Of a stretch of DNA of 34,655 bases, positions 1 to 34,655 are shown piece after piece (the stretch's first letter is position 1; the number at the start of each line of letters is the position of its first letter). The notes beneath the pieces were generated by a model, which was not told the DNA's origin, made no database searches, and was given only the letters and a program-made list of their open reading frames with translations. The translations under genes and the position numbers were made by a program. The DNA comes from a virus: positions 1 to 34,655 of IMG/VR virus record IMGVR_UViG_3300007538_000089. One strand, 5' to 3'.

Positions 1-542
1 ATTCCATCATTACCTTGTGAACCAGTATATCCTATAGTTGCAATAGCAGCAGTAGCATGCCATGTAGTGCCATCGAATATAAATTCGTATGTTGAACCTG
101 AAATTGTTAATAACACATCTTCAGTTAATGTTTCAATAGTTGAATTATTCCTAGCTACTGTTAAATTATTTGTACTAAAGGCTGCACCGTCTGTAATTTG
201 TACAAAATTACCAGCACTAGGGTTAGCTGGAAGTGTAATGGTAAAACTCCCACCTGATGTATCTGCTATTATTTTTTCATTTATTTGAGCAGTATATGCA
301 GAAGTTTGAACAACCCAATCAAAACTGCCTGACCCTGTAATTGACCCAGTATAGCCGATATTTTGAACAATAGTATTAATATCAGCAACAGTAGGAATAT
401 CATTGTCATTTGATCCTACATTATATGTAGCAACAGATCCTAAATTTAGATTGTTTCTTGCTGATTCTACGTCAGTTAAGTTACTTAAAGTTCCATCTGC
501 TACATTGGATGTTATTCCAGGTGTAACTTTAGTTAATGCCAT
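1..542 (-). CDS. Tail fibre protein with collagen-like segment (3' end outside window)
   Basis: The reading frame opens at the ATG whose complement is 540-542, preceded by a GGAG ribosome-binding site, and stays open to base 1, so the C-terminus lies outside the window. The protein begins MALTKVTPGITSN and has an early segment typical of phage fibre proteins (LSNLTDVESARNNL). After a short GYTGS stretch comes a beta-rich module of about 90 residues running from FDWVVQTSAYTAQ to EFIFDGTTWHATAA. The visible part ends in GYTGSQGND, the start of a collagen-like run. The same 90-residue module occurs twice in the fibre protein at 8283-9671. It is most likely part of the distal tail or a side fibre, the last visible gene of the minus-strand fibre module. 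The exact position in the virion is inferred. Confidence 0.75.
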   Translation of the reverse strand, partial: MALTKVTPGITSNVADGTLSNLTDVESARNNLNLGSVATYNVGSNDNDIPTVADINTIVQNIGYTGSITGSGSFDWVVQTSAYTAQINEKIIADTSGGSFTITLPANPSAGNFVQITDGAAFSTNNLTVARNNSTIETLTEDVLLTISGSTYEFIFDGTTWHATAAIATIGYTGSQGNDG

Positions 543-582
543 ACACTTGCTCCATTTTAGACAAAATCCTTATTGTATTTAG

Positions 583-1269
583 CTATTTAGGTGATGGCCA
601 TACGATTTGAGTTTCATTTAACGAGCTGTCAACTGGTATACTTGTTCCATCAATTTCGTATTGAATTAAAGATTGTTCAGTAGCATAAATATCATAATCT
701 ATAACTTCTTGTACACTTTGTAAACTTTGGATAACTGCTGTATGTGCTGACCTAGTAGTAATAATATCATTTTCGTATGAAATTTTAGGTAAAAAAGTTG
801 TAACTAATCCGTTAACATCGTAATTACTTCTATTAATAGCGTTAAGCAACATTGGCCCTACTGTACTATCTTCTAAATATTGCAAAATATCTTGCTTTAG
901 CAATGGCCAGTCTGCAATTTCAACGCTTGATCGAGTACCTGCTGAAATATCTAGCAATTCTTTTGCTTTTCTATATACTTTTTCAATCTGAATACGTTTA
1001 CATTCTTCAATCGGCTTATTACCAACAGCATATGTTACATTAACAGTTGTTGCACTTATAGTAACTTGTTTATCAGTATACCATTGCATTTCTCTATTAA
1101 TAGTAGGTAAACTTTCAACATACTTAAATTCCCCATACTGTGCTTTTTCAGAGTCGGTTAATTTATCAAAATTTGTTATTATCTGTCCATCAGGCAACTT
1201 TACTTTAGTAAAACAGTCGTGTGGGGTGCTTTTAATTGTCCCTTGTTGAACAGTAATGTATCGATTCAT
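583..1269 (-). CDS. Hypothetical tail-fibre-associated protein
   Basis: A 228-residue soluble protein without signal peptide or membrane segments. The N-terminal half (MNRYITVQQGTIKSTPHD, then LPDGQIITNFDKLTDSEK) resembles the small accessory proteins that phages encode beside tail fibres. The middle is helical and charged (ECKRIQIEKVYRKAKELL). The product is not firmly recognised and there are no catalytic motifs. The ATG has a good ribosome-binding site (GGAGA at 1276-1280) and a late-promoter-like octamer 21 bases upstream, so it probably heads its own late transcript that continues into the fibre gene at 1-542. The location suggests a fibre-assembly or attachment role, which is inference only. 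Confidence 0.6.
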   Translation of the reverse strand: MNRYITVQQGTIKSTPHDCFTKVKLPDGQIITNFDKLTDSEKAQYGEFKYVESLPTINREMQWYTDKQVTISATTVNVTYAVGNKPIEECKRIQIEKVYRKAKELLDISAGTRSSVEIADWPLLKQDILQYLEDSTVGPMLLNAINRSNYDVNGLVTTFLPKISYENDIITTRSAHTAVIQSLQSVQEVIDYDIYATEQSLIQYEIDGTSIPVDSSLNETQIVWPSPK

Positions 1270-1290
1270 ATATTATCTCCGTAATAATCA

Positions 1291-1298
1291 TATTTATC
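1291..1298 (-). promoter_or_regulatory. Late-promoter-like octamer GATAAATA
   Basis: On the minus strand this reads GATAAATA, one base from the T4 late consensus TATAAATA. It lies 21 bases upstream of the ATG at 1269, leaving a leader of roughly 15 bases. The same octamer or its T variant precedes several other late genes here, which supports a promoter role. Confidence 0.55.
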
Positions 1299-1350
1299 TT
1301 ACTAAATACCGTTTTTATAATTTTAGTCAAGATAACAGTTTAATTATTTT

Positions 1351-1367
1351 AAAAACAGCAACTGTTT
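1351..1367 (-). terminator. Weak hairpin with T-run after the kelch/LamG fibre gene
   Basis: On the minus strand the sequence reads AAACAG-TTG-CTGTTT followed by further T residues: a six-base-pair, AT-rich stem with a three-base loop. It lies about 85 bases past the stop of the 2276-residue gene. A larger inverted repeat, AACAGTT at 1334-1340 with AACTGTT at 1360-1366, overlaps it. Stem strength is low, so termination here is only a possibility. Confidence 0.3.
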
Positions 1368-1452
1368 ACTACTTTAACACTTAACATTCTTTTATTGCTG
1401 TCGTTTTATAACTTATTTACTTTATTCTGTGTTGATCAAAAAAGTAATCTGT

Positions 1453-4400
1453 TTAAGTAACTAAAGGGTGTAATGTTACACCTGATCTACCAGTTAGACT
1501 TGCAGTACCAAATGTACTAAATGTTTCCGTGCTATATTCCATAAAGTCACATCCGAACGAGCCTGCTGATAATGAAATACACCCTACATCAATTGCCGAC
1601 GAACCACCTAAGCGTGAGTCACCGTATACAATAGGGTCTCCTGACCATCCAGTTGTAGGTAATGTTGCTGTTACAGTTCTACAACTACTTGACTCGAAAT
1701 TATACGCTTCTACAATGTTTGTGTAAAATGTACTCCATCCTCCGCAAACATATCCGTCATACAATGACGCAATTCCTGCAGCTCCGTATCTACTTACAGA
1801 CAATGTTGCAGATGATTCTGCATACGTTTCGGAAGGTAGCTCGATACTATCTATAATATTTTTTACACTAGACGTAGTAATTCCTCCAGCAAAATAGCCA
1901 GTTGTTGTTTCTCCAATAGTAGTTAATTTTCTAAAAGACGCTAAATATCTTCTAGAAGATATTGTTGTAGAGATTTCTGCAATACTTGAGCTTGAAAAGT
2001 TTAGTGAGTCAATTCTTCCAGTGTACAATGAGCCGGAGTACATACCTCCTGCTATATAACCATTACTAAAAGAAGATACAACTCCGGCATAACCTCGAGC
2101 CCACGGTAAGTTGTATAATTCTAATGATACAAAATCTGTTGCTAATGACAGTTTGTCGATTGTATTGAAAGCAGTAGTAGATGTTGCACCGCCTACTATG
2201 TAAGCATGTGTTTCAGATGCAACACTTGCTGCTCCTTGTGTTGCTCTAATTAAATCAGCACTAAAGTTAAAAGTATTATTTGTAAAATTTATTTTTAATA
2301 CTTCCTTAGATGTGCCGCTAGTACCTCCTCCTCCTCCAAAAAAGTAACCAGTATTTATTGTTAAAACAACAGATGCAACATTATCACTGGGAGATTGAAC
2401 ACCTGCTAACGCCCATCTAGATATACTTAAAGTTGCAGTTAGTCGACGAACTATTTGAGATGAGAAGTCAAAACTATCTATCGATGCACCTCCTGCTACA
2501 CCTCCTGCCCAATAACCGTTAGAACTTGATTTAACTGCACCTGGATAAGCACGGTTTGCAATCAATGTAGCACTTGGATTAATAGCAGCTTCGTCTGCAA
2601 ATCGAATACCATCTATTGTGTTTACTTGAGTGGTTGTATGTCCTCCCCCAAAATATCCTTCAGTAGAAGATGACGTTCCGGTTAATGCTCGTCTGCTTTG
2701 GCTAAGAGTAGCACTTGGATTAATAGCAGCTTCGTCTGCAAATCGAATACCATCTATTACATTTAAGTTTGATCCATTATTGCCACCTCCAAAGTAACCG
2801 TTGTTAGGAGCTGAACAGCCTCCTAACCTATACCTGCCATACGTTAATCCTGCTGAAGGGTTTATAGCAGTTTCATCAGAAAATTGGATACCGTCAATTT
2901 CTGTGCTCGACGACGTTCCGCCTCCAGTATACCCTCTTGTCAACGATGAAACTCCAGCAGGTGATTCTCTTGAACTAACTAACGTAACACTTGGATTAAT
3001 AGCAGCTTCGTCTGAAAATCGAATACCGTCTATTACATTTGTAGTTCCGCCGCAAAAGTACCCGCTAGTTGACGACCATACACTTGCAGGGTGTCGTCTA
3101 GCAACACTCAACGAAGCAGACGGATTTATTGCGGTTTCATCTAAAAATTGAATCCCATCTATTATATTGTAATTTGTCGATACTCCGTCCCATCCACCTC
3201 CAAAATAACCTTTACCAGTTGTTAGTGTAGGATATTCTGTAATTAAAGAAGGTTGAACACCTGCTAATCCATATCTAATTACATTTAAAGTAGCTGTAGG
3301 ATTTACAATAGACTCGTCAGAAAACTTAACTCCGGTTATTGTATAGTTAGATAGTCCTGGGTAGCCTCCTCCAAAATACCCTCTTTCCGACGATGAAACT
3401 CCTGCAGGCGCAGATTTAGCTATTGGCAACACTGTGGCTATTGTTATTAACGATTCCGATGCAAATTGAATACTGTCGGTAATATTTTTAAGTGCAACAT
3501 CTGCTCCTCCACAAAAATAACCAATTTCAGACGATGCTACAGTTGATAAGTAATATCTGGCAACACTTAATGTTGCAGACGGAGTTGATGCAGTTTCTGT
3601 TGCAAATATAATACTATCTATAGTATCTGAGCTTTCACCGGTATATCCACCTGCAAAATAACCTTTTTGAGAATATGACAATCCTGTTAATCCCAATCTT
3701 GCAACGCTTAACTTTGCAGATGAGGTAGAAATTGTTTCATCTGAATATTGAAACTTTTCAATGTTATCAGTAACTAAATACCCTCCTCCAAAATAACCGT
3801 TAGTAATAGATGAAACTCCTGCTAAGTAACTTCTAGGAGCAGTTATCGTAATAGAAGGATTAACAGATGTTTCATCAGAAAATTTAATACCGTCAATTGC
3901 TGTTTGGTTTGAATTATTAAAACCACCTGCAAAATATCCATTTTCAGAACTTGAAACTCCTGCTAAGTAACTTCTAGAAGCAGTTAACGTAATAGAAGGA
4001 TTAACAGATGTTTCATCAGAAAATTTAATACCGTCTATTTCATTATAAAATACATCTACATATCGCCCACCTCCAAAGTAACCAGTACCTGTAGCAGAAA
4101 TTGGCAATGTTGATATAATTTCCGAAGGAGACTGAACACCTGCTAAATATCTTCTAGCGACGCTTAATGTGACTGATGGGTTTATGGATGTTTCATCTGA
4201 AAACTGGATGCCGTCTATTACGTTTGAGTATACGCCTGTGTCTCCACCTCCAAAATATCCTTTAGTTGCGCTTGATATACCTGCCGAAGCTCGTCTAGCT
4301 ACACTTAAAGTGGCTGAAGGATTAATTGCTGTCTCATCTGAGTATTGGATACCATCTATTACATTTAAGTTTGAGTCTGTAATGCCTCCACCAAAGTAGC

Positions 4401-7400
4401 CCCTAACTGCACTCGACACACCAGCCAAAGCATCCCTAGCAACGCTTAAAGTTGCTGAAGGATTAAGTGCTGTCTCGTTGGAAAACTGGATACCATCTAT
4501 TACATTTGAGTCTGATCCTGTAGAGCCACCACCGAAATAGCCTTTAATTGTGTTCGATACGCACGCTAGATAATATCTAGCAACACTTAAAGTTGCAGAA
4601 GAAATGATAGCCGTTTCATCTGAAAATTGAATACCATCTATTAGATTTGACGCTACACTTGACAAACCACCACCAAAATATCCTTTAGTTGTGCTTGAAG
4701 CACCTGCTAAACCACGTCTAGCAACACTTAAAGTGGCTGAAGGATTGATAGCGGTTTCATCAGAGAATTGGATACCATCTATTTCGTTTACGTCTGTATC
4801 TGTAAGACCACCTCCGAAATAGCCTTTAGCTGTGCTTGAGACGCTTGATAAACCACGTCTAGCAACACTCAAAGTAGCTGAGGGATTTATGGCTGTTTCA
4901 TCTGAAAACTGGATACCATCTATTTCGTTTAGGTTTACATCTGCAAGCCCACCTCCAAAATAGCCTTTTCCAGAAATAAAATTCGTTGATGTAGATACAG
5001 CAGATGAAGGAGTTTGAACACCTGCTGCTCCATACCTAGCAACACTTAAAGTAACAGAAGGGTTTATAGATGCTTCATTTAAAAAATTAATACCGTCTAT
5101 AGTGGATAATTCAGATCCACCATTTGTTCCACCTGCAAAATATCCATTTTCTGCTGATGAAACTCCTGCTATATACTGTCTAGCGGAGCTTAATGCTGCG
5201 ATTAACAGCGCAGATGTTTGATCTACATATCTAAAACTATCTATCAAGGTAGCATAGTTTATTCCAGCACTTCCTCCACCAAAATAGCCAGTTGTTGACG
5301 ATGCAATTCCAGATAGTCCTTGTCTAGCTGCGCTTAGTGTAGCTGATGGAGTTATTAATGTTTCATCGATAAAATTAATGCCATCTATAACATTAGAAAA
5401 TGTATTTGCATAACCTCCTCCAAAATATCCAGTATAATCTGATGATATTCCTGCTAGTAAATATCGAGCAACACTTAGTGTAACTAAGGGTGTTGATACT
5501 GTTTCATCTGAAAATTGAATACTATCGATTAAATCATATGCGGATGATGTTGTTCCTCCACAAAAGTATCCGTTATCTGTACCTGACACCCCTGCTAATT
5601 GCAATCTAGCAACACTTAAAGTAGCTGAAGGATTAATGGAGGTTTCATCAGAATATTGAATACCGTCTATTACATTAGAAGATAGTGTAGTATATCCTCC
5701 TCCAAAATATCCTTTATCTGTGCTTGAAACTCCTGCTAGATGCTGCCTAGCAACACTTAACGTAGCTGAAGGAGTTATAATAGTTTCATCAATAAACTGT
5801 ATTCCATCTATTACACTTGAGTTTTCAGTTGAGAATCCTCCTCCAAAATAGCCGTTTCCTGCAGAAGAAGTTGCTATTGTAGATAGAAATGCTGATGGAG
5901 TTTGGACACTTGCTAAAGCTTCTCTAGCAACACTTAAAGTTGCTGCTGGATTAATAGCTGTTTCGTCTGAGAATTGGATTCCATCTATTTCGTCTAAATT
6001 AATAGATGTCTGTCCCCCTCCGAAATAGCCTTTAGAGATTGACGAGACACCTTTCATACTATGTTTAGCGTAGATCATTGTAGCTGAAAGCAAAGAGATA
6101 GTTTCATTTGAATATTGAAACTTATCTATTACATCTGTGTATGTAGCTGAAAAAGCACTTGTAGCTCCCCCTGCAAAATAGCCAGTAACTGAAGTAGATA
6201 CTGTTGCTGCGGCATGTCTAGCAACACTTAAAGTTGCTGCTGGATTAATAGCTGTTTCGTCTGAGAATTGAATGCCGTCAATAGTAGCTACATCTCCTGA
6301 AACCCATCCTCCTCCAAAATATCCTTTATCTAAACTTGCAACACCTACTAAATCATACCGTGCCTGGCTTATTGTTGCGGAAGGGTTAATAGCTGTTTCA
6401 TCGGAAAATTGAATGCCATCTATTTCAGTCGATCGTGAGCTTGTATAGCCTCCGGCAAAATAACCTTTATTAGAACTTGATGCGCCTGCTAATACATGCC
6501 TAGCAACTGCTAATGTAGCTGAGGGATTTATAGCAGTTTCATCAGAGTACTGAATACCGTCTATTATGTCTGTATTTGTACCTGTGTGGCCTCCTCCAAA
6601 ATAACCTCTAATCGAACTGTTAACGCCAGCAAGCGCACGCCTAGCAACACTTACTGTAGCAGATGGGTTTATAGCTGTTTCGTCAGAAAACTGTATACCA
6701 TCTATTGTGTCATAAAGGGTTGGCGTCCAACCTCCTCCAAAATAACCGTTACCTGTTATATTAGTAGATGGTAAACAATCTACTTCTGGAAACGGTGAAG
6801 ATTCTGGAGTAAAGTTAGTAGTATATCGTGCTAAGCCTTTTGTTACACGAAGTTCATCTATGTAGCCATGCTCAAAATCACTATTAGTCGCACTGCCGCC
6901 TGTTGTAAACAATCTACTGGCTTCGGCTACATAGTTTGCAATACTAGCAGCTTCGTGAGAGCTTTCAAGCACCCCATCTACAAACATCCTTGTTGTAACA
7001 CCTTCTCTAGTTATAGCAATATGTTTCCAACCTGCATTTCTTACAACTGTTGTTGATACTAAAGATGCTCTGTTAACAAGTGTAGTTGCTCCATAAAATC
7101 TAATAACCCCAGAGCCTCCCCAACCAGTTGACGCTCCGTCTATTGTTATAAAAAAGCCAGAACCAGAGTCGTATTTTGAAGACGCAAGAAGGTAAGGGTA
7201 TGTGCCATAGGTACTATAAACGTGGTTTGTAAGTATATTTGCCCAAAACTCAATAGTCCAGTCCTCTGTTCCAAAATTAAAGGCATCAGATGGCAATGTT
7301 AAATAATCCTGATACCCGTCAAAATACCCCATCTGAGCAAACTTAACCGGCATATTCTCAACTGCTTTTGCATAAGGGGTTTTTGGCAAAGGAAAGTCTG

Positions 7401-8283
7401 CTGTGTATCTGGCAACGCCTTTTGTTACACGAAGTTCGTCAAGATAGCATCTTTCGTTTAATGCTGCCAAAAGGGAAGTTGATGCAGGCACTTCCCCAGT
7501 TGTCATTATTCGCGCCGCTTGAACTCCGTAGTTTGCAACTCCACTTGCTATGTGTAAAGATGTCATTACTCCATCTACAAACATCCTCGTTTCGACACCG
7601 TTTCGTGTTATAGCGATGTGTTTCCATCCTGCGTTTCTTATAACTACGTCACCTGACCCAACACTTGCTCTATTAACAAGCGTAGATGCTCCATTAAACG
7701 ACATTGCGCCAGTGCCACCCCATCCTGTAGCACTTCCACTTATTGTCAAATAAAATCCAGAGCCGGAGTTGTATCGTGAGCTTCCCATTGTATATGGATA
7801 CGTGTTAGAGTTTGTAAGGACGTTTATCCAAAACTCAATAGTCCAATCTTCTGTTCCAAAATCAAAGACGCTAGAGGGTAATGTTAAATAATCACCGCTT
7901 CCGTCAAAATAAGCACTTTGACCCCCGGCATATCCGGATGTAGAAGATATGCTGGGGGTTCCGCTCACTGATATAGTGTGGTTATTTTTACTACTATCCT
8001 TAAATGTAGTAGATCCTGCGTAACCATCCATTGATAACAGTAACTCAACAGAGTTGTAATACGGATCACCCTTTGCTTCTGTTATAAACGGAGTTCCTGT
8101 TGCAGATATAGAGTGTTGATAGTTGCTGCTATCAACAAATTCCCTAGAACCTTCTTCACCGTCCATGTGCATGAGCAAAGTTACTTTATCAAAATAAGTA
8201 GGAATACAACCACTTGTAGTAAAAGATTCAACTGTTGATAAGCTCGGTCCACTGCTCTCCCAAAAGAGTTTGTGAGCTAACAT
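1453..8283 (-). CDS. Giant LamG plus kelch-like beta-propeller adhesin / tail fibre
   Basis: A 2276-residue protein, the largest in the window. Residues about 30-510 hold LamG/concanavalin-A-like lectin folds: one complete copy (SAYFDGSGDYLTLP, DWTIEFW, GWKHIAITRNG, LDELRVTKG) and a second whose N-terminal strand appears separated from its remainder. From residue 513 to the end run 36 kelch-like blades of about 49 residues with the core GYFGGG, then IDGIQFSDET, then INPSATLSVAR. Every sixth blade ends in a longer linker (VQTPS or VQSPS), implying six six-bladed propellers in series. Both fold types bind glycans or proteins in other systems, so a host-surface adhesin is the natural reading. 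The ATG overlaps the stop of the upstream fibre gene as TAATG, so the two are probably translationally coupled. Exact virion position is unknown. Confidence 0.8.
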   Translation of the reverse strand: MLAHKLFWESSGPSLSTVESFTTSGCIPTYFDKVTLLMHMDGEEGSREFVDSSNYQHSISATGTPFITEAKGDPYYNSVELLLSMDGYAGSTTFKDSSKNNHTISVSGTPSISSTSGYAGGQSAYFDGSGDYLTLPSSVFDFGTEDWTIEFWINVLTNSNTYPYTMGSSRYNSGSGFYLTISGSATGWGGTGAMSFNGASTLVNRASVGSGDVVIRNAGWKHIAITRNGVETRMFVDGVMTSLHIASGVANYGVQAARIMTTGEVPASTSLLAALNERCYLDELRVTKGVARYTADFPLPKTPYAKAVENMPVKFAQMGYFDGYQDYLTLPSDAFNFGTEDWTIEFWANILTNHVYSTYGTYPYLLASSKYDSGSGFFITIDGASTGWGGSGVIRFYGATTLVNRASLVSTTVVRNAGWKHIAITREGVTTRMFVDGVLESSHEAASIANYVAEASRLFTTGGSATNSDFEHGYIDELRVTKGLARYTTNFTPESSPFPEVDCLPSTNITGNGYFGGGWTPTLYDTIDGIQFSDETAINPSATVSVARRALAGVNSSIRGYFGGGHTGTNTDIIDGIQYSDETAINPSATLAVARHVLAGASSSNKGYFAGGYTSSRSTEIDGIQFSDETAINPSATISQARYDLVGVASLDKGYFGGGWVSGDVATIDGIQFSDETAINPAATLSVARHAAATVSTSVTGYFAGGATSAFSATYTDVIDKFQYSNETISLLSATMIYAKHSMKGVSSISKGYFGGGQTSINLDEIDGIQFSDETAINPAATLSVAREALASVQTPSAFLSTIATSSAGNGYFGGGFSTENSSVIDGIQFIDETIITPSATLSVARQHLAGVSSTDKGYFGGGYTTLSSNVIDGIQYSDETSINPSATLSVARLQLAGVSGTDNGYFCGGTTSSAYDLIDSIQFSDETVSTPLVTLSVARYLLAGISSDYTGYFGGGYANTFSNVIDGINFIDETLITPSATLSAARQGLSGIASSTTGYFGGGSAGINYATLIDSFRYVDQTSALLIAALSSARQYIAGVSSAENGYFAGGTNGGSELSTIDGINFLNEASINPSVTLSVARYGAAGVQTPSSAVSTSTNFISGKGYFGGGLADVNLNEIDGIQFSDETAINPSATLSVARRGLSSVSSTAKGYFGGGLTDTDVNEIDGIQFSDETAINPSATLSVARRGLAGASSTTKGYFGGGLSSVASNLIDGIQFSDETAIISSATLSVARYYLACVSNTIKGYFGGGSTGSDSNVIDGIQFSNETALNPSATLSVARDALAGVSSAVRGYFGGGITDSNLNVIDGIQYSDETAINPSATLSVARRASAGISSATKGYFGGGDTGVYSNVIDGIQFSDETSINPSVTLSVARRYLAGVQSPSEIISTLPISATGTGYFGGGRYVDVFYNEIDGIKFSDETSVNPSITLTASRSYLAGVSSSENGYFAGGFNNSNQTAIDGIKFSDETSVNPSITITAPRSYLAGVSSITNGYFGGGYLVTDNIEKFQYSDETISTSSAKLSVARLGLTGLSYSQKGYFAGGYTGESSDTIDSIIFATETASTPSATLSVARYYLSTVASSEIGYFCGGADVALKNITDSIQFASESLITIATVLPIAKSAPAGVSSSERGYFGGGYPGLSNYTITGVKFSDESIVNPTATLNVIRYGLAGVQPSLITEYPTLTTGKGYFGGGWDGVSTNYNIIDGIQFLDETAINPSASLSVARRHPASVWSSTSGYFCGGTTNVIDGIRFSDEAAINPSVTLVSSRESPAGVSSLTRGYTGGGTSSSTEIDGIQFSDETAINPSAGLTYGRYRLGGCSAPNNGYFGGGNNGSNLNVIDGIRFADEAAINPSATLSQSRRALTGTSSSTEGYFGGGHTTTQVNTIDGIRFADEAAINPSATLIANRAYPGAVKSSSNGYWAGGVAGGASIDSFDFSSQIVRRLTATLSISRWALAGVQSPSDNVASVVLTINTGYFFGGGGGTSGTSKEVLKINFTNNTFNFSADLIRATQGAASVASETHAYIVGGATSTTAFNTIDKLSLATDFVSLELYNLPWARGYAGVVSSFSNGYIAGGMYSGSLYTGRIDSLNFSSSSIAEISTTISSRRYLASFRKLTTIGETTTGYFAGGITTSSVKNIIDSIELPSETYAESSATLSVSRYGAAGIASLYDGYVCGGWSTFYTNIVEAYNFESSSCRTVTATLPTTGWSGDPIVYGDSRLGGSSAIDVGCISLSAGSFGCDFMEYSTETFSTFGTASLTGRSGVTLHPLVT
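1456..6747 (-). repeat. 36 tandem kelch-like coding repeats, six groups of six
   Basis: Coding repeat of about 147 bp. Groups, set by the extended linkers, start (minus strand) at 6747, 5853, 4965, 4083, 3210 and 2349, which are residues 513, 811, 1107, 1401, 1692 and 1979, so each group is 287-298 residues. Blades in groups 1 and 3 are closest to each other and to the consensus. Group 6 is the most diverged, carries an additional linker after its third blade, and its final blade (MEYSTETFSTFGTASLTGR) lacks the GYFGGG strand in clear form. Confidence 0.85.
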
Positions 8284-9671
8284 TATGCGAATCCTCCTTT
8301 ATGCCAAGCTTTAGTTTTTACATCACTATCTTTTCGGTAAAAACCAATCAATGACTTTGAAGTTAATGTCGGTACTCCACTTTCACCCCAATCCCAATTT
8401 GCTCCCCATATAATTGAATATGTATCACCGTTTATAATTTCAATTGATCCCCATACTGACTGTTGTGTTCCGAAAGAAACTGTAGGAACTTCTATTGTAA
8501 CATTGCCGCTTAATGTAATAAAAAAATCGTTTGCATACGCAGTACAATCTGGAGTATATGTTCCTCCAGCTATAACTCCATCGTTTCGATATGACGTTAG
8601 AACTTGATCTAAACTAATTTGTTTAGTCAAATCTGATTTTAGTATTTTATTTGCAGATCCATTATCAATAACTAAGTAATCAGTATTCGAAGACGATGTT
8701 GTAGCTGTTAGGGCTGATATTGAAAATTCATTTCCTGCTGACCCTGTATAACCTAAATCACCTTGTGCTCCAAGCGATGCAGCTATTTGCCAAGTAGAGC
8801 CGTCGTAAATAAACTCGTAACTAATTCCTGCTATCGATAAAGAAACATTGTCACTAACTCCTTCAATAGTTGACCCATTTCTATCTACTAACAAGTTATT
8901 AGTTTCAAAATTAGCTACGTCTGCAATTTGGATATAACTTCCTATAGTCGGAGACAACGGTAAGGTAATTGTAAATGATCCTGCAGAAGTATCTGCCATG
9001 ATTCTATCATTTTCTACAGCAGTATAATTTGCAGTTTTAAATATCCAATCAGACATTCCGTTAGTACCGTCTGCTCCGCTCGAGCCGGTATAACCTAAAT
9101 CACCACTTGATCCCGTATAACCAGTTGTACCTTGTGAGCCATTGTATCCAACTGATCCAGTGTATCCTTGAGCTCCTTGTACTCCGATAGTTGTTGTTAG
9201 ATGCCAGGTAGTTCCATTGTAGATAAATTCGTAAGTAATTCCACTTATCGACAATAGGATGTTGTCTGCAACATCTTCGATTGTTAAACCATTTCTATCT
9301 ATAGTTAAATTATTAATTTCAAAGTCACTACCGTCTGTAATTTGAACATAACTTCCTACAGTAGGTGTCGAAGGGAGAAATACAGTAAATGACCCGCTCG
9401 ACGTATCTGCCATAATTCTATCGTTTTCTACGGCTGTGTAGTTTGCAGTCTTAACTAACCAATCCGAATAACCATTATTACCTTGTGAGCCAGTATATCC
9501 AATCGTACCTTGTGAACCGTTATATCCAACTGACCCAGTATATCCAATCGTACCTTGTGATCCGGAGTATCCAACTGACCCGGAGTATCCCGGAGTACCT
9601 TTTGATCCGGAGTATCCGGGATCGCCTACTAGCAATGTTGCTTGTAATAAAGTTTGAATATCTACTGCCAT
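8283..9671 (-). CDS. Collagen-like tail fibre protein with duplicated beta module
   Basis: 462 residues. The N-terminus MAVDIQTLLQATL is followed by Gly-X-Y triplets (GYSGSVGYSGSQGTIGYTGS), a beta-rich module of about 90 residues starting DWLVKTANYTAVENDRIM, a second collagen-like run, a second copy of the module (DWIFKTANYTAVENDRIM), and a C-terminal beta domain with TYTPDCTAYANDFFITL. The module also occurs in the partial gene at 1-542. Such proteins form trimeric fibre shafts with globular inserts. The N-terminal tag is shared with the proteins at 9706-10206 and 11406-12551, suggesting a common docking site. The stop overlaps the start of the giant adhesin by one base (TAATG). Structural role is confident from composition; the receptor is unknown. 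Confidence 0.8.
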   Translation of the reverse strand: MAVDIQTLLQATLLVGDPGYSGSKGTPGYSGSVGYSGSQGTIGYTGSVGYNGSQGTIGYTGSQGNNGYSDWLVKTANYTAVENDRIMADTSSGSFTVFLPSTPTVGSYVQITDGSDFEINNLTIDRNGLTIEDVADNILLSISGITYEFIYNGTTWHLTTTIGVQGAQGYTGSVGYNGSQGTTGYTGSSGDLGYTGSSGADGTNGMSDWIFKTANYTAVENDRIMADTSAGSFTITLPLSPTIGSYIQIADVANFETNNLLVDRNGSTIEGVSDNVSLSIAGISYEFIYDGSTWQIAASLGAQGDLGYTGSAGNEFSISALTATTSSSNTDYLVIDNGSANKILKSDLTKQISLDQVLTSYRNDGVIAGGTYTPDCTAYANDFFITLSGNVTIEVPTVSFGTQQSVWGSIEIINGDTYSIIWGANWDWGESGVPTLTSKSLIGFYRKDSDVKTKAWHKGGFA

Positions 9672-9705
9672 TATGTAGTCCTTACTAATTTATAATACGT
9701 TAGCA

Positions 9706-10206
9706 TTAACGTATCAATTCCATACCAAAATATGCATCACGAGTCCATCCTCGAGTTGCACCTGAATTTTGACAAAAAAATGCTTCAAAATAATCGCCTG
9801 CAACTACAGGAATAGCAGGCCAATGTTGTATATAGGTTTCATCTTCTGATCCACTAGAATCGTGCTGTGCAGAAAATACAATGTTAGTCCCATCTACAAC
9901 AATAGTCGATCTATTACGGTATATTGCACGTCCAGTAAATGTATATGTTACAGATTCGTTAATTGGGCCATAAAAAAAAAATTTAGCAAAACTATACCCT
10001 GATGGAATCGTTAATCTAGTCGGGTTAGCTAGGTCAAAGCAACCGTCGGTATCGTAAAGTACATTTGACCATTGGAGATACGTCCATGTATTTGTAACAA
10101 TCGATTGTGCTGTTCTAACAAATACTCCAGAATATGATTGATTTGAATTACTTTGTATTCCTGAAAAGTTTATGTTTTGTAAAAATTCTTTAACATCTGT
10201 TGCCAT
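9706..10206 (-). CDS. C1q-like head-domain tail protein
   Basis: 166 residues. After a short tag (MATDVKEFLQNINF) shared with two collagen-like fibre proteins, nearly the whole protein is a single beta-sandwich that resembles the C1q/TNF-type jelly-roll heads seen on phage fibres. Visible landmarks are FVRTAQSIVTNTWTYLQWS, a buried aromatic stretch FAKFFFYGPIN, and the final GWTRDAYFGMELIR. Trimeric C1q-like heads commonly contact receptors, so this is a candidate receptor-binding tip or cap. It sits between a tail accessory gene and a collagen-like gene in the minus-strand fibre module. The fold assignment is from pattern recognition, not from a search. Confidence 0.65.
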   Translation of the reverse strand: MATDVKEFLQNINFSGIQSNSNQSYSGVFVRTAQSIVTNTWTYLQWSNVLYDTDGCFDLANPTRLTIPSGYSFAKFFFYGPINESVTYTFTGRAIYRNRSTIVVDGTNIVFSAQHDSSGSEDETYIQHWPAIPVVAGDYFEAFFCQNSGATRGWTRDAYFGMELIR

Positions 10207-10215
10207 TTTATTTCC

Positions 10216-10758
10216 TTACCAATTAATTGTAGGTAGTTCTGCAATAAGTTCTGTAACTGTAGGCAAGATCCTACTTCCATTATTTACATCGTCAAATACT
10301 TGATACGCATACGTCCAACAAGCATCCCTCCAATTTACACCAGCTTGTCCTTCTAATGCAAATGTAGTATTAGGTGATGTTGCATAAGTACACAAAGAAA
10401 GAATACCATCATAGTTTCTTTCTTGTACTGTTGTATCTAAATGATTTTGTATAGCATCCATATATTTTTTTGTTAATAATGTAATATTATTATCAATTTC
10501 TTCTTGTGTTAAATTTACTATAGTATATCCAATAGTCCAAACACCATCAATTAATGAAGGTTGTTCATCTTGAACTAATTTTTGTGTATCTAAATCATAA
10601 ACAGGTTTTTCTAAATAAACTACTTTAAAAACATCATAAGATTCTAATAAAGAATCTGTAGGTGTTTTTGGAAAACTGGTTTGTGGGTTATCTTTTCTCA
10701 AATTGCCGATTGAATAAGGATATTTTTCGACCGTTTGATTGTTAATTTTTACATACAT
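10216..10758 (-). CDS. Tail-fibre accessory / assembly-type protein
   Basis: 180 residues beginning MYVKINNQTVEKYPYSIG, followed by LRKDNPQTSFPKTP. This N-terminal pattern is widespread in phage proteins encoded next to tail fibres. The middle (DGVWTIGYTIVNLTQEEID) leads into a helical C-terminal half with YMDAIQNHLDTTVQERNYDG and a conserved-looking WRDACWTYAYQVFDDV. There is no enzyme motif. It lies ten bases from the C1q-like gene in the same operon. A chaperone or minor structural role in fibre assembly is likely by context, but the exact function of the family is not established. Confidence 0.6.
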   Translation of the reverse strand: MYVKINNQTVEKYPYSIGNLRKDNPQTSFPKTPTDSLLESYDVFKVVYLEKPVYDLDTQKLVQDEQPSLIDGVWTIGYTIVNLTQEEIDNNITLLTKKYMDAIQNHLDTTVQERNYDGILSLCTYATSPNTTFALEGQAGVNWRDACWTYAYQVFDDVNNGSRILPTVTELIAELPTINW

Positions 10759-10770
10759 TTTTTTGTTTCC

Positions 10771-11406
10771 TTAGCTTACATAGAAAGATAACGCATTCGT
10801 ACACCAATCAGCACTATACAATCCTGATTCGGAACGAACGGTTGAACTACCAGTTGTATCCACAAATTCATCAACAACTCTAAAATTAGTTAAACTACCG
10901 TCTGCAGTACCTAATAATCGTTGATTAGTTCCTGATACAGTTCCAATGTTGCTGTTATTTGGTGCTTTACAAAAATGTGACACTATTAATGCTGGAACGG
11001 TATTTATTGTTTGTGAAGTAGTTGACGCATTTGTTCCATTACTATTGTTAGTTGATGTGTTACTATAAGTGATCGACCCACTTAACGGTCGATATTGAAT
11101 TACACCACATTGTGTTCTATCTTGACTGTTTCCTAATGTGAAATCTGTTTCCGAACCGTCAGATATTTTATAAAAGGTAGCAATTCGTGTTTGTCCTCCT
11201 TGTGTAAAACTAGCAGCTAACGTCCATCCGGAAGGAGTTGTTGTGTCTCCTCCGCTACACACGCATAACACTAATAAATCACCTGCTTGTAAATCGGTTG
11301 TTGGAATATCTACTGTTGGTAAACTTCCTGATGACATATTTCCAACCGAAACAAAATCAATAGATAACGGTATTGATGAAGTGGATAATAATTTATTAAA
11401 AATCAT
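10771..11406 (-). CDS. Beta-sandwich virion protein (start corrected)
   Basis: The preferred start is the ATG at 11404-11406, giving MIFNKLLSTSSIPLSIDF and 211 residues; its A overlaps the last base of the upstream stop in a TAATG arrangement used repeatedly in this module. A longer frame to 11454 exists but would overlap the upstream fibre gene by 49 bases and begins with a basic, low-likelihood peptide. The protein is rich in Thr, Ser and Gly with beta-strand patterning (LQAGDLLVLCVCSGGD, then TTTPSGWTLAASF). This pattern is common in phage and bacterial surface proteins with immunoglobulin-like or lectin-like sandwiches. Probably a minor fibre or tip component; not assigned to a named family. 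Confidence 0.65.
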   Translation of the reverse strand: MIFNKLLSTSSIPLSIDFVSVGNMSSGSLPTVDIPTTDLQAGDLLVLCVCSGGDTTTPSGWTLAASFTQGGQTRIATFYKISDGSETDFTLGNSQDRTQCGVIQYRPLSGSITYSNTSTNNSNGTNASTTSQTINTVPALIVSHFCKAPNNSNIGTVSGTNQRLLGTADGSLTNFRVVDEFVDTTGSSTVRSESGLYSADWCTNALSFYVS

Positions 11407-12551
11407 TAAGCATCTCCTACTCTTGCTCCGTAGATTACAGAACCAACTTTCCATAATGTTATTACGGTATATCCAGTAGTGTTTAATGTTGGTGCTGTTC
11501 CACCATCAGTTTTCCATGTAATAGATAAAGAAGTCCATGTAATAGTATAATCTGTACCATCATCTATCATTAATGTAATAGATTGGCCATCATTCCATGT
11601 TCCAGCAGTTGGTGTAGAAGATGCTGTTAAAGTCCATGTTTGAATTGAACCATTAGTAGGAGATAATGCTGGAGTAGTTCCAGTTACGGCAAATACTTCT
11701 TCGGTATAACCGTCATTTAAGATTGCACCTGATAAAGTATTATTAGATATTGGTTTCCAATCAGTTCCTCCAATATTCCTGTATAATAATTCTGTGCTAG
11801 TATCGTAATGTAATGCAACTGCTCCAGCATGCGGCCTAGTAATAGATCCTGTAGGAGTACCGTTGCTACTGTTAATCCATAAGAAATCTGAAGTTGCAGT
11901 TGTTGCTAGTTGTGCATTACCGACTATTATATCACCGTTAGTAACTATAATCCCAGAAGTTGTTACTGTTCCAGTACTTGGATTATATGTTAATTTTGAC
12001 GAACTGGTATAAATTGTATCTAATACACCGGTACTTACAGTTGTATACGTTACAAATCGTTCCGAATTATCTGTTAAATTGTCAGTAATAGTAACATTAC
12101 TTGTAGACCCCGTATAACCAATTATACCTTGTGATCCATCATATCCGACTGATCCAGTATAACCAGTTGTACCTTGTGAGCCAGTATAACCTAAATCACC
12201 ACTTGATCCATCATACCCAACTGATCCCGTATAACCAATTATACCTTGTGAGCCGGTATAACCTAAATCACCACTTGATCCATCATACCCAACTGATCCA
12301 GAATATCCTGTAGTACCTTGTGAGCCAGTATAACCTAAATCACCACTTGATCCCGTATAACCAATTGTACCTTGTGAACCATCATATCCAACTGATCCAG
12401 CATATCCTGTAGTACCTTGTGAGCCAGTATATCCAATTGTACCTTGTGAACCATCATATCCAACTGATCCAGTATAACCAATTATACCTTGTGAGCCATC
12501 GTATCCTGCAATTAACGTAGATTGCAAAAGTGTTTTAACGTCAACGGTCAT
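11406..12551 (-). CDS. Collagen-like tail fibre protein
   Basis: 381 residues. The tag MTVDVKTLLQSTLIA is followed by about 45 uninterrupted Gly-X-Y triplets (residues 16-150) built from GYDGSQ, GYTGSV and GYTGSSGDL units, with no proline in the Y positions. A beta-rich globular part follows: GNAQLATTATSDFLWINS, then LHYDTSTELLYRN, a motif common in phage fibre proteins. The C-terminal segment (WTLTASSTPTAGTWNDGQS, then YTITWTSLSITWK) resembles other phage tail-tip domains. It heads a tightly packed pair, its stop overlapping the next ATG as TAATG. A trimeric fibre shaft with terminal knob is the expected structure. Confidence 0.78.
   Translation of the reverse strand: MTVDVKTLLQSTLIAGYDGSQGIIGYTGSVGYDGSQGTIGYTGSQGTTGYAGSVGYDGSQGTIGYTGSSGDLGYTGSQGTTGYSGSVGYDGSSGDLGYTGSQGIIGYTGSVGYDGSSGDLGYTGSQGTTGYTGSVGYDGSQGIIGYTGSTSNVTITDNLTDNSERFVTYTTVSTGVLDTIYTSSSKLTYNPSTGTVTTSGIIVTNGDIIVGNAQLATTATSDFLWINSSNGTPTGSITRPHAGAVALHYDTSTELLYRNIGGTDWKPISNNTLSGAILNDGYTEEVFAVTGTTPALSPTNGSIQTWTLTASSTPTAGTWNDGQSITLMIDDGTDYTITWTSLSITWKTDGGTAPTLNTTGYTVITLWKVGSVIYGARVGDA
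12102..12506 (-). repeat. Collagen-like Gly-X-Y coding repeat
   Basis: About 405 bp encoding 45 Gly-X-Y triplets. Tyr or Ser regularly fills the X position and Thr, Asp, Gln or Val the Y position. The DNA units (complement of ggttatactgg and ggttatgatgg) are near-identical in 18-27-bp blocks, which would favour slippage or recombination between copies and with the related stretch at 9480-9640. Confidence 0.8.
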
Positions 12552-12568
12552 TACTAAATCCTTTTAAT

Positions 12569-12898
12569 TTACACAATCTCTAATATATTTGCAAATACTT
12601 CAACATCGCTATTAGTTGTTGACTTTGCTCTTAAAATATCGCCTGCTTCTAAAGTTATTTTACCAAATTCTAATGTTGACCCAATTGGAACAGGTAAATT
12701 TAATCCTAATGTTCTTGTTGTTAATGCCGACATATCGAAAACTTCTAATGTAACTTCGCCGGGTATAGTTCCATTAATATTAGAAAAATACAATGAAAAT
12801 ATAACTGCTGATGCTGATGCTGGACTTGCAGGACATGTATATATGTCGTTTGAAGTTGTACTTAGAATAATTGAAGCATTTTTAAAGATATTAGCCAT
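12569..12898 (-). CDS. Small beta-sandwich virion protein
   Basis: 109 residues, beginning MANIFKNASIILSTTSNDIY and continuing TCPASPASASAVIFSLYFSN. The pattern of a short N-terminal strand, a YTCP-like turn and an acidic beta core with LEAGDILRAKSTTNSD matches small conserved proteins found near tail-fibre genes of marine T4-like phages. The protein at 13186-13542 has the same overall plan. It has no enzyme motifs or membrane segments. Probably a minor structural protein of tail or fibre base; function unknown. Confidence 0.6.
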   Translation of the reverse strand: MANIFKNASIILSTTSNDIYTCPASPASASAVIFSLYFSNINGTIPGEVTLEVFDMSALTTRTLGLNLPVPIGSTLEFGKITLEAGDILRAKSTTNSDVEVFANILEIV

Positions 12899-12913
12899 TC
12901 TTAATCCTTTTTA

Positions 12914-13186
12914 TTAACTTAATGCAATAATCATTGCAATCGATGTATCTGATGCTTGTGATTGCATTGTTCTCCAGCTACTATTTTCATAAAATTCAAA
13001 TAGATTAGAATCTGTATTGTATCTAATATGACCGTTAGCTGGAACATCCGGTCTTTCATCATATGACCCTTTTGGTACTAACAGTGAATTACTACTGTCA
13101 ATCACTGCTTGACCATTTATATCGTACTTAATACCCGGTCCTTGTATTGATCTTAAATTAGTATTTTGTGATTTAATTAATCTCAT
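12914..13186 (-). CDS. Small tail-fibre-type structural protein
   Basis: 90 residues. The centre carries LLVPKGSYDERPDVPANGHI and then RYNTDSNLFEFYENSSW, a signature repeatedly seen in phage fibre proteins (a short loop followed by an antiparallel hairpin ending in a Trp). As a stand-alone protein this short it may be a fibre-base adaptor. The ATG shares its last base with the stop of the upstream gene (TAATG at 13184-13188), implying coupled translation. The C-terminus is short and hydrophobic (SIAMIIALS). Confidence 0.6.
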   Translation of the reverse strand: MRLIKSQNTNLRSIQGPGIKYDINGQAVIDSSNSLLVPKGSYDERPDVPANGHIRYNTDSNLFEFYENSSWRTMQSQASDTSIAMIIALS

Positions 13187-13542
13187 TATAACTCCAAATA
13201 ACTAATCGTTGCTGCTAACGTAGTTAGCGTATTTCCCAAGTCGGGTTGTGCAACAAATACAACTTTATCACCTTCATTTAAAACAATACGTTCAGAATCA
13301 AATGTAAATGTTTCTTTTGGTGGAAGCAATAACTCTCTTATTACTAATGTAATATCATTGCTAACTGCTTTTGTATTTGGTACTAAGTGCATATCAAAAC
13401 TAGCAGAATCAACTAATGATGTATTACATACTAGAATATTAGTAATAGCTATTGTTTTTCCTACGGGAACGCCATCGGTACTTAAATAGTTTCCTATTAA
13501 ATCTAGTTGTGTTGATGTTAGTTGTGCATTTATAATAGCCAT
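13186..13542 (-). CDS. Small beta-sandwich virion protein, related in plan to 12569-12898
   Basis: 118 residues, starting MAIINAQLTSTQLDLIGNYL. The core (GKTIAITNILVCNTSLVDSA, then FDMHLVPN) and the terminal KVVFVAQPDLGNTLTTLAAT give alternating hydrophobic strands consistent with a small jelly-roll. Similar proteins sit beside fibre genes in several T4-like phages of aquatic bacteria. Together with the two genes downstream it forms a compact cluster of short structural proteins, perhaps subunits of one baseplate or fibre-base accessory. No specific function can be assigned. Confidence 0.6.
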   Translation of the reverse strand: MAIINAQLTSTQLDLIGNYLSTDGVPVGKTIAITNILVCNTSLVDSASFDMHLVPNTKAVSNDITLVIRELLLPPKETFTFDSERIVLNEGDKVVFVAQPDLGNTLTTLAATISYLEL

Positions 13543-13551
13543 TTTATATCC

Positions 13552-14526
13552 TTAAAATATCAAGCTATATATAATAGCTCTATTTTTACTTATCAATTCA
13601 TCTCTTGTGCTATCAGCATTTACAAAAAATAATCCAGTTTTACCTGAACTTTCTGCTGCTGAATAAATCTTAACTCCTTGAGTAGGAGTTAATGGTTGGG
13701 ATAAGGGATTATCTATGTCTGCTAAACTATCAATATGCAAACTATCGTTAATTCTTACAGAACTAATACCTGGCGATTTTAATATTAAATCTGTATCTAA
13801 TTCAATAGTAGACATTTCATTGTTTACTATTTTAATATCAGTTAAACTAAAACCTATGTTAGTAAAAGCTCCAACTAATGTACTATCAACTGTAAATTCT
13901 ATAGTACTGTTTAATCCAGTACTTTCTTCATCTTTAACAGCAACACTAGTTGGATCAATATAGCCATCGCGTAATACTGTTATGTTATAAACAGTAAATG
14001 CTTCTTCGATTGTATCATCAACATACTTTTTATTTGTAATATGATCATCATCTGTAACATATAATTCATAATCAGTAGTACCTGTTACACTAATAACACC
14101 AGTTCCACTATTAATTAAATATAAATCACCACCTCCAGTTGAGATAGAATTAGCGCGAAGTCCTACTAATTCATTGTCGTGATTCTTAAATACAAATCCT
14201 CCTGATTGCGTAGTTTCAGTTGATGGATCTCTCCAAGTGATATCTTCGTCAAATACAAAATACGCATCTACAAATGTACCTCGGTTTATCCGTATACCTG
14301 ATTCATTTAATGAGATGCCTGCGCCAGTTTCGCCTTCATTTAGGTTAATAATATTATCTTTTACAGTAAGTTCTTCCGACTTAACTGTGGTAGTATTCCC
14401 TTCGACTAATAAATCGCCGGTAACTACTACTCGTCCGATTTCTTCTCCAGTGTTTAATATAATATCGCCGCCAGGTTGTACAGACAGTTTATAATTACCA
14501 TTTGGAATATTTACAAATTTTGACAT
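13552..14526 (-). CDS. Tail fibre / baseplate-proximal structural protein
   Basis: 324 residues. The N-terminus (MSKFVNIPNGNYKLSVQPGG, then DIILNTGEEIGRVVVTGDLL) and the following VEGNTTTVKSEELTVKDNII belong to a family common at the start of fibre proteins of cyanophages and other marine myoviruses, usually written GDLxVxGxTTTVxSxxLTVxDN. This is followed by INLNEGETGAGISLNESGIR and a mostly beta C-terminus with a segment of the type PLTPTQGVKIYSAAESSGKT. It is probably a virion protein at the fibre base. It follows the gene at 14565-14975 closely on the same transcript. Confidence 0.7.
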   Translation of the reverse strand: MSKFVNIPNGNYKLSVQPGGDIILNTGEEIGRVVVTGDLLVEGNTTTVKSEELTVKDNIINLNEGETGAGISLNESGIRINRGTFVDAYFVFDEDITWRDPSTETTQSGGFVFKNHDNELVGLRANSISTGGGDLYLINSGTGVISVTGTTDYELYVTDDDHITNKKYVDDTIEEAFTVYNITVLRDGYIDPTSVAVKDEESTGLNSTIEFTVDSTLVGAFTNIGFSLTDIKIVNNEMSTIELDTDLILKSPGISSVRINDSLHIDSLADIDNPLSQPLTPTQGVKIYSAAESSGKTGLFFVNADSTRDELISKNRAIIYSLIF

Positions 14527-14564
14527 AGATTAAATCCTAATTTTGGAAAATATCTCCCAAATAT

Positions 14565-14975
14565 TTACTGGCTATCCACAGCCGCCGTTAAATCGCCATC
14601 AGTGTTACCACCTTGTTCACCTACTGTAAATTTAATTCGGTTAGCTGCAATACTATCATCGGTAGTTTCATCAAATGTTTCATATGCAATAGTTCTATTA
14701 TGCAATTTTGTCACTTGTACAACTGAAGAATCATCTAATGTAGCATCCAGCGCAAATTCACCTTCTGATAAGTCTCCTGCACTTTGATTTACTAATGTTA
14801 ACACTTCAGTAGTAGAGCCATCGCTAACTTTAAACTTACGTGATGACCGTTGTGATACGATCCAAGCTGGAGTTGACGAATATGCAACTTCACTTGCACC
14901 TGTAAAATAATATCTTGATACTGCAATTTTACCAGCTCCTTGGCCGATAAATTTCTTATTAATTGGGCGTCCCAT
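14565..14975 (-). CDS. Conserved structural protein of T4-like aquatic phages
   Basis: 136 residues, beginning MGRPINKKFIGQGAGKIAVS, a start seen in short virion proteins of T4-like cyanophages and relatives, followed by beta strands (KFKVSDGSTTEVLTLVNQS) and an acidic C-terminal tail. The ATG has a strong ribosome-binding site (AAGGAGAAAAAA). It is the first gene of the fibre module, with a late-promoter-like octamer 85 bases upstream, so the module may be read from here towards base 1. The biochemical role is unknown. Confidence 0.62.
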   Translation of the reverse strand: MGRPINKKFIGQGAGKIAVSRYYFTGASEVAYSSTPAWIVSQRSSRKFKVSDGSTTEVLTLVNQSAGDLSEGEFALDATLDDSSVVQVTKLHNRTIAYETFDETTDDSIAANRIKFTVGEQGGNTDGDLTAAVDSQ

Positions 14976-15060
14976 TTTTTTCTCCTTGTGACTTTTTACG
15001 TCATACGCTGCGGGTACAGCATAAGTCTTTCATATAGAAAGCACACTATTATGACATAAG

Positions 15061-15068
15061 TATTTATC
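15061..15068 (-). promoter_or_regulatory. Late-promoter-like octamer GATAAATA
   Basis: Minus-strand GATAAATA, 85 bases upstream of the ATG at 14975 and the best candidate start for the whole fibre module. It lies back to back with the plus-strand sigma70-type promoter at 15090-15118, so this 165-bp gap looks like a divergent early/late control region. Confidence 0.5.
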
Positions 15069-15089
15069 AAATTTAAATATTTACATCAT

Positions 15090-15118
15090 TTGACTTTTAA
15101 TTAAATACAATGTATAAT
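15090..15118 (+). promoter_or_regulatory. Sigma70-type promoter for the endonuclease pair
   Basis: TTGACT at 15090-15095 and TATAAT at 15113-15118 are separated by 17 bases, the optimal spacing. The predicted start is near 15125, giving a leader of about 16 bases before the ATG at 15141. This differs from the late octamers that serve the structural genes and suggests recognition by unmodified host RNA polymerase. Confidence 0.75.
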
Positions 15119-15140
15119 ATATGTTATTTGATTATCTCTT

Positions 15141-16712
15141 ATGATTAAACAATTACAACTGTTAGTTGAAACAACTTCATCGAAACAATTATCATCTAAA
15201 TTAAAACAAAATAAAGAACTTTTTGCATTTGTTCAATCTTATTTTGGTAATACTATTTCAGAAAAAATATACAATGTTTTACATCCAAATTTAAATGTTT
15301 GTATACACAATAATCATAAGAAATTTGTTAGCTTTCAACAAGGATATAAAAATTGTGGCAGGGCTTCTGTATGCCAATGTACTCGTGATTCTGTTAGCAG
15401 TTCAGTATCAAAAAGTAAGCAAGAGTATTCAGATGATAAGAAACAAGAAATTAATCATAAAAGGTCTCAAACTTGTTTAAGTAAGTACGGTGTTGCTAAC
15501 GTGGGGCAATCTGCTACAGCAAAGAAAGCTCATTCCGATTTTTATAATAATAAACATAATGTTAATCGTGTAACTCAGCAAATTAAAAATACAAAGGAAT
15601 TAAGGTATGGTAATGAGAATTACGTTAATACTGAAAAAATGAAATCAACTTGGAAGTTAAGATATGGAATAGATTACTGGGCAAATCGATGTAATAATGA
15701 AAATTTGTTAACATTACATAATAAAGAAGATCTCGATCAGTTATTTCAATTGTATTCCATCGAAGATATTTCTTCTAAATTGAATGTACACCCACAAACA
15801 GTCTATAAATATTTAAATAAACATCAACTTAGATCTCCATTTAAAAGTTTAGAGGAAGAAGAACTAGTTAAATTTATTCAATCTCTTGGAATCAATAATA
15901 TTGTTAGAAATACTAGGACGTTAATACCAAGTAAAAAAGAAATTGATATTTATTTACCTGATTTCAATATAGCATTTGAATATAATGGTGTATACTGGCA
16001 TCACGAATTAATCGAACATATTGATAAAAATTATCATTATAATAAATTTTTAGAGTGTCAACAAAAAGATATTCAATTGATAACTATATTTTCTACATTT
16101 TGGAAAAGTAAACCTAATATTGTTAAACAAATTATAAGAAATAAATTAAAATTGCAAGCTAATTCCGTATACGCTAGATCGTGTAATATTGTATTGTTAA
16201 CATCAAAAGATATTCGTGAATTTTTAAATACTAATCATATTCAAGGATATACTCCAGCTTCAATTGTATATGGATTATCTTACAACAATGAGTTAGTAGC
16301 AGTTATGACGTTTAGTAAACCTAGATTAGGAATAGGAAAATTAGAAGATAATTGTTATGAATTAGTAAGATTTGCTAGTTCAAAAAGAGTAGTAGGTGGT
16401 GCCGGAAAATTATTAAAAGCATTTGAAAGAGATTATTTACCTAAAAAACTAATCTCTTATTCAGATAATGAATGGAGTGTTGGAAAATTATATCAATCAT
16501 TAAACTTTACATTAGATACTAATATAAAACCAAGTTATTGGTATGTAAAGCCAAAAGAAGAACGATTAATCCATCGATTTAATTATTCTAAACAAAAATT
16601 AGTTAAAATGGGTTTTGATCCAAATAAGTCTGAAAAACAAATCACATCGGAAATAGGGTTATTAAAAATTTGGGATTGTGGTAAAATGAAGTGGATTAAA
16701 GAGTACAAATGA
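15141..16712 (+). CDS. Homing-endonuclease-like protein (Vsr/EDxHD-type nuclease plus GNAT/Mom-like domain)
   Basis: 523 residues. In order: a Cys-containing segment (CIHN at about 53, then NCGRASVCQCT at about 71-81) that may bind zinc; three copies of a K-x-RYG or K-x-KYG motif (SKYGVANVG, LRYGNENYV, LRYGIDYWA); a helix-turn-helix (IEDISSKLNVHPQTVYKYL, about 206-225); a nuclease core with KEIDIYLPDFNIAFEYNG followed by VYWHHE (about 265-290), which fits the Vsr-like EDxHD homing endonucleases; and a C-terminal part (YELVRFASSKRVVGGAGKLL, then ISYSDNEWSVGKLYQSLNF) that resembles GNAT or Mom-type folds. It is transcribed against all neighbours and overlaps the next gene by ATGA. The ribosome-binding site is weak. 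A mobile homing endonuclease is likely; function of the C-terminal domain is open. Confidence 0.75.
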   Translation: MIKQLQLLVETTSSKQLSSKLKQNKELFAFVQSYFGNTISEKIYNVLHPNLNVCIHNNHKKFVSFQQGYKNCGRASVCQCTRDSVSSSVSKSKQEYSDDKKQEINHKRSQTCLSKYGVANVGQSATAKKAHSDFYNNKHNVNRVTQQIKNTKELRYGNENYVNTEKMKSTWKLRYGIDYWANRCNNENLLTLHNKEDLDQLFQLYSIEDISSKLNVHPQTVYKYLNKHQLRSPFKSLEEEELVKFIQSLGINNIVRNTRTLIPSKKEIDIYLPDFNIAFEYNGVYWHHELIEHIDKNYHYNKFLECQQKDIQLITIFSTFWKSKPNIVKQIIRNKLKLQANSVYARSCNIVLLTSKDIREFLNTNHIQGYTPASIVYGLSYNNELVAVMTFSKPRLGIGKLEDNCYELVRFASSKRVVGGAGKLLKAFERDYLPKKLISYSDNEWSVGKLYQSLNFTLDTNIKPSYWYVKPKEERLIHRFNYSKQKLVKMGFDPNKSEKQITSEIGLLKIWDCGKMKWIKEYK

Positions 16713-18136
16713 AACAAGAAATTTTAGATATTATTAACAATAATCCAAAAACTTATCATACTATTATTAAAAAAGATAAAGATATGTTAGATTGGGTTGA
16801 AAATAACACATTATCAGCTTCGAATCATTTCAAAACTAAGCTATACAGCGCAATTTACCATATATCCGACATTTGCCCTTATGGGAGTCAGTTAACTGTG
16901 CATAGGTGGGTTAATGGATTTAAACGATGCGGGCCTGCAAGTGTTTGTAATTGTACTCAAACTAAGATTTCAAATTCTATGAAATCAGCATGTAAAAATA
17001 GATCATCAGCTGAACAAGAGTTAATTAATCAAAAAAGAAAATCAACTATGTTAAAAAAGTACGGTGTGGAATATAACTCACAACGAGATGATTTTCCTGT
17101 CCGTATACAAATTGACAAATCTATTTTTGATTTATTGTCATCTAAACAATGGCTTGAACATGAGTACGTTGCTAAGGCAAGATCAGCTTTGGACATTGCT
17201 AGTGAGTTAAATGTCGATTATTCCACTGTGTTATTTTACTGTCAGAAACATAAATTCGATATACGCCAATACACTCATACTTCAAAAAAAGAATCTCAAA
17301 TCAAAACATATATAGAAACATTAGGATTTGATATAGTTCAAAGTGATCGGTCTTTGTTAGATGGTAAAGAAATTGATCTATGGATTCCTGAAAAGAACTT
17401 AGCTATCGAAGTTAACGGTTTATATTGGCACTCTTATCATCCATCATTAAACAAACTTGAATCATTAGTCAAATACAATCATTTAAATAAAACTAAACTA
17501 TCTCAAGAAAAAAATATTCAACTACTTCATATAACTGACTTCGAATGGCGTAACAAACCAGATATTGTTAAATCAATTATACTTTCAAAATTGTTAACTA
17601 ATATCAAAGTATATGCTAGAAAATGCTGTATAAGCGTTATAGACACAGGTACAGCGAGAAACTTTTTAAATAAGTATCACATACAAGGATTTATAGGATC
17701 GCATCTATACGTTGGTTTGTTTCACAATAATGACCTTGTTATGGTTGGAAGTGCTGGATCAAATCGATTTATCAAAAATTCAATAGAATTACATCGATTA
17801 TCAACGGTATCAAATACAACAGTAGTAGGAGGAGCTTCTAAAATAGTTAAGTATATAAGCAACTACTACAAGTCACCTATTATTTCTTACTGCGATAGAA
17901 GTAAATCAAATGGTAATGTATATCAATCTATTGGCTTTAAAAAGATAAAAGAAACAAAACCTAATTACTTCTGGACTGATGGAACTAACATTATTAGTAG
18001 ACAAAAAACAGTGAAAAGTTCTTTAGAAAACTGGCTTCCTTCGTATGATCCTTCATTAAGCCAAACTGAAAATATGTTTGCTGCAGGATTTAGAAGGTAT
18101 TGGGATTGTGGTAATTTTGTATTCTTGTACAAATAG
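16709..18136 (+). CDS. Second homing-endonuclease-like protein, paralogue of the upstream gene
   Basis: 475 residues with the same architecture as its neighbour: Cys motif (FKRCGPASVCNCTQ), one KKYGVEYNSQ motif instead of three, helix-turn-helix (ALDIASELNVDYSTVLFYC), nuclease core (KEIDLWIPEKNLAIEVNG then LYWHS, about 220-243), a downstream IQLLHITDFEW strand, and the GNAT/Mom-like C-terminus (IELHRLSTVSNTTVVGGASK, then SYCDRSKSNGNVYQSIGF). Both proteins end in a W-D-C-G motif (RYWDCGNFVF here, KIWDCGKMKW upstream). Sequences have diverged well beyond recent duplication. The start overlaps the upstream stop as ATGA, so translation is probably coupled. Position next to gp23 suggests that gp23 or its flank is the cleavage target; this is inference. 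Confidence 0.75.
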   Translation: MKQEILDIINNNPKTYHTIIKKDKDMLDWVENNTLSASNHFKTKLYSAIYHISDICPYGSQLTVHRWVNGFKRCGPASVCNCTQTKISNSMKSACKNRSSAEQELINQKRKSTMLKKYGVEYNSQRDDFPVRIQIDKSIFDLLSSKQWLEHEYVAKARSALDIASELNVDYSTVLFYCQKHKFDIRQYTHTSKKESQIKTYIETLGFDIVQSDRSLLDGKEIDLWIPEKNLAIEVNGLYWHSYHPSLNKLESLVKYNHLNKTKLSQEKNIQLLHITDFEWRNKPDIVKSIILSKLLTNIKVYARKCCISVIDTGTARNFLNKYHIQGFIGSHLYVGLFHNNDLVMVGSAGSNRFIKNSIELHRLSTVSNTTVVGGASKIVKYISNYYKSPIISYCDRSKSNGNVYQSIGFKKIKETKPNYFWTDGTNIISRQKTVKSSLENWLPSYDPSLSQTENMFAAGFRRYWDCGNFVFLYK

Positions 18137-18231
18137 TTTCACTTCACCCGCATTACTCGGTACCAAAATTAAGCAAGAAGCTATCGTCATTTAGGGTGTA
18201 GTAGTTCGCAACATAATATTACGTTAAAGTC

Positions 18232-18258
18232 AAAAAAATAGGCTCCGGAGAGCCTATT
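18232..18258 (-). terminator. Intrinsic terminator downstream of gp23
   Basis: On the minus strand a perfect nine-base-pair stem (AATAGGCTC with GAGCCTATT) closes a TCCG tetraloop and is followed directly by seven T residues after the stem's last base. It sits 24 bases beyond the gp23 stop. In the plus direction the T-run is poor, so it mainly serves gp23 transcripts and insulates the head operon from the endonuclease genes. Confidence 0.85.
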
Positions 18259-18281
18259 ATTTAAGTATGTAAAATACTTGA

Positions 18282-19460
18282 TTAGCTAAAGCTAACGCTA
18301 GTATTGCTAATGTTAACTAAACCTAAGTAGTCTGCTGCATTACCTAAAGATGATGCTGTATTAGTTAATTCAACATAACCATATCGGGTCATAAAGCTAA
18401 CTGTAGGCTCAAAAGTACTAGGGTCTAATACAACACCTGAACTCATCAGTGGGATGTATGGACAGTAGAAAGCTGGTGCATCAGCTTCTGAACTACCTTT
18501 ATAGCCAATTAATACAGGAGCAGCATCTGAAGAGTAAGTATTAACATATACTTTCATAGCATTGTTCAAAGTACCTACCATTTTAGTATTAGTAGGAGCT
18601 TCAAAAGTACCTTCAGTAGTGCGAGCAAAAGCTGAAGTAGTAGCAGATTGCAAAATAGTTAATGCAAACGGACTAACTACAGCCCAGTTACCTGCGCCAC
18701 GACGAGTACGTTGAGCAATCAAGTTAGAAACACGATTGATCAATACTGCTAATGCAGCGTGTTCGTCACCTACAAATGTAGCTGTACCTGATACTGCAGA
18801 TTGGTCATAAGTTTCAGTAGCAGCACCTGCTAATGAACGCAGTGAAGCTAATACTTCTTGGTCAATCTCAGCAGTAATTTCTTGAGCCAAAGCAGCCATA
18901 ATTTCTGCTTCAATATCAATACCGTGTTGTGATTGAGCATCTTGAGCGGCTTCAAAAGTCCAACGTGCGCTTAATTTACGAGATTTTGCTTCAACAGTTT
19001 GCTTCAAAATTTGAATACTTAATCTGTTGCCAGCAACACCTTCTAAAGCAGCAGTAGCAGCGGCTTTATCTGTTGATGCATCACCTGAATAAGCTTCAGC
19101 AATTTTGAATGGTGACAATGCTTCTTCGCCTGCAGTTACATCAGTACCTGTTGCGCTATCAACGCTATCGGAATAGCGAACACGCAAAGTATGAATTTGA
19201 CTAACAGGGCCAGTCATTGGTTGTACACCTACTAATTCATTAGCGATTACAGTAGGCATAACCCGTCTAATAACAGGCAAAATCACGCGATTAAGCGTAG
19301 AAATGTTACCTGCTGAGGTAGTGCCAGCGGTTGCGCTTTCTGACAAGTATTTACGAGTATTTTCTAAAGTTGCTGCCATTACAGACTTTTTAGTACCTTG
19401 AAGGCCTTCCAAAAGTGCAGATTTTGTATCCTGCCAGCGTGATTCTAATAGTTCTGACAT
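18282..19460 (-). CDS. 23: Major capsid protein gp23
   Basis: 392 residues, HK97-fold major capsid protein of the T4 group. The N-terminal prohead peptide (MSELLESRWQDTKSALLEG) is followed by KYLSE-SATAGTTSAGNI. The LSE ending at residue 41 matches the gp21 cleavage rule (Leu/Ile-x-Glu), so the mature protein probably begins at Ser42. Strongly conserved landmarks follow: LNRVILPVIRRVMPTVIANE, LVGVQPMTGPVSQIHTLRVR, and later IDIEAEIMAALAQEITAEID. It is shorter than T4 gp23 (521 residues), as in T4-like phages of aquatic bacteria. A GGAG ribosome-binding site precedes the ATG. It is the last gene of the head operon, behind gp22 and before the terminator. Confidence 0.96.
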   Translation of the reverse strand: MSELLESRWQDTKSALLEGLQGTKKSVMAATLENTRKYLSESATAGTTSAGNISTLNRVILPVIRRVMPTVIANELVGVQPMTGPVSQIHTLRVRYSDSVDSATGTDVTAGEEALSPFKIAEAYSGDASTDKAAATAALEGVAGNRLSIQILKQTVEAKSRKLSARWTFEAAQDAQSQHGIDIEAEIMAALAQEITAEIDQEVLASLRSLAGAATETYDQSAVSGTATFVGDEHAALAVLINRVSNLIAQRTRRGAGNWAVVSPFALTILQSATTSAFARTTEGTFEAPTNTKMVGTLNNAMKVYVNTYSSDAAPVLIGYKGSSEADAPAFYCPYIPLMSSGVVLDPSTFEPTVSFMTRYGYVELTNTASSLGNAADYLGLVNISNTSVSFS

Positions 19461-19474
19461 TTATTATCTCCTTA

Positions 19475-20572
19475 TTATTTTAATCCAGCAAGACGGCGTA
19501 GTTCGAGTACATTTGAATCGTCTGCTTTTTGATGTGTCATAGTTTTAGCAGTTTTATTTCCGGTAATTTCTTTACTTTCTGATAAAACATTTTTTTTCTT
19601 TGCTGGTACTGTGTTATTAATAACTGATGGTAAATATTTTTCAAAGGATTTTTGAAGTCTATCAGTTTGAACACTTTCCAGTAAATCTTTCATGATTTCT
19701 TGTTGTTTTTTATTCAACGGAGAAATTAATCCATGAATAGTTTGCTCTCGCTTAAATGATTCTGTCAACTGTTTAGCTTTCAGATCATTAGCTTCTGCAA
19801 GTTTTTTTGCTTTAGCAGCAAAAACTTTAGCTTCGGATAATTGTTTATCTTTAATGGATAAAACTTTCATAAGCTTTGCTGTTTCTGATTTTTCATTCAG
19901 ATATGAGTTTCCGTACTCAGCAGCAAACGCTTCGAATATCTTACGTCCAAAGTCGTGTTTCCGTGAAGTTTCAATATCTTCTTTAAGTTGGTTAATTTCT
20001 TTTTTAAGGATATTACTAACCGTTTCAGATACTGTAATCGCACTATGCTTTACAAAGTTAGATTTAACTTTTTGTAATTCTTTTTTAGCTTCGCTAATCA
20101 ATTTAACTTTAGTTTCAGCTAAGTCTTTTTTGTCTTCGTAAAATTCTGTAATTTCAGAAGAAAGAGATTCAACAACGAAATCTTCAAGTTTGTTAAACTG
20201 TTCTTTCATAGCTTTTTTATCAGTATGAAATTCTTTGATTTCTTGTTTTAATTGTGAAGCCACAAACTCTTTCATTAGTTTTGCATGTTCGCGGATTGCA
20301 GTTGCATATTTTGCTTTAGCAACTGACAATTGTTTGCGATCTTCTGCAAATTCGGCAATTTCCGCAGTTAAGCGTTCAGCTAACATTGTATCAACAGCTT
20401 CTACAATGGAAGTTTTATCTTGCTCGTATTTTTGAGCAAATTCTTCGCGCAGTTCTGCAATTGCTTCTTTTTTGTTTGTTTGGACTTTTACATCCCATGC
20501 TTCTTCAATTTGTCTCTTAATTTCTTCAGAAACAACATTATTTTCGAAGAGTGTTTTCAACGCATCTATCAT
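19475..20572 (-). CDS. 22: Prohead scaffold protein gp22
   Basis: 365 residues, Lys/Glu-rich and predicted to be almost entirely coiled coil. The start MIDALKTLFENNVVSEEIKR matches the opening helix of gp22-like scaffolds, and many Leu-x-x-Glu and Ile-x-x-Glu stretches follow, some of which could be gp21 cleavage sites when the core is digested. The C-terminus LELRRLAGLK is compact and may contact gp23. Position directly between gp21 and gp23 is the classic T4 order. It acts as the core around which gp23 assembles and is degraded before DNA packaging. Confidence 0.9.
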   Translation of the reverse strand: MIDALKTLFENNVVSEEIKRQIEEAWDVKVQTNKKEAIAELREEFAQKYEQDKTSIVEAVDTMLAERLTAEIAEFAEDRKQLSVAKAKYATAIREHAKLMKEFVASQLKQEIKEFHTDKKAMKEQFNKLEDFVVESLSSEITEFYEDKKDLAETKVKLISEAKKELQKVKSNFVKHSAITVSETVSNILKKEINQLKEDIETSRKHDFGRKIFEAFAAEYGNSYLNEKSETAKLMKVLSIKDKQLSEAKVFAAKAKKLAEANDLKAKQLTESFKREQTIHGLISPLNKKQQEIMKDLLESVQTDRLQKSFEKYLPSVINNTVPAKKKNVLSESKEITGNKTAKTMTHQKADDSNVLELRRLAGLK

Positions 20573-20589
20573 CTTTTATTTCTCCTCGA

Positions 20590-21213
20590 TCATTGGAGTT
20601 TGTTGATTATATTAATCAACGATTCCTTTAGATATCTTTGTGCTTGTGTATCATATTTTGTTGCTTGTGCTAATTCGTATGCTTTATAACCACCTCGGTT
20701 GTTCATAAGATGTTCATAAATTGGAGTAGGATAAGCACCTGGTGCACTTGGTTGTGCTACGACATCTACAGTAATAATTTCAAAATCTGAAACTTCACCT
20801 GAGCCGTCTTCTTTAACATTTCCAGAACCTCTCGATGAAACACCTAATTTCACACCGGATTCTAACATAGTGCGAACCAGTTGTCCCATCGGAGTAGGAA
20901 TTATTTTAAGTTTTCCATATCCATTATCGCCGTCCATCCACGATTCTGTAATCATATGGCTTACTCTATCTAGATTAATGTTAAGACCTTCTGGATGATC
21001 AACTTCGCCAAGAACTGAGTATCCTCCTTGAATTTGATCGTTGAGAGTTTTGACAGCCCTGCCAATTTCATTTACAGGATATACTCGTTGATTAGCATTA
21101 CGAACTCCACCTTGTATACAAATACCTTTCATATACAAATCTTTTCCTTCGTTTGCTGCTTCAACTACTATTTTTGCTTGGTCGAATGTCAAGTTCTCTC
21201 GTAAGTTTCTCAT
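20590..21213 (-). CDS. 21: Prohead core protease gp21
   Basis: 207 residues, a serine protease of the T4 gp21 family related to herpesvirus assemblins. The expected catalytic His lies in YSVLGEVDHPEGLNI and the Ser in GVKLGVSSRGSG; the flanking TVDVVAQPSAPGA loop is also characteristic. It cleaves scaffold, core and gp23 after Leu/Ile-x-Glu and then itself. The gene lies 17 bases upstream of gp22. Length is close to the family norm (T4 212 residues). Confidence 0.94.
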   Translation of the reverse strand: MRNLRENLTFDQAKIVVEAANEGKDLYMKGICIQGGVRNANQRVYPVNEIGRAVKTLNDQIQGGYSVLGEVDHPEGLNINLDRVSHMITESWMDGDNGYGKLKIIPTPMGQLVRTMLESGVKLGVSSRGSGNVKEDGSGEVSDFEIITVDVVAQPSAPGAYPTPIYEHLMNNRGGYKAYELAQATKYDTQAQRYLKESLINIINKLQ

Positions 21214-21223
21214 TCAAACTTCC

Positions 21224-22207
21224 TTATTTTGCTCGACTAGATAATTTATTCAATGTACTGTTAGCTGATTTATCTGCTTGATCTGCTTTGCCTTTTTTCT
21301 CAGCACCATGACCTGGTTGCTTAGAAGAAAATGCTTTACCAGCTTTACCACCTGGTACATTAATATTTCCAGTTTTCATATCAGTAGGATTTTGCTTGTT
21401 TAATGCAGAACCTTTAATTTTAGATCCTTTTCCCACTTCTGCACCTTTTTCAACAGTATTTCTAACTATGTTGCTTGCAGTGCCGCCCATGTCATTTTTT
21501 TTAGAAGGTAATGCACTTTTAGTATTTTGGCCGTTATCACCACCAATTTTTGCACCAAACCCACCGTTTACTTTTTCTACATATTCACGCATTTGTTCAG
21601 TAGGAGAATATGACTCTTTTGGCATAGCAGGCTCTTCATCTTCCATGTCTTCCATGTCTTCATCTTCCATGTCTTCCATGTCTTCATCTTCCATGTCTTC
21701 CATGTCTTCATCTTCCATGTCTTCCATGTCTTCATCTTCCATGTCTTCCATGTCATCGAAGTTTTCTTCACCTTCTTCGTTAGCCATCATTTGTTCAAAT
21801 TCTGCTTTTAAATCTTCTAATGCGTCTTCAAGATCAACTACTCGACTTTCCATATCGTCGCCTTCATCGTCCATGTCTTCATCGTCCATGTCACTCATAA
21901 AGTCATCAGTTTCGTCACCACCGATTTCGTCGGATTCGTCAAAATCTTCTACGTTGTCCCAATCGTATTCTTCTTCATCTTCATCGTCTAAGCTATCAAC
22001 ATAACTGTCATCATCGTCATCAAAATCATCAGATTCTTCTAAATCTTCATCGTCCATGTCGTCGTCTTTGTAATCGCTTTCTAATAACGACTCATAAATA
22101 TTACGAGATTTTTCAACTACAATCTCGTGAAATAATTCCTGTGCTGCTTCTTTTTCTTCATTAACAAGAAATTCAAGCATTTTTTTAAATTTTGCCAAAT
22201 TTGCCAT
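21224..22207 (-). CDS. Acidic prohead core protein (gp67/gp68-like)
   Basis: 327 residues. The N-terminus (MANLAKFKKMLEFLVNEEKE, then LFHEIVVEKSRNIYESLL) resembles the gp68-type core proteins of T4-like phages. Residues about 45-205 are extremely acidic with Asp/Glu/Met runs, including five copies of DMEDMEDE. The C-terminal third is basic and glycine-rich (VEKGAEVGKGSKIKGSALNK). The charge-split plan suits a core protein that is degraded by gp21 or packs against DNA or scaffold. It is placed immediately before gp21, where gene 68 sits in T4. The assignment is by position and N-terminal motif; the acidic segment is not diagnostic. Confidence 0.7.
   Translation of the reverse strand: MANLAKFKKMLEFLVNEEKEAAQELFHEIVVEKSRNIYESLLESDYKDDDMDDEDLEESDDFDDDDDSYVDSLDDEDEEEYDWDNVEDFDESDEIGGDETDDFMSDMDDEDMDDEGDDMESRVVDLEDALEDLKAEFEQMMANEEGEENFDDMEDMEDEDMEDMEDEDMEDMEDEDMEDMEDEDMEDMEDEEPAMPKESYSPTEQMREYVEKVNGGFGAKIGGDNGQNTKSALPSKKNDMGGTASNIVRNTVEKGAEVGKGSKIKGSALNKQNPTDMKTGNINVPGGKAGKAFSSKQPGHGAEKKGKADQADKSANSTLNKLSSRAK
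21635..21754 (-). repeat. Five 24-bp coding repeats (DMEDMEDE)
   Basis: Five near-perfect 24-bp units in frame within the acidic core protein. Nucleotide identity between units is almost complete, so they look recently expanded and prone to slippage; a change of one unit would add or remove eight acidic residues without breaking the frame. Confidence 0.9.
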
Positions 22208-22308
22208 TTTAAACTCCTATAAATTTTTATTTACCTAATTGGTATGAACTGTCAATATATATTTACATAAAACTTATAAAAGTGTAGTGAAACAGGCTAA
22301 AAATAAGC

Positions 22309-22881
22309 TCATTTTATTTCTTTTATAAATTGATAAGTATTTATATGTTTTAAATTATTAAGATATGTAAATTCAGTTGGAATAAAATTTTGATTATCTA
22401 TTACTCTTATATACTCAATATTTGGATTACTTCTAATTGTAATAACGGTTTGTCTTAACCAATTTCCATAAAAAGTAGCAGGCTCATTATCTTTTTTATA
22501 GTTAAGTGTTCCGGCATATATGTTATTAACTTTTTCATTAATACCTTGATAATCAAACCCTAGTATGTATATAGTATTAAATTGTTTTTCACTAGCAAAC
22601 CATAATGCAGTAGGTCCTGAACTCCATCCTTTAGATTTTTCAAACGTATTAAATCCTTTAAATTTTGATTGTAACCTAAATGGATTAGTCCAAACTTGAT
22701 TTTTTAATTGATACTTGTGATGATTAATCTCATCAATCATTTTATAATCAACCGCAACTAAATAGTCAGGACTAAACTCTCTATATAATGCGTTGCATCC
22801 AAATATTTTACCGTGTTTTTTTAATAAATTTAAGTCAATATCTTTGCGACTAGTTCCATTTCCTACTACAAATGCTTTCAT
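22309..22881 (-). CDS. MptE-like/DUF115-type Rossmann protein
   Basis: 190 residues. It starts MKAFVVGNGTSRKDIDLNLL, a nucleotide-binding-like opening (VGNGxS) seen in the MptE-like/DUF115 group, followed by GKIFGCNALYREFSPDYLVA and a second conserved patch WSSGPTALWFASEKQFNTIY ending in ILGFDYQG. Such proteins are associated with glycosyl transfer or pterin pyrophosphokinase-like folds and are found in T4-like phages of aquatic bacteria beside head genes. No substrate can be stated. The gene lies directly downstream of the 84-residue protein (two bases apart) and upstream of the core gene. The fold call is moderate, the function unknown. Confidence 0.55.
   Translation of the reverse strand: MKAFVVGNGTSRKDIDLNLLKKHGKIFGCNALYREFSPDYLVAVDYKMIDEINHHKYQLKNQVWTNPFRLQSKFKGFNTFEKSKGWSSGPTALWFASEKQFNTIYILGFDYQGINEKVNNIYAGTLNYKKDNEPATFYGNWLRQTVITIRSNPNIEYIRVIDNQNFIPTEFTYLNNLKHINTYQFIKEIK
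22338..22345 (-). promoter_or_regulatory. Late-promoter consensus TATAAATA inside the MptE-like gene
   Basis: An exact TATAAATA on the minus strand near the 3' end of the MptE-like gene, 130 bases upstream of the acidic core gene. It could start the core-gp21-gp22-gp23 transcript. A weaker TGTAAATA at 22260-22267, 52 bases from the ATG, is an alternative. Confidence 0.5.
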
Positions 22882-22883
22882 TA

Positions 22884-23138
22884 TTAAAACGCTGGTGCTT
22901 GTTCATTTGGTTCAGGAGCTCCATACATTTGTTTAATAAAACTCAATTCTTTCTCACGTTCTTTTTTATGTAAGTCAGATGCTTTACGAATTCTGTTTAT
23001 TTGTTTTAATGTTAATCTAACTTTACGTGTATCCTTTTTTTTCATTGGAGTTTCGTCAAATGAAGGATCGTATCGATTATCATCGTCTACATGTAAAATA
23101 TTATCAACATCTGAATAAAATAATTCTCTTAATATCAT
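22884..23138 (-). CDS. Small conserved protein next to portal
   Basis: 84 residues, charged. An acidic N-terminal part (LFYSDVDNILHVDDDNRYDP) leads into a basic helix (KVRLTLKQINRIRKASDLHK) and a tail KELSFIKQMYGAPEPNEQAP. Proteins of this plan, with LTLxxINxxRKAxDxxK and a terminal QMYG, recur beside portal genes of T4-like phages of aquatic bacteria, although no function is established. It has its own late-promoter-like octamer 22 bases upstream, so it may be made independently of the portal. Confidence 0.6.
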   Translation of the reverse strand: MILRELFYSDVDNILHVDDDNRYDPSFDETPMKKKDTRKVRLTLKQINRIRKASDLHKKEREKELSFIKQMYGAPEPNEQAPAF

Positions 23139-23160
23139 AATTAATCTCTTAGCTGTAGTA

Positions 23161-23168
23161 TATTTATC
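23161..23168 (-). promoter_or_regulatory. Late-promoter-like octamer GATAAATA
   Basis: Minus-strand GATAAATA in the 37-base gap after the portal stop, 22 bases before the ATG at 23138. Spacing matches that at 1291-1298, giving a very short leader. Confidence 0.55.
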
Positions 23169-23175
23169 TAAATTA

Positions 23176-26004
23176 TTAAGCTACCGGTGGTTGAGCTCCT
23201 GCTGCCGGCGGCATTTCACCTCCTTCTGCTGGCATTTCACCACCTTCTACTGGCATTTCATCCATAGGCAACTCTGATTCAATGCCTCCCATATCTACAC
23301 CGATTGACGTAGAGTTAATGCCTAAATCCCGCATTTCGCTAGAAGAATCTGCATCTAATCCTGTTAGATTTTCCTCATTTTCTTCTCTCCATAAACGTTC
23401 GTTTTCTGCAATTTCATCTGCAGTTAATCCTAAAAATCGTTTAAGTGCATATCTATTAGAAATATACGGTAATGCTGCCATCTGTGTAAATGTTGGAATT
23501 CTAGCATTATCAATTTCACTTTGTCTATATGCTGCAAAGTTTTTTGGAGGTTGAAATTTTAAATCAAACATAGAAACATCAATATTTACTCCATGTTCTA
23601 GTAAGTACTTTTTAAATTCTTTATCAAATTCATTTATTAATAAACTTTGTAATCTTTCACAATATGTATTAAACCGTAATTCTTGAATATATGCAGTGCC
23701 TACCCTACCGTCATTATATTGGCTGGATGCATCTTCTGCTCCTGTTGGTAAGTAGCTCGATGGTATTCTTAATCCTCTAACTAATTTATTAGTAAAGTAT
23801 TTTAAATCATCAATTTCACCTAAGTTAGTTCCACCTGGTAATGTTTCAACCTTTGAGCCTCGTCCTTCGGAAGTTTGTGGGAAAAAGTAGTCTTCGTTGA
23901 TTGAATTTTTAACAAAAATTCCACTATCAATTGCAAACGTATGATAATTATGCCATTTTTCTGTTCCATCAATAGTAATAGTACCAGTATCTCTGTTTGA
24001 TACTTTTTCAATTTTAACTACTCTATGATTAAAGTTGTCTATTTCGTTAACAAAAGATTTCCAATTTTTATAGCCAAAAGATTTTAGTGTAAAATTAAGT
24101 TTTGAATGTCCAAATTTATTAAAATCTTTGTTACACTGTGCATTTTTGTAATCAAATTGAGTACTATTGCTATTTTTAACCATTTCTACAACTTGATTTT
24201 TGTTAGTATATCCTTGTTTAACATAATCAGCAATTTTTTGCAAGACTTCAAATGTAATCGAGGATTGTTGAGTTTTAATCTTAATTTGAGAGTCTTTTAA
24301 TTTAGACAATCGACGTTTTTTTTCATTAAAATTTAATTCTTTCCAATCTTGTTTAGTTGTATCTAATATTTTTTTACTAATTACATCTCTTTGCAGTTGT
24401 GAAACATTATTCCAAAAATTACCATTAATGGATGAATGATATAATGTAAAATCGTCAATATTCATATATTGTAAGTTTCTAGGATCATTATTAAATCTAT
24501 TAAAATCTTTATGATTAATAGTTGTTTTTTCTAATCCTTTATGTTCTGTTAAAAATGTAAACTCTTGATGTTTATTTTGCTTTTTAAAAAACTTTCCAAC
24601 AATATCATGAGTCCATCTCCAGTTCTTTTCAGAATGATCCCATACTTGTTGGTAATTAGTTGTTTCATCAGTTGATATTGACTTATTTCTTCTATTAAAT
24701 GAAATTAAGCTATCTTTATCTGTTAAATCTTTAGCTTCTACAAATCCTTTGCCAAACACAGGTATTTTGTGATCTGGAGTACAAGTTAATGTTTCTCCAT
24801 TATCTAATGTAATTTTAATCACTTCTGTATTTTTTCTAGTTACACCTGCCCAGTTAATTACTCCTGGTACAACTTCGCCTGTTTCTGGATTACAACTGTA
24901 CGCCCAATTTTCCTTTCCTTGTTCAAACTCTACTATTAATTCATTTAATGTTAAAGTTCTACCATCTAATAATGGGATTTTAGTTGTTAAATCTAAGCAC
25001 AATGGGTTATATGCTGCATCAATTACTGATTGTCCACCACCTGTTGCACTAGGTATTCTACGTTGATGTATTTCTGTTTTAACTCTTTCTACAAATTGCA
25101 TAGCAAGATGTGATGGCATATTACCTACGTCTACATAAAATACCCTACGTTCGGGTGCTCGTTGTACCCGATATATAATAATTGCATCTTCTAGTAATTC
25201 TTTTTGTTTATACACTTTAAAGATAATTTCTAAAAGGCTAGTTCCAAATGGAAAATTATTATCTAATCCTTCTGATAAGCTTAAATGTATTACATGTTTT
25301 GCATCAACTGTAACTTCAGTTTCGGTGGTATTAAATCTAGAAGTATTAACTGCTCTAGTTTGCCCAACTAATCCATTTGCATTACCAACCGGTTGATATT
25401 GCGAAGTGCCTCCTGTTATATTCCCAGTAGACTCTCGAGGTGTAGTTGCAATTCCATGTACAAAGTTAAAATTAATATTTTCTAATACATATTGTTCAGG
25501 TACTTTTCCTTCTGACTCGTTAACAATAACCCTTGTTACATTCATAGGATCTATATGATACCATTTTTTTGTTTCTGGATCTCTAAGAAAAAATTGATCA
25601 CCATATTTGAAAGTGTTTCGAACTGTTCTAAACATTCTAGTTTCAAAATTTTGCAACTTACACCATTGCCGTAAATATTGTAGTATAATTGTTACTTCTG
25701 AATTAGTAGCTTCTTGATTATAATCTATAATGAAAGGCGTATTATTTAATGTATTTTTTTGGGTACAAAATTCTGCTAATATATCTAATGCTGCATTAAC
25801 TTCAGAATCAAGATCCATTGTATTATATTGGCCGTATCTATCAATTCTATTTGGAGCTCCTACATACACATCTGGAAGATAACTTGAATAGTTTGATCTA
25901 GCAGGCCCTACGTTTTTGTTAGATGAGCCGTATGTTAATGGACTACTGGTACCATTAGTCGATTGATTGGTTTTTGCGGGTGTAAAATATTTACGCCATG
26001 ACAT
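23176..26004 (-). CDS. 20: Portal vertex protein gp20 interrupted by an intein
   Basis: 942 residues as translated; removing the intein (336-700) leaves 577, typical for gp20 of T4-like aquatic phages. N-extein landmarks are NRIDRYGQYNTMDLDSEVNA, FKYGDQFFLRDPETKKWYHI, and IIYRVQRAPERRVFYVDVGN. The C-extein resumes at SINEDYFFPQTSEGRGSKVE, then TLPGGTNLGEIDDLKYF and LRIPSSYLPTG. The portal forms the dodecameric vertex that nucleates head assembly and conducts DNA. The insertion splits YNPL from SINEDYFF at a strongly conserved part of the portal. The C-terminus has short GGEMP repeats. Splicing is required for a working portal, so intein activity matters to the phage. Confidence 0.93.
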   Translation of the reverse strand: MSWRKYFTPAKTNQSTNGTSSPLTYGSSNKNVGPARSNYSSYLPDVYVGAPNRIDRYGQYNTMDLDSEVNAALDILAEFCTQKNTLNNTPFIIDYNQEATNSEVTIILQYLRQWCKLQNFETRMFRTVRNTFKYGDQFFLRDPETKKWYHIDPMNVTRVIVNESEGKVPEQYVLENINFNFVHGIATTPRESTGNITGGTSQYQPVGNANGLVGQTRAVNTSRFNTTETEVTVDAKHVIHLSLSEGLDNNFPFGTSLLEIIFKVYKQKELLEDAIIIYRVQRAPERRVFYVDVGNMPSHLAMQFVERVKTEIHQRRIPSATGGGQSVIDAAYNPLCLDLTTKIPLLDGRTLTLNELIVEFEQGKENWAYSCNPETGEVVPGVINWAGVTRKNTEVIKITLDNGETLTCTPDHKIPVFGKGFVEAKDLTDKDSLISFNRRNKSISTDETTNYQQVWDHSEKNWRWTHDIVGKFFKKQNKHQEFTFLTEHKGLEKTTINHKDFNRFNNDPRNLQYMNIDDFTLYHSSINGNFWNNVSQLQRDVISKKILDTTKQDWKELNFNEKKRRLSKLKDSQIKIKTQQSSITFEVLQKIADYVKQGYTNKNQVVEMVKNSNSTQFDYKNAQCNKDFNKFGHSKLNFTLKSFGYKNWKSFVNEIDNFNHRVVKIEKVSNRDTGTITIDGTEKWHNYHTFAIDSGIFVKNSINEDYFFPQTSEGRGSKVETLPGGTNLGEIDDLKYFTNKLVRGLRIPSSYLPTGAEDASSQYNDGRVGTAYIQELRFNTYCERLQSLLINEFDKEFKKYLLEHGVNIDVSMFDLKFQPPKNFAAYRQSEIDNARIPTFTQMAALPYISNRYALKRFLGLTADEIAENERLWREENEENLTGLDADSSSEMRDLGINSTSIGVDMGGIESELPMDEMPVEGGEMPAEGGEMPPAAGAQPPVA
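23905..24999 (-). mobile_element. Intein with HNH homing-endonuclease domain in the portal gene
   Basis: Residues 336-700 of the portal frame (365 residues). Splicing motifs: Cys1 in CLDLTTKIPLLDGRTLTL; block B in TLTCTPDHKIPV (Thr-x-x-His); C-terminal block in NYHTFAIDSGIFVKN with terminal Asn, and Ser as the +1 residue. The penultimate residue is Lys where His is usual. The insert between the splicing halves carries an HNH signature (TINHKDFNRFNNDPRNLQYM followed by FTLYHSS), indicating a homing endonuclease, plus a Lys/Asn-rich helical part that could bind DNA. Splicing and homing are inferred from motifs. Confidence 0.9.
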
Positions 26005-26027
26005 ATATATATTCCTTATTAATCAAA

Positions 26028-29000
26028 TTATGTTGCTGCAACTGCTACATTTCCAGATAATGCTCCAATCCTTCTAGTATTTCGTTCAATACCTTCATTA
26101 AATTCATGCATCTCTGTTAATATTTCAACTACTTGCTGCATTAACATATTTAGTTGTTCAGTATTACCAATTGCTTTTTGCGGTGTAGGCAAAATTTCAG
26201 TGTTATTATCTATGTTATTAGCCGATGTTGTAATGTTACTACTAATTAGCTGTTTTATTTCATTTACAGATGTAAGTAAATTATTCATAGTTACATTATT
26301 AAGTTCAACATCAGTTGTTGTATCTGTATTAACTTTAACATTCTCCAATACTGATTTAAAATCAGTATCAACAGGTTTTAACTTATCGTTAGGATTAGTT
26401 AATGATGCTTTAAAATCAGTATCAACAGGTTTTATCTTTTTTATATCATCATTTAATTTTGTTTTATCTAATTGCGACTCAAAATTGAAATTTCCAAACA
26501 ACCCGTCAATTTTTAATGGTTTAATATTTCCAGAACTACTAGACAAATCAGAAACTAATTGCATTGCTGCTTGGTATTTTTCAAGAGCTTTCAAATTATT
26601 GTCAATTTTATCAATATCAAACTGATTTTTTGTAAATTCATTTATTGCTTGATTTAATTGCTCCATTATTTTTGATAAAGGTGACGCAGTATCTTCAGCA
26701 GGAGCATCACTAAACATCGATGTTATAGAATCGAATATCTTATCAGTTATTGATTTTGGTTTTTCTGTGTTTAAACCTCTTAACAATTCAAATATATTAC
26801 TAATTTCAGTTACAGCTTTTGAAAAATCAACAAGTGCAGTTGTATTATCTAAAACTCTTGCTATATTATACGGTTCAATGGTAAATAAACTAATTATTTC
26901 ATTTATTTGGTGTATTGCATCAATTGCAGTTTCTGCTGAATCTATAGCAGATAAATTTTCTATTACTTCACTTGCGTGTTTAATTCCTAAACCCAATTCA
27001 GAATATGCTAAGGCATTGTTTTGAGCAACATCGGTATTAAACTGAAATGTTGTAAATGCTAACATCACTTCATTCATTTGATTAACAATATCAATAATAG
27101 ATGCTTTTGCTTTTTCTTCGCCAAACATTCCTACTATACTTTTAGTTAAAGTATCTGTTATCGATGGTGCTTCGTTTGCTCCGGTCATTTCATTAAACAA
27201 CTCGGTAATATTTTTCATTTCCCTAGCAGCATTTTTAAAATACAATAATGAAAAATAATTATTTTTTAGAACTTTATTGTCAATTTCTTCTGCACTAAAC
27301 GCCTTCATTGCATCCATTAACTGACTAAGATCGATTGCTTCAAAATTATCATCAATTTCAGGTAACATTGAAATTGCATCTAATGCCCAAGCAAAGTTAG
27401 ACACAGCTTCTGTATTTGATTTAATTACTTCAATATTGTACAATTGACTTGTAAACTGTATAATTGCTGCTGTTAACTTTGAAAAATCAAGTTTACCAAT
27501 TTCTTCAATGTTTTCTAGTTTTGGAATAGAACCGATTGATGTAATTGCACTTGAAAATTCTTGAACTGCTTTAGAATTTTCCTTAATTATATCTGAATTT
27601 AAACCTAAACTTTGAAAATATAGAACTTTATCTTCAATAATTTTTAAATTTAACGCAGAAAAACTTTTTTCGTCAAACGTAACATTAGCAATGCTAGTTA
27701 ATCCAGATGCAAACTCTTGAATAGCCATTGTATTTGATTTTACAGCATCTGCTAGTAATCCCATACTTTGAAATTCTAATACTTTTTCTCTAATTACATC
27801 TATATCTATATTTTCAATTTCATTTATAGTGTCTGGGATTTTACCTACTGATGATAAACCGTTTGAAAATTCTATCACAGCATTAGCATTAGATTTCATT
27901 ATATCTGGTGATAAACCCATACTTTGAAATTCTATCAGTTTTTCTTTAATTGTATCAATGTCAATTTCATCAATGTCATCGTTCATTGATGGGATTTTAC
28001 TTGCAGCATTAATTGCTTCTGAAAATGATATAATAGAATCTTTATTATTATTGATAATATCAAGTTTAAATGTATTTTCTGTAAACTCGTTGATGATATC
28101 AATCATATCGTCTAAATCGATATCTTCAAATTTATCTTCAAGCGATACTTTTTCAATAGCTCCAATATCAACCATTGCTTGTGCAAAAATTTTAACAGCA
28201 TCGGCATTATTCTGAATACGTTTTGTTTTAAATTTTACTTCTGAGAACTTTTGTATTTTTTCAATGGGCGAATCAGCTCCAAACCATTCTCCAACTGATG
28301 ATATAATCGATCCTACTATATTGCCTACGGCTCCTAATGCTTCACCACTGCCAAGCGACGCCATTGCTTTACCGTATGCTGCAAGTGCTTCTGCATTTTG
28401 TTTTATTTTATCAACAGGTAAGTTTGGTTTTGCAAAATCTTCTAGTTTTTGTAAAGGAGTATCGACTCCTGCTAATTCGCCTAAACTTGAAATAAATGAA
28501 CCTAGTATGTTACCTACTGCTCCGATAACTCCTCCTGCTCCCATAGCTGCAAGCGCAGCTCCAACAGCAGCCATTGCTTTAGCATTTTCTATAATTTTGT
28601 CGCCATTAATGTTTTCAAAATCAATTAAACCTGAAGAAATTTCGCTAATACCTTTACCGATAACCCATGCGCCAGCACCTATTGCAGCAGCAGCCACTCC
28701 TACGCCAGCTCCGATAATTCCAATCGCAGTACTTAAATAAGTTGCTCCTGCAACAACAGTTGGTGGGATTTTTGCTATACCTTGTGCTACACCTGCTATT
28801 AAATCACCTACACCTTTTCCTAACCCTTTAGCTAAACTAGCAAATGCTGACCCAAGACCTGAGCCAATATCTTTTAGCAATCGTTTTATACTTTTACCAA
28901 AATTCTTAGCAAGGTCGTACATTCCCTTACCAAATTCTTTATTTGCTCCTTGAGTAGGGTCTAATGATCCGCCTGGAGGTGTTGGAGGAGATCCAGGTGG

Positions 29001-30593
29001 AGGTGCTCCTTTTCCTTTACCAAATTTATCAAGAATAGATCCTTTAATTAGATCTCCAATTCCACCTAATGATTTGCTAAATAGGGTTGACGCTACTAAT
29101 AGTCCACCAAATGCTGCAGCTAGTTTAGCAGTATCACTTCCAAATGAAGTAATACCGTTAACAAAAACTTCAATAGCTCCAACTAAGTTATTTGTAATAA
29201 ATTCAAATACTCCTGAATCAATGAATAGTTTCTGTAACTTTGCACTAGCAGTTCTCATTACATCGTCAAATTTTACCATTGCTTCGGTAGTTTCATCTCT
29301 TGATTGTTGCTCTTGTTTTGCTTTGTCAAGATCCATTGAACCGATTGCTGTTAATTTATTAGAGACATCTAAGAACTCTGCCATAGCTGGATTTGATGCT
29401 CTTAAATTGTCAATTAATTGTTTTCTAGCTGCCGCATCACCTTGAGCAAATTTTTCTAAATCACCACCTGCAGATTTCATAGCATCTAATAATACTTGTG
29501 GATTCGCTCCTTTGCCTATATCAGTTAATGCCTGTTGCATTACTGGACCGGACTTTCCTAACATTGCAAAAAATTGTCCAGTTTCTTTTGTGCTAGGCAT
29601 TCCATCTAACATATCTTTAAACACATCACCGACAGTTCCACCTACTTTGTCAATTAACCCTAATGACATTTGTAAGTTTTTAAACTGTTCTGATCCTTCT
29701 TCAAATTGATTTAATAAAGTTCTAACACTAGAGTCAGTTGCTTGTTTTTTTAGAGCTTCTTCTGCTTCTTTTCTAGTTTGTCCAGTAACTTTAGCAAGTT
29801 TATCAATTTGTTCTAAATATTCTGCACTACCTCGAGCTAGTTCTACATTTGATTTTGATTGTAAAGTTCCCATATTAGCCTGAAGCTCAATATAGTCACT
29901 CATTCCTTCATTAATTTCTTGAACAGTAAACCCTAAATTCTTCAAATCATCAAAATGTTTAGTAGCTTTTAATGTTTTATTCATTAATGCAAATCGTTGC
30001 ACACCTTCAGTAACTGTTCCACCTAATAGTCTTAATGACTGTGAATTACTTGAAATAAAACCGGACATTTCATCTAAACTAAGTTCTAAGTTTGCTGAAA
30101 CTCGTTTCATTTCAACAATACTATTGTTAAAAGATGCCCCACTTGCATTTAACGTGCGATATACATCAATACTTTTATCTAAATGTCTAGCTATTCCATC
30201 TAAATAACCACCAACAACAGGTAAATGTCGTGCAAAGTCTGATATTGCTGTGCTGTTAGATAACAATTCATCTGTCATACTAAGTAAGCTTCTTGAAAAT
30301 GCTATCATCGAACCTTTTGCTACATTACCAAGAGAACTTGAAAATTTCTTAGTTTCTTCTGTTGCATCTTCAACAGCTTCGGTATGATCTTCAACAGCTT
30401 CGGTATCTTCTTCAATTGCTTTAGATCGTTTATGCAAATCCTTAATGATTTTTTTAATATCTTTCCCAGAATCTTTAGATTGGGATTTAGCTAGTTTTTG
30501 CATTGCTAACAATAAACTGTATAATGTTGCTTCCGAAGCAACACCGTCACTGCCAGCTTGTCCTACATTTAAAATATTAACGTCTTCAGCCAC
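26028..30593 (-). CDS. Tape-measure-like large virion protein
   Basis: 1521 residues with a GTG start (AAGGA about ten bases upstream; the nearby ATG is out of frame). The N-terminal 500 residues are helical and charged (VEDHTEAVEDATEETKKFSS). A proline-rich hinge (APPPGSPPTPPGGS, near 530-545) leads into hydrophobic glycine/alanine stretches at about 610-660 (GIIGAGVGVAAAAIGAG) that could cross a membrane, then a long helical region with twelve degenerate repeats centred on N-A-x-A-x-x-x-F. Length, hydrophobic segment and repeats fit a tail tape-measure protein. It lies between the portal and the gp26-like baseplate gene. The closest functional counterpart in T4 would be the gp29-type tail-length protein, but sequence similarity is not evident by eye. 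Confidence 0.7.
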   Translation of the reverse strand: MAEDVNILNVGQAGSDGVASEATLYSLLLAMQKLAKSQSKDSGKDIKKIIKDLHKRSKAIEEDTEAVEDHTEAVEDATEETKKFSSSLGNVAKGSMIAFSRSLLSMTDELLSNSTAISDFARHLPVVGGYLDGIARHLDKSIDVYRTLNASGASFNNSIVEMKRVSANLELSLDEMSGFISSNSQSLRLLGGTVTEGVQRFALMNKTLKATKHFDDLKNLGFTVQEINEGMSDYIELQANMGTLQSKSNVELARGSAEYLEQIDKLAKVTGQTRKEAEEALKKQATDSSVRTLLNQFEEGSEQFKNLQMSLGLIDKVGGTVGDVFKDMLDGMPSTKETGQFFAMLGKSGPVMQQALTDIGKGANPQVLLDAMKSAGGDLEKFAQGDAAARKQLIDNLRASNPAMAEFLDVSNKLTAIGSMDLDKAKQEQQSRDETTEAMVKFDDVMRTASAKLQKLFIDSGVFEFITNNLVGAIEVFVNGITSFGSDTAKLAAAFGGLLVASTLFSKSLGGIGDLIKGSILDKFGKGKGAPPPGSPPTPPGGSLDPTQGANKEFGKGMYDLAKNFGKSIKRLLKDIGSGLGSAFASLAKGLGKGVGDLIAGVAQGIAKIPPTVVAGATYLSTAIGIIGAGVGVAAAAIGAGAWVIGKGISEISSGLIDFENINGDKIIENAKAMAAVGAALAAMGAGGVIGAVGNILGSFISSLGELAGVDTPLQKLEDFAKPNLPVDKIKQNAEALAAYGKAMASLGSGEALGAVGNIVGSIISSVGEWFGADSPIEKIQKFSEVKFKTKRIQNNADAVKIFAQAMVDIGAIEKVSLEDKFEDIDLDDMIDIINEFTENTFKLDIINNNKDSIISFSEAINAASKIPSMNDDIDEIDIDTIKEKLIEFQSMGLSPDIMKSNANAVIEFSNGLSSVGKIPDTINEIENIDIDVIREKVLEFQSMGLLADAVKSNTMAIQEFASGLTSIANVTFDEKSFSALNLKIIEDKVLYFQSLGLNSDIIKENSKAVQEFSSAITSIGSIPKLENIEEIGKLDFSKLTAAIIQFTSQLYNIEVIKSNTEAVSNFAWALDAISMLPEIDDNFEAIDLSQLMDAMKAFSAEEIDNKVLKNNYFSLLYFKNAAREMKNITELFNEMTGANEAPSITDTLTKSIVGMFGEEKAKASIIDIVNQMNEVMLAFTTFQFNTDVAQNNALAYSELGLGIKHASEVIENLSAIDSAETAIDAIHQINEIISLFTIEPYNIARVLDNTTALVDFSKAVTEISNIFELLRGLNTEKPKSITDKIFDSITSMFSDAPAEDTASPLSKIMEQLNQAINEFTKNQFDIDKIDNNLKALEKYQAAMQLVSDLSSSSGNIKPLKIDGLFGNFNFESQLDKTKLNDDIKKIKPVDTDFKASLTNPNDKLKPVDTDFKSVLENVKVNTDTTTDVELNNVTMNNLLTSVNEIKQLISSNITTSANNIDNNTEILPTPQKAIGNTEQLNMLMQQVVEILTEMHEFNEGIERNTRRIGALSGNVAVAAT

Positions 30594-30619
30594 TACAAAT
30601 CATCCTTATTTTTATGAAA

Positions 30620-30627
30620 TATAAATA
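30620..30627 (+). promoter_or_regulatory. 26: T4-type late promoter TATAAATA for the gp26-like gene
   Basis: Exact TATAAATA on the plus strand, 41 bases upstream of the ATG at 30669, which has a good ribosome-binding site (GGAG at 30659-30662). The predicted start lies near 30633. It faces the minus-strand late octamer at 30641-30648, so the two promoters overlap. Confidence 0.7.
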
Positions 30628-30640
30628 GTACAAACATACT

Positions 30641-30648
30641 TATTTATC
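30641..30648 (-). promoter_or_regulatory. Late-promoter-like octamer GATAAATA for the tape-measure gene
   Basis: Minus-strand GATAAATA 47 bases upstream of the GTG at 30593. The predicted start is about 30635, almost the same position as the start of the opposing plus-strand promoter. Confidence 0.6.
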
Positions 30649-30668
30649 GTATTTATTCGGAGATTTTA

Positions 30669-31535
30669 ATGGATAACAAACCTAACATGATTGAAAGCAA
30701 TCCTCTTAAAAAATATTTTAGACAACCTAAAATGTTTATTCAATTACCTAGCGGTGGTAAATTTTATAGTCCAGGCTCGTTAAATATGCCTGAAACCGGT
30801 GAGCTACCTGTTTTTGCAATGACTGCAAAAGATGAGTTAATTATGAAAACTCCTGATGCATTATTAAATGGGCAAGCAACAGTTGATGTAATTCAAAGTT
30901 GTATTCCTAACATTGTTGACGCATGGAGTATGCCTAGTATCGATTTAGACGCAGTGTTGATAGCAATTCGAATTGCTACATATGGTGATTCTATGGATAT
31001 TACTTCAAATATTCCGGGCTTAAATGAAGAACGTGATTTTGTTGTAAACTTACGTAAGTTATTAGTAAATCTTTCATCTGTCGAATTTAACCCAGAAATT
31101 TCTATTGGAGAAATGACAGTTACTATTAGACCGTTAACTTACAAAGAATTTACTGCTAACAGTTTAAAAACATTTGAAGAACAACGTGTGTTTTCAATTG
31201 TGAATAATGCAGACATGTCTGATATTGACAAACTGAAACAGTTTAATGTTAGTTTTAAAAAATTAACTGAATTAACTATCACTTCAATTGCTCAAAGTAT
31301 TACTAAAATTCAAATTGGAGATACAGAAGTTACTAATTCAGAATATATTATGGACTTTATTAATAACTCTGATAAAGAATTTTATAAAAATGTAATCGAC
31401 CACATTGAAGAACAAAAATCTAAATTTGAATTAGAACCGTTACAAGCTAATTTTTCACCAGAAGATATTGAAAAAGGAGCACCGGAAACATATGAAATCC
31501 CTATTACATTTGATCAATCAAATTTTTTCGTATAA
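30669..31535 (+). CDS. 26: Baseplate hub protein, gp26-like
   Basis: 288 residues, one of the few plus-strand structural genes. The N-terminal NPLKKYFRQPKMFIQLPSGG leads into KFYSPGSLNMPETGELPVFA and MTAKDELIMKTPDALLNGQA, a highly characteristic opening for the T4 baseplate gp26 family of aquatic T4-like phages. The central part (SCIPNIVDAWSMPSIDLDAV) and MTVTIRPLTYKEFTANSLK are also typical. It is thought to act in baseplate hub assembly. It has its own T4-type late promoter, and a small gene follows after five bases. Confidence 0.85.
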   Translation: MDNKPNMIESNPLKKYFRQPKMFIQLPSGGKFYSPGSLNMPETGELPVFAMTAKDELIMKTPDALLNGQATVDVIQSCIPNIVDAWSMPSIDLDAVLIAIRIATYGDSMDITSNIPGLNEERDFVVNLRKLLVNLSSVEFNPEISIGEMTVTIRPLTYKEFTANSLKTFEEQRVFSIVNNADMSDIDKLKQFNVSFKKLTELTITSIAQSITKIQIGDTEVTNSEYIMDFINNSDKEFYKNVIDHIEEQKSKFELEPLQANFSPEDIEKGAPETYEIPITFDQSNFFV

Positions 31536-31540
31536 GGATC

Positions 31541-31759
31541 TTGTCTTGGACAATGGATGAGATCCTACATGAAGTAAAAAGATATGAAGGATATCAAAAA
31601 GAAATTAAACATGAGATTTATAAGTTATGTTGGTTTATGAGAGGAAGTATTTCCCTTGAAGAAGGATTTTATTTAACTCATGAAGATAGAACAATAATAT
31701 CAGACATTATTAAAGACAACATAGAAACAACTAAGAAAACACATATTGCTTTCATTTAA
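31541..31759 (+). CDS. Small protein following gp26
   Basis: 72 residues using TTG at 31541 (TTG TCT TGG ACA ATG), five bases after the gp26-like stop. Starting at the in-frame ATG at 31553 gives 68 residues; the AAGGA at 31534-31538 is too near the TTG and rather far from the ATG, so the start is undecided. The sequence is helical, with YKLCWFMRGSISLEEGFYLT followed by HEDRTIISDIIKDNIETTKK, a pattern I associate with small proteins behind gp26 in T4-like phages. In position it corresponds to an accessory of the hub or tail-assembly type. Function is unknown. Confidence 0.65.
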   Translation: MSWTMDEILHEVKRYEGYQKEIKHEIYKLCWFMRGSISLEEGFYLTHEDRTIISDIIKDNIETTKKTHIAFI

Positions 31760-31764
31760 CTAAC

Positions 31765-31799
31765 AAGTTGCTGTTATTATTCAGTTAGTACAGCAACTT
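31765..31799 (+). terminator. Possible terminator-like inverted repeat after the gp26 operon
   Basis: AAGTTGCTG at 31765-31773 pairs perfectly with CAGCAACTT at 31791-31799, leaving a 17-base loop, immediately after the stop of the small gene. The T-run after the stem is only two or three bases, so it may be a processing or RNA-stabilising stem instead of an efficient terminator. Confidence 0.4.
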
Positions 31800-32267
31800 T
31801 AGAGAGCATTCCTTTCCATTATAATCTACTATTAAGTGTTTTAACTTCGTTAAAACAAAAGTTTCGTAATATTCGTTTATCTACTTCGTAGACTAAACTC
31901 TTATTACTCACTTTATTTTATTTGTTCTTAAATTATTAATTTCTTTTAAAGCTCTTAAAGAATATTCATCTAGATAGGAGAGCCATAATTTGCCCAAAAC
32001 GGGCAAATTAAAAAAAATACTTCATCTGAGTGAGTATTCACCATCATAACAAAAGAGATTTAAATTAAAGTAATTTAACAGAAGCGGTTGACCGGTACTC
32101 CTTACTCTAGCTTTGCGAATGTCAACGGAAAGTACAATATGCCTGTTATGCAACATATTATACTTAGCAGGTTGTAATCTTTTTCACAGAGCCTGCATCA
32201 TTTAATGCCTGAAGTTAGCGTTTGCCTGTCAGCACGTTAGATCCAACTGAAATTTTTCATACAGTTT

Positions 32268-32364
32268 CAAAACGAGTCGAGCAACCTCGACTAAACAAAG
32301 CTGATTAATGATGCCTAAATAAGTGTGCCTGAGTATATGCCTAAATAAGTGTGCCTAATGTTAT
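32268..32364 (-). ncRNA. Candidate small phage RNA with two 20-nt repeats
   Basis: Predicted from the promoter at 32371-32398, the transcript would begin near 32364 and could end at the hairpin AGTCGAG-GTTG-CTCGACT (32275-32292), which is followed on the minus strand by a short TTTT. That gives about 97 nt. The 5' half carries two copies of AGGCACACTTATTTAGGCAT separated by six bases, and no ribosome-binding site or reading frame of note. The T-run is short, so readthrough into the rest of the non-coding region is possible. Confidence 0.45.
32311..32356 (-). repeat. 20-bp direct repeat, two copies with 26-bp period
   Basis: Identical 20-bp units at 32311-32330 and 32337-32356 (minus-strand AGGCACACTTATTTAGGCAT), separated by six bases. 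Each unit itself contains two AGGCA motifs thirteen bases apart. They lie just downstream of the sigma70-type promoter, within its predicted transcript. Confidence 0.9.
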
Positions 32365-32370
32365 ATACTT

Positions 32371-32398
32371 ATTATAGTGTCAAAAATCAAAAAGTCAA
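32371..32398 (-). promoter_or_regulatory. Sigma70-type promoter reading into the non-coding region
   Basis: On the minus strand TTGACT (32398-32393) and TATAAT (32376-32371) are separated by 16 bases. The -35 hexamer and -10 hexamer are identical to those driving the endonuclease pair at 15090-15118. There is no coding gene in the direction of transcription for more than 600 bases. Confidence 0.7.
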
Positions 32399-32406
32399 GA
32401 GTTTTT

Positions 32407-32859
32407 TTAAATTTTTTTCCTAGTCATTTCTTTTTCTTCTGGTAGCAAATCAGGAGGGATGAATTTTATTGCAGATATTTGACGATTGTAATATCGAGGA
32501 AGTGAGTTAGGTAACTTTTCAGTTAATACATTTTCTAGTATTTGCATTCTAACTTCTGCATACGTTAATGAACCTTTAGTTTTATGAAGGGATTCGATGA
32601 AAAATTCAAAATTGTCTTTTCCTTTTTCATCGATTGCATGGTTTAGATGAGTAGAAGAACTAGTATAAGTTCTCCAGTTTGATTCTTTTTTTATAATTTT
32701 ACGATTTTTTCTGTGTTTAACTACTTTGCGTAGTTGATTGAAAAAACATTTTTTACCAATATATTCTTGATTAGTAGTTAAATCTCGTATTCGATAAATG
32801 AATCCATACCAGTCTTCAGGGTTAAATTCTTTATCAAATATCCAATGACCTAAATCCAT
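32407..32859 (-). CDS. GIY-YIG-like putative nuclease
   Basis: 150 residues. YGFIYRIRDLTTNQEYIGKK (about residues 18-37) shows the two halves of a GIY-YIG signature, GFIY and YIG, at the right spacing, followed by a basic stretch and SNWRTYTSSSTHLNHAIDEK, then GKDNFEFFIES, a pattern typical of a small GIY-YIG-like family of T4-like aquatic phages, related to Seg-type endonucleases. No DNA-binding extension is present, so it may be a degenerate or structure-specific nuclease and not a mobile endonuclease. Its ATG has a ribosome-binding site of the form AAGGAAG. Catalytic residues cannot be confirmed by eye. Confidence 0.65.
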   Translation of the reverse strand: MDLGHWIFDKEFNPEDWYGFIYRIRDLTTNQEYIGKKCFFNQLRKVVKHRKNRKIIKKESNWRTYTSSSTHLNHAIDEKGKDNFEFFIESLHKTKGSLTYAEVRMQILENVLTEKLPNSLPRYYNRQISAIKFIPPDLLPEEKEMTRKKI

Positions 32860-32932
32860 GCTACTTCCTTATTTTTTAAATATTTGTTAAAGTAAGAAAG
32901 TAGCATAGTTTAATATCACCAAGTTTTAAATA

Positions 32933-33157
32933 TTAGTCTGAGTTAACGTCATTATTTGTATCAAATCGACGATTACGTTCTTCATGTAACTCAGTCTGAC
33001 GTGCCTTTGCTTCTTGGATTAAATTGCGTAGCATTCTACCGGCCGTGTAATATTTTCTCCAAGTTTGGCTTTTCCGCCAGTCATCGTTAGCGGCGGTGTA
33101 TGCTAGAAATGCTTCTAATAATTGATCATGTGCATCATTGTCGTTGAATGTAATCAT
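32933..33157 (-). CDS. Small basic hypothetical protein
   Basis: 74 residues, mostly helical. The acidic start MITFNDNDAHDQLLEAFLAY is followed by a basic second half (WRKYYTAGRMLRNLIQEAKA, then RQTELHEERNRRF). The charge arrangement suggests a DNA- or scaffold-binding small protein. Similar short basic proteins occur in T4-like phages of aquatic bacteria, but I cannot name a family. It follows the partial gene at 33167 by nine bases and probably shares its transcript. Confidence 0.55.
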   Translation of the reverse strand: MITFNDNDAHDQLLEAFLAYTAANDDWRKSQTWRKYYTAGRMLRNLIQEAKARQTELHEERNRRFDTNNDVNSD

Positions 33158-33166
33158 AAGTAACCT

Positions 33167-34655
33167 TTAGTTTTTTGATCGTGAAATATGATAATATTTA
33201 GTTCCTTTTGATTCGCCCATAATTACACGAGCTCCAATGTCAGACCACTTTAGGTTATTCCGTTTTAGAACATTAGAAATGTACTTATATGTACTTTCAT
33301 TTACTACCTCAATGTTATTAAATTTATTAACAAACTTATTCCACGAATCCTTTCCAGGTGAAACATCAACATTTCGATTATTAAGATTAGCTAATGTTGT
33401 AGCAGTACTCTGTAAAAGTTTGAGTGCTGTCTTATGTTCTATAGAATTTAATTGTTGTTTAGATAATAACTCTGATAATTCATCAATTCGCTCTTCCCAT
33501 GTTTTTATTATTAAATCATTTTGTTTATCAAACTCCAATGTGCTAGCTGAATCTATCTCTGGCAAAGCGTTAATTATCTCAGCAAGTTCTTTTCCAGATT
33601 TTGAGTTGCTAATTTTATTCTTTATTATTTTCACATCTGTAGTTTTAGCCGGTTGTTTATTATTCTTTGATTTTGTAGTATCATCCTTTGCCGGTTTACT
33701 AGTATTATTTGGTGCAGTTTTAACACTATTTTTTAAATCTTCTTGGTATTTGCCAGCAGCATCTATCCACATCAATGCTTGATCAGTAACATCAGATTTT
33801 GGATTATTTAAGATCTGATTTCCTATTTGTATTAATAAGTTTTTAGTGCTATCTAGAGTTGTACTATTTTCAAGTCTAGTAAACACTTCTTCATACCAAT
33901 CTTTTAAAGGTTGACCTATAGTTGTTACTCCTGATGCAGGCTCGTAGTTGTTAACTTTATTATATAAGTCGTTTATATCAGTAATTTTAGTTTTTTCCTT
34001 TTGAGCATTAGAACTCGGTTTCTTTTCATTTGACTGCTGCTGTTGAGCATTAGAACTCGGTTTCTTTTCATTTGACTGCTGCTGTTGAGCATTAGAACTC
34101 GGTTTCTTTTCATTTGACTGCTGCTGTTGATCATTAGAACTCGGTTTCTTTTCATTTGACTGCTGCTGTTGAGCGTTTGGTTGGTTATTAGTTTTAGTTT
34201 TCCCAGGTCTTCGAGGTTTAACATTTAAATAAATTTCTGAAGTTGATGGAACATCTGCTCCATTACTAATTTCCACCCATGCTCTTGCGTAATTAGTAAG
34301 ATTGTAAATTGAATTTTCTGGATTTAAAATTTTAGATGCAGCATTATTTAACATTTTATAACGAACATTACTATTTGATGCAGTATGTACCTTTTTAAAA
34401 TCTGCAAGTATACGGTCCCTTATTGGCTTTTGTTGTTTTAGGTCTTTTAAATTTAGTTCAGTAGAACCACTAGCAGCAGTGTACTTCTTTACAGCTTCAT
34501 AATTTTTATCAAACGCATTCTTAACTTTTGGCGATACCTCTGGTTCAGTAGATACCTCTGGTTCAGCAGATACCTCTGGTTCAGTAGATACCTCTGGTTC
34601 AGCAGATACCTCTGGTTCAGTAGATACCTCTGGTTCAGCAGATACCTCTGGTTCA
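33167..34655 (-). CDS. Repeat-rich protein, 5' end outside window
   Basis: The frame is open from the stop at 33167 to the right edge without interruption; the ATG at 34354 is internal. At least 495 residues are visible. From the N-terminal side: an acidic EPEVSTEPEVSA repeat (18-bp units), a lysine-rich part (YEAVKKYTAASGSTELNLKD), a linker with four copies of QQQQSNEKKPSSNA, and a helical C-terminal half ending NLKWSDIGARVIMGESKGTK. Low-complexity linkers separating helical segments suggest a structural or assembly protein with flexible tethers. No family is recognised. Confidence 0.7.
   Translation of the reverse strand, partial: EPEVSAEPEVSTEPEVSAEPEVSTEPEVSAEPEVSTEPEVSPKVKNAFDKNYEAVKKYTAASGSTELNLKDLKQQKPIRDRILADFKKVHTASNSNVRYKMLNNAASKILNPENSIYNLTNYARAWVEISNGADVPSTSEIYLNVKPRRPGKTKTNNQPNAQQQQSNEKKPSSNDQQQQSNEKKPSSNAQQQQSNEKKPSSNAQQQQSNEKKPSSNAQKEKTKITDINDLYNKVNNYEPASGVTTIGQPLKDWYEEVFTRLENSTTLDSTKNLLIQIGNQILNNPKSDVTDQALMWIDAAGKYQEDLKNSVKTAPNNTSKPAKDDTTKSKNNKQPAKTTDVKIIKNKISNSKSGKELAEIINALPEIDSASTLEFDKQNDLIIKTWEERIDELSELLSKQQLNSIEHKTALKLLQSTATTLANLNNRNVDVSPGKDSWNKFVNKFNNIEVVNESTYKYISNVLKRNNLKWSDIGARVIMGESKGTKYYHISRSKN
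34003..34170 (-). repeat. Four 42-bp coding repeats
   Basis: Four almost identical 42-bp units encoding 14 residues each (QQQQSNEKKPSSNA). One copy has a single-base difference that turns Ala to Asp. The third and fourth positions of neighbouring units are conserved at the nucleotide level, consistent with recent tandem duplication. Confidence 0.9.
34533..34655 (-). repeat. 18-bp coding repeats with a 36-bp alternating pattern
   Basis: Nearly seven 18-bp units (gatacctctggttcagta and its gttcagca variant on the plus strand) alternate strictly, forming 36-bp super-units that encode EPEVSTEPEVSA. The array runs into the right edge of the window, so its full length is unknown. Confidence 0.9.

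Follow-up and report, generated by a model that had tools for sequence, protein, structure and literature searches.

In animals, the extracellular chains of LRP1 and LRP6 each carry several complete six-bladed rings, as tandem YWTD propellers. A Keap1-type kelch ring is closed by its C-terminal strand, so that the chain is cut between strands a and b of one blade, and its BC and DA loops face the ligand. In phages, kelch proteins have already been described from jumbo phages (PMC5259590, PMC7760394), and LamG domains from jumbo-phage virions (PMC7824862). Jumbo phage CBB bears 119-nm tail hairs, the genes of which were not named by the authors; kelch proteins were reported from the same phage, and one of them, CBB_552, was detected in virions by mass spectrometry (PMC5259590). 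The open-access papers searched yielded neither a protein with six complete rings nor a viral family whose members are counted in whole rings.

We read the CBB region CBB_548-554, a cluster encoding virion proteins, and found LamG proteins (CBB_548 and CBB_551) together with proteins of a single kelch ring (CBB_550, CBB_552 and CBB_554), the two kinds of gene alternating along the cluster. A peptide resembling MLPFxRLxEYxN is common to the N-termini of these LamG and kelch proteins, CBB_549, CBB_553 and the protein at the CBB_536 position. The protein analyzed here, of 2276 amino acids, is encoded at 1453..8283 on the minus strand of a viral record that is a 34,655-base fragment (the window). 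Like the CBB cluster it contains both LamG and kelch domains, fused here but split in CBB among genes that encode a single ring or a single LamG domain. Comparison of its rings with a CBB kelch protein detected no homology, and the CBB peptide differs from its own N-terminal peptide. The likeness to CBB is thus one of kind and setting and is no evidence of common descent. Even so, when genes that form a cluster in one genome are fused in another, they may be presumed often to act together.

Domain layout of the 2276-residue protein

All features described in this section lie on the minus strand. The open reading frame starts with the peptide MLAHKLFWESSG (8248..8283), a putative virion-docking segment. 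One single-ring relative (from locus L012) starts with the comparable MLAHRLIS, and a scan for further proteins beginning MLAHKxFW found none. Two Laminin_G_3 domains precede the blades, and these are the lectin folds that the original prediction had placed ahead of the propellers (PF13385, E = 7e-26; 91.6 bits against the curated Pfam cut-off of 27.6). The first covers about residues 63-305 (7369..8097) and matches PHROG 24074/3545; the second covers about residues 318-500 (6784..7332), with its best PF13385 stretch at 322-480. The two are 58% identical.

The blade region was predicted to occupy 1456-6747, and it does run from blade 1 to the last codon ahead of the stop. It contains 35 GY-x-x-GG blade starts at residues 513-2177, plus a degenerate 36th blade. 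Blade starts are 43-51 residues apart inside groups and 56-60 residues apart only after blades 6, 12, 18, 24 and 30, exactly where longer VQ-type linkers had been proposed. No other spacing exceeds 54, the value after blade 33. By chance, the five longest of 34 spacings would coincide with these five places with a probability of 1/278,256. The linkers, located by blade spacing, begin with VQTPS, VQTPS, VQSPS, VQPS and VQSPS in order: VQTPSAFLSTIATSSAGN (5854..5907), VQTPSSAVSTSTNFISGK (4966..5019), VQSPSEIISTLPISATGT (4084..4137), VQPSLITEYPTLTTGK (3211..3258) and VQSPSDNVASVVLTINT (2350..2400).

The linkers delimit six groups of six blades: ring 1 (blades 1-6, residues 505-797; 5893..6771), ring 2 (blades 7-12, residues 803-1093; 5005..5877), ring 3 (blades 13-18, residues 1099-1387; 4123..4989), ring 4 (blades 19-24, residues 1393-1680; 3244..4107), ring 5 (blades 25-30, residues 1684-1966; 2386..3234) and ring 6 (blades 31-36, residues 1971-2276; 1456..2373). 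The group lengths of 287-298 amino acids are as claimed beforehand. Ring 6 is the most divergent, with 32% identity to ring 3, and its last blade is degenerate. That blade had been called recognizable; it is in register, but at residues 2245-2270 it scores just 1.7 bits with an iterated blade HMM. It is weak, and the call rests mainly on the register and on the length of the last group, 298 amino acids.

Predicted fold of the rings

According to the original prediction the chain folds into six propellers of six blades each, with the linkers as borders, and a structure model had been named as the check. AlphaFold2 was run on rings 2 and 3, which formed the first row of a 111-row alignment of two-ring sequences from relatives; the blade register was kept in all but two rows. 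The model had a pLDDT of 94.9 and a pTM of 0.66, and it fell below pLDDT 50 only at residues 1-3 and at residues 292-300, which are the inter-ring linker (VQTPSSAVSTSTNFISGK). High local with moderate global confidence is the pattern expected when a flexible joint connects two rigid domains. An earlier model from an 11-row alignment of ring pairs was discarded (pLDDT 31.5).

A Foldseek search of the PDB matched half of the model to the designed protein SAKe6 (7on7) with a TM score of 0.93 and 1.8 A over 281 columns. The same half matched the complete six-bladed rings of Keap1 and KLHL12 with TM scores of about 0.9. By sequence, a ring profile also found solved kelch proteins (9tsn, 5.8e-10; KLHL12, 3e-7). 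Against the Pfam kelch models rings 1-5 give hardly any match, and ring 3 none at all; ring 6 exceeds the Kelch_1 cut-off (22.9 versus 20.1 bits, E = 6e-5), and one relative passes PF24681. Ring closure is read from the fold match, and rings 1, 4, 5 and 6 were taken as kelch rings by homology.

In kelch terms the linker follows strand a (..LAGVQ) and precedes strand b (GYFGGG), so that the last strand of a group would complete its first blade. GY-x-x-GG, the di-glycine motif that closes strand b, is nearly invariant in the 36 blades here and among 1,521 distinct blades of the family. With Keap1, KLHL12 and SAKe6 the predicted rings thus share the six-bladed kelch fold, closure by a C-terminal strand and the di-glycine after strand b. 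They differ in their blade signature, GYFGGG..IDGIQFSDET, which is not the usual kelch sequence, in the presence of six rings per chain and in the lack of a BTB domain. Tandem complete six-bladed rings are also a feature of LRP1 and LRP6, but these belong to another propeller family and have EGF modules between rings, where the phage protein has short linkers. Overall, six six-bladed kelch rings in this protein are a well-supported prediction.

Sequence entropy is concentrated in two stretches of the blade, whether computed over the 36 blades of this protein or over the 1,521 distinct blades: columns 7-14, which separate GYFGGG from ID, and columns 37-38, which directly follow the conserved R. 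By kelch topology these columns are the predicted BC and DA loops. The pattern would fit a constant scaffold with a changing putative ligand face, and since the variation lies in loops of that presumed face, each ring probably has its own binding surface.

Blade counts in relatives and the origin of the rings

The same blade family is represented by PHROG 19111 and Synechococcus phage S-SKS1 (Llyrvirus), with E = 2e-273 to the PHROG, 40% identity and a function entry of 'unknown function'. The S-SKS1 blade proteins have two rings with the linker after blade 6, and the genes are frameshift-broken in that record. They differ from the protein analyzed here in having no LamG and in their short N-terminal segment, ..NFESWPESATY.

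A census of about 100 loci gave 104 distinct complete open reading frames with at least three blades; frame-broken ones (S-SKS1, L074 and L036) were excluded and no base was altered. In 98 of the 104 the number of blades is 6, 12, 18, 24 or 36, counts which are not independent trials, the proteins being related to each other. Stand-alone six-blade proteins occur at L009 (5′-open), L010, L012 (two), L013 and L017, and several of them terminate in a GVQS/VQW motif, as do the ring ends of the 2276-residue protein. A second 36-blade protein, of 1823 amino acids and again with six groups of six, is encoded at L011. Of the 113 ring junctions in the 85 proteins that have at least two rings, 107 rank with the longest spacings in the protein concerned, and the mean spacing is 59.8 at junctions versus 48.4 elsewhere.

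One of the six non-conforming counts, that of AG-345-L05, is 18 blades in three groups when read by eye; a scan seeded with its ring found no relative. A blade number that is not a multiple of six had been named as an observation that would speak against six-bladed rings. It occurs in five distinct intact proteins of the 104, with 17, 16, 10, 10 and 7 blades; on that count the prediction fails in part, but their other rings stay at six. The arrangements are 6|5|6 (L099, also in L105 and L106), 6|4|6 (L106), 6|4 (L049) and 4|6 (L085); the fifth, on the 2.1-kb contig L079, has seven blades and no linker. The first four keep their linkers and miss blades inside one ring, and so give no pointer to another ring size. 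Repeats are a main cause of fragmented assemblies (PMC9238414), and the blades of these exceptions are very alike, so collapse during short-read assembly is possible; the missing blades could reflect either this or real loss.

Could the 36 blades instead form seven- or eight-bladed rings or an open superhelix, with the linkers as ordinary loop insertions? Rings of seven or eight blades are known from other propeller families, and the relatives with 7, 10, 16 or 17 blades could be read in the same way. Against this, AlphaFold2 and Foldseek gave six-bladed kelch rings for rings 2 and 3, stand-alone proteins of six blades exist, and nearly all relatives carry multiples of six. We regard such an arrangement as scarcely credible. 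The division into six-bladed propellers at the linkers, as originally proposed, is supported by the structure model, the fold match, the one-ring relatives and the census, and the family appears to lengthen and shorten mainly by whole rings.

Within the 2276-residue protein, identity is 48.7% between blades of the same ring, 45.9% between those at the same position in different rings and 43.7% for other pairs; both the same-ring and the same-position excesses lay above all 5,000 permutations. By DNA, the closest blade pairs are mostly from one ring and often neighbors (13/14, 84%; 19/20; 16/17). In a tree of rings, rings 1-5 group loosely with the L012 single-ring proteins (94/94, just under the program's star threshold), and ring 6 is a long branch placed elsewhere. 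A recent duplication of whole rings was considered and rejected: in-register similarity is barely above shifted similarity and codon identity at identical residues is hardly raised. The suggestion that whole propellers were duplicated is therefore only partly upheld: the loose grouping of rings 1-5 and the slightly higher in-register similarity favor it, but the closest blades are neighbors within a ring. Similarity at both levels suggests that old whole-ring duplication and later single-blade copying both seem to have contributed. Propellers are described as arising by single-blade amplification (Afanasieva et al., PMC6805158), and ring amplification would here be a second level on top of this.

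Tail-fiber setting and proposed role

The neighboring genes in the window include gp23, a prohead protease, a gp20-type portal and a match to a T4 baseplate protein; judged by these, the phage is T4-like. Its gp23 is closest to those of Vibrio phage 2.275.O (349 kb, 72%) and Sinorhizobium phage Phosso (469 kb, 71%) and is 68% identical to those of Erwinia and Serratia phages of about 355 kb. With its nearest gp23 relatives in phages of 349-469 kb, this is probably a jumbo phage, and one probably related to the Rak2/CBB group.

The propeller gene sits in a tail-fiber region. Directly upstream is a collagen-like tail-fiber gene (8283..9671, minus strand; Pfam Collagen 3e-16, tail-fiber PHROGs), the stop codon of which overlaps the propeller-gene start, and a second one in the same cluster lies at 11406..12551 on the minus strand (Pfam Collagen, tail-fiber PHROGs). 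In Vibrio phage 2.275.O tail-collar and short-tail-fiber genes likewise follow the capsid gene. The setting is similar at two other loci. At L011 a gene resembling long tail fibers and baseplate wedge initiators immediately precedes the six-ring gene; LamG-type genes ahead of the latter match phrog_24074, as does the LamG part here, and terminase and sheath genes come after it. At L063 ring genes are near tail-fiber genes.

From this context, the domains and the pattern of variation we consider it likely that the protein is a multivalent virion adhesin of a T4-like phage. Its short N-terminal segment would attach it to the particle, and two LamG lectin domains followed by six kelch propellers would form beads on a string with flexible linkers. 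Every ring would close on itself, the C-terminal strand of a group completing its first blade. The rings would share a conserved scaffold and differ in the BC and DA loops, so that each could offer its own surface, possibly of differing specificity, for a glycan or protein of the host surface, and the family would gain and lose mainly whole rings. The multivalent receptor reader originally suggested would fit both gene context and loop variability.

Enzymes and adaptors are known among kelch rings, and there are weak matches to Pfam Kelch_3 and Kelch_4, models named after galactose oxidase; the protein could then be a non-virion enzyme or kelch adaptor acting in or around the infected cell. 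However, Pfam found no BTB or other adaptor domain, the variable positions give no hint of a set of conserved catalytic residues, and the LamG domains and tail-fiber neighbors point to the particle. Such a role is highly improbable.

A stronger competitor accepts the rings as real but sees the protein mainly as a structural or decorative filament like the hairs of CBB and phAPEC6, holding the particle close to cells or surfaces by weak entanglement and reading no specific receptors. The related jumbo phage CBB does have tail hairs, kelch and LamG proteins are among the structural proteins specific to it (PMC5259590), and phAPEC6 hairs are flexible (PMC7247149). Yet the variation lies in presumed ligand-face loops and is not spread across the surface, a plain filament would have no need of LamG lectin domains, and kelch is not mentioned in the phAPEC6 paper (PMC7247149). 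We therefore think the filament role unlikely and prefer the multivalent adhesin.

A wider proposal has two parts. In the first, the complete kelch ring is the unit of adhesin evolution: chains of one, two, three, four or six rings with diverging BC and DA loops would give a flexible chain with a panel of binding sites. In the second, the LamG-kelch assemblies of jumbo phages, fused here and separately docked in CBB, would be parts of the hairs. That both hold together is conceivable, but we put it forward tentatively.

For most marine and jumbo phages, the annotation of adhesins as 'hypothetical' leaves host recognition without an explanation. A family of about a hundred viral proteins now gains a firm fold, a likely ligand face and a rule by which its domains can be counted, and the hairs of some jumbo phages, so far unexplained, acquire candidate genes. 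It has become testable whether the addition of whole propellers lets phages widen or tune their binding.

Further genes of the window

The gp20-type portal protein (942 aa; window 23176-26004, minus strand) carries an intein-like insert at residues 344-670, which was matched by Pfam Intein_splicing. For the 1521-aa ORF adjoining the portal gene (26028-30593, minus strand), only a sub-threshold match was obtained in Pfam, and comparison with PHROG gave no match. Two neighbouring ORFs of 523 and 475 aa (15141-18136, plus strand), both resembling PHROG homing/HNH endonucleases, are located between the cluster of collagen-like tail-fibre genes and the capsid gene, in the opposite strand to these. 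Within the 327-aa ORF adjoining the head protease, a 24-base unit is repeated perfectly in tandem, in 5.1 copies (21633-21754).

Blade family in bacteria and in phage S-SKS1

Proteins consisting of a single six-bladed ring of the window's blade family were identified on several contigs of the Patescibacteria MAG GMC10_bin_59 (JAOZKL01, L034-L038). In L034 the single-ring gene is surrounded by ordinary bacterial genes (LGT, YibE/F and tRNA methyltransferase); the blade family is therefore present in candidate-phyla bacteria too. Blade genes of Synechococcus phage S-SKS1 (HQ633071.1; L019, L021) are split by frameshifts or record ends. These splits could be explained either by sequencing errors in the repeats or by real breaks.

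LamG-kelch combinations and CBB virion proteins

In one gene of marine virus AG-345-L05 (L020:20161-22701), two groups of kelch blades flank a LamG-like lectin domain. This gene is a further LamG-kelch combination besides the window propeller protein.

At least eight proteins of jumbo phage CBB (KU574722.1, about 344368-355464) have in common an N-terminal peptide like MLPFxRLxEYxN. The bodies behind it differ (LamG, kelch or unassigned), and most of these proteins are annotated as structural. Their sequences suggest interchangeable modules on one putative docking peptide, and the genes encoding them are possibly the hair genes of CBB.
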